Source: an uncultured Oscillospiraceae bacterium
GTDB lineage: Bacteria > Bacillota > Clostridia > Oscillospirales > Oscillospiraceae
Assembly: GCA_947630785.1 (NCBI GenBank)
Contig: CANRIW010000013.1
Coordinates: 1-47,299 of the forward strand
DNA length: 47,299 nt
Direction of reading: 5' to 3'
Below, piece by piece: positions 1 through 47,299 of this stretch. The notes below the pieces were generated by a model. The model was not told where the DNA came from and searched no databases. It worked only from the letters and a program-made list of their open reading frames with translations. Numbering within the stretch: position 1 is the first letter of the stretch; each line of letters opens with the position of its first letter. Both the position numbers and the translations under genes were made by a program.

Positions 1-19
1 AAGAAGTTCTGTTTTCCAT
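1..19 (-). CDS. rpsQ: 30S ribosomal protein S17, first codons only
   Basis: Only the first six codons (reading MENRTS) are in the window; the rest lies off the left edge. A GGAGGAG ribosome site sits just before the ATG. S17 follows L29 in the standard S10 operon order and often starts with MEN, which supports the call. Identification rests mainly on position. Confidence 0.7.
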
Positions 20-32
20 GTCCTACTCCTCC

Positions 33-230
33 TTATCGGCCCTGCTGCTCACGCAGGATGGTCTTCACGCGGGCGATGTCCTTGCGGACCTCAGCGATGC
101 GGATGGGGTTATCCAGCTGATTGGTGGCGTGCTGAAGACGGAGGTTGAACAGGTCCTTCTTCAGGTCCACCAGCTTGGTCTCCAGCTCAGTGGCGCTCAT
201 TTTACGGATCTCGTTCGCTTTCATCTTCAT
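33..230 (-). CDS. rpmC: 50S ribosomal protein L29
   Basis: A 65-aa protein, the normal L29 size, lying on the large subunit near the exit tunnel. It reads [16 protein letters not shown] at the start, followed by the two-helix L29 pattern ([17 protein letters not shown], then RVKTILREQ). Its ATG overlaps the L16 stop by four bases (ATGA), so the two are translationally coupled. It may start at the second Met, two codons on. Confidence 0.97.
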
Positions 231-652
231 TCACCACCATTCTCGATCTCTTTCTTGACGATCTTGCACTTGATAGGCAGCTTGTGGCTGGCCAGACGCA
301 GAGCTTCCTTCGCGGTCTCCTCGGGAACGCCGGCGATCTCGAACATGACGCGCTCGGGCTTGACCACGGCGATCCAATACTCGGGGGCGCCTTTACCGGA
401 GCCCATACGGGTGCCCAGGGCCTTCTTGGTCACGGGCTTGTCGGGGAAGATCTTGATCCAGACCTTGCCGCCGCGCTTGGTGTAACGGGTCATGGCCACA
501 CGGGCGGCCTCGATCTGATTGCCGGTGATCCAGGCGGGCTCCAGGGCCTGCAGGCCCCACTCGCCGTAGGAGACCTTATTGCCGCGGGTGGCGGTGCCGG
601 TCATACGGCCCCGGTGCTGCCGGCGGTACTTGACTCTCTTGGGCAGAAGCAT
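227..652 (-). CDS. rplP: 50S ribosomal protein L16
   Basis: 141 aa, full length. L16 contacts the A-site tRNA region of the large subunit. The start [17 protein letters not shown] is the family signature, and [18 protein letters not shown]-like and [13 protein letters not shown] blocks are present (here with PER after VVK). It overlaps L29 by four bases and S3 by one base, so expression is coupled within the operon. Confidence 0.98.
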
Positions 653-1503
653 TACTGGGCCCCTCCTTCCTTAGGAGCGCTGGGCCGGGGGCCGCGGTTG
701 AAGCCCTGGCCGCCCTGGCGGTTGAAGCCGCCCTGGCCGCCGCCCTGACGGCGGTCGCCGCCCTGGCGGTTGAACCCGCCCCTGCGGTCGCCGTCCCGGC
801 GGTCCCGGCGGGGACGCTGCTCGCGCTCTTTGTAGTTCTTGGTGTCGATGGTGCGGGGAGTGGTGCGCAGGGTCTGGGTGAGGACCTCGCCCTTGTAGAT
901 CCACACCTTCACGCCCAGACGGCCGTAGGTGGTGGCCGCCTCGGTGAAGCCGTACTCGATGTCGGCCCGGAGGGTCTGCAGGGGGATGGTGCCGTCGTGG
1001 TAGTGCTCCACGCGGGCGATCTCGGCGCCGTTCAGGCGGCCGGAGACCTGCACCTTGATGCCCAGAGCGCCCATCCGCATGGCGCGGCCCATGGCGTTCT
1101 TCATGGCCCGGCGGAAGGTGATGCGCTTTTCCAGCTGCTGGGCGATGTTCTCAGCCACCAGCTGAGCGTCGGTGTCGGCGTTGCGGACCTCGACGATGTT
1201 CAGCACCACGGTCTTGCCCAGCTTCTTCTCCAGCTCAGCGCGGAGCTTCTCGATCTCCTCGCCGCCCTTGCCGATGATCATGCCGGGGCGGGCACAGTGC
1301 ACGTAGATGCGGATGCGGGCGTTGTCCCGCTCGATCTCGATCTTGGGCACGCCGGCGGCGTACAGGCGCTTCTTCAGCTCCCGGCGCAGGTTATAGTCCT
1401 CGACGATCAGGTCGCCGACCTTCTCGTCACGGGCATACCAGCGGGAATCCCAGTCCTTGATGACGCCCACGCGAAGGCCGTGGGGATTGACTTTCTGTCC
1501 CAT
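652..1503 (-). CDS. rpsC: 30S ribosomal protein S3 with RG-rich C-terminal tail
   Basis: 283 aa, against about 215-235 aa for a usual S3. Residues 1-220 form the normal protein: [13 protein letters not shown] start, a KH domain with the [14 protein letters not shown] loop around 74-88, and the C-terminal domain ending near [10 protein letters not shown]. Residues about 222-283 are an added basic, low-complexity tail with [12 protein letters not shown] and two FNRQGG repeats, likely disordered and RNA-binding. S3 forms the mRNA entry channel of the 30S subunit. One base overlaps rplP and one base separates it from rplV. Confidence 0.97.
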
Positions 1504-1504
1504 A

Positions 1505-1846
1505 TTACTTGGCCTCCTTTTCTTTCAGCACCACGGTGATGTGAGAGGTGCGCTTCTTGATGCCGTAGGCGCGGCCCTTGGCCCGGGGCATGAACCGCTT
1601 CATGATGGGGCCGGGAGTGGCGTAGGTCTCGGCGACGTACAGCTTCTCGGGGTCCATCTGGTGGTTGTTCTCGGCGTTGGCGGCGGCGCTCTTGACCAGC
1701 TTGGCCAGGGGCTCGGAGGCGGCCTTGGGGATGACGGAGAGGATGGCGTTTGCCTCCTTCACGCTCTTGCCGCGGATCTGGTCGCACAGGATGCCGACCT
1801 TGCGGGGGGAGATACGAATGTATCTCAGTGTGGCTTTCGCTTCCAT
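1505..1846 (-). CDS. rplV: 50S ribosomal protein L22
   Basis: 113 aa, normal length. L22 lines the peptide exit tunnel through its beta hairpin; the hairpin region [21 protein letters not shown] is recognisable near the C-terminus, and [19 protein letters not shown] is the N-terminal signature. The start has a GGAGGAGAT ribosome site. It lies 14 bases after rpsS and directly before rpsC. Confidence 0.98.
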
Positions 1847-1860
1847 TCTGTATCTCCTCC

Positions 1861-2133
1861 TTACTTACCGGTCTTGCTGCCCGAGTGGCCCCGGAAGGTC
1901 CGGGTGGGGGCAAACTCGCCCAGCTTGTGGCCGACCATGTCCTCGGTGACATACACGGGGACGTGCTTGCGGCCGTCGTGGACGGCGATGGTGTGGCCCA
2001 CGAAGGAGGGGAAGATGGTGGAGGCACGGCTCCAGGTCTTCAGCACCTTCTTCTCGTTCTTCTTGTTCATCTCATCGACCCGCTTCAGCAGCTCGGGAGC
2101 GCAAAACGGGCCCTTCTTGATGCTTCTGCTCAT
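1861..2133 (-). CDS. rpsS: 30S ribosomal protein S19
   Basis: 90 aa, normal length. It begins [10 protein letters not shown] and contains the conserved [20 protein letters not shown] block and [13 protein letters not shown] near the C-terminus. S19 sits in the head of the 30S subunit with S13. It lies between rplB and rplV in the standard order, with an AAGGAGGGA ribosome site. Confidence 0.98.
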
Positions 2134-2147
2134 TTCAAACTCCCTCC

Positions 2148-2981
2148 TTACTTGCCGTTGCGGCGCTTGACGATGAACTTGTTGGTGCGGTTCTTGGTCT
2201 TGCGGGTCTTGTAACCCATGGCGGGCTTGCCCCAGGGGGTCACGGGGCCGGGCCGGCCGACGGGAGCCTTGCCCTCGCCGCCGCCGTGGGGGTGGTCGTT
2301 GGGGTTCATGACGGAGCCGCGGACGGTGGGCCGCCAGCCCATGTGGCGCTTGCGGCCGGCCTTGCCGATGTGGATGTTGGCCCAGTCGGTGTTGCCCACC
2401 TGACCGATGGTGGCGTAGCAGTTCTCCCGGACCAGCCGGACCTCGCCGGAGGGCAGGCGGACCTGGGCCATGCCGTTCTCCTTGGCCATCAGCTGGGCGG
2501 CGGTGCCGGCGGAGCGCACCAGCTGGGCGCCCTTGCCGGGATACAGCTCCACGCAGTGGATCATCTCGCCCACGGGGATCTCCGCGATGGGCAGCGCGTT
2601 GCCGGGCAGGATGTCGGCGCCGCTGCCGGTGGTGACGGTGCTGCCCGCCTTCAGGCCCACAGGGGCCAGAATGTAGCGGCGCTCGCCGTCCTCATACTCG
2701 ATCAGGGCGATGTTGGCGGAGCGGTTGGGGTCGTACTGCAGGTTGATGACGGTGGCGTGGCCCGCCTTGTCCCGCTTGAAGTCGATGACGCGGTACTTGC
2801 GGCGGTTGGCGCCGCCCTTGTGCCGGACGGTGATGCGGCCGTAGCTGTTGCGGCCGGCGTGCTTCTTCAGCGGCTCCAGCAGGGAGCGCTCCGGCCTGGC
2901 GTTCTTGTCGATGCCCTCGAAGGCGGACACAGTCATGTGGCGGCGGGAGGGCGTCGTGGGCTTATAAGTCTTGATAGCCAT
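2148..2981 (-). CDS. rplB: 50S ribosomal protein L2
   Basis: 277 aa, normal length. L2 is needed for subunit joining and peptidyl transfer. The N-terminal [18 protein letters not shown] and the C-terminal region with [16 protein letters not shown], which carries the conserved histidine of the family, are both present. It is preceded by rplW and followed by rpsS with short gaps. Confidence 0.98.
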
Positions 2982-2997
2982 TCTTCATTCTCCTCCC

Positions 2998-3294
2998 TTA
3001 CACCATGCCCTCGAAGAACTCGATGGACTTGGAATCGGCGGTCAGGGTGACCATGGCCTTCTTCCAGGAGGGCCGGCGGCCCTCGGGATAGCGGCCCTGG
3101 CGCTTGACCTTGCCCTGCATGTTCAGGGTGTTGACCTTGGCCACCTTCACGCCGAAGATCTCCTCAACGGCCTTGGCGATCTCGATCTTGTTGGCGTCCT
3201 TGGCCACCTCGAAGGTGTACTTCTTGTCGGCGGCCGCTTCCATGGACTGCTCGGTGACGACGGGCCTCTTGATGATGTCATAAGCGGTCTTCAT
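2998..3294 (-). CDS. rplW: 50S ribosomal protein L23
   Basis: 98 aa, normal length. L23 lies at the tunnel exit and docks trigger factor and SRP. The [12 protein letters not shown] start and the [17 protein letters not shown] block are typical. The start codon overlaps the stop of rplD by one base. Confidence 0.97.
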
Positions 3295-3908
3295 TACGCG
3301 AACACCTCCTCGATGACAGCCAGCGCGCCCTGGTCGATGATGACTTGGTTGGCGTTGACGATATCGTACACGTTGATGAGGTTGGCGGGGCTGGTCACCA
3401 CGCCGGGGATGTTCCGGGCGGACTTGACCACGTTGGGGCAGGCGGTGACCACCAGGGCCTTTTTTGACTCCACAGCGCTGAGGAAGCCGGCGAAGGTCTT
3501 GGTCTTGATCTCGCCCATCTCCAGCTTATCCACCACCAGCACATCGCCGGAGGCGGCCTTGGAGGACAGAGCGGACTTCAGAGCCAGGCGCTTGACTTTC
3601 TTGTTCAGGCTGTAGCTGTAGTCCCGGGGCTTGGGGGCGAACACGATGCCGCCGTGGGTCCACTGGGGGGCGCGGGTGCTGCCCTGACGGGCGTGGCCGG
3701 TGCCCTTCTGGCGCCAGGGCTTTTTGCCGCCGCCGGACACTTCCGCGCGGGTGAGGGCGCTCTGGGTGCCCTGCCGGCAGTTGGCCAGGTGGTTCTTGAC
3801 CGCGTCGTGCATGACGGAGACGTTGGGCTCGATGCCGAAGACGGCCTCGGAGAGCTCGACCTCGCCGATCTGCTTGCCGGTCATATTGTAAAGGTTCGCT
3901 TTAGGCAT
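3294..3908 (-). CDS. rplD: 50S ribosomal protein L4
   Basis: 204 aa, normal length. It has the extended loop with [20 protein letters not shown], which reaches into the exit tunnel, and the conserved C-terminal alpha/beta fold. In enterobacteria L4 represses its own S10 operon by binding the leader; whether it does so here is unknown, but a structured leader exists (see 5083-5343). Confidence 0.97.
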
Positions 3909-3927
3909 TTGTCACACTCTCCTTTCC

Positions 3928-4650
3928 TTAGCGGTTACGCGCAGAGGCCTTCTGCGGGTTGACGCGGGCGGAGGCCTTCTGCGGGTTGACGCTGATACCG
4001 GCGGCGCCCTTCTTCTCGAAGACCTTCTTCACGCTGCTGTGGAGGGCGACCACGCCGCCCTTGGGGCCGGGGACCGCGCCGCGCACGGCGATGACGCCCA
4101 GCTCCTCGTCCACCTGGACGATGTCCAGGTTCATCACGGTGACCTGCTCGTTGCCCATCTGGCCAGCGCCGTTCTTACCCTTGAAGATCCGGGAGGGATC
4201 GGTGCTGGAGCCCATGGAGCCGGAGTGGCGGTGGACCGGGCCGCCGCCGTGGGTCATCTTCTGGATGTGGGTGTTGCAGCGCTTCACAGAGCCCTGGAAC
4301 CCCTTGCCTTTGCTGATGCCGGTGATGTCCACCCGGTCGCCGGGGGCGAACACGGTGGCGTTGATCTCATCGCCCACGTTCAGGCTGTCGGCATTGTCCA
4401 GCTTGAACTCCTTCAGGACACGCAGGGCCTTGCCGGCCTTCTTGCTGTGGCCCAACTCGGGCTTGGTGAGCTTCTTTTCCGGGACCTCATCGAATCCCAG
4501 CTGGACGGCGGAGTAGCCGTCCTTTTCCTCGGTCTTCTTCTGCACCACGGTGCAGGGGCCCGCCTGGATGACGGTGACCGGGATGACCTTGCCGGCGTCG
4601 TCGAAGATCTGGGTCATGCCCACCTTCTTGCCGATAATGGCCTTCTCCAT
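3928..4650 (-). CDS. rplC: 50S ribosomal protein L3 with duplicated C-terminus
   Basis: 240 aa, about 20-30 longer than usual. The body is normal: it starts MEKAIIGKKVGMTQIFDDAGK and has the GKGFQGSVKRCN and THGGGPVHRHSGSMGSS blocks that approach the peptidyl transferase centre. The C-terminus ends in a 9-residue unit, VNPQKASAR, repeated twice and followed by NR, encoded by a 27-bp tandem duplication. An AAGGAGGA ribosome site precedes the start. Confidence 0.97.
   Translation of the reverse strand: MEKAIIGKKVGMTQIFDDAGKVIPVTVIQAGPCTVVQKKTEEKDGYSAVQLGFDEVPEKKLTKPELGHSKKAGKALRVLKEFKLDNADSLNVGDEINATVFAPGDRVDITGISKGKGFQGSVKRCNTHIQKMTHGGGPVHRHSGSMGSSTDPSRIFKGKNGAGQMGNEQVTVMNLDIVQVDEELGVIAVRGAVPGPKGGVVALHSSVKKVFEKKGAAGISVNPQKASARVNPQKASARNR
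3944..3997. repeat. 27-bp tandem duplication at the end of rplC
   Basis: The unit starting GAGGCCTTCTGCGGGTTGAC at 3944 recurs at 3971, giving a 27-base period; the first 22 bases of both copies are identical. It encodes the VNPQKASAR repeat at the L3 C-terminus and keeps the reading frame. Confidence 0.9.
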
Positions 4651-4770
4651 AGTGGTTTTCCTCCTTAATAAAGGTTATTGGTTGAAAAACGTGGGCATTG
4701 GGCTCCCATTGGTTTTTCAACTTGACCCGTCCGCCTCAAAACGCGGCGGACTGCGGTACAGACAGGGTTT
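4651..4770 (-). promoter_or_regulatory. rpsJ-rplC intercistronic region with two hairpins
   Basis: This 120-base gap is the longest inside the ribosomal operon. Two inverted repeats are visible: GTTGAAAAAC at 4681-4690 pairs with GTTTTTCAAC at 4712-4721 (21-nt loop), and GTCCGCC at 4729-4735 pairs with GGCGGAC at 4745-4751. Neither is followed by a run of T on the minus strand, so they look like processing, stability or translational control elements and not terminators. Confidence 0.5.
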
Positions 4771-5082
4771 TTACAGCTTGATCTCGATTTCCACACCGGC
4801 GGGGAGTTCGAGAGACATCAGGGCCTCCACCGTCTTGGGGGAGGGCTTGATCACGTCGATGAGCCGCTTGTGGGTGCGGCGCTCGAACTGCTCCCGGGAG
4901 TCCTTGTTGACATGGGGGGAGCGGAGGATGGTGACGACCTCCTTCTTGGTGGGCAGGGGGATGGGGCCGGAGACAGTGGCGCCGCTGCGCTTGGCGGTGT
5001 CCACGATCTTCTCGGCGGCCTGGTCGATGACCTGGTGGTCATATGCCTTCAGCCGGATGCGGATCATTTCTTTTGCTGCCAT
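4771..5082 (-). CDS. rpsJ: 30S ribosomal protein S10
   Basis: 103 aa, normal length, the first gene of the operon. S10 sits in the 30S head and also binds NusB in antitermination. The chosen ATG gives [17 protein letters not shown], matching the family start, with an AAGGAGGA site just upstream; an upstream in-frame extension is ignored because it lacks S10 homology. The [19 protein letters not shown] block near the end is typical. Confidence 0.97.
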
Positions 5083-5343
5083 GTGGTTTTCCTCCTTAAA
5101 CATACGAAGTGATAAACTTGCGTCCCTTCGTACGGTGAGAGAAGTTCCCGCACACGTTTCCGTGCGTATCACTCCCCGGCATGAATAAAACCGGCACATA
5201 GCTGGCCGGTTCTACCCATCCGCGGCGATATACGCCGTGGCGTGAGTCTCTCAGCCGCCCGATTCGCGGACATACTCCGCGGAAGTTACCTCGTTCCCGA
5301 GCAATCTCCCGCATCATCGCAGTGCGCCCCTTTTGACAGGCGC
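5083..5343 (-). promoter_or_regulatory. Structured S10-operon leader RNA
   Basis: Untranslated leader of about 260 nt between the promoter and rpsJ. It contains several stems: 5265-5270 with 5276-5281 (CGCGGA/TCCGCG), 5220-5227 with 5233-5240 (one mismatch), 5189-5195 with 5205-5211 (AACCGGC/GCCGGTT), and 5149-5153 with 5162-5166. Ribosomal leaders of this kind often carry protein-binding autoregulation. I cannot assign it to a named leader family. Confidence 0.55.
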
Positions 5344-5349
5344 TCCGCT

Positions 5350-5379
5350 ATTGTACAACATGGCCCCGCCCAAAGTCAA
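5350..5379 (-). promoter_or_regulatory. Sigma-A promoter of the S10 operon
   Basis: On the minus strand a TTGACT -35 (5374-5379) and a TACAAT -10 (5350-5355) are separated by 18 bases. Transcription would start near 5343. Confidence 0.8.
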
Positions 5380-5445
5380 GGATTTTTTGAAGATTTTTTC
5401 CGTCTTTTTTCACGATTCCAGCCCTTGTGCCGCGAGCGTTTTCAA

Positions 5446-5484
5446 GGCACAAAATACAGGGGCTGTCCGGACGGACAGCCCCTG
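5446..5484 (-). terminator. Rho-independent terminator after proS
   Basis: A perfect 12-bp stem, CAGGGGCTGTCC at 5457-5468 with 5473-5484, has a 4-nt loop. On the minus strand it is followed by TATTTTGT, a modest U-tract. Confidence 0.75.
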
Positions 5485-5517
5485 CTTTATTTACTCTTTT
5501 ATATATAAGGAGGCAAC

Positions 5518-6960
5518 TCAGTAGGCCACGCCCCAGTAGATCATCTTCTTCGCGGGCCTGCCGCAGCAGACGCAGACATCGCTGACCTGCTCCTGGGCGA
5601 AGGGGATGCACCGGGAAGACACGCCGGCCCGCTCCTTCATCTCGTTCTCGCAGGCCACGTCGCCGCACCACATGGTCTTGGCGAAGCCGCCCTCGGTCTC
5701 CATGAAGGTCTTGACCTCCTCCACGGTCTTGCAGACCTTGGTGTGGTCCTCCAGGTTCTTCTTCGCCCTGGCGTAGAGCCCGTCGTGGACCTCGTCCAGC
5801 AGGCGCCTGACGGTGTCCTCCAGCTCGGCCAGGGGCACGAACACCTTTTCGCCGCTGTCCCGGCGGCAGATGCAGCACTGGTCCTTTTCCATGTCCTTGG
5901 GACCGATCTCCACCCGCAGGGGGATGCCCTTCATCTCGTACTCGGCGGCCTTCCAGCCCATGGACTGGTCGGAGTCGTCGATGTCCGCACGGACGCCGGC
6001 GGCCTTCAGCCGGGCCAGCAGGGAATTGGCGGCATCCAGCACGCCCTCCTTGTGCATAGCCACGGGGATGACCATGGCCTGGATGGGGGCCACCCGGGGG
6101 GGCAGGACCAGGCCCCGGTTGTCGCCGTGGGTCATGATGATGCCGCCGATCATCCGGGTGGATACGCCCCAGCTGGTCTGGTGGGGGTAGTGGAGCTGGT
6201 TGTCCTTCCCGGCGAAGGTGATGTCGAAGGCCCGGGCAAAGCCGTCCCCGAAGTAGTGGCTGGTGCCGCCCTGGAGCGCCTTCCGGTCGTGCATCATGCA
6301 CTCCACGGTGTAGGTCTCCTCCGCGCCGTTGAACTTCTCCTTGTCGGTCTTGATGCCCTTCACCACCGGCATGGCCAGCACGTTCTCCATGAAGTCGGCG
6401 TAGACGTTCAGCATCCGCTGGGTCTCCTCCCTGGCCTCCTCCTCGGTGGCGTGCATGGTGTGGCCCTCCTGCCACAAAAACTCCCGGTGGCGGAGGAAGG
6501 GCCGGCTGGTCTTCTCCCAGCGGAGGACGGAGCACCACTGATTGTACAGCTTGGGCAGGTCCCGCCAGGAGTGGATGATATTCTTATAGTGCTCGCAGAA
6601 CAGGGTCTCGCTGGTGGGCCGGATGCAGTACCGCTCCTCCAGCTTGTCGGAGCCTCCATAGGTGACCCAGGCGCACTCGGGGGCAAAGCCCTCCACGTGG
6701 TCCTTCTCCTTCTGGAGCAGGCTCTCGGGGATGAGCATGGGCAGATACACGTTCTGGTGGCCGTACTTCTTGAACTCCGCGTCCAGCTGGCTCTGGATGT
6801 TCTCCCAGATGGCGTAACCGTAAGGCCGGTAGACGAACATCCCCTTGATGCTGGAATAGTCGATCAACTCCGCCTTGGTGCACACGTCGGTGTACCACTG
6901 GGCGAAGTCCACCTCCATATCGGTGATCTGGGTGACCTGCTTGTTTTTGTCCTGTGCCAT
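5518..6960 (-). CDS. proS: Prolyl-tRNA synthetase, archaeal/eukaryotic type
   Basis: 480 aa. Charges tRNA-Pro in the cytosol. It is the short ProRS type without the bacterial editing insertion: class II motif 2 is around [20 protein letters not shown], motif 3 around [18 protein letters not shown], followed by the anticodon-binding domain and a zinc-like C-terminal domain ending in MIYWGVAY, with two Cys pairs (CENE region and [10 protein letters not shown]). This archaeal type is common in Clostridia. It is a single gene with its own promoter (7042-7070) and terminator (5446-5484). The ATG at 6960 is chosen because the N-terminus ([16 protein letters not shown]) follows it directly. Confidence 0.95.
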
Positions 6961-7041
6961 GATCTCTCAACCCTTTGTATATAATAATGTTATATTTCCA
7001 AAACTATGGCCGGCGCCCTCTTTTTCGGTGCGTCGGCCTAT

Positions 7042-7070
7042 ATTGTATTGCCTCGCGGTCAAAAAGTCAA
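7042..7070 (-). promoter_or_regulatory. Sigma-A promoter of proS
   Basis: On the minus strand TTGACT (7065-7070) and TACAAT (7042-7047) are separated by exactly 17 bases. The start point would lie near 7035, giving a leader of about 75 nt. Confidence 0.8.
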
Positions 7071-7212
7071 GGAAAAAGGGTCGCTCCCCTTCCCTTTTGT
7101 CACGGGAACATATAACATAGTAGACCCAGCGGGCGAGGCGGACCTCCGGCGCCCCCCCTCCCGGTACCGCACGGGCTCCGCGCCGTCCAAATCAAAAAAA
7201 GGAGTGTTTTTT

Positions 7213-8280
7213 ATGCCTCACACGTCTGTCAACCGCACAGGCCGCATCGTCCTGCGCCCCGTCGCCCCCGCCCCCAGGCCCAAGCTGACCGTATGTTTCC
7301 CCGTTCGGCACTCCACCGCCCGTGTGGACGGCAGGGCAACGCTGGAACACTGGCTGGACCTCTGGATGGCCAACGAGGTGGAACCCTGCCGGGCCGCCAC
7401 CACCATCAACGGTTACAACGGCATCATCAAGAACCATGTGGTGCCCGCCCTGGGAGAGGTGCCGCTGTCAGAGCTGACACCCGATCTGCTGCGGGGCTAC
7501 TACCAGTGGCTGGAGCGGGAACGGGGCCTGTCCCCCAACACGGTGCGCAAACACCATGTGCTGCTCCACACCGCGCTGAAGGCGGCCTACCAGCAGGGGA
7601 TCATCCCCGACAATCCCACCCGGCGGGTCACGCCGCCCAGCCCCACCACCGCCAATATCCGATATTATACCCCCGCTCAGCTCAAGCGCCTGCTGGATGA
7701 GGTGGAGGGTCAGGCGCTGGAGCTTCCGGTGAAATTGGCCTGCTGCCTGGGCTTGCGCCGGAGCGAGATCCTGGGGCTCCGCTGGCGGGATGTGGACCTG
7801 CAGACCGGGCTGCTGTCCATCCGCCGGGTGCGCACCACGGTGGGCTACCGCATCATCGAAAAAGCCCCCAAGACCTCCGACAGCCGCCGCACTCTGGCCA
7901 TCGGGGCGCTGGACGATCTGATGGCCCTGCTGCGCAGGCTGGAAGCCAGCCGCTCCCTGGCCGGCGTCCCCTGCGGGCCGGAGGATTTTCTGGTGCTGGA
8001 CGGCCTGGACCGCCCCTGGCACCCTGACCTCATGTCCCACTCACTGGCCGCTCTGCTGACAGCCAGGGCGCTGGACCCCATCACCTTTCACGGCCTCCGC
8101 CACACCTTCGCCTCCATGGCCAACGACGCGCGGGTTCCCATGTACCAGATCAGCCGGGCCATGGGCCACAGCAACCCCAACACCACCCAGCGTATCTATA
8201 CCCATCTGTTCGATCAGACCCATGGGGAGGTGCTGGCGGCGGTGGCCGATACCATCAACAGGAGCGGCGCCTCCGCGTAA
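7213..8280 (+). CDS. Tyrosine recombinase (phage-type integrase)
   Basis: 355 aa. Site-specific strand exchange through a tyrosine nucleophile. An N-terminal SAM-like core-binding domain (about 43-103, LEHWLDLWMANEVEPCRAAT) precedes a catalytic domain with all expected residues: R182 in GLRRSE, K220, H293 and R296 in HGLRH, H319 and Y329 in RIYTHLF. I chose the ATG at 7213 because AAAAGGAGTG lies just before it; an upstream in-frame extension is not protein-like. No excisionase, phage gene, tRNA or att repeat is visible next to it. It could be a domesticated recombinase or the remnant of a lost element. It reads away from proS and ends at a strong hairpin. Confidence 0.9.
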   Translation: MPHTSVNRTGRIVLRPVAPAPRPKLTVCFPVRHSTARVDGRATLEHWLDLWMANEVEPCRAATTINGYNGIIKNHVVPALGEVPLSELTPDLLRGYYQWLERERGLSPNTVRKHHVLLHTALKAAYQQGIIPDNPTRRVTPPSPTTANIRYYTPAQLKRLLDEVEGQALELPVKLACCLGLRRSEILGLRWRDVDLQTGLLSIRRVRTTVGYRIIEKAPKTSDSRRTLAIGALDDLMALLRRLEASRSLAGVPCGPEDFLVLDGLDRPWHPDLMSHSLAALLTARALDPITFHGLRHTFASMANDARVPMYQISRAMGHSNPNTTQRIYTHLFDQTHGEVLAAVADTINRSGASA

Positions 8281-8286
8281 GCCAAC

Positions 8287-8325
8287 GGCGCGGCGGGTCT
8301 CCCCGCCGCGCCATACGCATTTTAT
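8287..8325 (+). terminator. Hairpin terminator after the integrase
   Basis: An 11-bp perfect stem, GGCGCGGCGGG at 8287-8297 with 8302-8312 and a TCTC loop, is followed by a weak T-rich stretch (CATTTTATTT). It could serve both converging genes. Confidence 0.6.
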
Positions 8326-9122
8326 TTCTCCGCCTCCGGGGCAAACATCCCCGCGGGGAGCAGATCGCTCAGGCCCACCAGCGCCTTGCTGAAGCCGCCG
8401 TCGTCCCACTCCGCGGGTGGACTCTCCAGCCGGTTCCCGGCCCGGTCCAGCCCCAGGGGGATGGTGACCGCCATGCGCAGTCCTCTGCCGGGGGCGGCGT
8501 CCGCCATGAGCCTCCCCCCATGGAGCGCGGCGATCCGCCGGGCGATGGCCACGCCGTTGCCGCTTTTCCGCCAGTCGGGCACATCCGCCCCTCCCCCGGA
8601 GAACAGGGCCTCCAGCTTCTCCGGGGACACGCCGGGGCCGTCGTCCTCCACCGTCAGAGACGCCTCGTCCCCCCGTTTCGTCAGGGTGACGGCCACCCGC
8701 TTCCCGGCCCTGGCCCCGTTGGACACAAGCTCCAGCACCAGCTGCCGGATCAGGCCCGCGTCCACAAAGGCGCTCATCCGCTCGGGACAGCGGACGGTCA
8801 GCTCCACGCCGGCCCCGGCCAGCAGGGCGGACATCTCCTCCCCCAGCTCCCGCACCAGCTTCGCCAGGTTGACCATCGCCGGCTCCATGCGGGGGGTATC
8901 CGCCCCCAGCCGGTAGGTCAGCTCCATCCGCCCCACGACGCGCAGCATCCGGCAGATGCTCTGATTCAGCGCCGCCAGCTGTTCCCGGCTCTTCGCATCT
9001 GTGGCGGTCTGTCCCAGCAGCTGGCTGGCCGCCGTCATCTGGGCCAGCTGTACCCGCAGCAGTCCCGCCGTCCGGGCCGCGCCCCGATCCAGGCTCTCCA
9101 GGTCCACCAGCTCCACCTCCAT
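8322..9122 (-). CDS. Histidine-kinase-like ATPase without visible phospho-acceptor
   Basis: 266 aa from the ATG at 9122. No membrane segment or signal peptide. Residues about 15-75 form a helical region resembling a dimerisation domain, but with no histidine where a kinase H-box would be. Residues about 115-225 are a HATPase_c fold: N box ELVSNGARA (N135), G1 box EDDGPGVS (D161), G2 box KSGNGVAIARR. It may be a cytoplasmic kinase-like ATPase or anti-sigma-type regulator acting on a protein partner. The promoter overlaps three Spo0A-box-like sites (9207-9233), pointing to control at the onset of sporulation. The ribosome site is weak. The exact role is unknown. Confidence 0.75.
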   Translation of the reverse strand: MEVELVDLESLDRGAARTAGLLRVQLAQMTAASQLLGQTATDAKSREQLAALNQSICRMLRVVGRMELTYRLGADTPRMEPAMVNLAKLVRELGEEMSALLAGAGVELTVRCPERMSAFVDAGLIRQLVLELVSNGARAGKRVAVTLTKRGDEASLTVEDDGPGVSPEKLEALFSGGGADVPDWRKSGNGVAIARRIAALHGGRLMADAAPGRGLRMAVTIPLGLDRAGNRLESPPAEWDDGGFSKALVGLSDLLPAGMFAPEAEK

Positions 9123-9206
9123 TCTCTCTACATTCCTATGCTGTGCCGATTTCGCCGGCCCTTCCCCGGTAAAACCTGGCGGAGGGCGGCCGCCGGCATC
9201 CAAATA

Positions 9207-9233
9207 TGTCGCATTTTGTCGAATTATGTCGAA
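9207..9233. promoter_or_regulatory. Three tandem Spo0A-box-like sites
   Basis: TGTCGCA (9207-9213), TGTCGAA (9217-9223) and TGTCGAA (9227-9233) are direct repeats spaced exactly 10 bp, one helical turn. The known 0A box is TGNCGAA; two copies match fully and one has one change. They lie just downstream of the predicted start of the ATPase gene, as in the Spo0A-repressed abrB promoter. Confidence 0.7.
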
Positions 9234-9242
9234 ACTGATGTT

Positions 9243-9271
9243 ATTGTAACAGATTTTTGCCCGCCGCGCAA
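9243..9271 (-). promoter_or_regulatory. Promoter of the kinase-like ATPase gene
   Basis: On the minus strand TTGCGC (9266-9271) and TACAAT (9243-9248) are 17 bases apart. The start would lie near 9236, so the Spo0A-like boxes fall at roughly +3 to +30. Confidence 0.6.
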
Positions 9272-9272
9272 C

Positions 9273-9305
9273 CGAAAAAAGCGGCCCGGAGTTTCTCCGG
9301 GCCGC
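9273..9305 (-). terminator. Rho-independent terminator of mrp
   Basis: An 11-bp stem, GCGGCCCGGAG at 9281-9291 with 9295-9305, has a 3-nt loop and is followed on the minus strand by six T (9275-9280). It separates mrp from the ATPase gene. Confidence 0.9.
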
Positions 9306-9320
9306 TTCTCCTGCGCTCAC

Positions 9321-10151
9321 TTATTCGCCGTCCAGCCTGGCGGCGACTTCCTCCATGGGGTTGGGCTGGAACTGCTCCAGCTTCCCGCTGTCCACCGCCC
9401 TGGCCAGCTCCGGCTGGATGGGCAGCTTGGCCAGCACCGGCAGGGACAGGTGGGCCGCCAGCGTGTCGATGGTGCTCTCTCCGAACACGGGGTGCTCTCC
9501 GCCGCAGTCCGGGCACTTGAAATAGCTGTAATTCTCGATCAGACCCAGTACGGGCACGTCCAGCATCCCGGCCATCTTCACCGCCTTAGTGACGATCATG
9601 CCCACCAGCGTCTGGGGGGCGGTGACCACGATGGCCCCGTCCACCGGCAGGGACTGGAACACGGTCAGGGGCACGTCCCCCGTTCCGGGGGGCATATCCA
9701 CGAACAGATAGTCCAGATCGCCCCAGATCACGTCGGTCCAGAACTGCTCCACCGCCCCGGCGATGACGGGTCCCCGCCACACCACCGGGTCGGTCTCCCG
9801 CTCCACCAGCAGGTTCAGGCTCATGATCTCGATGCCCCCCTCGGTGACGGCGGGGTAGAGGCCCAGATCGCTGCCCTCCGCCCGCTGGACGATGCCGAAG
9901 GCTCGGGGCACCGACGGACCGGTGATGTCCGCGTCCAGGATGCCTACCTTTTTCCCCCGCTTCGCCATGGCCGCGGCCAGGGAACAGGTGACGGCGGACT
10001 TGCCCACGCCCCCCTTGCCGCTGATGACGGCGATGACCTTTTTGATGCGGGACAGCTCGTGGGGCGGCTTGCGGAAGTCCTGGACGCTCCCCCCCTCCCG
10101 GCTGGGACAGTTCTCCCCGCAGGAGGAACAGTCGTGGGTACAATCGCTCAT
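9321..10151 (-). CDS. mrp: Mrp/NBP35-family iron-sulfur carrier ATPase
   Basis: 276 aa from the ATG at 10151. The family binds and transfers Fe-S clusters or acts as a P-loop assembly ATPase in the cytosol. The N-terminus has a four-cysteine motif (CTHDCSSCGENC) as in NBP35-type proteins. A deviant Walker A, ISGKGGVGKSAVT, follows, then DADITGPSVPRAFG, and a CPDCGG pair near the C-terminus that can bridge a [4Fe-4S] cluster at the dimer interface. Start alternatives at 10163 and 10172 (GTG) exist; I prefer 10151 because the cysteine motif follows directly. It ends at a strong terminator. Confidence 0.92.
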   Translation of the reverse strand: MSDCTHDCSSCGENCPSREGGSVQDFRKPPHELSRIKKVIAVISGKGGVGKSAVTCSLAAAMAKRGKKVGILDADITGPSVPRAFGIVQRAEGSDLGLYPAVTEGGIEIMSLNLLVERETDPVVWRGPVIAGAVEQFWTDVIWGDLDYLFVDMPPGTGDVPLTVFQSLPVDGAIVVTAPQTLVGMIVTKAVKMAGMLDVPVLGLIENYSYFKCPDCGGEHPVFGESTIDTLAAHLSLPVLAKLPIQPELARAVDSGKLEQFQPNPMEEVAARLDGE

Positions 10152-10173
10152 AGTTTTCTTCATCCTTTCCACC

Positions 10174-10188
10174 GGGCATAGTATGCCC
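10174..10188. promoter_or_regulatory. 15-bp palindrome upstream of mrp
   Basis: GGGCATA (10174-10180) and TATGCCC (10182-10188) are perfect inverted arms around one base, about 23 bp before the mrp ATG and next to A/T-rich DNA. It may be an operator; no regulator can be named. Confidence 0.35.
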
Positions 10189-10213
10189 CAAAAATTTTTT
10201 GAAATTTTTTACG

Positions 10214-10285
10214 GAAATACCTTGACAGGTGAGGTATCTCGTGTTATATTGGCCTCACAAGATACCTCAACACATGATGTATCTC
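10214..10285 (+). promoter_or_regulatory. PadR-operon promoter with two matching operators
   Basis: TTGACA (10222-10227) and TATATT (10245-10250) with 17 bases between form a strong sigma-A promoter. Two 27-bp elements with the layout ATACC-N11-GGTAT or a close variant lie at 10214-10240 and 10259-10285. One covers the -35 and the other the transcription start. They align over most positions and are 45 bp apart. Autorepression by the PadR protein is the obvious reading. Confidence 0.75.
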
Positions 10286-10326
10286 CGCATATTGATGTGC
10301 CGCTTGCGCGGGAAAGGAGCCTTATC

Positions 10327-10527
10327 ATGACAGCCACCATCGCCCTGACCACCGAAAACCGAACCCTGCACTTCAGCTTTGCCCTGCCCCGGCTGAGGCT
10401 CCCACAGCCTATGTGCCGGGTGAGGGAACCCAATCCGCCCCGGGCCTTCCGAAGGGACGCACCCCTGGTATCCCGGCAGCCCTGGCCGGATACGGCCATC
10501 GGCGGCCCCTGGCCCCCCATCATTTGA
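10327..10527 (+). CDS. Small protein of unknown function (66 aa)
   Basis: I do not recognise this gene. It starts with ATG seven bases after a perfect AAGGAG, directly behind the strong promoter at 10222-10250 and 15 bases before padR. The product starts MTATIALTTENRTLHFSF, then is rich in Pro and Arg (PRLRLPQP, EPNPPRAFRRD) and ends GGPWPPII. No membrane segment or known motif is seen. It may be a real small protein or a leader ORF that couples translation into padR. The ribosome site and position favour translation. Confidence 0.55.
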   Translation: MTATIALTTENRTLHFSFALPRLRLPQPMCRVREPNPPRAFRRDAPLVSRQPWPDTAIGGPWPPII

Positions 10528-10542
10528 GGAAGGAGATGTGAC

Positions 10543-10884
10543 ATGTCCATCTCGGCAGACACCCTGCGCGGCCACACCGACACCATTATTCTAACACAAT
10601 TACTGCGCGGGGACAACTACGGTTATGAGATCAACAAAAAAATTCTGGAACTCACCGGCGGGGCCTACGGTCTGAAGGAGGCCACCCTCTACACCGCCTT
10701 CAAGCGGCTGGAGCAGCAGGGCCTCATCACCTCCTACTGGGGGGACGACGGCCCCGGCGCCCGCCGCCGGTACTACGCCATCACCAACGCGGGCCGGGAG
10801 GCCTGGGAGGCGGGCCGGCGGGAGTGGATCAACACCCGCGTCCTGCTGGACGCCCTCATCTGCAGCTGTGAAAAGGAGGTCTGA
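10543..10884 (+). CDS. PadR-family transcriptional regulator
   Basis: 113 aa. PadR proteins are winged-helix repressors that bind as dimers. The wHTH spans about residues 10-85: DTIILTQLLRGDNYGYEINKKI, then GLKEATLYTAFKRLEQQGLI as recognition region, then the wing with GARRRYYAIT and a short C-terminal helix for dimerisation. AAGGAG precedes the ATG. It lies between a 66-aa ORF and a HAAS/DUF4097 gene only three bases downstream. PadR next to HAAS (DUF1700) and DUF4097 is a recurring Firmicutes group thought to respond to envelope state. Two likely operators sit in the promoter. Confidence 0.93.
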   Translation: MSISADTLRGHTDTIILTQLLRGDNYGYEINKKILELTGGAYGLKEATLYTAFKRLEQQGLITSYWGDDGPGARRRYYAITNAGREAWEAGRREWINTRVLLDALICSCEKEV

Positions 10885-10887
10885 ACC

Positions 10888-12417
10888 ATGGAAAACGTAA
10901 AAGAGAGACTGTCCGCCGCCATCGCCGCCCAGCTCACCGGCGCGCCGGACACCCCCGCCAAGGCGGAACTGATCGAGGAGCTGGCCGACAACCTGTACGC
11001 CCGCTATACCGATATGCTGGCCTCCGGTATGGACGAGGAGACCGCCTATCAGGCCGCCCTGGACGATCTGGGGGACACCGCCGAGCTGGTGGACTATCTC
11101 AACAGCCTGGAGCCCGGCAAGCCCCTCCCCGGCCGGTCGCCGGAGGCCGAGTCCGGGTTCGACGATCTGGGGGGCCTGCTCAAAGACCTGGGCCGGATCG
11201 TGTCCGAGGCCGTCAGGAGCGCCACCGAAGCCGTAAAGACCTCCCTGGATGGGGTGGACGTGGACGGCATCGTCCGGGAGGCCGTGGGCTCCGCCAAAAA
11301 GGAGGCCCGGCAGCGGGCGGAGGACATCAAGGCCAATATGCCCCAGGGGCCCTACACCTACACCTCCCCCGACGGCCAGGTCCATATCACAGTAAACCCG
11401 GGCCGGCCGCCCGAGCCCCCGAAGCCGCCCAAGCCCCCGGTGCCGCCGACGCCGCCCGCTCCTCCCGCACCGCCCAGGCCGGCCGGCCCGGATGCGCCGC
11501 CCCCGCCCCCTCCGCCGGAGGAGAACGGCCTCCGCGTCTCCCACTTCGACGGCAAGGGGGCCTGGATGGAACACCTGCCTGACGGGGACTACGCCTTCCA
11601 GTCCTCCGGCACTCCCCTGACCGCCATCGACGTGGAGGTGGGGGGCGACATCGCCCTCCGCATGGACGACACCCCGGAGGGGGACGTGGTCATCGGCGGC
11701 GGCGCGGACGATCTGATCGTCCGCTCGGAAAACGGTGTGCTCACCATCCGCCAGGGGGGCACCGCCAGCCGGGGATTCTTCCTCCGCCGGGGGATGTTTC
11801 TGGCCGACGTGGTGCTGACCCTGCCCCGGCGGCCCTGGGACACCATTCGGCTGAACTCCACCGCCAGCGGCGACATCGACGTGGATCTGAAAGAACCGGT
11901 GAACACCCTGGAGGTGCGCACTGTGGCCGGCGACGTGGGGGCGGATCTGGACCGCTGCGGCAGGCTGTCCATAAACACGGTCAGCAGTGACATCGATCTG
12001 ACCGTGGGCCAGGCCGGCGCGGCGGAGGTCCGCACCGTCAGCGGCGATGTGGAGCTGGACGGAGACTTCGCCGCTCTGGACCTGTCCTCCACCAGCGGCA
12101 ATGTGCGGGCCCGCTCGGGCGTCCCCTGCGCCGTGAAGTGCACCTCCGCCAGCGGGGATATGGAACTGGAGCTGGAGGCTCTCCCCACCGCCCTGGAGGC
12201 GTCCTCCAAATCCGGGAACGTGAAGATCAGCATCCCCGGCGACGGTCCCTTTGACCTGGATTTTCAGAGCGCCAGCGGCGAGTGTACTTCCAACTTTTTC
12301 AAGGGCGCCCTTTCAGGCCGGCGCGGCGCTTTTACCTACCGGGGCGGCGCGGGGGCCGGCGGGCCGGTCTATCACATCCGCACCGCCAGCGGCGACTGCA
12401 GGCTGAAAAAGCTGTAA
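10888..12417 (+). CDS. HAAS-domain/DUF4097 beta-repeat protein
   Basis: 509 aa. Residues 1-75 are a HAAS-type helical domain (LIEELADNLYARYTDMLASG, then ETAYQAALDDLGD), as encoded beside PadR genes. Residues 80-165 are helical and charged. Residues 171-210 are a very proline-rich linker. Residues about 215-509 are a DUF4097 beta-helix with repeated SGD, TVSGDV and TSGNV turns. No signal peptide or clear membrane helix is seen, which is unusual because relatives are often envelope proteins. HAAS and DUF4097 are often separate genes; here they are fused. Function is unknown; a sensor or scaffold at the membrane is possible. It follows padR by three bases. Confidence 0.85.
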   Translation: MENVKERLSAAIAAQLTGAPDTPAKAELIEELADNLYARYTDMLASGMDEETAYQAALDDLGDTAELVDYLNSLEPGKPLPGRSPEAESGFDDLGGLLKDLGRIVSEAVRSATEAVKTSLDGVDVDGIVREAVGSAKKEARQRAEDIKANMPQGPYTYTSPDGQVHITVNPGRPPEPPKPPKPPVPPTPPAPPAPPRPAGPDAPPPPPPPEENGLRVSHFDGKGAWMEHLPDGDYAFQSSGTPLTAIDVEVGGDIALRMDDTPEGDVVIGGGADDLIVRSENGVLTIRQGGTASRGFFLRRGMFLADVVLTLPRRPWDTIRLNSTASGDIDVDLKEPVNTLEVRTVAGDVGADLDRCGRLSINTVSSDIDLTVGQAGAAEVRTVSGDVELDGDFAALDLSSTSGNVRARSGVPCAVKCTSASGDMELELEALPTALEASSKSGNVKISIPGDGPFDLDFQSASGECTSNFFKGALSGRRGAFTYRGGAGAGGPVYHIRTASGDCRLKKL

Positions 12418-12430
12418 CGGGGGTGGCTCT

Positions 12431-13324
12431 ATGAACCGACGTGAACACAGCGAGATCCTTCTGGACATCTACCGGGGCATCCTGTTCCAGCTGCCCCCGC
12501 TGGCCCAGGGGGAGGACTTCCCCCTGACCTACCGGTTCGACTGCCCGGAGTTCACCGAGCTGAAGGCCCGCTGGCCCATCGAGCGGACGGCGGGCCGGGG
12601 GAGCGACTTCCGGCGGGCCCTGCGGCTGTGCCGCTGGATGGCCCCCAGGCTCACCCACAAGAGCGACTACGACAACCACGTCCCCATGAACTCCCTGGCC
12701 CTGCTGGACTACAGCTTCGGAAAGCCGGAGGCGGGCATCAACTGCCTGAACAAGGCGAAGATCCTGGTGGAGTGCTGCCTGGCCCTGGGCATCCACGCCC
12801 GCCGGGTGTGGATGTTCCCCTTCTCTCCCTACGACACGGACAACCACGTGGTGGCCGAGATCTACGACCGGGAGCTGCACAAGTGGACCGCCCTGGATCC
12901 CACCACCGGCGGGTATTTCTCCGCCGGCGGGAACCCCCTGTCCTGCCTGGAACTGCGGGAGGCCCTGGCCCGCCGCGCCCCTGTCTCGGTGGTGCTCAAC
13001 CAGCAGGTGCCCGCCCGTCTGGACCGGCTGCTGGACAAAAACGCGGAGTTGAACGCCTATTACGCCAAGAACTCCTGCTGGTTCCAGTTCGAGAGCATAT
13101 CGGCCTTCGGCCTGCCGGAGGGCCGGACCTGGGCCGCGGTGATTCCCGCGGGCTTCGACCTGGACCGGCACGACGAGGGCAACGCCAGCTACTTCCGCGC
13201 CGAGGCCGTCCGGTACGGCATGACGGAGGAGCAGGCGGAGACCATCATCGCCCGCAAGTCGGGAACGGCCTCCTGTTCTGTGGCCTCTACCCGCCTGTGG
13301 GACAGCCCGCTGGCCGATTTGTAA
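12431..13324 (+). CDS. Transglutaminase-like domain protein, cytoplasmic
   Basis: 297 aa with no signal peptide. A transglutaminase-like cysteine-protease fold is indicated by C105 (GINCLNKAKILVECCLALGI), H139 (DTDNHVVAEIYD) and D156 (WTALDPTTGG), in the right order and spacing for the triad. The remaining C-terminal half is not recognised. It follows the DUF4097 gene by 13 bases with a GGGGGTGG ribosome site, so it is probably the last gene of the PadR operon. The substrate is unknown. Confidence 0.8.
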   Translation: MNRREHSEILLDIYRGILFQLPPLAQGEDFPLTYRFDCPEFTELKARWPIERTAGRGSDFRRALRLCRWMAPRLTHKSDYDNHVPMNSLALLDYSFGKPEAGINCLNKAKILVECCLALGIHARRVWMFPFSPYDTDNHVVAEIYDRELHKWTALDPTTGGYFSAGGNPLSCLELREALARRAPVSVVLNQQVPARLDRLLDKNAELNAYYAKNSCWFQFESISAFGLPEGRTWAAVIPAGFDLDRHDEGNASYFRAEAVRYGMTEEQAETIIARKSGTASCSVASTRLWDSPLADL

Positions 13325-13341
13325 ACATTTTTCCGCGGGGC

Positions 13342-13370
13342 TTGTAGTTTTTTCCCCGCCGTGGTACAAT
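13342..13370 (+). promoter_or_regulatory. Promoter of the SecB-like gene
   Basis: TTGTAG (13342-13347) and TACAAT (13365-13370) are separated by 17 bases, so this gene has its own start apart from the PadR operon. Confidence 0.7.
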
Positions 13371-13408
13371 GGAAACACTTGAATCTGACTTTTCGGAGGT
13401 GTCCACCC

Positions 13409-13819
13409 ATGGCGGAACTCAATATGCTCTCCTATAAACTCCAGGACCTGCAATTTTTCAATAAGCTGGACAAGCCTGGCCAGATCCAGCTGGAGAACAA
13501 TTTCTCCTTCTCGGTGAACTACAATCAGGACAGCACCCGCTGCATGGCCAAGCTGTATCAGTGCGTCAAGGACAAGACTGACGGCCCCGACCACAGGTTC
13601 TTCATCTCCGTGGAGCTGGCCGGCATCTTCGAGATCACCGGCTATGTCACCGATGAGGATAAGAAGGACTTCCATGTCCGCTGCTATCAGCAGCTCTTCC
13701 CCTACGCCGAGACCATCGCCAGGCAGACCTGCGCCGCCGGCGGCATGCCCAACTTTATGCTGCTGCGCCAAAAGATGAGCCGGGACAGCGTGATGCTCAA
13801 CCGGCCCGCTAATCAGTGA
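13409..13819 (+). CDS. SecB-like protein-export chaperone
   Basis: 136 aa. The middle (HRFFISVELAGIFEITGYVTDED) and the end (QQLFPYAETIARQTCAAGGMPNFMLLRQ) match the SecB family pattern of a central beta sheet followed by the LFPYAR..GGFP.. block. SecB holds precursors unfolded for SecA; in Gram-positive bacteria SecB-like proteins are scattered and poorly studied. No toxin-antitoxin neighbour is present. The ATG at 13409 has a GGAGGT site. It could be a distant SecB-fold protein with another role. It ends at two hairpins. Confidence 0.6.
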   Translation: MAELNMLSYKLQDLQFFNKLDKPGQIQLENNFSFSVNYNQDSTRCMAKLYQCVKDKTDGPDHRFFISVELAGIFEITGYVTDEDKKDFHVRCYQQLFPYAETIARQTCAAGGMPNFMLLRQKMSRDSVMLNRPANQ

Positions 13820-13824
13820 TCAGG

Positions 13825-13900
13825 GTGCCCCCGCTTTCGCGGGGGCATCCCGCTTCGGGCACAGCGCAAAACCGGGCCAAACGGATGGCCCGGTTTTTCT
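13825..13900 (+). terminator. Double hairpin terminator after the SecB-like gene
   Basis: The first stem is 13825-13834 with 13839-13848 (TTTC loop). The second is AAACCGGGCCA at 13869-13879 with 13886-13896, followed by a T-rich run (TTTTTCTTTTAATTT). The second is a good rho-independent terminator and separates convergent genes. Confidence 0.85.
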
Positions 13901-13926
13901 TTTAATTTGTTTGCCTGTGACAGAGA

Positions 13927-14904
13927 TCAGTCGAATTTCAGGGTGCTGTACTGGCCGTACTTCCTGCCCTCGTCGTCGATGATGCCGTCCACCCCGGGAA
14001 CCACGGAGAACATGACGGCGGAGGAGCACAGCAGACCGCCTCCCTTTCCCAGGGTGTCGATGACCCGGCGGACCTCTGCCCTGATCTGCTCCTCGGTGGC
14101 ACCGGGGGCGTCGGTGACCTGGGGGTCCACCGCGCCGGCGAAGATGAGCCTGTCGCCGTACTCCGCCTTGAGCTTCTTCAGGTCGTTGCAGGGCTGGACG
14201 CTGTGCCAGCTGTCCACCCCGATCTCCACCAGATCGCCGATGATGGGCTCGTTGTAGCCGCAGGAGTGGTGCATATAGTACATCCCTAACTCATGGCACC
14301 GCTTGACCATGCGGCGCTCCGGCTCCTTGTAGAACTTCCGCCACATCTCCGGGGACATGAACAGGTTGTTCTGGTTGCCCCAGTCGTCGTGCATCATCAG
14401 GAAGTCCACGTCCAGGTACTTCTTGAAGTACTCCATCTGCTCGATGCGGTAGTCGGCGTAGGCCTCCACGTACTCGGCGTAGGCCTCCTCGTCGTCATAG
14501 GGGGCCATCAGGCCGTTGACGTGGCCCATCATGGCGCAGATGCGCTCGAACGCGCCGATGTTGCATACCACATAGCCCATGATCTGGTCCTTTTTGGCCC
14601 ACATGGCCCGGGTGCGCATGGCCGCAGCCTCCCAGTTTTTGTCCCCGCAGCTCTTGAAGTCGATGTACTTCTTCCACTCGGTGATGTCGTCGAAGATCTC
14701 CCCGCCGGGCTTCACGTGGGTCATCAGCTCCGGGTGGGCGGGGTCCAGTTCCCATTCCAGGCCGAAGTCGTCCTTCCCGCTCATGAACAGGGGGCGGTCG
14801 TTGATCTCCGGGGTGACGATCATCTGGGAGGCGGTGTTGATCATGGGCACCCACTCGGGCTGCTTGTGCTCCCAAACCAGCTGCATATTTTCGCGCTCTG
14901 TCAT
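13927..14904 (-). CDS. URO-D/MtaA-type corrinoid methyltransferase-like protein A
   Basis: 325 aa. Member of the uroporphyrinogen-decarboxylase superfamily, whose MtaA/CmuA branch moves methyl groups to or from corrinoid proteins. A zinc site of the form H-x-C-x77-C is readable: HSCG in MYYMHHSCGYN and C in GGLLCSSAV. It lacks the N-terminal arginine signature of true heme-pathway HemE. It lies downstream of a second URO-D gene on the same strand and opposite a third, beside a corrinoid protein, which supports a methyl-transfer role. Substrate unknown. It could act as the primary (donor-specific) methyltransferase, since no MtaB, MttB or MtmB homologue is nearby. Confidence 0.8.
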   Translation of the reverse strand: MTERENMQLVWEHKQPEWVPMINTASQMIVTPEINDRPLFMSGKDDFGLEWELDPAHPELMTHVKPGGEIFDDITEWKKYIDFKSCGDKNWEAAAMRTRAMWAKKDQIMGYVVCNIGAFERICAMMGHVNGLMAPYDDEEAYAEYVEAYADYRIEQMEYFKKYLDVDFLMMHDDWGNQNNLFMSPEMWRKFYKEPERRMVKRCHELGMYYMHHSCGYNEPIIGDLVEIGVDSWHSVQPCNDLKKLKAEYGDRLIFAGAVDPQVTDAPGATEEQIRAEVRRVIDTLGKGGGLLCSSAVMFSVVPGVDGIIDDEGRKYGQYSTLKFD

Positions 14905-14945
14905 AATACGGTCCCTCCTGTGTTTTCTGATTGGAATAAGGACTC

Positions 14946-15956
14946 TTATTTGGCGTAGAACTCATCCACGGCGGCAAAGAACGCGTCGATGTTCTCCCAG
15001 CTGGAGGCGGGAGGAATGTCGCAGCCGGAGGAGATGACGAAGTTGGGATAGCCGCAGCAGTCCCCCATCACCTCCAGGGTCCTGGCCCGGACGGTCTCGG
15101 GGGTGCCGTTGCGGAACTGGCCGGCGGGGTCTACGTTGCCCATGACCAGCACGTCGCTGGGGGAGCCGGCCATGATATCCTTCATGTCCACCGCGTTGCC
15201 GAAGTGGTAGGCGGCGGCGCCGCACTGATACCACTGGGGCAGGGCCTTTGCCACCGAGTTGCCGCAGTTGTGGAGCAGCACCATGAAATCGTCGTCCTGC
15301 ACCGCGGAGATGATGCGCTGCAGATAGGGCACGGCGAACTCCTCGATCAGGCTGGGGGAGAGCAGGCCGGCGGCGGGCTCGGCGATGCAGACGCCGTGGG
15401 CCCCCACGGCCTTGAAGCCCTTGATGTACTCGGTGATGAACTCCGTGGCCTTCTCCAGGGTGGTCTCCACCATCTCGGGCTCCTCGTAGCAGTTGATCAT
15501 CAGCTCGGACATGCCCATGAGCCGCCCCGCCAGGGAGAAGGGCCCGATGACCCCGGCGATGACCGGCCGGTCGGTGATCAGCTTACACACTTTCTCGATG
15601 GCCTCGATATACACGCCGGTGCGGCCCGTCCCCACGGCGGGGACCTTCAGGGCCTCGGCGTCCTCCGGGCTCTCCAGCAGGGCGCCCACCACGGTGGGGA
15701 CCTCGTCGTCGGCCACATGGATGGAGGCGCCGAAGGCCTCCGCCTCCACCGACAGGTCCATCATGGACACGGCGGCGCCGGTGTCGCACCGGTCGGCCAC
15801 CAGCTTCATGCCTTTTGCCTGGAGATCGCTGTCATAGACCAGGTCCCGGACGGTGACGCCCAGAAGCTGGATACAGGGGAAGGAGAGCACGGGGACGGCT
15901 TTTTTGCGGGAGGCGGCCAAGGTGTCGCTCACCCATTGTTTCATGGTGGTCTGCAT
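14946..15956 (-). CDS. URO-D/MtaA-type corrinoid methyltransferase-like protein B
   Basis: 336 aa, a usual MtaA length. It has the zinc site H-x-C-x80-C (HNC in MVLLHNCGNSV; C in VISSGCDIPP), close to the spacing known for MtaA. GVIGPFSLAGRLMG is the MtaA-like central motif. In known systems MtaA-type enzymes pass the methyl group from the corrinoid protein to coenzyme M or another thiol or folate acceptor. It is the first gene of a minus-strand pair with protein A, with a TATAAT-containing divergent promoter region upstream and an AGGAGGAAAT ribosome site. Confidence 0.85.
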   Translation of the reverse strand: MQTTMKQWVSDTLAASRKKAVPVLSFPCIQLLGVTVRDLVYDSDLQAKGMKLVADRCDTGAAVSMMDLSVEAEAFGASIHVADDEVPTVVGALLESPEDAEALKVPAVGTGRTGVYIEAIEKVCKLITDRPVIAGVIGPFSLAGRLMGMSELMINCYEEPEMVETTLEKATEFITEYIKGFKAVGAHGVCIAEPAAGLLSPSLIEEFAVPYLQRIISAVQDDDFMVLLHNCGNSVAKALPQWYQCGAAAYHFGNAVDMKDIMAGSPSDVLVMGNVDPAGQFRNGTPETVRARTLEVMGDCCGYPNFVISSGCDIPPASSWENIDAFFAAVDEFYAK

Positions 15957-16001
15957 ACATATTTCCTCCTTTTTTGGCGGTTCATTGTGTATACTGTTTA
16001 A

Positions 16002-16110
16002 ATTATAGCAAAACGTCCTCCGCCCGTATAAAATTTCCTTTCGGTTTTTGTGATTTTTTTACGATTTCCATTCCTTGCCCCTTGACGGAGGCTGGCAGTA
16101 CCGTTACAAT
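16002..16110. promoter_or_regulatory. Divergent promoter region of the methyltransferase genes
   Basis: Plus strand: TTGACG (16082-16087), 17 bases, TACAAT (16105-16110). Minus strand: a consensus TATAAT (16002-16007 as ATTATA) with a poor -35, suggesting an activator. An AT-rich block TTTTTGTGATTTTTTT lies at 16045-16060 between them and recurs before the corrinoid-protein promoter. The PocR-AraC protein is the likely regulator. Confidence 0.65.
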
Positions 16111-16160
16111 GAAAATATGTGAAATTGAATAAGAATCTAAAACAGGAGAGGAGAATTTTT

Positions 16161-17270
16161 ATGAATTCATTTGAAAAAATCCAGCGCTGCTTCGACCTGG
16201 TCCCGCCCGCCGACCGCAAAGACATCCCTGTGTATCCCATGATGCTCCTCTATCCCGGCCGGGTGGCCGGCTTCACCCAGAAGGAGATCACCTCCGACAT
16301 GGACAAGTGGCTCCAGGCCCTAGACATCACCTTCCAGAAGATCGGCACCCCTGACCTGTGCCAGGGCAATCCTCCCGGGGACGTGATGTTCCTCCAGGGC
16401 ATCGAGGCCCTGCGCCCCGGTTATGAGCTGGACGAGGACGCCAGCTATCAGTTCAAAGAGACCTGCCACATGCAGCCGGAGGACTACCAGGACATCATCG
16501 ACAACGGCTACCTCCAGTGGTACAACCGCTATCTCTGCACCATCCAGCACCCGCCCATCACCAACATCCCGGACATCGGCAAGCTGTGGATGCAGGTGGG
16601 CATGAACGCCGGAAAGGTAGCCGGCTTCCTGGCCCAGCGGGGGGTGAGCCCCATCCACGGCACCGCCTCCGGCACCCCCTTCGACACCCTCTCCATGGTC
16701 CGCTCCTTCGGCGAGTTCGTCTACGACCTGTACGACGAGCCCGACCTGGTAAAGGCCGCCATCGACAAGGGCACCCCGGAGGTGCTGGGCCAGATCCTGG
16801 GCACTCTGGAGCACTCCCCCCTGAAGCGGGCCAGCCTCTACGCCATGCGGTCCGACGCCAACTCCATCTCCCCCGCCATTTTCGAGGAGTTCTCCTGGCC
16901 CTCCCTGAAGGCCATCATCCTGGGCCTCCACCAGGCCGGCGTCCAGGCGGTGCTCCACGCCGACGGCAACTGGCTGCCCATGCTGCCCAAGCTGCTGGAG
17001 CTGCCCAAGGGCAGCACTCTGGTGGAGCTGGACGGCGTCACCGACATCCACGCCGCCTACGACATCCTCAAGGGCTGGCTGCCCATCCGGGGCGACGTGC
17101 CCGCCACCATGCTGGCCTTCGGCACTCCCGACCAGGTGTCCGCCTACTGCGAGGACCTGATCCAGATGTCCATGGCCAAGGGCGGCCTGGTGCTGGGCAG
17201 CGGCTGCGAGGTCCCGCTGAACTGCAAGCTGGAGAATCTGAAGGCCATGATGGACTCCGTCCGCGCCTGA
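16161..17270 (+). CDS. URO-D-superfamily protein C, altered metal site
   Basis: 369 aa from ATG 16161, chosen because of GGAGAGGAG just upstream. Same superfamily as proteins A and B, but the predicted zinc triad reads H-x-D-x80-C (HAD in AVLHADGNWL; C in GSGCEVP), so one cysteine ligand is replaced by aspartate. The family core is clear: GTASGTPFDTLS, then MRSDANSISPAIFEEF. The change may alter the acceptor or mark a donor-specific methyltransferase. It heads the plus-strand set that continues with the PocR-AraC gene and the corrinoid protein gene. Confidence 0.8.
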   Translation: MNSFEKIQRCFDLVPPADRKDIPVYPMMLLYPGRVAGFTQKEITSDMDKWLQALDITFQKIGTPDLCQGNPPGDVMFLQGIEALRPGYELDEDASYQFKETCHMQPEDYQDIIDNGYLQWYNRYLCTIQHPPITNIPDIGKLWMQVGMNAGKVAGFLAQRGVSPIHGTASGTPFDTLSMVRSFGEFVYDLYDEPDLVKAAIDKGTPEVLGQILGTLEHSPLKRASLYAMRSDANSISPAIFEEFSWPSLKAIILGLHQAGVQAVLHADGNWLPMLPKLLELPKGSTLVELDGVTDIHAAYDILKGWLPIRGDVPATMLAFGTPDQVSAYCEDLIQMSMAKGGLVLGSGCEVPLNCKLENLKAMMDSVRA

Positions 17271-17277
17271 GGCGGGA

Positions 17278-17310
17278 GGCCCGAGCCCGCCGGTTCGGCG
17301 GGCCCGGCCT
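17278..17310 (+). other. GC-rich hairpin between protein C and araC genes
   Basis: GCCCGCCG and CGGCGGGC form a tight stem within a longer GC-rich inverted repeat before the araC ribosome site (AGGAGG). There is no T-run, so it looks like an mRNA stability or partial attenuation element. Confidence 0.4.
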
Positions 17311-17328
17311 GACACAGGAGGACTTGAC

Positions 17329-18600
17329 ATGAGCGACAGCTATGTCATCGATCTGGATGCGGCGAGATCCATGGTGAACGCCTTCGCCGGGACCACCGGC
17401 GTCCGCTGCCGGCTGATCTCCGCCGCCGGTGAGACGCTGTACCAGTCCGGCCGGCCGGAGGACGAGTGTGCCTATCTGAAAGCCCTTCCCGGGATACCGC
17501 CCCCCTGTACCGACCTCCACCTGAGAGGCATCCGCCAGGCGGAGCGCTTCGGAGGCCGGTACATCTATGCCTGCCCCTCCAGCCTGGCCTACTGCGCCAG
17601 CCCCATCATGGTGGGGGGCGCTCTGGCGGGGGGGCTGGTGGCCGGCCCCGTGCTGTTGATGGACACCGACGATCTGCTGGAAGAACTGATCGAGCGCCGC
17701 GGCGTCCGTCAGGATGAGCTCGCGTCCCTGTGGAACTTTCTCTGTGATATCCCGCACATGGAGTCCGCCCGGCTGAGCCAGTTGTCCCTTCAGCTGTTCG
17801 CCGACACTCTTTGCATCGGGGACAACAGCCGGGAACTGTTCCTCCAGCGGGACGATGGGCTGCAGCAGCAGAACATGGGGCAGTATATCCACCAGGTCAA
17901 GGCGGTCGGGCAGGACGCCCGCTATCCCGTCGAGAAGGAACCGCAGCTCTACGCCGCGGTGGCGCGGGGCGACCGGGCCGCCGCTGCCGCCCTGCTCAAC
18001 GATCTGCTGGGACACATCTTCTTTCTGACCCCGGATCCTGAGACGAGCGGCTTTCAGGTGGCGATGCTGCTCTGGCTGCTGTCCAGAGCAGCCATCCACG
18101 GCGGGGCCGACCAGGAGGCCGCGCTGGCCATCAGCGACCAGTATCTGAAAAAGCTGCGCCGCCTCCGCACCCAGGAGGATATCGCCCAGTGGCTGTCCCA
18201 GGCCCTGCGCCGTTACACCGCCCTGGTGTTCAAGCTGGTAGACACCAAGCACCGGGACGTGATCCAAAAGGCCATGGGCTATATGCAGGCCAACTGCGGC
18301 CGGAACCTGACTTTGGGAGAAGTGGCCGACTATGTGAGCTACTCCCACTCCTATTTCTCCAAGGTATTCAAAGAGGAGCTGGGCTTCGGCTTCTGCGCCT
18401 GCCTCAACCAGCTGCGGGTGGAAAAGAGCAAGGTGCTCCTGCTGGCCAGCAGCGCCACCATGTCCGAGATCTACGCTGCCTGCGGATTCGAGGACCAGAG
18501 CTATTTCTGCAAGGTATTCAAACGGGTGACAGGGGTCACCCCCGACCGCTACCGCAAACAGAGCCGCCGCATCGATGAGCGCAGGGAGCGGGACCTATAA
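17329..18600 (+). CDS. AraC-family regulator with PocR sensory domain
   Basis: 423 aa. Residues about 1-165 match the PocR ligand-binding fold (DLDAARSMVNAFAGTTGV, then CTDLHLRG, then YIYACPSSLAYCASPI and GGALAGGLVAGP), named after the propanediol/cobalamin regulator. A helical linker follows, and two HTH motifs of AraC type at about 315-415 (LTLGEVADYVSYSHSYFSKVFKEE and MSEIYAACGFEDQSYFCKVFKR). PocR-type sensors are frequent beside corrinoid methyltransferase genes and may sense the methyl donor. It probably activates the divergent promoters at 16002-16110 and the promoter at 18662-18689. AGGAGG lies before the ATG. Confidence 0.88.
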   Translation: MSDSYVIDLDAARSMVNAFAGTTGVRCRLISAAGETLYQSGRPEDECAYLKALPGIPPPCTDLHLRGIRQAERFGGRYIYACPSSLAYCASPIMVGGALAGGLVAGPVLLMDTDDLLEELIERRGVRQDELASLWNFLCDIPHMESARLSQLSLQLFADTLCIGDNSRELFLQRDDGLQQQNMGQYIHQVKAVGQDARYPVEKEPQLYAAVARGDRAAAAALLNDLLGHIFFLTPDPETSGFQVAMLLWLLSRAAIHGGADQEAALAISDQYLKKLRRLRTQEDIAQWLSQALRRYTALVFKLVDTKHRDVIQKAMGYMQANCGRNLTLGEVADYVSYSHSYFSKVFKEELGFGFCACLNQLRVEKSKVLLLASSATMSEIYAACGFEDQSYFCKVFKRVTGVTPDRYRKQSRRIDERRERDL

Positions 18601-18614
18601 AAAATTATTATGAT

Positions 18615-18689
18615 TTTTTGTAATTTTCCCGTCTGTTCTCACGGATTTGTTGCGGCGTTTTTTGACTTTTGCTAAATTAGTTGTATCAG
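18615..18689 (+). promoter_or_regulatory. Promoter and AT-rich motif before the corrinoid protein gene
   Basis: TTGACT (18662-18667), 16 bases, then TATCAG (18684-18689) form a moderate promoter. Upstream, TTTTTGTAATTTTCCC (18615-18630) resembles the block at 16045-16060 and may be the same regulator site. Confidence 0.5.
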
Positions 18690-18734
18690 AATCCATTACA
18701 TAAATGAACGAATCATGAAACGGAGGTATTTGTT

Positions 18735-19370
18735 ATGAGCACTTTGACCGAGATTGGTGAAGCCCTGGAGCGCGGCAAGCGCAAGCAAGTGGTCCAGCTG
18801 GTCCAGCAGGCCCTGGACGAGGGCCTGGCCCCCCAGCAGATCCTGACCGAGGGCCTGCTCCCCGGCATGGACCGGGTGGGCCTGAAGTTCCGCAACAACG
18901 AGATCTTCGTCCCCGAGGTGCTGGTGGCTGCCCGGGCCATGAGCGCCGGCACCGAGGTGCTGAAGCCCCTGCTGGCCGAGGCCGGCAGCACCAGCGCGGG
19001 CAAGGCCGTGCTGGGCACCGTGAAGGGCGACCTGCACGACATCGGCAAGAACCTGGTGAAGATGATGCTGGAGGGCAAGGGCATCGAGGTGGTCGACCTG
19101 GGCGTGGATGTGGCCCCTGAGACCTTTGTCCAGGCCGCCGTCGACAACGACGCCAAGCTCATCTGCTGCTCCGCCCTGCTGACCACCACCATGCCCGTCA
19201 TCGGCGATGTGGTCAAGGCCGCCGAGGCCGCCGGCATCCGTGACAAGGTGAAGATCATGGTGGGCGGCGCCCCCCTGACCCAGGAGTTCTGCGACTCCAT
19301 CGGCGCCGACTGCTACACCCCCGACGCGGCCTCCGCCGCCATCCGGGCCGTGGAGCTGCTCTCCGCGTAA
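18735..19370 (+). CDS. Corrinoid protein of a methyltransferase system
   Basis: 211 aa, the usual size of MtaC/MtbC/MttC-like shuttles. Residues about 5-90 are the helical cap domain; residues 92-210 are the B12-binding Rossmann fold with D99-x-H101-x-x-G104 (GDLHDIGKNLV), where H101 is the lower cobalt ligand, and with SALLTTTM and VGGAPLTQEF as the other family blocks. It carries a methyl group on cobalt between donor and acceptor methyltransferases; here the partners are probably the URO-D proteins. A GGAGGT ribosome site precedes it. A cobalamin riboswitch lies directly downstream, so the shuttle itself is transcribed independently of it. Confidence 0.95.
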   Translation: MSTLTEIGEALERGKRKQVVQLVQQALDEGLAPQQILTEGLLPGMDRVGLKFRNNEIFVPEVLVAARAMSAGTEVLKPLLAEAGSTSAGKAVLGTVKGDLHDIGKNLVKMMLEGKGIEVVDLGVDVAPETFVQAAVDNDAKLICCSALLTTTMPVIGDVVKAAEAAGIRDKVKIMVGGAPLTQEFCDSIGADCYTPDAASAAIRAVELLSA

Positions 19371-19405
19371 AACCGTACCACAAACAGAATACCATCCGTT
19401 CCGTG

Positions 19406-19437
19406 GCCCGGACGGGGCCCTGCCGCACCGTCCGGGC
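19406..19437 (+). other. Hairpin between corrinoid gene and riboswitch
   Basis: GCCCGGACGG (19406-19415) and CCGTCCGGGC (19428-19437) pair perfectly over 10 bp. There is no T-run after it. It may end or stabilise the corrinoid-protein mRNA or be the outer part of the riboswitch. Confidence 0.5.
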
Positions 19438-19615
19438 TGAACAAGACAATCGGGTGAGAATCCCGAACGGTACCGCCGCTGTATGCAGCTGAGGCGCCCT
19501 TCAGGCGAAAGCCGGTCACTGGAGAGATCCGGGAAGGCGAAGGGGGCCGCGGGGAGTCCGTCTCCCCACAGGCGCGAGTCAGAAGACCTACGGAAACCGG
19601 GGCGCCGCCCCCCGC
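19438..19615 (+). ncRNA. Cobalamin (B12) riboswitch
   Basis: The conserved elements appear in order: GGGTGAGAATCCC followed by ACGGTACCGCCGCTGTA, then AAGCCGGTCACTGG, then the B12-box-like GCGCGAGTCAGAAGACCTAC. It precedes a hairpin with a T-run and then the DUF4430, ECF and RamA-type genes. High cobalamin would be expected to turn these genes off. The ends are approximate. Confidence 0.9.
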
Positions 19616-19653
19616 GAGCATCGGGGAAGCGCGGCGTCTGCATGCGGAAAACA

Positions 19654-19690
19654 CGGCCGCGGCGTCAGTTCTGATGCCGCGGCCGCTTTT
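19654..19690 (+). terminator. Riboswitch-controlled terminator
   Basis: CGGCCGCGGCGTC (19654-19666) pairs with 19673-19685 with one G-U pair, then CTTTT. It lies between the B12 box and the AGGAGG of the DUF4430 gene, the normal place for the expression platform. Confidence 0.75.
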
Positions 19691-19714
19691 CAACATTCAG
19701 AGGAGGAAAAAACC

Positions 19715-20110
19715 ATGAAGAAAAATCAGAAGCTCATCATCGCCGCCGTCGTGGCGGTACTGCTGGTCGTCTGCCTGCTGGTGATCTATTTCGCCACCCG
19801 CCCGGCGACCTCCCAGGGGGCCAAGACGGTCACGGTGGAGGTGGTCCACGGCGACGGCTCGTCCAAGGCCTTCACCTACCACACCGATGCGGAGTACCTG
19901 GGCGAGGTGCTGCTGGCCGAGGGGCTCATCGCGGGCGATGAGGGCGAATTTGGCCTGTACATCACCCGGGTGGACGGCGAGGACGCCATCTACGAGGAAA
20001 ACAACGCCTACTGGGCCCTGTACGAGGGGGAGGACTACGCCATGCAGGGGATCGACCAGACCCCCATCGCCGACGGGGATACCTTCTCCCTGGTATACAC
20101 CGTTGGCTGA
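19715..20110 (+). CDS. DUF4430 membrane-anchored protein, cobalamin uptake
   Basis: 131 aa. MKKNQK is followed by a hydrophobic helix (LIIAAVVAVLLVVCLLVIYF) that acts as signal anchor; the rest faces outside. The outer domain (VTVEVVHGDGSSKAFTYHT, EYLGEVLLAEGLI, NAYWALYEGEDYAMQGID) matches DUF4430, related to the C-terminal domain of the B12 carriers transcobalamin and intrinsic factor. Placement directly under a cobalamin riboswitch and in front of an ECF S component supports B12 capture. AGGAGG lies before the ATG. The stop overlaps the start of the next gene. Confidence 0.88.
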   Translation: MKKNQKLIIAAVVAVLLVVCLLVIYFATRPATSQGAKTVTVEVVHGDGSSKAFTYHTDAEYLGEVLLAEGLIAGDEGEFGLYITRVDGEDAIYEENNAYWALYEGEDYAMQGIDQTPIADGDTFSLVYTVG

Positions 20111-20627
20111 GCGGAAAGGCGGCCTCCTGCTGGCGGAGCTGGCCCTGTTCGGCATCCTGGGCGGACTGACCTTCGGCATGAAGGTGGTGATGGCCCCCCT
20201 GCCCAACATCGAGCCGGTGTCCCTGATGGTCATGCTGTTCGCCGTCACCTTCGGGCGGAAGGCGCTGTACCCCATCTACGTGTATGTGCTGCTGGAATTT
20301 CTCCTGTACGGCTTCAATCTATGGTCCGTCAACTACCTGTACATCTGGCTGATCCTGGCCGTGGGGGCCTGGCTCATGCGGGAGGCTGTCCATCCCCTGG
20401 CCTGGGCCCTGCTGTCCGGCGGGTTCGGGCTGCTGTTCGGGGCCCTGTGCGCGCCGGTGGACGTGTTCATAGGCGGCTTTGGGTACGCCGCGGCCCGGTG
20501 GGTCTCCGGCATCCCCTATGACCTGCTCCACGGAGCTGGCAATTTCGTCATCGCGCTGGTCCTGTTCGTCCCCCTGCGCCGGCTGATGGACCGGCTGTAT
20601 CAGTCCCTGCGGAACAACCACCGCTGA
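20103..20627 (+). CDS. ECF transporter S component, probably for cobalamin
   Basis: 174 aa with about five or six hydrophobic segments (LLLAELALFGILGGLTFGMKV, VSLMVMLFAVTF, ALYPIYVYVLLEFLLYG, YLYIWLILAVGAWLM and others). S components bind a vitamin and share an energising ECF module encoded elsewhere. The start is uncertain: the likely TTG at 20103 overlaps the stop of the DUF4430 gene; the in-frame sequence further upstream is not membrane-like. The riboswitch and the DUF4430 partner point to cobalamin or a precursor. No CbiQ or ATPase gene is nearby. Confidence 0.8.
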   Translation: MAERKGGLLLAELALFGILGGLTFGMKVVMAPLPNIEPVSLMVMLFAVTFGRKALYPIYVYVLLEFLLYGFNLWSVNYLYIWLILAVGAWLMREAVHPLAWALLSGGFGLLFGALCAPVDVFIGGFGYAAARWVSGIPYDLLHGAGNFVIALVLFVPLRRLMDRLYQSLRNNHR

Positions 20628-20644
20628 GCGATCGGAGGAACGCT

Positions 20645-22180
20645 ATGAACATCACCGTGTTACTGGAGACCGGGCCGGTCAACCTGTCCGCCCGGCCGGG
20701 AGAAACCCTGCTGGACGTTCTGCGGGAGCATGAGGGCATGCCCGTCCACGCCCCCTGCGGCGGACAGGGGACCTGTCAGAAGTGTACCGTCTTCCTGTCC
20801 GGCCCGGAGGGGGAGACCCCCGTGCTGGCCTGCCGCACCCCGGCGGAGGAGGGAATGACCCTCCGGCTGCCCCCAGTCGCCCCCCTGGCGGTGGAGCTGG
20901 ACAGCGCCGCCCGTGCCTCCCTCCCCGCCGACCCAGGGTTGTCTGGCTATGGGATTGCCTGCGACATCGGCACCACCACCGTGGTGTGCCAGCTGACGGA
21001 GCTGGCCACCGGAAAAGTCCTGGCCAGCGCTGGGGAGGGCAATGCCCAGCGGCCCTACGGGGCCGACGTCATCGCCCGCATCCGGGCCTCCATGGACGGG
21101 CGGCGCCCCGCCCTCACCGCGGCCATCACCGGGCAGCTGTCCCGGATGATCGGGGAACTGTGCCGCTCCGCCGGGGTGCCGGTGGAGGAGGTAAGCCGTA
21201 TGGTCGTGGCCGGCAACACCACCATGTGCCATCTGCTGGCCGGTCTGCCGCCTGACGGAATCGGCGTGGCCCCCTTCACCCCGGTCTCCCGGTTCGGGGA
21301 CTGCCACGACGCCCGGGCCCTGGGACTTCCCTTCGACGGGGAGGTGTATATCTGTCCCGCCGTGTCCGGCTACGTGGGGGGCGATATCACCGCCGACCTG
21401 CTGGCGGCCGGCCTGGACCGGGCGGACGCCCCTGCCCTGCTCATCGACGTGGGCACCAACGGCGAGATGGCCCTGGGGTACGGGGACCGGTTCGTGTGCT
21501 GCTCCACCGCCGCCGGCCCCGCCTTCGAGGGGGCCCAGATCCGCTTCGGCATGACCGCCGCGCCGGGGGCGATCTCGGAGGTCCGCCTGGAGGGCGGGAA
21601 AGTGGTCTGCTCCGTCATCGGCGGCGGGCCCGCCGTGGGTGTCTGCGGCTCCGGTCTCATCGACGCCGTGGCCCTCATGCTGGAACTGGGCGCCGTGGAT
21701 GAGACTGGGCGGATGCTGGACGTGGAGGAGGACGACATCCCCGAAGAGGCCGCCCCGTATCTCTTCCTGCTGGACGATTCCCCCGCCTTCCGCCTGGCGG
21801 ACGGAGTGGCCGTCACCCAGGCGGACATCCGCAAGCTCCAGCTGGGCAAGGGGGCCATCGCCGCCGGCGTCCGGGTGATGCTGGACGCCTACGGGGCGGA
21901 GTTCGGCCAGGTGGGCCGGCTGCTGCTGGCCGGAGGGTTCGGCAGCTATATCCGCCCGGAGAGCGCCGCCCGCATCGGTCTCATCCCGGCGGAGCTGCTC
22001 CCCGTCACCCAGGCGGTGGGCAATACCGCCGCCCAGGGCGCGCTGGAGGCGCTGGTGTCCTCTGACGCCCGGGCCCGGCTGGCCCGCCTGCAGGCAAACA
22101 TGGACTACCGGGAGCTGTCCAATCTGCCCCAGTTCAACGACGCCTATATGGACGCCATGATGTTCCCGGAGGAGGATTGA
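20645..22180 (+). CDS. RamA-type corrinoid reductive activator (ASKHA, DUF4445)
   Basis: 511 aa. Restores inactive Co(II) corrinoid to Co(I) using ATP. Residues 1-80 are a [2Fe-2S] ferredoxin domain with C38, C44, C47 and C63. A linker follows, then an actin-like ATPase core: GIACDIGTTTVVCQL near 98, VVAGNTTMCHLL near 187, LIDVGTNGEMAL near 265, and LAGGFGSYI near 430. The architecture matches RACo/AcsV-like activators in acetogens. It lies in the riboswitch-controlled set, and its partner is most likely the corrinoid protein upstream. Gaps to its neighbours are short. Confidence 0.93.
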   Translation: MNITVLLETGPVNLSARPGETLLDVLREHEGMPVHAPCGGQGTCQKCTVFLSGPEGETPVLACRTPAEEGMTLRLPPVAPLAVELDSAARASLPADPGLSGYGIACDIGTTTVVCQLTELATGKVLASAGEGNAQRPYGADVIARIRASMDGRRPALTAAITGQLSRMIGELCRSAGVPVEEVSRMVVAGNTTMCHLLAGLPPDGIGVAPFTPVSRFGDCHDARALGLPFDGEVYICPAVSGYVGGDITADLLAAGLDRADAPALLIDVGTNGEMALGYGDRFVCCSTAAGPAFEGAQIRFGMTAAPGAISEVRLEGGKVVCSVIGGGPAVGVCGSGLIDAVALMLELGAVDETGRMLDVEEDDIPEEAAPYLFLLDDSPAFRLADGVAVTQADIRKLQLGKGAIAAGVRVMLDAYGAEFGQVGRLLLAGGFGSYIRPESAARIGLIPAELLPVTQAVGNTAAQGALEALVSSDARARLARLQANMDYRELSNLPQFNDAYMDAMMFPEED

Positions 22181-22182
22181 CC

Positions 22183-22719
22183 ATGACAGACGAACAACTG
22201 CTGGAGCTGGCCGCGGGCTGCGGCTTCGATCACGTGGGGATGCTGAACGTCCCCGCCCTGAAATTCGAGCCGGCGGTGCGGGACATGTGCGCCGCCGATA
22301 AATGCCGCAGCTACGGCAAATGCTGGACCTGCCCGCCTCACTGCGGCACCCTGGAGGACTTCGCCGCCAGGGCGGCCCAATATCACCGGGGGGTCATCGT
22401 CCAGACCACCGGGCAACTGGAGGACGACTACGACGTGGAGACCATGATGGCCGCCGAGGTCCTCCAGAAAGAGCGGTTCCGGGCCCTCACCGAACAGATG
22501 CGGGCAGTCTTCCCCGGCTGTATGCCCCTGTCCGCCGGGGCCTGCTCTGTCTGCAAGACCTGCGCCTGCCCCGACGCGCCCTGCCGCTTCCCGGAGCTGG
22601 CCATCCCATCCATGGAGGCCAGCGGCCTCAACGTGAGCGCCACATGCGCCGCCTCCGATATCAGCTACTATTACGGACCCAGGACCATAACCTACACCTG
22701 CTGTATTCTTACCGATTGA
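22183..22719 (+). CDS. DUF2284 metal-binding protein
   Basis: 178 aa. Cysteine-rich: KCRSYGKCWTCPPHCG near residue 45 is the DUF2284 signature, followed by GACSVCKTCACPDAPCRFP near 125 and a C-terminal CCILTD. Such proteins often sit beside corrinoid methyltransferase genes and may bind an Fe-S cluster, but no function is proven. The ATG at 22183 follows GGAGGA and lies three bases after the activator stop, so it is the last gene of the riboswitch operon. Confidence 0.85.
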   Translation: MTDEQLLELAAGCGFDHVGMLNVPALKFEPAVRDMCAADKCRSYGKCWTCPPHCGTLEDFAARAAQYHRGVIVQTTGQLEDDYDVETMMAAEVLQKERFRALTEQMRAVFPGCMPLSAGACSVCKTCACPDAPCRFPELAIPSMEASGLNVSATCAASDISYYYGPRTITYTCCILTD

Positions 22720-22744
22720 TTCAATTGGGATTCTGTGGTATCAT
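22716..22744 (+). promoter_or_regulatory. Promoter of the cardiolipin synthase gene
   Basis: TTGATT (22716-22721), 17 bases, TATCAT (22739-22744). It begins at the very end of the DUF2284 gene. Confidence 0.65.
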
Positions 22745-22779
22745 ATATTCAACTTCTCCCATGACCGGAGGGATCCTAT

Positions 22780-24294
22780 ATGAAAAAAGTCATCCGCCGC
22801 GTGCTCATTCTCATCCCGGCCGTCCTGCTCCAGCTGCTGTGGCTCTTCCTGCTGGTCCATTGGCTGGCCCCCTGGGCCGGGCTCATCAACCTGGCCCTGT
22901 CCATTTTCGCCCTGCTGGCGGTGCTGTTCATCATCACCAAGCGGGACGAGGGCACCTATAAGATCCTGTGGCTGCTGGTGATCCTGACCTTTCCCATCGC
23001 CGGCGCCCTGCTGTACCTGATTGTGGGCAACCGGCGCTCCACCAGGCCCCTGCAGAAGCGGCTCTCCGCCGCCCGTCCCTATCCCGGCGGCACGGACGAC
23101 ACCGACGCCCTCTGTGACGCTCTGGGGCGGGAGGCTCCCCGCATGGCAGAGACCTTCCGCTACGTCCACACCCTCACCGGCTGTCCCCTGTACGTGAACC
23201 GGGAGGCCACCTATTACCCCCTGGGCGACCTGCTCTTCCCCGTCATGCTGGAGGAGATGAAAAAGGCCGAGAAGTACATCTTCTCGGAGTACTTCATCGT
23301 GGAGCGGGGCGTCATGTGGGACTCCATGGTGGATATCATGGCGGAGAAGGCCGCTCAGGGCGTGGATGTGCGTGTCATGTACGACGATCTGGGCAGTATC
23401 TCTACCTACTCCGACCAGAATGTGCGGGAGCTGCGCGCCAAAGGCATCCAGTGCATCCCCTTCAATCCCCTCCGCTCCATCCGGGGCACCATCAACTACC
23501 GGGACCACCGCAAAATGCTTGTCATCGACGGCAGGGTGGCCTTCAGCGGCGGCGTCAACCTGGCGGATGAGTATATCAACCGGGTGGTGAAGTTCGGCCA
23601 CTGGAAGGACGTGGGCTTCCGCCTCACCGGCGAGGCGGTGGAGGGCTACGCCAGGATGTTCACCGAGTTCTGGAACGCCTTCTCCGGCGACTCCATCCCC
23701 GTGGACCTGCTCTCCGCCCCGGCAGCGGTTGAGACGGCCCCCGCCGACGGCTATATCCTCAGCTATTACGACTCGCCCCTGCGCCCCAGCGCCGCCAGCA
23801 ACGAGCTGTATATCGAGCTGCTGTCCCAGGCGAAGCGCTACGCCTGGTTCTTCACCCCCTACCTCATGCCGGGGGACGCCCTGTTGGACGCCTTCTGCCG
23901 GGCCGCCCGCCGGGGGGTGGACGTGCGCATCATCATGCCCGGCGTGCCCGACAAGGCCCTGGTGTTCCGTATGTCCCACAGCTTTTACCCCGTGCTGCTG
24001 GAGGCCGGCGTGAAGATCTACGAGTACACCCCCGGCTTCGTCCACGCCAAGGGCTGCGTGGTGGACGATGTGGTGGGCACCGTGGGCACCGTGAACTTGG
24101 ACTACCGCAGCCTGTTCCTCCACTTTGAGAACAACTCCCTGTTCTACGGCGCCTCCCTGCTGAAGGACGTGAAGGGCGACTTCCTGGCCACTCAGGAGCA
24201 GTGCCGGCAGATGGAGCTGGGCAAGAACGTGAAGAGCGGCTTTTGGAGCTGGACCCTGGACGGAGTGCTGCGCATCCTGGCTCCGCTTTGCTAA
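22780..24294 (+). CDS. cls: Cardiolipin synthase (phospholipase D family)
   Basis: 504 aa, normal for bacterial Cls. It joins two phosphatidylglycerol molecules into cardiolipin at the inner membrane. Two N-terminal membrane helices (about 5-60) are followed by a short PLDc_N region and two HKD motifs: H243-x-K245...D250 in YRDHRKMLVID and H422-x-K424...D429 in FVHAKGCVVDD, both complete. A GGAGGG ribosome site precedes the ATG. It is followed by a 39-aa membrane peptide gene. Confidence 0.95.
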   Translation: MKKVIRRVLILIPAVLLQLLWLFLLVHWLAPWAGLINLALSIFALLAVLFIITKRDEGTYKILWLLVILTFPIAGALLYLIVGNRRSTRPLQKRLSAARPYPGGTDDTDALCDALGREAPRMAETFRYVHTLTGCPLYVNREATYYPLGDLLFPVMLEEMKKAEKYIFSEYFIVERGVMWDSMVDIMAEKAAQGVDVRVMYDDLGSISTYSDQNVRELRAKGIQCIPFNPLRSIRGTINYRDHRKMLVIDGRVAFSGGVNLADEYINRVVKFGHWKDVGFRLTGEAVEGYARMFTEFWNAFSGDSIPVDLLSAPAAVETAPADGYILSYYDSPLRPSAASNELYIELLSQAKRYAWFFTPYLMPGDALLDAFCRAARRGVDVRIIMPGVPDKALVFRMSHSFYPVLLEAGVKIYEYTPGFVHAKGCVVDDVVGTVGTVNLDYRSLFLHFENNSLFYGASLLKDVKGDFLATQEQCRQMELGKNVKSGFWSWTLDGVLRILAPLC

Positions 24295-24307
24295 GGAGGT
24301 ATCTGTC

Positions 24308-24427
24308 ATGTCAAAAACACCTGAGCCAAAAAATAACTACCTGCGCCAGATCCTCATCATCGTTTTGGTCGTGGTCGTGATCGTGGCGGCCGTCTGTGTG
24401 ATCCGGGCTATCGGGGCGGGGAACTGA
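24308..24427 (+). CDS. Small single-span membrane protein (39 aa)
   Basis: Starts MSKTPEPKNNYLRQ, then a strongly hydrophobic helix (ILIIVLVVVVIVAAVCVI), then RAIGAGN. A consensus AAGGAGGT lies six bases before the ATG, and the gene follows cls by 13 bases and ends just before a strong terminator, so it belongs to the cls transcript. I do not recognise a family. Many small proteins of this size regulate a membrane enzyme; a link to Cls is only an inference. Confidence 0.7.
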   Translation: MSKTPEPKNNYLRQILIIVLVVVVIVAAVCVIRAIGAGN

Positions 24428-24438
24428 CTCCAAACACG

Positions 24439-24470
24439 AAAGAGGACGCCGTTGGCGTCCTCTTTTGTCA
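24439..24470. terminator. Bidirectional terminator after cls
   Basis: AAAGAGGACGCC (24439-24450) pairs with GGCGTCCTCTTT (24454-24465), 12 bp with a 3-nt loop and a TTTT run on the plus side and A-rich DNA on the other. It separates two convergent units. Confidence 0.85.
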
Positions 24471-24490
24471 TATGCGCGCTGTCCCTCCGC

Positions 24491-25339
24491 TCACTCCCTG
24501 GCGAAAAAGGCCACCGCCACGGCCCCCGGCCCCGCGTGGGTGCCGATGGTGCTGCCGACGGCGGCGATGGGCAGTTCCGCCAGACGGCCCTCCCAGAGAG
24601 CGCGGCTGCTGTCGATATAGCTCCGCAGCAGGCTGTCGTCCCGGCCGGTGTAGGCCAGCATTACGGGCATCGAAAAATCGGCTCCCCGCCGGTCCACGAA
24701 TTCGGTGAGCAGATTATCGCTCTGTCTGGTCCCTCTCGCCTTGCCCAGCACCTTGATCTCTCCGTTCTCCACGGAGATCACCGGCTTGATATTCAAAATG
24801 GTACCCGCGATGGCCGCCGTTTTCGACAGCCGTCCGCCCTTCATCAGGTATTCCAGGGTGTCCACCCGGGCCAGGAGACAGATACGGCCCTTCACCCGCT
24901 CCAACTCCGCCGCGATCTCCCCGGCGGGCAGGCCCTGATCCCGCAGGCGGACGGCGTACCGCAGCAGGATGTTCTGCCCGGCGGTGACGTTCCCGCTGTC
25001 CACCACATACACCCTGCCCTCATAGCCCTCCGCCGCGATGGCGGCGCTCTGGGCGGTGCCGGACAGCTTCGCCGAGATGGTGACGACCACCGCCTCGTCT
25101 CCCGCCTCCACCGCGGGCCCCAGGGCGGCGGTAAACTCCGCCGGGGTGATCTGGCTGGTGGTGGGCAGGGCCTTGCAGCCCGCCAGCCGCTCATAGAACT
25201 CAGATGCGGACAGGGTCACCCCATCCAGGTATTCCACGCCGTCGATGATGGTCTTCAGCGGCAGGACAGTGACCCCGATTTCCCTTGCCTCAGCCTGTGT
25301 CATATCACAGGCCGAATCACTGAACAGTCTTACGCTCAC
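24491..25339 (-). CDS. DegV-family fatty-acid-binding protein
   Basis: 282 aa, the normal DegV length. DegV (FakB) proteins bind a fatty acid for phosphorylation by FakA. Typical blocks are present: FSDSACDM at the start, the TTSQITPAEF loop, ISAKLSGTAQSA, VDSGNVTAGQ, LEYLMKGGRLSK, and GAGPGAVAV-like THAGPGAVAV at the end. The start is probably GTG at 25339, after AGGAGGT, overlapping marR by 23 bases. No fakA gene is next to it. Cotranscribed with the MarR gene, which may sense fatty acids or a related signal. Confidence 0.9.
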   Translation of the reverse strand: MSVRLFSDSACDMTQAEAREIGVTVLPLKTIIDGVEYLDGVTLSASEFYERLAGCKALPTTSQITPAEFTAALGPAVEAGDEAVVVTISAKLSGTAQSAAIAAEGYEGRVYVVDSGNVTAGQNILLRYAVRLRDQGLPAGEIAAELERVKGRICLLARVDTLEYLMKGGRLSKTAAIAGTILNIKPVISVENGEIKVLGKARGTRQSDNLLTEFVDRRGADFSMPVMLAYTGRDDSLLRSYIDSSRALWEGRLAELPIAAVGSTIGTHAGPGAVAVAFFARE

Positions 25340-25808
25340 GGTCGATGACCTCCTGGATCCTGTTGGTCTCGGTAAGCCCGGCAAAGCGCTCCGCCAGGGT
25401 GGACAGCGTCCGGTAAAAGCTCTCCAGCTCCGCCTTGGGGATGTCCCGGCTGACGGTGTCCTGGATGTCGTTGGCCACGGCGGCGATGACGTCCGCCAGC
25501 CGCTCCCCCTTTTCCGTCAGGGTCAGCTTCCAGCCGTACCGGCGGCGGCCTCCGCCCTCCGCGGTCCTGACGATCCCCCGCTCCAGCAGGGCGTCCAGCT
25601 CCCGGGAGACCAGGCTGGGGTCGGACCTGCCGGCGGCGGACAGCTCCGCGGCGGACAGCCCTCCGGGCCGGCTCCGCAGCAGATAGAGCCAGAAAACGTG
25701 GACCGACTTCAGGCCCAGCTGGGCGGTGTACCGGGCCTTCAGCTTCTGGATGTCGCCGTGGATACCGGCGATCAGCCCGGAAAACTCTTCAAACCGCTCC
25801 TGTTTCAT
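25317..25808 (-). CDS. MarR-family transcriptional regulator
   Basis: 163 aa. Winged-helix repressor family, usually a dimer binding an inverted repeat and released by small ligands. The wHTH is at about 50-115: GGLSAAELSAAGRSDPSLVSRELDALLERGIV, followed by a wing with GRRRYGWKLTLTEKG; flanking helices form the dimer interface. It overlaps the DegV gene. The promoter (25835-25863) contains a perfect palindrome across the -35, the expected site for self-repression. Confidence 0.9.
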   Translation of the reverse strand: MKQERFEEFSGLIAGIHGDIQKLKARYTAQLGLKSVHVFWLYLLRSRPGGLSAAELSAAGRSDPSLVSRELDALLERGIVRTAEGGGRRRYGWKLTLTEKGERLADVIAAVANDIQDTVSRDIPKAELESFYRTLSTLAERFAGLTETNRIQEVIDRERKTVQ

Positions 25809-25834
25809 ACAGACCGCCCCCTTTTATTTCGGCC

Positions 25835-25866
25835 ATTATATACCCTTAATATTGACCTGTCAATAT
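25835..25866 (-). promoter_or_regulatory. Consensus promoter with MarR-type operator
   Basis: On the minus strand TTGACA (25858-25863), 17 bases, TATAAT (25835-25840), a full consensus. A perfect 8-2-8 palindrome ATATTGAC-CT-GTCAATAT (25849-25866) covers the -35. Confidence 0.85.
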
Positions 25867-25910
25867 CTTTCGAGGGAGTATTTCCCCGCCGTCGGCCGCG
25901 AACCTGATTG

Positions 25911-25939
25911 TTGACAACCGGCGGGCGGCGTGTTATAGT
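25911..25939 (+). promoter_or_regulatory. Promoter of the flavodoxin/zinc-ribbon gene
   Basis: TTGACA (25911-25916), 17 bases, TATAGT (25934-25939). It is divergent from the marR promoter about 50 bp away. Confidence 0.8.
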
Positions 25940-26032
25940 ACAAACAAGTGGAAATGCACATATATACCCGCTTCTTTCGTGCGTTTCTTGCGCAGTATTA
26001 CATGAAATATCAACTTTGAGGAGGACAAAAAG

Positions 26033-27025
26033 ATGAAGATCCTGGGCGTTTCCTTAGGTACCAAGAACGGCAACAACGACACCATGTGCCGGGTGGCTCT
26101 CGAGGCCGCGAAAGAGATGGGAGCCGAGATCGAGTTCATCCATCTGCTGGATTGGAATATCAAGTACTGCTCCGGCTGCGTGGCCTGCTCCCGCGGCCTG
26201 GTCATGGGCAAGGGCATGATCTGCTCCCAGAAGGACGACTTCTCCGCCTTTTATGAGAAGATCGTGGAGGCCGACGGCGTCCTGATGGTCGACCCCATCT
26301 TCGAGTCCGGCGGCTCCGGCCTGTATCACACCATCACCGACCGCATGGGCCCCGGCCACGACACCGGTATGCTGCTCATGCTGGACGGCAAGCTGAAGGA
26401 GCAGGGCAAGCCCGGCTTGAATCCCCGGTACTTCAAGCAGAAGGCCATCTCCTTTGTGGCCATCGGCGGCTCTGACTGGGCTGTCCGCTGCGAGACCGAC
26501 CACGCCATGTTCGCCCTGAGCCAGGGCTGGAAGATCGTCAACAACGACTACTTCTCCTGGTCCAAGGATGTCATCATGCAGGACGACAAGATCGAGCGGA
26601 TGAAGGTCATCGGCCGCAACCTGGTGGAGGCCGCCCAGTACCTCATCGACAACGACGTGCAGATCGCCGGCTCCGAGAACCTGGATCTGTGGAAGGGCGT
26701 GGAGGGCGCCTGCCCCCACTGCCACGGCAATGCCTTCTACATCTTCCCCGGCACCACCCACGCCGTCTGCGAGTACTGCGGCATGGAGGGCCACCTCACC
26801 GTGGAGAACGGCGCCACCAAGTTCGTGTTCGACGAGTCCATTGTCCCCAACGGCCATCTTGAGCACGCCCACGACGTGCTCAGCGGCAAGTTCGCCCACG
26901 GCCAGGACATCTTCGAGAACGAAGGCCGCCTGATGGACCTCTACAAGGATCCCGAGTTCCAGGCCCGCAAGGCCCACTACACCGCCGTCTGCGCGCCCAC
27001 CACTCCCCCCTCCAAGCAGGGCTGA
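26033..27025 (+). CDS. Flavodoxin-fold FMN reductase with zinc ribbon (copy 1)
   Basis: 330 aa. Residues 1-195 are an NADPH-dependent FMN-reductase-like fold: KILGVSLGTKNGNNDTM as phosphate loop, then a cysteine cluster CSGCVACSRG near 58 as in iron-sulfur flavoproteins. Residues about 228-260 hold two CxxC pairs (CPHC, CEYCG), a zinc-ribbon-like module. The same layout recurs in the gene at 41359-42306. It probably moves electrons between a flavin and an unknown partner. It is a single gene with its own promoter and terminator; the ATG follows GAGGAGGAC. Confidence 0.8.
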   Translation: MKILGVSLGTKNGNNDTMCRVALEAAKEMGAEIEFIHLLDWNIKYCSGCVACSRGLVMGKGMICSQKDDFSAFYEKIVEADGVLMVDPIFESGGSGLYHTITDRMGPGHDTGMLLMLDGKLKEQGKPGLNPRYFKQKAISFVAIGGSDWAVRCETDHAMFALSQGWKIVNNDYFSWSKDVIMQDDKIERMKVIGRNLVEAAQYLIDNDVQIAGSENLDLWKGVEGACPHCHGNAFYIFPGTTHAVCEYCGMEGHLTVENGATKFVFDESIVPNGHLEHAHDVLSGKFAHGQDIFENEGRLMDLYKDPEFQARKAHYTAVCAPTTPPSKQG

Positions 27026-27099
27026 TCTCCCCAGGACCCGCTGTGGGCGCTTCGACGGCCGCCGGCGAGTTCCCGCGCGGGAGCAGCGTCCGATAAAAT

Positions 27100-27139
27100 C
27101 GCCCCGGCGGAGGACCCTCCGCCGGGGCGCTCTTCTTCC
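27100..27139 (+). terminator. Terminator after flavodoxin/zinc-ribbon gene
   Basis: CGCCCCGGCGGAG (27100-27112) pairs with 27117-27129, 13 bp with a GACC loop. The stretch after it is pyrimidine-rich (CTCTTCTTCCC), with no pure T-run. Confidence 0.65.
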
Positions 27140-27166
27140 CGCCAGGCGCCCGTTTCGCCGCCCGCC

Positions 27167-27195
27167 TTGACAAATCACAGCGCCAATGGTACTAT
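27167..27195 (+). promoter_or_regulatory. Promoter of the transglutaminase lipoprotein gene
   Basis: TTGACA (27167-27172), 17 bases, TACTAT (27190-27195). Confidence 0.75.
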
Positions 27196-27235
27196 CCCAA
27201 CAGCGCAAAGGGGAAATCTGTGAGGAGGAATCAGC

Positions 27236-28438
27236 ATGAAAATCAAAAGACGGCTCTGCGCGCTCCTTTTGGCAGCGCTGACAGTCATGCTGTCCGCGGC
27301 CGGCTGCTCGGACCCGGAGGGCGCGGCGTCCGGGTCCCCGGGAGCGACGGCCTCCCCGACGGCGGAGGCCCCCGAAACGAGCGTTCCCCCAACCGCCCCC
27401 GAGACAGCCGAGCCCTCCGCCGTTCCTGAGGTGACCGAGCCTCCCGCCACTCCCGAGGTGACCGATCCCCCCGCCGCTCCCACGGCGGCCGAATCCCCGG
27501 CGGTCCCGGAGCCCCCGGCGGCCACCGAGCCTCCTCAGGAGCTCATGGACGAGGCATTCACGGACAAGGTGGATGTGGACTGCGGGGATCTGGGAGATGA
27601 GAGCGCCGCTCTCGCGGGATCCACCCCCGCAGTGCCCACATATCTGAAGACCAGCGCGCCCGGCATCTCGGTCAAAAGCAACAGCAAGGCGGTCATCGAC
27701 TACTCCAACGTGAGGGACGGCTATGTGATGGTACGGTACACCGCCTCCACCACCCAACGGCTGAAGGCCCTGGTGCAGGGCCCCACCACCCAGTACCGGT
27801 ACAATCTGACCCCGGGCCAGTGGGCGACGCTGCCCCTTTCCGACGGTAACGGGACCTATCAGGTGGGCGTTTACGAAAATGTGCGGGACACGTCCTACGC
27901 GGCGGTGGTGACCCAGACGATCAGCGCCGCGATGACGGACGAGTTCGCGCCTTTTCTCCGCTCCAATCAGTATGTCGACTTTGAGTCCGCGCCGAATACC
28001 ATCGCGAGGGCGGCGGAGCTCTGCGCCGGAATCGCCGATCCGCTGGAAAAGGTAAAAGCGGTGTACGCCTTCGTGGTGGGAAATCTTACCTATGACCGTC
28101 AGCTGGCGGCCACCGTGAAGAGCGGCTATCTGCCTGTGCTGGACACGGTTCTGGCAAAGAGGTCGGGCATCTGTTTCGACTATGCCGCCCTGATGACCGG
28201 TATGCTCCGCAGCCAGGGAGTCCCCTGCAAGCTGGTGGTGGGCTACGCCGGCACGGCATATCACGCGTGGATCAGCGTCTGGTCGGCGGAAAACGGCTGG
28301 ATCAACGGCGCCATCTATTTTGACGGCACCTCATGGCAGCGGATGGACCCCACGTTCGCCTCCTCCGGCAATCAGAGCGATTCCATTATGCAGTATATCG
28401 GCAACAGCGCGAATTACAGCGCGAAATATTTCTACTGA
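27236..28438 (+). CDS. Transglutaminase-domain lipoprotein
   Basis: 400 aa. Signal peptide with lipobox LSAAGC (C24), so exported and lipid-anchored. Residues about 28-100 are a Pro/Thr/Glu/Ala-rich spacer with VPEVTEPP-type repeats that would carry the domain off the membrane. The middle (about 140-230) is probably a beta domain. The C-terminal transglutaminase-like domain has C313 (RSGICFDYAALM), H343 (AYHAWISV) and D371 (RMDPTFAS). A role at the cell wall, as cross-linker or protease, is likely but unproven. GAGGAGGAA precedes the ATG; a very strong terminator follows. Confidence 0.88.
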   Translation: MKIKRRLCALLLAALTVMLSAAGCSDPEGAASGSPGATASPTAEAPETSVPPTAPETAEPSAVPEVTEPPATPEVTDPPAAPTAAESPAVPEPPAATEPPQELMDEAFTDKVDVDCGDLGDESAALAGSTPAVPTYLKTSAPGISVKSNSKAVIDYSNVRDGYVMVRYTASTTQRLKALVQGPTTQYRYNLTPGQWATLPLSDGNGTYQVGVYENVRDTSYAAVVTQTISAAMTDEFAPFLRSNQYVDFESAPNTIARAAELCAGIADPLEKVKAVYAFVVGNLTYDRQLAATVKSGYLPVLDTVLAKRSGICFDYAALMTGMLRSQGVPCKLVVGYAGTAYHAWISVWSAENGWINGAIYFDGTSWQRMDPTFASSGNQSDSIMQYIGNSANYSAKYFY

Positions 28439-28483
28439 AAAACACGGGAGGACAGCCCGCCGCGGCTGTCCTCCCGTGTTTTT
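28438..28483. terminator. 20-bp bidirectional terminator
   Basis: A perfect 20-bp stem (28438-28457 with 28464-28483) has five A at one end and five T at the other, so it can stop transcription from both sides, between the lipoprotein gene and the DUF3343 gene. Confidence 0.92.
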
Positions 28484-28501
28484 CCCGCTCTGCCCGGTGA
28501 G

Positions 28502-28741
28502 TCAACAGAGCGTCAGCTCCACCGCCCGCTGAAACCGCAGGCCCAGCCGCTCCAGCCCGGGCCGCCAAATGGCAAAGTCCTCCGGCGTCATGCGCCAGGC
28601 CAGTCCGCATCCGGCGGTGATCTCCCTGGGGGCCGGGATGAGCCGTCCGGGAATCCCCCGCTCCCCGCACCGCCTCTCCATGGCCATGGCCTCGGTAGTG
28701 GTGTGGAAGGTGAGAACGATATATGGCTTTTTCTCCCGCAT
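28502..28741 (-). CDS. DUF3343 small protein, putative selenium/sulfur carrier
   Basis: 79 aa from ATG 28741. The start MREKKPYIVLTFHTTTEAMAME and the block RLIPAPREITAGCGLAWRM match DUF3343, whose members carry a conserved cysteine (here in AGCGLAW) and are often encoded next to selD, yedF and a cysteine desulfurase. A carrier role for activated selenium or sulfur has been proposed from context only. It lies two bases after the desulfurase gene and is the last gene of the selD operon. Confidence 0.85.
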   Translation of the reverse strand: MREKKPYIVLTFHTTTEAMAMERRCGERGIPGRLIPAPREITAGCGLAWRMTPEDFAIWRPGLERLGLRFQRAVELTLC

Positions 28742-28743
28742 GG

Positions 28744-29883
28744 CTAATCCTCCCCGGCGATGTCCGCCACGGCCCGGACCGCCCGGTCGATCTCCTCCCT
28801 GGTGTTGAAGCAGGAGAAGCTGAACCGCACCGCGCCCCGCTCTTCCGTGCCCAGGGCTTTGTGCATCAGAGGGGCGCAGTGGGCCCCCGCCCGGACGCAG
28901 ATCTCCGCCTCGTCCCACAGGGACTGGCTGACCTTCCCGGCGTCCAGGTCCCCGATGTTCAGGGTGACGATAGGGGCCCGGACCGGGGCGTCTGTGTCGC
29001 CGTAGAGGGTCACGCCGGGGATGGACCGCACTCCGGCGATGAATCGCCGCGCCAAAGCGTCCTCCGCCCGGTGGATATCCTCCACGCCCCGCTCCAGGAC
29101 GTAGTCCAGGGCTGCCCCCAATCCGGCCAGGCCGTGGGCGTTGAGGGTGCCAGCCTCCAGGGCCTCGGGAAGTTCAGCGGGATGGGCCCGGTCGAAGCTG
29201 CGGAACCCGCTGCCTCCCGTCAACAGGGGCGGGATATCCAGGCCCTCCCGGACGCACAGACCTCCGGTGCCCTGGGGGCCCATGAGGCCCTTGTGCCCGG
29301 TGAAACACAGGACGTCCACGCCCAGCGCTTCCATGTCGATGGGCAGCTCCCCGGCGGTCTGAGCCGCGTCCACGATGAGCAGCAGCCCGTGAGCTTGTGT
29401 GAAATCCGAAACTTTCTGCAAATCAACGGCGTTCCCCGTCACGTTGGAGGCATGGCCCGCCACCACCGCCCGGGTGTTGGGGCGCAGGCTGTCCTCCAGA
29501 GCGTCCAGGTCCATCCGGCCCAGACTGTCCGCCGGGAGGATGGTCAGCTCCGTCCCCTGGTCCTCCTTTCGGTAGAGGGGCCGGAGAACGGAGTTGTGCT
29601 CGCAGGCGGTGGTGATAACGTGGTCCCCGGGGCGGATAAGCCCCCCGATGGCAGTGTTCAGCGCCTGTGTGGCGTTGGCTGTAAAAGCCACCCGGGCGGG
29701 GTCGGAGACGCCCAGAAGGGCGGCGATCTTCTCCCGGACACCGTAGATGAGCCGGGAGGCGGCCAGTGCCGGCCCGTGGGCGCCCCGGCCGGCATTGCCC
29801 AGGGTGCGCAGGGCCCGGGCCATGGCCTCCTCCACCGCGGGGGGGCGGTGGAGGGCGGTGGCGGCGCTGTCCAGGTAGATCAC
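28744..29883 (-). CDS. Cysteine desulfurase-family aminotransferase (class V)
   Basis: 379 aa, PLP-dependent. The GTG start at 29883 overlaps the yedF stop by four bases. The PLP lysine is in CFTGHKGLMGPQGTGG, the cofactor aspartate and histidine in IVDAAQTAG and TACEHNSVL, and the mobile-loop cysteine in RAGAHCAPLMHKALGT. It belongs to the short SufS/CsdB-like branch seen beside selD and yedF. It probably releases sulfur or selenium from cysteine or selenocysteine to feed selenophosphate synthesis or the YedF/DUF3343 carriers. Confidence 0.9.
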   Translation of the reverse strand: MIYLDSAATALHRPPAVEEAMARALRTLGNAGRGAHGPALAASRLIYGVREKIAALLGVSDPARVAFTANATQALNTAIGGLIRPGDHVITTACEHNSVLRPLYRKEDQGTELTILPADSLGRMDLDALEDSLRPNTRAVVAGHASNVTGNAVDLQKVSDFTQAHGLLLIVDAAQTAGELPIDMEALGVDVLCFTGHKGLMGPQGTGGLCVREGLDIPPLLTGGSGFRSFDRAHPAELPEALEAGTLNAHGLAGLGAALDYVLERGVEDIHRAEDALARRFIAGVRSIPGVTLYGDTDAPVRAPIVTLNIGDLDAGKVSQSLWDEAEICVRAGAHCAPLMHKALGTEERGAVRFSFSCFNTREEIDRAVRAVADIAGED

Positions 29884-30500
29884 GGCCTGACCACCAGCCC
29901 GGCCCCGGTCAGCTTCTCCACGATGTCGTACATATTGGTGACGCCGCCCACCCGGAGCTTCTCGGTGAGGCCGTAGAAGTTGAGACAGGTGCCGCAGGTC
30001 AGGATCTCCGTCCCCCGGGCCTCCAGGTCCTTTAGATCCTCCAGAGAGACGGAGCCCTCGCAGGTGAGCTTCGCCCCGCCGTTGTAGAACAGGACCGCGG
30101 CCGGGGGCTCCTCCTGCCGGGCCAGGGCGTAGAGGAATGCCTTCATCAGGGCGGCCCCCAGCTCGTCATTGCCAGTCCCCATGGCAGAGGACGACACCGC
30201 CACCACCGTATTCCCCCGCTTCGGCACGGGAGCGCAGACGATCTCCTCCGGCTCGTCCTCCTCGGGGATGCCGCCGGCGATGGACAGGGTGACCCGGTAC
30301 TGATCCTTCCCCAACTGCTGGGAGGACACGCCGTAACCCTTTTGAACGGCCATCTTGGTCAGGTTCTGGACGGCGATCTCGTTGTCCACCAGGGTCTCCA
30401 CGGTGCCGGGAGCACCGTTCAGCTCCCGGATGGCCGCTCTGGTCTTGACCACCGGGATGGGACAGGGGTCTCCCATGGCGTTGACAGTCTTTTTCATCAT
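29880..30500 (-). CDS. yedF: YedF selenium-metabolism protein
   Basis: 206 aa. The N-terminal TusA-like domain has the CPIP motif (GDPCPIPVVKT, C13), the persulfide or perselenide site. The C-terminal part, from about residue 95, has a DsrE-like pattern (VAVSSSAMGTGNDELGAALMKAFLYAL) and a CGTCLNFYG motif. The fused form is the selenium-type YedF found with selD. I prefer the ATG at 30500 with AGAGGG before it; the next codon is also ATG. It sits between selD and the desulfurase gene in one operon. Confidence 0.92.
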   Translation of the reverse strand: MMKKTVNAMGDPCPIPVVKTRAAIRELNGAPGTVETLVDNEIAVQNLTKMAVQKGYGVSSQQLGKDQYRVTLSIAGGIPEEDEPEEIVCAPVPKRGNTVVAVSSSAMGTGNDELGAALMKAFLYALARQEEPPAAVLFYNGGAKLTCEGSVSLEDLKDLEARGTEILTCGTCLNFYGLTEKLRVGGVTNMYDIVEKLTGAGLVVRP

Positions 30501-30514
30501 GATCACCCTCTGTG

Positions 30515-31540
30515 TCAGTTTATCGTGATCTCCGGCTCCGTTTTTTCCAAAAGCTCCCCGATGACAGCCGCCGGCATACCTGCCGTCCGCAGTTCCGCCT
30601 CCAGGTCCCGCGCCTGGTCCGGGGAGACGGCCAGCAGCAACCCGCCGGAGGTCTGGGAGTCGAACAGGATCTCCTCCATGGCGAAGGGGACACTGTCAAA
30701 ACGGACGGCGTCCCCGGCAAAGTTCCGGTTCCGCTGACCCGCCGCCGTCAAAAGAAACTCGTCGGCATGGCGTTTGGCCTCACCGATGACAGGCACCTGC
30801 TTCCACCGGACGGTAGCGGACAGCTTCCCGTCCAGCATCTCCCGCAGGTGGCCGATCAGGCCGAATCCGGTGACGTCGGTGCAGGCATGGACCTCATACC
30901 TCGCCGCGATCTCAGCGGCCCGTTTGTTCAGCGTTGTCATGGAGGCAATCGCCTCAGCCATCCCCTCCGGCGACGCCTCCCCTACCCGGTTGGCGGTGCA
31001 GAGGATGCCCACCCCCAGCTTTTTGGTGAGGATGAGCTTATCCCCCGGCCGGCCCCGGTTATTGGCCAGCGCCCGATCCGGGCGGACCGTCCCCATGACG
31101 GACAGGCCGTACAGCACCCCGTCCCCGGCGATGGAGTGGCCTCCGGCCAGGGTGCCGCCGGCCTCGATGACCTTCTCCGCGCCGCCCTGGAGAATCTTCC
31201 CCAGAACGTTCAGATCCCACTTCTCCGGGAAGCAGACGATGTTCAGCGCCGTTTTGACCTCCCCGCCCATGGCGTAGATGTCGCTGAGGGCGTTGCATGC
31301 CGCGATCTGGCCAAAGGTGTAGGGGTCGTCCACCATAGGGGGGAAAAAATCCAGGGTCTGGACTACGGCGGTGTCGTCGGAAATACGGTAGACCGCCGCG
31401 TCGTCCCGGCTGTCGTAGCCCACCAGCAGGTCCGGGTCCGCCGGGCCCTTGGGCAGCTTTGACAGCACCCGGCTCAGCACCCCCGCCCCCAGCTTGGCGG
31501 TACAGCCGCCGCCCTTACAGAATACGATGTCCTCCGGCAT
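30515..31540 (-). CDS. selD: Selenophosphate synthetase, cysteine form
   Basis: 341 aa. Makes selenophosphate from selenide and ATP for selenocysteine and other selenium cofactors. The active-site pair is C13-x-x-K16 (GGGCTAKLG); the position that is selenocysteine in some homologues is cysteine here. The [41 protein letters not shown] and AGGHSIAG blocks are typical. The ATG at 31540 has GGGGAGG upstream; an in-frame extension further upstream crosses the promoter and is rejected. It heads the operon selD-yedF-desulfurase-DUF3343. Confidence 0.96.
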
Positions 31541-31571
31541 AGTCCGGCCTCCCCTGTTCGTTGTCCCTTTC

Positions 31572-31600
31572 AGTATACAACGCGTCCCCGGCGATTTCAA
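31572..31600 (-). promoter_or_regulatory. selD operon promoter
   Basis: On the minus strand TTGAAA (31595-31600), 17 bases, TATACT (31572-31577). It is a twin of the divergent yqeC promoter. Confidence 0.8.
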
Positions 31601-31613
31601 TCGCGGCTTTTGC

Positions 31614-31642
31614 TTGAAACGGAGCGCCGTCCGGGTTATACT
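31614..31642 (+). promoter_or_regulatory. yqeC-yqeB-xdhC promoter
   Basis: TTGAAA (31614-31619), 17 bases, TATACT (31637-31642). Hexamers and spacing are identical to those of the selD promoter; the two -35 boxes form an inverted repeat TTTCAA-N13-TTGAAA. Confidence 0.8.
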
Positions 31643-31667
31643 GAGAAAAAAGGCGGGGGTGAGCGAA

Positions 31668-32336
31668 ATGACCTTTGGGGAGGCGCTGGATATCCCGGCG
31701 GGCGTCACGGCGGTGATCGGCAGCGGGGGAAAGACCACGCTGCTCTCCGTACTGGGGCGGGAGCTGGCGGCGGCCGGCCGCTCGGTGCTGCTGTGTACCA
31801 CCACGAAGATCTACCCCTTCCCGGACGTGCCGCTGGCCGTCTCAACGGCGGAGCTGAAGCAGGTGCGGCAAAAGCACCGTTTGTTCTGTGCCGGTACGCC
31901 CCTGCCGGGGACCGGCAAGCTGACGGCTCCGGCCCTTCCCATGGCGGCCCTGGCGGAGCGGTTCGACTATGTGCTGGTGGAGGCGGACGGCGCCGCCGGG
32001 CACCCGCTGAAGGCCCACGCGCCCCACGAGCCGGTGATCCCGCCGGAGGCCCGGCAGGTGATCTGCGTGGCGGGGCTCACCGGCCTGGGACAGCCGATTG
32101 CCGCCGCAGCCCACCGGCCGGAGCTGTACGCCCGGCTGGCGGGGGCCGGCATGGACGAGGCCGTCACGCCGGAGATCGCCGCCCGGGTGCTGAACGGCGA
32201 GAGCACCGGCTGGCGGTATTTTCTCAATCAGGCGGACACGCCGGCCCTGCTGGAGCGGGGCCAGGCCCTGGCGGCCCTGCTGAGCGGGCCCGCCGCGGTG
32301 GGGAGCCTGTGGAAGGGGGATATCCAATGCTTGTAG
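31668..32336 (+). CDS. yqeC: YqeC, selenium-dependent hydroxylase accessory protein
   Basis: 222 aa. P-loop protein with GSGGKTTLL at 18-26 close to the N-terminus, CTTTKIYP, and [24 protein letters not shown] in the middle, the signatures of YqeC. The family is linked by genome context to the maturation of selenium-dependent molybdenum hydroxylases; its chemistry is unknown. The ATG at 31668 has GGGGGT before it; a GTG three codons upstream is possible. It overlaps yqeB by 10 bases and faces selD across twin promoters. Confidence 0.92.
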
Positions 32337-33124
32337 TCATCAAGGGAGCGGGAGATCTGGCCACCGGCACCGCTTTGCGGCTCCGCCGGGCGGGGTTCCG
32401 GGTGATCATGACAGAGCTGCCCCGGCCCACCGCCATCCGCCGGACGGTATGCTTCTCCCAGGCGGTGCTGTTCGGAAGCTGGACGGTGGAGGACGTCACC
32501 GCCCGGCTGGCGGAAACTCCGGGAGATGCCCTGACCATCCTTGAACGCGGTGAGATCGCCGTCCTCGTGGACCCGGAGGGGACCTGCATCCCGGCCCTGA
32601 AGCCCGACGTGGTGGCCGACGTGATTCTGGCCAAAAAGAACCTGGGCACCCGCATCACCGACGCCCCGGCGGTCATCGCCGCCGGCCCCGGCTTCACCGC
32701 CGGGGTGGACTGCCACGCGGTGGTGGAGACCATGCGGGGCCACTATCTGGGCCGGGTGATCCGGGAGGGCTCCGCCCAGCCCAACACGGCGGTGCCCGGC
32801 CTCGTCGGCGGCTTTGCCGGGGAGCGGGTCCTCCGGGCCCCGGCGGACGGGGTGTTCCGTCAGCTCCGGGAGATCGGCGATATCGTCGAGGCCGGGGACG
32901 CGGCCGGCACAGTGGACGGCCTGCCCATGGTGTGTCAAATCGGCGGGGTGCTCCGGGGCATCCTGGCCGACGACACTCCGGTCCACAAGGGCATGAAAGC
33001 CGGAGACGTGGACCCACGGTGCGAGATCGCCCACTGCTACTGCGCCTCCGACAAGGCCCTGGCAGTGGGGGGCGGCGTGCTTGAGGCCGCCCTGTCCCTC
33101 ACCGGGGCCCTGAGAAAGGAATGA
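32327..33124 (+). CDS. yqeB: YqeB (EF2563-type) selenium-dependent hydroxylase system protein
   Basis: 265 aa. It begins [24 protein letters not shown], a nucleotide-binding-like loop, and contains the family blocks TELPRPTAIRRTVCFSQAV, AKKNLGTRITDAP and ADDTPVHKGMKAGDVDPR. It belongs to the EF2563 family, which co-occurs with selenium-dependent xanthine dehydrogenase and purine hydroxylase; the precise reaction is unknown. The ATG lies inside the end of yqeC and the stop is four bases before xdhC, giving a tight three-gene operon. Confidence 0.92.
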   Translation: MLVVIKGAGDLATGTALRLRRAGFRVIMTELPRPTAIRRTVCFSQAVLFGSWTVEDVTARLAETPGDALTILERGEIAVLVDPEGTCIPALKPDVVADVILAKKNLGTRITDAPAVIAAGPGFTAGVDCHAVVETMRGHYLGRVIREGSAQPNTAVPGLVGGFAGERVLRAPADGVFRQLREIGDIVEAGDAAGTVDGLPMVCQIGGVLRGILADDTPVHKGMKAGDVDPRCEIAHCYCASDKALAVGGGVLEAALSLTGALRKE

Positions 33125-33128
33125 GCTC

Positions 33129-34046
33129 ATGAACCGGGAATTCGCGGACATTTTACACGCGCTGGAGCGGGACGGAGAGGCCGTCCTGACCCGGACGGCG
33201 GGCGGAACGCTCTACCGGCGGAAATTCGTCCGGCCCGACCGGCTGATCCTGCTGGGAGCGGGGCACGTCTCCCAGGCCGTGGCGGAGCTGGCGGCCGGAC
33301 TGGACTTCTCCGTCACCGTGGCGGACGACCGGCCCGATTTTGCCAGCCGGGAACGGTTTCCCATGGCGGCGGAGATTGTCTGCGCCCCCTTTGAAAACGC
33401 CGTCGAGCGCCTTTGCGCCGGCCCCCGGGATTACGTCTGCGTCCTCACCCGGGCCCACCAGTGGGACGGGGTCTGTCTCCGGGCGGTCCTCTCCGGGGAG
33501 ATGCCCCGGTATCTGGGCATGATGGGCTCCAGACGGCGGGCGACCGGGCTGATGGCCCTGCTGAAAGAGGCGGGCTTTGCCCCGGACCGTCTGGCGCGGG
33601 TCCACGCCCCCATCGGCCTGCCTATCGGCTCGGAAACGCCCGCCGAGATCGCCGTGTCCATTCTCGCGGAGATGATCCGGGTCCGCCGCTCCCAGCCAAA
33701 GGAGGCGGACGTCCTGGAGCGGACAGAGGTCCGGGAGGACCTGCTGCGCTTCGCCGCGGAGGGTGATGCCCCCAGAGCCCTGCTGCTGGTGCTGGAGACA
33801 GAGGGCTCCGCCCCGGCCAAAAGCGGCGCGCTGATGGTGGTGGATGCGGCGGGCCGCACCGCCGGGACCATCGGAGGAGGCTCCGCCGAGGGCAGGGCTT
33901 TGCTGGAAGCCCGGCGTCTCCTGGGCACCGGAGGTGCAGAGGTCATCCCCATCGACCTCGCCGGCGGGGCGGAGGAGGGTGGAATCGCCTGCGGCGGCAC
34001 GATGAAGGTCCTCGTCGAGGACCTTCCTGTCACAGGCAGGCAGTAA
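33129..34046 (+). CDS. XdhC/CoxI-family protein, permuted domain order
   Basis: 305 aa. XdhC proteins bind molybdenum cofactor, help sulfurate it and insert it into hydroxylases. The Rossmann part comes first (LILLGAGHVSQAVAELAAGLDF near 39-60, then MMGSRRR and IGLPIGSETPAEIAVSI near 160-180) and the CoxI part second (VLETEGSAPAKSGALMVV near 220, GTIGGGSAEG, and CGGTMKVLVED at the end). In standard XdhC the CoxI part is N-terminal. Both parts keep their motifs. It ends 12 bases before the convergent mobB with no clear terminator between. Confidence 0.88.
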   Translation: MNREFADILHALERDGEAVLTRTAGGTLYRRKFVRPDRLILLGAGHVSQAVAELAAGLDFSVTVADDRPDFASRERFPMAAEIVCAPFENAVERLCAGPRDYVCVLTRAHQWDGVCLRAVLSGEMPRYLGMMGSRRRATGLMALLKEAGFAPDRLARVHAPIGLPIGSETPAEIAVSILAEMIRVRRSQPKEADVLERTEVREDLLRFAAEGDAPRALLLVLETEGSAPAKSGALMVVDAAGRTAGTIGGGSAEGRALLEARRLLGTGGAEVIPIDLAGGAEEGGIACGGTMKVLVEDLPVTGRQ

Positions 34047-34058
34047 AGTCGCGGCGCT

Positions 34059-34565
34059 CTATGGGGCGGAACGGGTAAAGCTGTCCCTGTTCCTGACGAG
34101 GAAGGCCGCAATCCCCTCTATGTCGTCCGGACCGAACACCGGCGCGGGAGCGTCCGGAACAGATGCGTCCGTGATCAGGGCGGCGAACCGGGAGAACGGA
34201 GCGGTAAAACCCTTCCCGTTCTCCCCCCGGCACAGGCCGAGCTGTGTATAGGCGCAGTCCTTGTAGCCCTCCACCAGGATCAGGTCCACATCCCGAATCA
34301 GAGACAGCGTCTGTTCCAATCCAAGGGGACGGCGGAGGAACACCGCCGTCTCCCCCGGTCCGTTGACGACGGAGCATACCGCCCCCGCGTCGGAAAACCG
34401 CCGGGAGTCCTTTCCCGCCCCGTCAAAGAAGAGGCCGTGGGCGTCGTGCTTGACCACCGCCACGCGGAGCCCTCTATCGGATAAAGCGGGGATCAGCTTC
34501 TCGATCAGCGTGGTCTTTCCGGAGCCGGACCAGCCCGCGAAACAGACGACAGGTATCCCTTCCAT
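34059..34565 (-). CDS. mobB: MobB, molybdopterin-guanine dinucleotide biosynthesis protein B
   Basis: 168 aa, normal length. GTP-binding helper of dinucleotide attachment to molybdopterin. Walker A is GWSGSGKTTL (11-20), then VKHDAHGLFFDGAGKDSRRF, typical for MobB, and DLILVEGYKD as the Walker B region. It lies last in the mod-moe operon, 23 bases after the molybdopterin-binding gene, with a GGAGG site. MobA is not seen here. Confidence 0.93.
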   Translation of the reverse strand: MEGIPVVCFAGWSGSGKTTLIEKLIPALSDRGLRVAVVKHDAHGLFFDGAGKDSRRFSDAGAVCSVVNGPGETAVFLRRPLGLEQTLSLIRDVDLILVEGYKDCAYTQLGLCRGENGKGFTAPFSRFAALITDASVPDAPAPVFGPDDIEGIAAFLVRNRDSFTRSAP

Positions 34566-34588
34566 GGTTCAGCCTCCAATCTCAGTGG

Positions 34589-35605
34589 TCAGTATCTTCC
34601 GAAGGTGCAGTTGGGAAAGTGACAGCTGAGACACATCTGGCACAGGCCGCCGTCTCCCAGGCGGATCAGATCCGCTTTCGTGAGCTGGTCGCCGGTAAAG
34701 ATCTGGGGCAGCAGCACATCGAAGATGGTGGCGGGCAGGCTGATGGCTGCACCCGGCACGCCCAGGACGGCCGTGTCTCCCAGATAGGCGACGAGCGTCA
34801 TGTTCCCCGGTTGGGCCGGGACCCCGTGGGACACTACCTCTGCCCCTAAGCGGCGGATGGCCGTGGGGGTCAGATCGTCCGGGTCCACCGACATACCCCC
34901 GGTGAAGATCAGCAGGTCCGCGCCCCGCCCCAGATAGCTCTTTGCCGCGGCCAGGATCATGTCCAGATCGTCGTCGCAGATGGTGACGCCCAGGACCTCA
35001 CAGGGGTACTCCGCCAGCTTCCGCCGGACCACGGGCTCGAACTTGTCCGCGATCCGCCCGCTGTAGATCTCCGAGCCGGTGATGATGACGCCGGCTTTTT
35101 TCTTTGTATAAGGCCGCAGGTCCAGGAGCTTCCGCCCCCGGCAGAGCTCCTCCGCCCGGAGGATCTGCTCCTCCTTTGTCACCAGAGGCACGATGCGCAT
35201 GGAGGCCAGCCGCATCCCCGGCTCCACGGGGTAGTGGTCCGGGATGGCGGAGATGGTGATGTCGCCGATGGAATTGATCTCCCGCAGCAGCTCTGTGTCC
35301 ACCCGGAACATCCCCCGTCCGTCGGCGATCAGCAGCATCTTGCCCTCGGAGGGCCCCTCGTAATGGGCCTCCGGCACGGGGGCCATGGCCGCCAGGCGGA
35401 GGGCGCAGTCCTCCTCGTGAAGTTCCCCGGCGGTCTCCTCCCAGATGAACACCGTCCGTTTGCCCAGGTCCAGCAGTTTGGGCACGTCCTCCCCGGTGAT
35501 CACGTGGCCCCGCTTGAAGGCCGCCCCCTTGAACCCGTCCCGCATGGCGGTGATATCGTGGCAGAGGGTCATGCCCACCGCCTTCTCCACCTCGATTTTT
35601 TTCAC
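34589..35605 (-). CDS. MoeA-like molybdopterin-binding protein with Cys-rich tail
   Basis: 338 aa. GTG start overlapping the moeA stop by four bases (GTGA). The C-terminal half is a MoCF-binding fold: GVIITGSEIYSGRIADKFEP, FTGGMSVDPDDLTP and GVPGAAISLP. The N-terminal half differs from MoeA domain I and II. The extreme C-terminus carries a C-x2-C-x2-C-x4-C cluster (CQMCLSCHFPNC), suggesting a metal or Fe-S site. Such proteins accompany selenium-dependent hydroxylase genes. It may handle the cofactor before insertion, with MoeA directly upstream. Confidence 0.85.
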   Translation of the reverse strand: MKKIEVEKAVGMTLCHDITAMRDGFKGAAFKRGHVITGEDVPKLLDLGKRTVFIWEETAGELHEEDCALRLAAMAPVPEAHYEGPSEGKMLLIADGRGMFRVDTELLREINSIGDITISAIPDHYPVEPGMRLASMRIVPLVTKEEQILRAEELCRGRKLLDLRPYTKKKAGVIITGSEIYSGRIADKFEPVVRRKLAEYPCEVLGVTICDDDLDMILAAAKSYLGRGADLLIFTGGMSVDPDDLTPTAIRRLGAEVVSHGVPAQPGNMTLVAYLGDTAVLGVPGAAISLPATIFDVLLPQIFTGDQLTKADLIRLGDGGLCQMCLSCHFPNCTFGRY

Positions 35606-36816
35606 AGCAGAAACCCCTCCAGTCTCGTTCCCGCCGGGAGCGGTCCGCTCCCCGCCGGGACGACGGCCATTACGTTACAGCCCACCGTGCTGCTGAGCAC
35701 CACATTCCCCTGGTCTTTTGGCAGGCGCATTTTCGCGGTCCCGTCCGACAGGTCAAGCCTGCCCCGCAGAAGCCTGGTGACGGGGCTTTTCTTATCAAAG
35801 CCCTCTGCCAGCGTCACCGGGAATGGGTCAGGCAGGCAGTCCTCCCTGCCGCAGAGCTTCCGCAGGGCGGGGCGGGCGATGAGATAAAAATTGGTGACGG
35901 CGGAGGCCGGGTTACCGGACAGGGCGCAGATGAGCTTTCCGTCCCGCGTCCCGTAGGCGCAGGCCATCCCCGGTTTGACGGCGCAGCCGTGGAACAGGAT
36001 CTCCGCCCCCGCCGCCTCCATGGCGGCCGGGGTCAGATCGTAGTCCCCAACAGACACCCCGCCGGTGAGCACCACCGCGTCACACCCCTCCAGCGCCTTT
36101 CCCAGCGCCCCGGCGATGGAGGCCGCGTCATCCCGGACGACGCCGCAGCAGACCGGAACGCAGCCCGAATCGGTGAGCGCCCCGGCGAGGGTATAGCGGT
36201 TGGAGTCGAAGATCTGCCCCGGCGCGCAGTCCCCGCCCGGGGGGACCAGCTCGCTGCCCGTGGAGATCAGCCCCACCAGGGGTCTCCGATAGACTGCCGC
36301 CGCCGTCCGTCCCTGGGATGCCAGTACCCCCAGCAGTCCCGCATCCAGTCTCTGTCCGCGCCGGGCGAGGACCGCGCCCTTTCGGATGTCCTCCCCGGCC
36401 CGGACGATGTTCTCCCCGCCCCGCAGCGGCGCGGAGATGGTCACCCGGCTCCCGGTGAACTCCGTCTTCTCGAACATGATCACTGCGTCAGCACCTTCCG
36501 GGATGGGGGCCCCGGTGAGGACCTTGGCCGCCGTCCCCGCCGTGACGGTGAAGTGGGGCACTCCGCCGGCGGGAATTTCCTCTAAAATATGCAGCGTCAC
36601 GGGGGCCTCCGGGGAGGCGTCCGCCGTGTCCGCCGCGCGCAGGGCGTAGCCGTCGTAAGGGGATCGGTCGAAGGGGGGCACGTCCGCCTCCGCGGCGACG
36701 GCCTCCGCCAGCACCCGGCCATAGCAGTCCTCCAGGGGGACGGTCTCCGCCCCCACGGGCTCTACGGCCGCCAGCACCCGCCGGACGGCCTCCTCATAGG
36801 TGACATCGGGCCTCAT
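35602..36816 (-). CDS. moeA: Molybdopterin molybdenumtransferase MoeA
   Basis: 404 aa, the standard length. Inserts molybdenum into adenylated molybdopterin. The blocks PPFDRSPYDGYAL (N-terminal domain), TGAPIPEGADAVIMFE, GLISTGSELVPPG, TGGVSVGDYDLT and ALSGNPASAVTNFY are all typical. The start is set at ATG 36816 (MRPDVTYEEA), nine bases after GAGAGG; two more ATGs lie just upstream. It follows modC by five bases and overlaps the next gene, so uptake and use of molybdate are expressed together. Confidence 0.95.
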   Translation of the reverse strand: MRPDVTYEEAVRRVLAAVEPVGAETVPLEDCYGRVLAEAVAAEADVPPFDRSPYDGYALRAADTADASPEAPVTLHILEEIPAGGVPHFTVTAGTAAKVLTGAPIPEGADAVIMFEKTEFTGSRVTISAPLRGGENIVRAGEDIRKGAVLARRGQRLDAGLLGVLASQGRTAAAVYRRPLVGLISTGSELVPPGGDCAPGQIFDSNRYTLAGALTDSGCVPVCCGVVRDDAASIAGALGKALEGCDAVVLTGGVSVGDYDLTPAAMEAAGAEILFHGCAVKPGMACAYGTRDGKLICALSGNPASAVTNFYLIARPALRKLCGREDCLPDPFPVTLAEGFDKKSPVTRLLRGRLDLSDGTAKMRLPKDQGNVVLSSTVGCNVMAVVPAGSGPLPAGTRLEGFLL

Positions 36817-36821
36817 CGCCA

Positions 36822-37865
36822 TCATCCTCTCAGCAAAATGATCTTCTCCGGGGGCAGCGCGGCAAATATCTCCGCCCCCCGGCGGGCGGCCCATTCCTCC
36901 TTGGGCAGTTCCATCCCGACGGGCTGAGCGCCCTCCGCCTCCGTTGGGCGCAGCATCACGGTGACGGAGAAGGGGTTCTCGATCTCCTCCGCCGCCCGGA
37001 AACGGAACACGTTCTCCCCGGCCCCGTCCGGGCAGGGGGTCACGTCGTGCATCCGGATGCCCACGTGGGTGACGCCGGTCACATCGCCGTCCACCCGCAG
37101 AGCCAGGCCCCAGTCCTGGGCAAAGACGTGCTCCCCGTCCAGCGCCCGGACGGCGGAGATGTTCTTGCAGCCGGTGAGCCGGGCCCCGTTGACGGTCCGG
37201 GGCGCGGCGAACACCGCGTGCTTCTCCCCGGCGGCCTCGATGCTGCCGTCCTTCATAAGAGCCACCCGGTCCGCCAGCCGGAACACCTCGTCCCGGTCGT
37301 GGGACACCAGCAGCACCGTCCCGCCGAACCGCCCGATGACCTCACGCGCCTCCTGCTCCAGCCGGAAGCGCAGGTGGCTGTCCAGAGCGGAGAAGGGCTC
37401 GTCCAGCAGCAGGACCTCCGGCTCGTTGACCAGGATCCGGGCCAGCGCCGCCCGCTGCTGCTCCCCGCCGGAGAGCTGGCGGGGCCGCTTTTTCTCCAGC
37501 CCCTCCAGGCGCATCCGGCGAATCATCTCTCTGACGGCCTCTGTGCGTGCGGCCCGGTCCCGGACCCCGCAGGCGATGTTTTGTTCCACCGTCATGTTGG
37601 GGAACAGAGCGTACTGCTGGAACAGGTACCCCACCCGCCGCTTCTGGGGCGGCAGGTCGATGTGCCGCTCCGAATCGAACAGCACCCGTCCGTCCAGGAC
37701 GATCCTCCCCTTGTCCGGCCGCTCGATGCCGGCGATACATTTAAGGGTCATGCTCTTGCCGCTGCCGGAGGCCCCCAGCAGGGCCAGAACGCCGTTCCCC
37801 GCCTCGAACCGCATCTGAAGCCGGAAATCGCCCAGCTTTTTCTCAATGTCCACGAAAAGAGCCAT
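36822..37865 (-). CDS. modC: Molybdate ABC transporter ATP-binding protein ModC
   Basis: 347 aa. Walker A GASGSGKS (31-38), Q-loop FQQYALFPNMTV, signature LSGGEQQR, Walker B VLLLDEPFSALD and switch histidine VLLVSHD are all complete. The C-terminal 120 residues are a TOBE/Mop-like regulatory domain. It powers molybdate import with ModB and ModA and precedes moeA in the operon. Confidence 0.93.
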   Translation of the reverse strand: MALFVDIEKKLGDFRLQMRFEAGNGVLALLGASGSGKSMTLKCIAGIERPDKGRIVLDGRVLFDSERHIDLPPQKRRVGYLFQQYALFPNMTVEQNIACGVRDRAARTEAVREMIRRMRLEGLEKKRPRQLSGGEQQRAALARILVNEPEVLLLDEPFSALDSHLRFRLEQEAREVIGRFGGTVLLVSHDRDEVFRLADRVALMKDGSIEAAGEKHAVFAAPRTVNGARLTGCKNISAVRALDGEHVFAQDWGLALRVDGDVTGVTHVGIRMHDVTPCPDGAGENVFRFRAAEEIENPFSVTVMLRPTEAEGAQPVGMELPKEEWAARRGAEIFAALPPEKIILLRG

Positions 37866-37866
37866 C

Positions 37867-38538
37867 TCATCCGCTCCTTCCCGGGGCCTGCTTCTTCTCC
37901 AGCAGGTTCACCGCCAGCAGCACCACGGCAGAGATGGCCAGGTTGACCATCACCCAGCGGAAGGCAAGCGCGTCGTTGTCGGTCCTCCAGAGCTGATAGA
38001 CGGTGGTGGAGATGGTGGCCGTCCTGCCAGGGGTGTACCCCGCGATCATGCTGGTGGCGCCGTACTCTCCCAGCGCCCGGGCGAAGGCCAGCACCGTCCC
38101 CGCCAGGATGCCCTGCCGGCAGGCGGGCATGCGGACGCGCCAGAAGATGTAGGTGTTGCTCAAGCCCAGCGTCTGGCCGGACTGGGCCAGGGTCTCGTCG
38201 AAGCTCTCAAAGGCCGCCCGGGCCGTGCGGTACATCAGCGGGAAGATCACCACCGAGGTGGCGAAGATGGCGGACCACCAGGTCATGGTCAGCCGGACGC
38301 CGAACACCGACAGCACCCACGCGCCCACGGGCCGCTTCGGCCCCAGCACCCGCAGCAGCAGATAACCCACCACCGTGGGCGGCAGCACCAGCGGGATGGT
38401 CAGTACCACGTCCAGCACACCTTTGACGATCCGGGGCGCCTTGGCGATATAGTACGCGGACAGGATGCCCAGAAAAAAGATGACGACTGTGCTGATCCCC
38501 GCGATCCGCAGGGAATTCCACAGCGGAAACCAGTCCAT
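37867..38538 (-). CDS. modB: Molybdate ABC transporter permease ModB
   Basis: 223 aa with about five membrane helices. The coupling (EAA) loop is seen in the stretch ETLAQSGQTLGLSNTYIF and in ARALGEYGATSMIAGYTPG, a ModB hallmark. It is followed by modC with a one-base gap. A hairpin with a short T-run lies between modA and modB, which may lower permease expression relative to the binding protein. Confidence 0.93.
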   Translation of the reverse strand: MDWFPLWNSLRIAGISTVVIFFLGILSAYYIAKAPRIVKGVLDVVLTIPLVLPPTVVGYLLLRVLGPKRPVGAWVLSVFGVRLTMTWWSAIFATSVVIFPLMYRTARAAFESFDETLAQSGQTLGLSNTYIFWRVRMPACRQGILAGTVLAFARALGEYGATSMIAGYTPGRTATISTTVYQLWRTDNDALAFRWVMVNLAISAVVLLAVNLLEKKQAPGRSG

Positions 38539-38571
38539 ATTGAAACCTGCCTTTCCTCCATAAGACTACAT

Positions 38572-38612
38572 GCAACCCCAAAGGGCGGATGGTGGGATGC
38601 CCATCCGCCCTT
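38572..38612 (-). terminator. Intercistronic hairpin between modA and modB
   Basis: AAGGGCGGATGG (38581-38592) pairs with CCATCCGCCCTT (38601-38612), 12 bp. On the minus strand only TTTGGGG follows, so it is a partial terminator or a 3' end stabiliser of modA mRNA. Confidence 0.6.
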
Positions 38613-38622
38613 GTCGTGCAGT

Positions 38623-39444
38623 TCAGGCCAGCGGGCTGAAGCCCACAGACTCGAACACGGCCCCGGCCGCGTCCCCGGCCAGGTAGTCCAGGAAAGCTTT
38701 TGCCGCGTCCTCGTGCTGTGTGACGTTCAGCACGGCGGCGGGATAGATGACCTGCCCGCACATCTCCGCCGTGGCGGTGTCCACGGTGGTCAGCCCGGCG
38801 GAGAAGGCGTCGGTGGCGTAGATGACGCCGCAGTCCACCGCCCCCTCGCTGACCTGGGTGGTGACTTCCTTCACGTTGGAGCCGTAGGTGATGGAGCCCG
38901 CGGCGGCCAGTTCCTCCTCGCTCAAATCATACCATGCGAAGATCTTCTGGGTGTACTGGCCCACCGGCACGTCCTCGTTGCCCATGGCCAGCAGAAGGGA
39001 GCCGTCCTTCAGCCCCGCCGCCAGATCGTCAAAGGACTCCACCCCCGCCTGGTTGCCCTCCTGGACCGCCAGGGCCACCTTGTTCTCCAGCAGGTCCACG
39101 CGGGTGCCCTGGAGGACAAAGTCCAGTCCGTCGGGGTTGCCGCCGCCGGCGTCCAGGGAGCCGTCCAGCTCGTTCATCTGCTTGGGCGCGGCGGAAATGA
39201 AGATGTCACACTCCGCCCCCTCCTCGATCTGGGTCTTGAGGGTGCCGGAGGAATCAAAGTTGAACACCAGGGTGACGCCGGGCGCCGCCTCTTTGTACAG
39301 GTCCGCGATCTCCGTCAGCGTCTCGGTCAGAGAGGCGGCGGCGAACACGATGAGCTCTACGGGCTTGTCCGCCGGCGTGCCGCAGCCTGCCAGGGGCGCC
39401 AGTGCCAGACAGATGCTCATAAGATACGCGATGGCTTTTCTCAT
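38623..39444 (-). CDS. modA: Molybdate-binding lipoprotein ModA
   Basis: 273 aa. Signal peptide with lipobox LAPLAGC, so anchored outside. The binding-fold blocks are ELIVFAAASLTETLTEIADLY, FNFDSSGTLKTQIEEGAECDIFISA and DCGVIYATDA, typical of ModA. It binds molybdate or tungstate for ModBC. AGGAGG lies directly before the ATG, next to the T-run of a leader terminator, so translation and transcription are probably both controlled there. Confidence 0.94.
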   Translation of the reverse strand: MRKAIAYLMSICLALAPLAGCGTPADKPVELIVFAAASLTETLTEIADLYKEAAPGVTLVFNFDSSGTLKTQIEEGAECDIFISAAPKQMNELDGSLDAGGGNPDGLDFVLQGTRVDLLENKVALAVQEGNQAGVESFDDLAAGLKDGSLLLAMGNEDVPVGQYTQKIFAWYDLSEEELAAAGSITYGSNVKEVTTQVSEGAVDCGVIYATDAFSAGLTTVDTATAEMCGQVIYPAAVLNVTQHEDAAKAFLDYLAGDAAGAVFESVGFSPLA

Positions 39445-39653
39445 GGTCTTTTCCTCCTAAAAAATGATCGTCCGTCTTCTTCAAGACGGACGACAAAAAG
39501 ACCGTCCCGGCCATCCCGCCGGCACAGTGATCGCGCTGTCCGCCTCCTTTTCAATCAGGAAGGCCGCTTCGTTTCCAAAACGACCCCGGCGCCGGCACAG
39601 CCGGCGCGGCCCCGCTCCCATAGCCGAAGCCGTAGGCAGGGGGGCTCGAAGAC
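39445..39653 (-). ncRNA. Structured mod leader, candidate riboswitch
   Basis: Leader of about 210 nt between a consensus promoter and modA. It has a stable stem at 39589-39596 with 39600-39607 (GCGCCGGC/GCCGGCGC), a short stem around CGTTT/AAACG, and ends in a terminator abutting the ribosome site. A short alternative pairing (GGACG with CGTCC) would compete with the terminator. Molybdenum-cofactor (Moco) RNAs control such operons; I cannot confirm that family by eye. Confidence 0.5.
39459..39492 (-). terminator. Leader terminator in front of modA
   Basis: CGTCCGTCTT and AAGACGGACG pair over 10 bp (39469-39478 with 39483-39492), 4-nt loop, then six T on the minus strand at 39459-39464, immediately followed by AGGAGG of modA. 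It is placed to act as a regulated attenuator. Confidence 0.85.
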
Positions 39654-39659
39654 AATTAC

Positions 39660-39687
39660 ATTATATCAGACGGCCGGGATTTGTCAA
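39660..39687 (-). promoter_or_regulatory. mod operon promoter
   Basis: On the minus strand TTGACA (39682-39687), 16 bases, TATAAT (39660-39665), both full consensus. The start would be near 39653. I see no feature in 39688-39808. Confidence 0.85.
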
Positions 39688-39808
39688 GTTCGCGTCGGGC
39701 GCCGCTCCGGCAGCGAAGCCCATGGCAGGCCCGGCTCCCACTCGCTCCAAACCTCTTTTGCCAGGCGGAACACCGCCCACGCCTTGGGCCGACCCACACG
39801 GAAAATAC

Positions 39809-39850
39809 GCGGCAAAAGGGCGGGGCTGATCAGCCCCGCCCTTTTGCCGC
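39809..39850 (-). terminator. Terminator after the FAD oxidoreductase gene
   Basis: A perfect 42-nt palindrome: a 19-bp stem (39809-39827 with 39832-39850) around GATC. The TTTT run inside its distal arm and GTATTTTCC beyond it fit termination on the minus strand. Confidence 0.75.
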
Positions 39851-39892
39851 GTCTGTGGTTGGTGAGTGGCCGCTATAAGGAGGATAAGAGGT

Positions 39893-41353
39893 TCAGTCTT
39901 GATCCAGACTGGCGATGTAGTCCGCCGCCCGCTCGGCGGCCAGACGGCCGCTGTTGACGGCGTAGCCCATGGTGTTGCCGGGCAGGGGGAACAGATAGGT
40001 GTCCCCGTAGATGTCGCAGGTGTCGCTGCCGGAGGCGTACAGGCCGGGGATGGGCCGTTTGTCGTCCTTCAGCACCTGGAACTTGTAGTTCACCTGGATG
40101 CCGCCCAGGGAGCCGTAGGCGCCCAGGCACAGGGCCACGGCGTACAGCTTGCCCCGCAGAGGGCGCAGGTAGTGGTGGGACTTGCAGAACTGGTCGTCCA
40201 CATGGGCGTCGCAGGCGGCGTTGTACTGCTCCAGGGTGTCGGCCAGGGCGGCGGAATCGATGCCGATCTTCTCCGCCAGCTCCTCCACCGTGTCGGCGCA
40301 GAAGGCAAAGTCGGGATACTGCTCGATAAGGTCGACCATCCCCTCCTCGAAGTCGTCGGCGGGGTTGCCGGAGTGGACGCCGCCGGGGTAGTCCACCCCG
40401 TGGCGGCGGTAGTACCGCATGAGCCGGTTGTCCACGATGGGATAGATCCGCTTATTGATCTGCCGGTCGATGATATTGGCGGTGACCGAGGCGTTCTCGA
40501 TCATGGTCTCGTCCATGACCCGCTCGCCCTCGATGTTCACCACCAGGGCGGTGGGCTGGCGGAAGCCGTCCAGCAGCAGGCAGTTGGGGATCTCCGACCA
40601 GATGATCTTCTCCATGTGGGTCTCGCCGTGGGCGCCGCCCACCCCCCATACCATGCGGATGCCGTCGCCGGTGACGCCGGGGGAGCGGACGTTGAAGATG
40701 TCCTTGCCCCACTCGTAGCCGCACTCCTGCTTGATCATCTCCGGGTTGTCGCCGAAGCCGCCGGTGGCCACGATGACCGCCTTGGAGCGGACCTCGATCT
40801 CCTCGCCGGTCTCGGTGCTGCGGGCCCGGGCCCCCACGATGCGGTCCCCCTCTTTGATAAGGGAGGTGGCGGGGGTGTTCAGCAGGAACTGGACGCCCAG
40901 CTCCAGGGCGTTCTCATAGAGCACCTTGTTCATGGCGCCGGCCGCCCGGGGGCCGGGCTTGCCGCCCCCCTCGGGAATGACCACGTGCCAGGTGGGGGCG
41001 GCGGAGGGGAAGTACTTCGCCACGCCGGCGAACTGTACGCCCATGTCCTCCAGCCAGTCGATGGTGGAGCCCGACTTCCAGATGTACTCCCGGAGCTTCC
41101 TGGGATCGATCCGCCAGTGGGTATACTCCATCATCTGGTGGAAGACCTCTTCCTTGGTGAGGGTGATCATGCTGTTTTTCTGGATGCGGCTGCCCACGCC
41201 GAAGGGGCCCATGCCCATGTTGGCGGTGCCGCCCACCATGGAGTTCTTTTCCAGCACGATGGCGCTCAGCCCGTTCTCCGCGGCGGTGACCGCGGCGGCC
41301 AGACCGGAGGGCCCGGCGGCCACGATGCAGATGTCGGCTGTCAGGGTCTTCAT
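39893..41353 (-). CDS. FAD-dependent oxidoreductase (fumarate-reductase-like flavoprotein)
   Basis: 486 aa from ATG 41353. FAD_binding_2 fold: DICIVAAGPSGLAAAVTAAENG at the N-terminus (first glycine of the usual GxGxxG replaced by alanine), VIVATGGFGDNPEM in the middle, and GLYASGSDTCDIYGDTYLFPLPGNTMGYA at the end for FAD. No signal peptide or heme-binding motif. Relatives reduce C=C bonds of enoates or act on steroids. The five-base gap to the upstream flavodoxin/zinc-ribbon gene suggests that protein passes electrons to it. Substrate unknown. Confidence 0.85.
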   Translation of the reverse strand: MKTLTADICIVAAGPSGLAAAVTAAENGLSAIVLEKNSMVGGTANMGMGPFGVGSRIQKNSMITLTKEEVFHQMMEYTHWRIDPRKLREYIWKSGSTIDWLEDMGVQFAGVAKYFPSAAPTWHVVIPEGGGKPGPRAAGAMNKVLYENALELGVQFLLNTPATSLIKEGDRIVGARARSTETGEEIEVRSKAVIVATGGFGDNPEMIKQECGYEWGKDIFNVRSPGVTGDGIRMVWGVGGAHGETHMEKIIWSEIPNCLLLDGFRQPTALVVNIEGERVMDETMIENASVTANIIDRQINKRIYPIVDNRLMRYYRRHGVDYPGGVHSGNPADDFEEGMVDLIEQYPDFAFCADTVEELAEKIGIDSAALADTLEQYNAACDAHVDDQFCKSHHYLRPLRGKLYAVALCLGAYGSLGGIQVNYKFQVLKDDKRPIPGLYASGSDTCDIYGDTYLFPLPGNTMGYAVNSGRLAAERAADYIASLDQD

Positions 41354-41358
41354 GTCGC

Positions 41359-42306
41359 TCACTCCCACTGATAGGGTTTCAGCAGCTCCTTCACGTTGGG
41401 GAGCTGGTCGGGGCCGGCGGCGCAGGTCTTGATCTCGGTGGAGTGCTCCAGCTTGCCGGCGTAGCGCAGCCGGGAGCGGGCCTGCTCCGCCTCGGTGAAG
41501 TGGGCGATGAGCTTGCCGTCCTCCACGGTGAAGGTACCGTAGGAGCCGCACACGGGGCACTCGATGGTCTTCTTGTCCTGGGACACGGTGAGCAGGTCAC
41601 AGTGGCACACGGGGCACACGCCCTCGTGATCGCCCCGCCAGCGGCGGCGCTCCTCCTCATCGTCCATGTGGGCCAGGGCGTCCACCACGTGTTTGCCCAT
41701 CTCGGTCATCCGGTCCATCACCGGCTGGTTGCCCACCACATGGTAGTGGGCCATGGCGCCGTGGTACTCATAGGTGTCCACCACGTCAATGCCCATGGAC
41801 AGAGTCAGGCAGTACATGGTGGGCAGCATGAAGGCCAGCCAGTTCTTGGTCATGGCGCCGCCTACCGAGAAGAAGGCGCCCACCCGGGGCTTCAGGCAGC
41901 GCTGGTCGGGGAGCTTGTCGGGGTCCTTGCCCGCCGCCAGGCCCTCCTCGATGGCCACCTTGCGGAAGGACAGGTCGTGGGAGGGACCCAGCCGGTCGCA
42001 CAGGGTCTTGAAGGTGCCGGTGGGGGTCATCTCAAAGGTGGGGCAGCCGAAGATCAGGGCGTCGCAGTCCATGATGGCGTCGTCGATGATGTGGCAGTCG
42101 TCCTTGAGGACGCAGCCGCCCTTGCCGCCCCGGATCATGCCCAGCACGCAGGCGATGCAGCCGGTGCAGTCCTTCAGGTCCAGGTCGTTGACGCGGATGA
42201 ACCGGATCTCGTGCCCGGCCTCCTGGCAGGTCATCAGGGCCTGCTTGACCATGACCTCGCAGTTGCTCATCTTTCTGCCGAAGGAGAGGCCCAAAACTTT
42301 GCTCAT
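41359..42306 (-). CDS. Flavodoxin-fold FMN reductase with zinc ribbon (copy 2)
   Basis: 315 aa. Same layout as the protein at 26033-27025: SKVLGLSFGRKMSNCEVM phosphate-loop start, CTGCIACVLG near 51, and near the C-terminus two pairs CPVC and CPVCG in a ribbon (VCPVCHCDLL, ECPVCGSYGTFTVEDG). The two proteins are clearly related but diverged, so this is an old duplication or separate acquisition. It lies directly upstream of the FAD oxidoreductase gene and is probably its redox partner. GAGGCG is a moderate ribosome site. Confidence 0.8.
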   Translation of the reverse strand: MSKVLGLSFGRKMSNCEVMVKQALMTCQEAGHEIRFIRVNDLDLKDCTGCIACVLGMIRGGKGGCVLKDDCHIIDDAIMDCDALIFGCPTFEMTPTGTFKTLCDRLGPSHDLSFRKVAIEEGLAAGKDPDKLPDQRCLKPRVGAFFSVGGAMTKNWLAFMLPTMYCLTLSMGIDVVDTYEYHGAMAHYHVVGNQPVMDRMTEMGKHVVDALAHMDDEEERRRWRGDHEGVCPVCHCDLLTVSQDKKTIECPVCGSYGTFTVEDGKLIAHFTEAEQARSRLRYAGKLEHSTEIKTCAAGPDQLPNVKELLKPYQWE

Positions 42307-42369
42307 AAGATACGCCTCGCTTTTCTCAGAATTGTCTGCCGCGGGCGGACAGGCTCCGCGGCCTTCGGA

Positions 42370-43521
42370 TCATTCAACAGTGGCCCCAAGGGTGGAATAG
42401 CTGGTGTCGCCGATAGCGCCCATGATGAACACCTCGTCCGTATAGGTCAGCATGGTGACGCTGGCGTTGGGCAGCTCAAGGCCATAACCTCTGAACATTT
42501 CCACCAGAGAGCTGGTGATCCCGCCGCTGGAGACGGCCAGCACGTTCCCGCCGCCGATGGCCTCGGTCTCTTTCGCGATCTGAGTCAGCGCGGCCATCAT
42601 CCTGGTTTGGACCTCTTTCAGGCTTTCGGCCGTTCCGGAGGTATCGGTCTCGATGGTGACGTCGTAAAGCAGGCTGCCGCCGGCCTCATAGATCTCATAG
42701 ATGGAGTGCACGCCGGCGGCCTCACAGAAGGCTGCGTCGCGCACGCTCTCCAGTTCACCTTCCCAGCTGCCATAGCAGACTTCGCGCAGGCCGAACAGCT
42801 CGGTGAGCGGCATATCGTCCAGACCCAGCTCGTCCAGGACGAGGTGGGCGGTCTCGCGCTGACGGCCCAGATCGCTGGAATAAGCGGCAACAAAGGTCAC
42901 CCCGCTGGCTTTTAAGCCCTTGCCCAGATCGGAAGCCACCTTGGCGCCCGCCTCGGTCAGGGGGGTATCGCACCAGCCCTGGACGCGCTTCACGGTGTTG
43001 AACATAGTTTTGCCGTGGCGGGTCAGATAGATGTTGACCACGGGGTCGCTCTCAGCGGCTTTTGTAAGCGAAACGGTAGCGGTAGCGCCGTCCCATCCCA
43101 CATGATAGCCCAGGGCGACCGCCAGATAGCGGATGGGAAGATAAATGTGGCCGTCTTTGAGCACGGGAGCAGTATTCATATACATGTAGGAGACGTCCTC
43201 GCCCTCGGTGATGGTGCAGTGGGTGCTGCCGACCTTGAAGGACACGGACCTTCCGTTTTGGGTAAATTTCGCGGTCTGCGTGTCCTCATCCCAGGACACG
43301 TCGCTTTCCGCCAGGCCGAGCGCATAGCTGACAGAACGCAGGGGGACCATGGTGCGGTTGGCGCTGTCGAGGTAGGGCAGTCCCAATTCTTCATCAAAGA
43401 CGTAGTTTTCGCCGTTGACTTCCAACTTGATCGTAACGTCAGTGGCGGCAAAGCTGGGCAAAGTCAGCATGGAGACAGCCAGGACGATGGCTACTGTGAG
43501 AGAGAGAAGACGCTTTTTCAA
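42370..43521 (-). CDS. Secreted stalk-domain/histidine-phosphatase-fold fusion
   Basis: 383 aa from a TTG at 43521, which has AGGAG eight bases upstream; this start gives a clean signal peptide (KKRLLSLTVAIVLAVSMLTL, cut after SFA). Residues about 28-152 are a copper-amine-oxidase-N-like stalk domain (RTMVPLRSVSYALG and GHIYLPIRYLAVALGY). Residues about 162-383 are a histidine-phosphatase fold with the RHG motif (R168, H169), but the second catalytic histidine, normally in a VSHGG-like motif, reads VSSGG (S332). It may be inactive, a binding protein, or use other residues. It follows the ABC binding-protein gene. Confidence 0.82.
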   Translation of the reverse strand: MKKRLLSLTVAIVLAVSMLTLPSFAATDVTIKLEVNGENYVFDEELGLPYLDSANRTMVPLRSVSYALGLAESDVSWDEDTQTAKFTQNGRSVSFKVGSTHCTITEGEDVSYMYMNTAPVLKDGHIYLPIRYLAVALGYHVGWDGATATVSLTKAAESDPVVNIYLTRHGKTMFNTVKRVQGWCDTPLTEAGAKVASDLGKGLKASGVTFVAAYSSDLGRQRETAHLVLDELGLDDMPLTELFGLREVCYGSWEGELESVRDAAFCEAAGVHSIYEIYEAGGSLLYDVTIETDTSGTAESLKEVQTRMMAALTQIAKETEAIGGGNVLAVSSGGITSSLVEMFRGYGLELPNASVTMLTYTDEVFIMGAIGDTSYSTLGATVE

Positions 43522-43558
43522 GGGAATCACTCCTAAATTGAAATGTGAGATTAGGGGA

Positions 43559-43593
43559 GGGGAGCGTGTGCCGGTCAGCGGCACACGCTCCCC
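43559..43593 (-). other. 15-bp hairpin after the ABC binding-protein gene
   Basis: GGGGAGCGTGTGCCG (43559-43573) pairs perfectly with 43579-43593 around GTCAG. No T-run follows on the minus strand. Such hairpins after binding-protein genes often protect the mRNA 3' end and raise its level over neighbours. Confidence 0.65.
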
Positions 43594-43624
43594 GCGCGGA
43601 TGGGTTCAGGTCTTGCGGTGAAGC

Positions 43625-44764
43625 TTATTGGAAGTCGTCGGCGGTGACGGAGGTGACGGTGCCGGTGGACTGGTACTCGTCGATGGTGTCGGCGTCGATG
43701 AAGAGCAGGCGGGCGTCGGACACATAGCCGTCCTCATAGGTGCCGTCCATCAGGCCGGTGACATAGGTCAGGATCTCATTGGCGGTGTCCTGCACGGAGC
43801 CGGTCATCACGGTGCCGCGGAGGGGAGACTTGCCGTCTACAGAGTCCTTGATGCTGTCGGTGGTGGAGTTATCGCCGTTGATGCAAAAGATGCCCATGTC
43901 GCTGTAGTCGGTGACGGGGGAGCTCATGCTGGTGTAGAAAGCGTTGAGGCCGTTGGCCAGGCCGTTGTGGGGGGTCAGGAACACCTTGATCTCGGGGTGG
44001 GTGGTGTACAGGTTCTCAGCGGCGGTCTGGCCGGTGGTGGCGGTCTCGTCGGACTGCTCGAACTCGGTGGGGGTGGCGGCCTTGGTGGAGTAGTCGGCGA
44101 TCTTCAGCAGCACGTCGGCCTGGATGACGCCGGTGTCAGCGGCGCGGCAGGACAGGACGCCCACGGGGACGGAGTGGTCGGGCGCGTCGGCATAGGTCTT
44201 GTCGATCCACTTGGCGGCCAGCTTGGCCAGGCTGGAGGCCAGGTCGGCGTCCTCAGCCCGCATCCGCAGGTTGTACTGGGGCAGGTCGCCCACGAAGGCC
44301 ACGACCTTGATGCCCTGATCCATGGCGGTCTTGACCACGCCGCTCATGGCCTCGGGGGCCACGGCCCAGATGACCAGCACGTCCACGCCCATGGCGATGT
44401 AGTTCTCGGCGGCGGCGATCTGGGTCTCGGGGTTGAACTCGCCGTCAGTGTAAGAGGCCTCCCAGCCCTTGGCCTCCATGGTGGCCACGTAGGTCTCAGC
44501 CAGCGCGGTGAAGAACTCGCCGGGGCCGAAGGTCACGAAGCCGATCTTCTTGCCCGTGGGGTCGAACTCGCTGCCGGCGGGCTCGGTGGGCTCAGTGCCG
44601 GCGGGCTCGGTGGGTTCGCTGCCGGCGGGCTCGGTGGGCTCGGAGCCGGGGGTGGTCTCAGTGCCGGGGTTGCTGGCGGGGCCCACGTTGGGGTCCTTGG
44701 GGCCGCAGGCGCACAGCGCGAACACCATGACCAGGGCCAGCAGAAGGGCGATGACTTTTTTCAT
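43625..44764 (-). CDS. Sugar-type ABC transporter substrate-binding lipoprotein
   Basis: 379 aa. Lipobox FALCAC near residue 20. A linker at about 30-65 holds three EPTEPAG(S/T) repeats. The rest is a periplasmic-binding-protein fold of the ribose/galactose (LacI-like) group: KKIGFVTFGPGEFFTALAETY, ENYIAMGVDVLVIWAVAPEAM, and GIFCINGDNSTTDSIKD. The ligand is not predictable; pentoses, hexoses or nucleosides are common. It follows the permease gene. The ATPase of the system is not in the window. Confidence 0.88.
   Translation of the reverse strand: MKKVIALLLALVMVFALCACGPKDPNVGPASNPGTETTPGSEPTEPAGSEPTEPAGTEPTEPAGSEFDPTGKKIGFVTFGPGEFFTALAETYVATMEAKGWEASYTDGEFNPETQIAAAENYIAMGVDVLVIWAVAPEAMSGVVKTAMDQGIKVVAFVGDLPQYNLRMRAEDADLASSLAKLAAKWIDKTYADAPDHSVPVGVLSCRAADTGVIQADVLLKIADYSTKAATPTEFEQSDETATTGQTAAENLYTTHPEIKVFLTPHNGLANGLNAFYTSMSSPVTDYSDMGIFCINGDNSTTDSIKDSVDGKSPLRGTVMTGSVQDTANEILTYVTGLMDGTYEDGYVSDARLLFIDADTIDEYQSTGTVTSVTADDFQ
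44572..44643. repeat. 24-bp triple repeat in the binding-protein linker
   Basis: TGCCGGCGGGCTCGGTGGG recurs at 44572, 44596 and 44620 with a 24-base period. It encodes the EPTEPAG(S/T) linker repeats and may vary in copy number between strains. Confidence 0.85.
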
Positions 44765-44830
44765 TTTTGGTTCCTCCTTGAATTGTGTGGTTGGGGTCGA
44801 CTATTTAATGACTTGCCTGTGGCAAGAACA

Positions 44831-45811
44831 TTACATGGCTTTGGCGTTGCGGTTGCTCAGGTACAGGGAGATCAGCATGATGGCGCCCCGGGCGATGTAC
44901 TGAGGATAGGTGCCCAGGCCGATCAGCTGCATGCCGTTGGACAGCACGCCCAGCACGAATACGGCCACGATGACCTTCCACAGGGTGCCCTCGCCGCCCT
45001 TCAGGGCCACGCCGGCCAGCACGCAGGCGGTGATGCCGGTGAACTCGATGCCGGGGCCGGAGGTACCGGAGTCGGCGTAGCCGGCGCGGGCGGCCAGCAG
45101 CAGGGCGGCGATGCCCACCAGCAGGCCGGCGAAGACGAACACCAGCACCTTGATGCGGGCCACGTTCAGGCCGGCCAGACGGGCGGCCTCCGGGTTGTCG
45201 CCGCAGGCGTAGATCTTGCGGCCGATGGAGGTCATGCTCATGATGACCCCAACGATGATCACGATGACCAGCATGATGATTACGTTCACGGGGATGACGC
45301 CGAACAGACGGCCCTGGCCCATGTACATGAAGCTGTCAGGCAGGTTGCGGAAGGACTTGGAGCCGGAGATCAGGTAGGAGATGCCCTGGAAGATGGCCAT
45401 GGTGCCCAGGGTGATGATCATGGTGTGGCTCTTCAGCACCTGGCCCATGAGGCCGTTGAAGCCGCCCAGCACCATGCACAGCAGGATGCCCAGGATGATG
45501 GCCACGGGGACGGGCAGGGTGCCCTCGCTGATGGTCTTGGCCATAAGGACGGCCGCCACCGACATCTGATAGCCGATGGACAGGTCGGTGCCGCCGGAGA
45601 CCATGATCATCATCACCGCGCAGGAGCACACCGCGATGTGCACGTTCTGCACCAGGATGTTGGTCAGGTTCAGGGGGGTCAGGAAATTCGGGGACAGGAT
45701 GGCGAACACGATGATGAGCAGGACCAGCAGGATGGGCATGGACAGCTCGGAGAAGATCTGGCCCGCGGTGAGCTTACGGACGGCGGGCTTGCGCTCAGTC
45801 GTTTTTTCCAT
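44831..45811 (-). CDS. ABC transporter permease, ribose/xylose type
   Basis: 326 aa from ATG 45811 with AGAGGTG upstream. Multi-span membrane protein of the BPD_transp_2 (RbsC) family: ILSPNFLTPLNLTNIL, MVSGGTDLSIGYQMS, MGQVLKSHTMIITLGTMAIFQGI and YACGDNPEAARLAGLNV are typical. It is the first gene of the set here, yet no clear promoter is seen in the 118 bases before the recombinase gene, and no rbsA-type ATPase gene precedes it. The element on the right may have cut it off from its upstream partner. Confidence 0.9.
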   Translation of the reverse strand: MEKTTERKPAVRKLTAGQIFSELSMPILLVLLIIVFAILSPNFLTPLNLTNILVQNVHIAVCSCAVMMIMVSGGTDLSIGYQMSVAAVLMAKTISEGTLPVPVAIILGILLCMVLGGFNGLMGQVLKSHTMIITLGTMAIFQGISYLISGSKSFRNLPDSFMYMGQGRLFGVIPVNVIIMLVIVIIVGVIMSMTSIGRKIYACGDNPEAARLAGLNVARIKVLVFVFAGLLVGIAALLLAARAGYADSGTSGPGIEFTGITACVLAGVALKGGEGTLWKVIVAVFVLGVLSNGMQLIGLGTYPQYIARGAIMLISLYLSNRNAKAM

Positions 45812-45844
45812 TTTTAACACCTCTCAAATCCCTGGGCCCGTATC

Positions 45845-45889
45845 ACATCGAGTGTTCATAAGGGATTTCACCTTATGAACACTCGATGT
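45845..45889. repeat. 19-bp perfect inverted repeat
   Basis: ACATCGAGTGTTCATAAGG (45845-45863) and its complement (45871-45889) flank a 7-nt loop; a CTTTTTC run follows on the plus strand. It could be a terminator for plus-strand transcripts or part of the end of the mobile element. No plus-strand gene precedes it, so the role is open. Confidence 0.7.
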
Positions 45890-45902
45890 CTTTTTCTAAG
45901 TA

Positions 45903-45930
45903 GAGCAGGCGTGACGCCTGCTCGTTTTTT
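45903..45930 (+). terminator. Hairpin with T-run beside the recombinase gene
   Basis: GAGCAGGCG (45903-45911) pairs with 45915-45923, loop TGA, then GTTTTTT. It points to the plus strand, opposite to the recombinase and permease genes, and may shield the recombinase from reverse transcripts. Confidence 0.6.
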
Positions 45931-47299
45931 ATGCTGGGATGGGATTGGTGAGGTATTCCACCGCCACGCCCTTGCGGGTGTCAGCCTTGTAGTTCTGGCC
46001 GCCTGCCCGCCCCGGCCACTCGATATACCCCACGAAGCGGTAATAGATCACGACCCGTTGGGTACGGTTCTTGCCTGTGCCCTCCGTCTCGAACACGTCG
46101 ATGTGGTCTATGAGCTCCCGCAGCAGCGGCGAGGTCAGGCGGTCCATCCGCATGAATTGGCGTATGGCCTTGATGAAGCTGTCCCGCTCCCGCTGGTGCT
46201 GGCCCGATTCCGCCAGCTTCCTGCGCAGAGCGGAAATCTTGTTCTTCAGTTCCATCCGCTCCACCTCGTACTTGTGGCTGAGCTGCATAAACCACTCGTC
46301 GCTCACCTTGCCCGTGGCGTTGTCTTCGTAGAGCTTTTCATAGAGCCTGGAGACGGTGTCGTTGCGGACGATGGACTTTTGAAGTTCCTCTTCGTCCCGC
46401 TTCCGCTCCTTTTGGAGTTCCTGATCGGTCTTTTGAGCCAGCATCTCGGCAAAGGCGGCCTCATCGTTCCGCAGCATCTCGGCCATCCGCCGAAGTTCCA
46501 GCGTCACTACCTGCTCAATGGCGTCCGCCCGGATATAATGTCGGCCAGGACAAGCCCCACGGTGATCCACGGTGTTATCGGAACAGGCAAAGTAGTGGAT
46601 GTCCTTATTTTTGGTGTTCGTGTGGTAGTGCATCTTTTTGTGGCAGTCCCCGCAGTACAGGAGGTCGAAGAAGATACTTTTGGGGCCGTTCTCCTTCTTG
46701 GGCGCACGGCGTTTTGTTTTTGCCACAAGGGCCTGTACCCGATCAAAAGTGTCCCGGTCAATGATCGGCTCATGAACGTCCTTGAATATCACCCAGTTCT
46801 GCGGGTCATTTTTCAGCCTCCGCTTGTTCTTGAAGGACTTGGAGTAGGTCTTGAAGTTGATGACGTCCCCGCAATACTCCTGTTGAGACAGAATCTGCTG
46901 GATGCTGGTATTGCTCCACCGATACGGATTTGTCTGCGTTTTACCGCCCCGCGGCAGCCCTTTGCTTTGCCAATACGCCATAGGGACTAATACTTGCTGT
47001 TCCTGAAGGGCTTTTGCAATGGCTTCGTTGCCCTTTCCATCCAGGCACATCCTGAAGATGCTCTTGACCACCTCTGCCGCCTCCGGGTCGATGATCCATT
47101 TCTTCTTATCCTGCGGGTTCTTCCTGTACCCGTAGGGCGGCTGGGACAAGGGTTCACCCGCGTTTCCCCGCAAGCGGTGGGAGGAACGCACCTTCTTGGA
47201 AATATCCCGTGCGTACATCTCGTTGAGAATGTTCTTAAAAGGAGCGATCTCACTCTCGCCTTCCTCGCTGTCGATGCCGTCGTTCACGGCGATGAAGCG
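45929..47299 (-). CDS. Large serine recombinase, C-terminal part (cut by window end)
   Basis: About 456 codons are visible; the start and the catalytic resolvase domain lie past the right edge. Visible parts: the end of the catalytic domain (RFIAVNDGIDS, then DISKKVRSSHRLRG), the Recombinase domain (PPYGYRKNPQDKKKWIIDPE), a zinc-ribbon with CGDC and later CPG (YCGDCHKKMHYH), a coiled coil, and a DUF4368-like end (RELIDHIDVFE). This is the Tn4451/TndX-like type that moves conjugative elements of Clostridia. Its GC content is visibly lower than that of the neighbours, a sign of transfer. Confidence 0.92.
   Translation of the reverse strand, partial: RFIAVNDGIDSEEGESEIAPFKNILNEMYARDISKKVRSSHRLRGNAGEPLSQPPYGYRKNPQDKKKWIIDPEAAEVVKSIFRMCLDGKGNEAIAKALQEQQVLVPMAYWQSKGLPRGGKTQTNPYRWSNTSIQQILSQQEYCGDVINFKTYSKSFKNKRRLKNDPQNWVIFKDVHEPIIDRDTFDRVQALVAKTKRRAPKKENGPKSIFFDLLYCGDCHKKMHYHTNTKNKDIHYFACSDNTVDHRGACPGRHYIRADAIEQVVTLELRRMAEMLRNDEAAFAEMLAQKTDQELQKERKRDEEELQKSIVRNDTVSRLYEKLYEDNATGKVSDEWFMQLSHKYEVERMELKNKISALRRKLAESGQHQRERDSFIKAIRQFMRMDRLTSPLLRELIDHIDVFETEGTGKNRTQRVVIYYRFVGYIEWPGRAGGQNYKADTRKGVAVEYLTNPIPA

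What the first reader, a model, noticed from the sequence alone, without database searches (positions are those of the whole stretch)
13927..22719. Corrinoid methyl-transfer island with three URO-D proteins and no recognisable donor methyltransferase
One corrinoid shuttle, a RamA-type activator, a DUF2284 protein, a PocR-AraC sensor and B12 uptake genes sit with three different URO-D-superfamily proteins, but no MtaB, MttB or MtmB homologue is present. One of the three is likely the donor-specific enzyme, as with the URO-D domain of CmuA. The methyl donor, perhaps a methoxylated plant or host compound, is unknown.
Basis: partly seen in the sequence, partly recalled or inferred. Interest (0 to 1): 0.75.

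Follow-up and report, generated by a model that had tools for sequence, protein, structure and literature searches.

The report
Gut cassette moving methyl groups to thiols
An 8.8-kb cassette in a gut bacterium appears to take methyl groups from an unknown donor, load them on a vitamin B12 carrier and pass them to a sulfur compound by a methanogen-like enzyme, where related systems use folate; this is a testable reading of sequence, not a shown activity.

Summary
In detail: three URO-D proteins (A, B, C) sit with one corrinoid protein, a RACo-type activase, DUF2284, a PocR-AraC regulator and a cobalamin-riboswitch gene set. 13927-22719 is also exactly the block shared with a sister genome (92%), where the flanks differ. 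The three proteins are not equivalent. B lies on the MtaA side and keeps its His-Cys-Cys zinc triad (36 of 36 aligned B-family rows). C is in another deep clade, the CdmB side, with an invariant His-Asp-Cys triad (19 of 19). A is in a third clade. Distant C-like and A-like proteins elsewhere stand with a corrinoid protein and an MtvA-like folate methyltransferase; here B stands where MtvA would be, and no locus examined holds both. No MttB, MtaB, MetE or MTHFR was found in the draft genome, and this is its only such corrinoid protein. Best reading: A and C load the carrier, B unloads it onto a thiol (sulfide or homocysteine). The donor is unknown; a methoxylated aromatic is likely. The thiol acceptor is inferred from residues and context, not shown. 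New variant of a known kind.

The parts
13927..14904 (-). A: URO-D-superfamily protein, 325 aa, H-C-V at the zinc positions; candidate donor-specific methyltransferase
   Evidence: Pfam URO-D 56.3 bits; third clade; model pLDDT 88.8 with URO-D/MtaA fold; a 23%-identical clade member lies as MtvA-CP-A-RACo in C. ljungdahlii L125
14946..15956 (-). B: MtaA-like URO-D protein, 336 aa, H-C-C zinc triad; candidate acceptor (thiol) methyltransferase
   Evidence: MtaA 4ay7 E 1.7e-20 with aligned H-C-C; 29.9% identity to the MtaA stretch; H-C-C in 36 of 36 aligned B-family rows
15957..16160 (.). divergent intergenic region between B and C, probable shared control region
   Evidence: gene layout; no regulator site was tested
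16161..17270 (+). C: URO-D protein, 369 aa, H266-D268-C349 triad; candidate donor-specific methyltransferase
   Evidence: best PDB relative CdmB, E 6.2e-16, profile 2.9e-44; H-D-C in 19 of 19 clade rows; model pLDDT 94.7 with the triad at or just after two barrel strands
17329..18600 (+). PocR sensory domain + AraC-type DNA-binding regulator
   Evidence: Pfam PocR 65.1 bits, HTH_18 78.3 bits
18735..19370 (+). corrinoid (B12-binding) shuttle protein, the only B12-binding_2 protein found in the genome
   Evidence: Pfam B12-binding 98.4 bits, B12-binding_2 82 bits; single genome match
19386..19609 (+). cobalamin riboswitch
   Evidence: Rfam RF00174, 56.2 bits, E 2e-11
19715..20110 (+). DUF4430 protein, probable cobalamin-capture protein
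   Evidence: Pfam 24.2 bits, cut-off 23.8; behind the riboswitch; function inferred
20103..20627 (+). membrane protein, probable ECF-type uptake component (start codon uncertain)
   Evidence: no Pfam or NCBIfam match; conserved beside DUF4430 in relatives; function read from sequence
20645..22180 (+). RACo/RamA-type reductive activase with 2Fe-2S domain
   Evidence: Pfam RACo_C_ter 248.9 bits, Raco_middle 166.1 bits, Fer2 33.1 bits
22177..22719 (+). DUF2284 predicted metal-binding protein
   Evidence: Pfam 152.3 bits

Best explanation
The block is a self-contained corrinoid methyl-transfer cassette. C, and probably A, are donor-specific methyltransferases that move a methyl group from an oxygen-bound donor (most likely a methoxylated aromatic) to Co(I) of the corrinoid protein. 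RACo re-reduces the corrinoid with ATP; the DUF4430/membrane genes probably supply cobalamin under riboswitch control; PocR-AraC senses a substrate. B unloads the carrier: its His-Cys-Cys zinc site, as in MtaA, activates a thiol that takes the methyl group, so the acceptor is a thiol (sulfide, methanethiol or homocysteine) and not tetrahydrofolate. Shown: the genes, clades, residues and conserved grouping. Inferred: the direction of each half-reaction, the donor, and the identity of the thiol.
For: B aligns with MtaA over its zinc ligands, groups with MtaA and C. ljungdahlii MtaA-like proteins (SH-aLRT 91, below the 95 mark), and keeps H-C-C in 36 of 36 rows. C has H-D-C in 19 of 19; Kountz and Balskus (PMC10418091) state that in O-methyltransferases of the superfamily one or both Cys ligands are replaced by carboxylates or non-ligands. 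Distant H-D-C proteins lie as CP, URO-D, MtvA-like in L044, L056, L064 and in one locus with both in L048 (= L133) and L052; an A-type protein lies as MtvA-like, CP, A-type, RACo in L125. MtvA-like genes (one blastp query) occur in 8 of 79 loci (7 places), none with B, and in 0 of 39 B loci. In G039 and E. ramulus an A-type protein stands beside B and CP (L217, L126). The genome's only Pterin_bind match is a truncated MetH-like protein; no MTHFR, no MetE. Among 149 related genomes the 6 with a C ortholog all carry B (27 of 149 do) and none shows MTHFR (93 of 149 do).
Against: No activity is known to me for any member of the B clade or the C clade. The CP-URO-D-MtvA operons belong to H-D-C proteins only 29-33% identical to C; within C's own clade only L037 has an MtvA-like gene nearby, without a CP. 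The A-type case (L125) is 23% identical and H-D-A. B is found without a corrinoid protein in the fetched stretch in 19 of 39 loci (several cut by contig ends), so it may have a wider role; likewise 15 of 21 C-clade loci show no CP. Of 16 C-clade genomes outside the window's relatives, 7 lack a B of 50% identity or more. Five of the six C-positive relatives are of one genus, so the Fisher values overstate independence. B alone is not significantly depleted of MTHFR over all 149 (13 of 27 against 80 of 122, p 0.12). MtoA/MtrH-type pterin methyltransferases (PF02007) were not searched. The genome is a draft. Mts-type methanogen enzymes of this family can take methyl from methyl sulfides (PMC7374477), so B could be a donor enzyme.
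Confidence: 0.55

Rival explanations
1. Methyl-sulfur or methyl-selenium salvage: B demethylates a methylated thiol or selenol (as proposed for type 1 mlp gene clusters) and A or C deliver or accept other methyl groups.
For: B has the S/Se-type triad; ClMlp2 demethylates methylcobalamin with selenide in vitro (PMC10418091); a TusA-domain protein (29880-30506) and a SelD-like gene (read from sequence) lie 7-9 kb downstream.
Against: The selenium-type genes lie outside the conserved block, which ends at 22719; none was matched by blastp in the fetched stretches of the 21 C-clade loci or 39 B loci. B is at most 28.7% identical to the three MtaA-like proteins of a C. ljungdahlii cluster that I take to be its mlp cluster (L119).
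Confidence: 0.18
2. Methionine branch: the carrier passes methyl groups to homocysteine through the truncated MetH-like protein elsewhere in the genome (homocysteine domain plus partial pterin domain, no B12 domain), and B is a secondary enzyme.
For: The genome holds this protein, shows no MetE, no MTHFR and no other B12-binding_2 protein, so the island's carrier is the only visible B12 partner.
Against: It is unlinked to the island; its pterin part covers only positions 2-183 of 244; a similar protein lies near B in 1 of 39 loci (L209). The organism may simply take up methionine.
Confidence: 0.15
3. C is a haloalkane (chloromethane) demethylase like CdmB.
For: CdmB is the best PDB sequence match, and C lies in the same 83-row superclade.
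Against: Only 23% identity; CdmB has S-Q-F where C has H-D-C and no zinc (PMC13222342); in the tree CdmB groups with five other rows at 99 and C does not.
Confidence: 0.07

Closest known systems
Methanogen MtaA/MtbA (soluble coenzyme M methyltransferases)
   Same: B: H-C-C zinc triad, 29.9% identity to the aligned stretch of M. mazei MtaA, companion corrinoid protein and activase
   Different: no coenzyme M is known in these bacteria (recalled, not searched); donor enzymes here are URO-D proteins, not MtaB (not found)
Acetogen/archaeal O-demethylase systems Mtv, Odm/Vdm, Mto
   Same: URO-D methyltransferase I, corrinoid protein, RACo-type activase
   Different: no MtvA-type folate methyltransferase found in island or genome (MtoA-type PF02007 not searched); B in that place; C has H-D-C in a clade without a characterised member that I could find
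CdmBCA chloromethane system of Acetobacterium dehalogenans
   Same: C and CdmB share a superclade; same gene logic
   Different: CdmB has no zinc; CdmA is the proposed folate methyltransferase (PMC13222342)
Type 1 mlp gene clusters (Kountz and Balskus)
   Same: MtaA-like protein with H-C-C, corrinoid protein, activase, no folate methyltransferase
   Different: one MtaA-like protein rather than two or three, genes on both strands, extra H-D-C and A-type proteins, only 24-29% identity to the C. ljungdahlii cluster proteins

Membership tests
Type 1 mlp gene cluster | at least two MtaA-like proteins above 25% identity to a known SCMT | tested here: not met
   against a 266-aa stretch of M. mazei MtaA: B 29.9%, A 23.4% over 167, C 24.2% over 207 columns; MtbA and MtsA not available
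Type 1 mlp gene cluster | corrinoid protein and Ram/RACo activase in the cluster | tested here: met
Type 1 mlp gene cluster | all parts transcribed in one direction | tested here: not met
   A and B on minus, the rest on plus strand
Type 1 mlp gene cluster | no folate methylase within 20 kb | tested here: met
   single genome match to Pterin_bind, on contig C1; the island's contig ends 13.9 kb upstream
Type 1 mlp gene cluster | Mlp2 and Mlp3 orthologs | tested here: not met
   B 24-29% to the three proteins of C. ljungdahlii L119, own clade
Mtv/Odm/Mto O-demethylase system | methyltransferase I in the MtvB/OdmB/VdmB/MtoB clade | tested here: inconclusive
   those reference sequences could not be fetched; C is in the same superclade as CdmB
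Mtv/Odm/Mto O-demethylase system | corrinoid protein plus RACo-type activase | tested here: met
Mtv/Odm/Mto O-demethylase system | pterin methyltransferase II | tested here: not met
   only a truncated MetH-like protein matches Pterin_bind; PF02007 was not searched
Mtv/Odm/Mto O-demethylase system | demethylation of methoxylated aromatics | not testable with these tools
   needs an assay
Cdm chloromethane system | zinc-free CdmB-type active site | tested here: not met
   H-D-C in C, S-Q-F in CdmB
MtaA-type thiol methyltransferase (for B) | H-C-C zinc triad in a URO-D-family protein | tested here: met
   (B itself was not modelled)
MtaA-type thiol methyltransferase (for B) | methyl transfer to a thiol | not testable with these tools
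   needs an assay

The most novel reading that the evidence does not exclude
The B-CP-(A/C) cassette is the gene set behind sulfide-dependent O-demethylation, in which anaerobes move methyl groups of methoxylated plant aromatics onto sulfide to make methanethiol and dimethyl sulfide; B would be the sulfide/methanethiol methyltransferase. Such physiology is described for Parasporobacterium and Sporobacter; here one Parasporobacterium genome (G156) carries both a C-clade protein and B (52%), a second (G158) carries C but no good B, and a Holophagaceae genome (G170) carries an H-D-C protein and a 40% B.
Probability: 0.22. Interest if true: 0.82.

Novelty: new variant of a known kind. Interest (0 to 1): 0.6.

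Why it matters
Most bacterial corrinoid demethylation systems examined so far hand the methyl group to folate (so PMC10418091); this one looks built to hand it to a thiol, as methanogens do with coenzyme M, in a gut bacterium whose draft genome shows no enzyme for making methyl-folate. If right, it links diet-derived methoxy groups to sulfur chemistry (methanethiol, dimethyl sulfide or methionine) in the gut and gives a marker gene, B, which occurs in 27 of 149 related genomes. It also suggests roles for A-type and H-D-C-type URO-D proteins, large groups usually annotated only as uroporphyrinogen decarboxylase family.

Tried and rejected
Selenium link through the downstream selenium-type genes: rejected as a part of the system, because the conserved block ends at 22719 and those genes were not matched near C or B elsewhere. 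CdmB-type dehalogenase: set low on active-site residues. Ordinary HemE: rejected (HemE model 70.4 bits for B, cut-off 302.95). A selenocysteine reading of an in-frame TGA in a C. ljungdahlii URO-D gene: it stands where relatives have a conserved Arg, so it looks like a nonsense change; left as it is. Terminal repeats or a mobile element at the block ends: none evident to me. PADLOC: no match for A and C. Structure searches listed URO-D, MtaA and, lower, MetE and other barrels, and cannot tell substrates.

Rows dropped: before the tree, 10 URO-D fragments under 290 aa and 16 near-identical rows, then 2 rows of L139 that do not look like URO-D. 9 of 36 genomes with weak B matches (E above 1e-80) were not counted as B. 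1 of 7 genomes with a 30% C match was not counted as C. Overlaps in the counts: L070 = L230 in the 39 loci; L048 = L133, L057 = L123 and L078 = L127 in the 79 loci.
Full report
OBSERVATION. Three URO-D genes, called A (13927-14904, minus), B (14946-15956, minus) and C (16161-17270, plus), are followed on the plus strand by a PocR-AraC regulator, one corrinoid protein (CP), a cobalamin riboswitch, a DUF4430 gene, a membrane gene, a RACo-type activase and a DUF2284 gene. B and A form a probable two-gene unit (41-bp gap) divergent from C. The draft genome (2.17 Mb, 98.5% complete) has no MTTB match, no MtaB match, one B12-binding_2 protein, the island's own, and four URO-D genes. MtmB was not searched.

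THE BLOCK IS A UNIT. Against a sister genome (G030), window 13927-22719 aligns end to end (8814 columns, 92.2%), from the stop codon of A to the stop codon of DUF2284, and neither flank aligns; a second sister (G024, contig cut inside the CP gene) agrees at the A end (89.2%, to 13912). No terminal repeats or transposase-like ends were evident to me. In G030 and G024 a fourth URO-D gene sits next to A; in the window's genome its ortholog is on contig C15.

THREE DIFFERENT URO-D PROTEINS. In a 134-row FastTree and a 55-row IQ-TREE quick tree with a mixture model the three lie in three deep clades. B is on the MtaA side: best PDB match M. mazei MtaA, E 1.7e-20, with MtaA's His-x-Cys and Gly-Cys aligned; B, MtaA and C. 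ljungdahlii/Sporomusa MtaA-like proteins form a 16-row group at SH-aLRT 91, under the 95 mark. B is 24-29% identical to the three MtaA-like proteins of C. ljungdahlii locus L119, which also holds a CP and a RACo gene and which I take to be its mlp cluster. C is on the CdmB side: best PDB match CdmB, 83-row superclade at 100. At the zinc positions the 19 rows of C's clade have His-Asp-Cys, the 36 aligned B-family rows have His-Cys-Cys, A has His-Cys-Val, CdmB has Ser-Gln-Phe. Across the 30-row alignment of C with its distant kin, His266, Asp268 and Cys349 are invariant. AlphaFold2 models of C (pLDDT 94.7) and A (88.8) have the URO-D/MtaA barrel; in C the triad lies at strand 262-267 and just after strand 343-347. 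CdmB's entry was not among the 50 structural matches listed. B was not modelled.

WHO LOADS AND WHO UNLOADS THE CARRIER. Neighbourhoods suggest the roles. In L044, L056 and L064 an H-D-C protein lies between a CP gene and an MtvA-like pterin methyltransferase gene; in L048 (the same place as L133) and L052 all three occur in one locus; in C. ljungdahlii (L125) an A-type protein lies as MtvA-like, CP, A-type, RACo. So distant C-like and A-like proteins look like donor-side enzymes of folate-using systems. These H-D-C proteins are 29-33% identical to C and outside its 19-row clade; inside it only L037 has an MtvA-like gene near, without a CP. The A-type protein of L125 is 23% identical to A. MtvA-like genes, sought with one blastp query, were found in 8 of the 79 loci (7 places); none of those carries B. 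Of 39 B loci (38 places), 20 have a CP, 14 a RACo gene, 12 a further URO-D gene of varied type, and 0 an MtvA-like gene; in L217 (G039) and L126 (E. ramulus) an A-type gene, B and CP stand side by side. In the window, B stands where MtvA would be. The genome's only Pterin_bind match is a truncated MetH-like protein, homocysteine domain plus part of a pterin domain, without a B12 domain. MTHFR and MetE were not found. MtoA/MtrH-type PF02007 was not searched.

CO-OCCURRENCE. In 149 related genomes (window's own included) C orthologs (77% identity or more) occur in 6, B (43% or more) in 27, MTHFR in 93. All 6 with C have B and none shows MTHFR (Fisher 2e-5 and 0.002). Five of the six are of one genus, so these values are too optimistic. 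B alone is not significantly depleted of MTHFR (13 of 27 against 80 of 122, p 0.12; within the genus 1 of 6 against 25 of 36, p 0.02). Outside, 9 of 16 C-clade genomes carry B at 52% identity or more and 7 do not.

DONOR. Not known. Points toward an aromatic ether: the Asp-for-Cys change (rule taken from PMC10418091); DAPG-hydrolase genes (PF18089) near C-clade genes in 3 of 21 loci (L036, L040, L043) and old-yellow-enzyme-like genes in 3 of 21 (L039 checked by Pfam; L038 and L053 by 28% blastp matches), families linked to plant phenolics (recalled). These are minorities. In 15 of 21 C-clade loci no CP was seen in the fetched stretch; recurrent neighbours are a LysR-type regulator (11 of 21) and a PucR-type regulator (9 of 21) (representatives checked).

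ACCEPTOR. A thiol is inferred from B's triad. Sulfide is attractive: papers read in passages (PMC8359953, PMC7374477, PMC6841923) say that Sporobacter and Parasporobacterium paucivorans convert methoxylated aromatics to acetate, methanethiol or dimethyl sulfide, and that sulfide methylation by O-demethylation is a main source of these gases in freshwater sediments; the title of Lomans et al. 2001, seen in a reference list only, calls the Parasporobacterium process obligately sulfide-dependent. A Parasporobacterium MAG (G156) has both a C-clade protein and a 52% B; a second (G158) has C but only a 24% match to B; a Holophagaceae MAG (G170) has an H-D-C protein and a 40% B. That Holophaga does this chemistry is recalled, not read. 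The listings showed me no paper naming the sulfide methyltransferase gene, but I read only passages of three, so absence from print is not claimed. Homocysteine is the other candidate, directly by B or through the truncated MetH-like protein.

COMPARISON. Kountz and Balskus (PMC10418091; parts 1-4 of 6 read) described type 1 mlp clusters, with MtaA-like H-C-C proteins, CP and activase and no folate methylase, and proposed S/Se methyl metabolism, with transfer to a thiol such as sulfide as one step. The window shares that logic but fails their criteria of two MtaA-like proteins, one direction, and Mlp2/Mlp3 orthologs. The Cdm paper (PMC13222342; outline, parts 1-2 of 3 of the results and the phylogeny section read) gives H4folate as the likely Cdm acceptor and shows URO-D clades of unknown substrate; C probably belongs to such a one. 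Passages only were seen of PMC8630106, PMC12915777, PMC13418474, PMC11170127 and PMC13188914; none changed the reading. The result is a new variant: donor-side enzymes of the folate-using kind joined to an acceptor-side enzyme of the methanogen kind.

VERDICT. Observation confirmed, interpretation partly supported and re-cast. Confidence in the role assignment 0.55; in sulfide as the acceptor about 0.2-0.25.

Noticed in passing
G000 contig C15, locus L023:8207-9439 (minus): Fourth URO-D gene of the genome, CdmB side, Ile-Glu-Ile at the zinc positions; in sister genomes G030 and G024 its ortholog lies beside A, so it may serve the same carrier.
   Followed up: partly
G000 contig C1, locus L006:505-2052: MetH-like protein with a homocysteine domain and a shortened pterin domain but no B12 domain, in a draft genome without a match to MTHFR or MetE.
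   Followed up: partly
window 28744-34046 and 34059-39663: Selenium-type genes (TusA-domain protein tested; SelD-, YqeB/YqeC-, XdhC-like read from sequence only) next to molybdenum-cofactor-type genes (read from sequence) and a Moco riboswitch at 39528-39663(-), as in selenium-dependent molybdenum hydroxylase sets.
   Followed up: no
window 39893-42306: FAD_binding_2 reductase with an adjacent FMN_red flavoprotein; a similar pair (48% and 29%) lies about 7-9 kb from the C ortholog in G071 (L020:761-3482).
   Followed up: partly
loci L197, L200, L201, L204, L207, L211, L213, L216, L224: B homologs standing among unrelated genes without a corrinoid protein in the fetched stretch, suggesting a role wider than this cassette.
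   Followed up: partly
L123 about 3161-4300 (C. ljungdahlii, minus): An H-D-C type URO-D gene interrupted by one in-frame TGA at a position where relatives have a conserved Arg; probably a disabled copy rather than selenocysteine.
   Followed up: partly
genome G154 (Alkalibacter mobilis): 33 URO-D matches in a 2.5-Mb genome, some in tandem, the largest number of the six genomes in that search.
   Followed up: no
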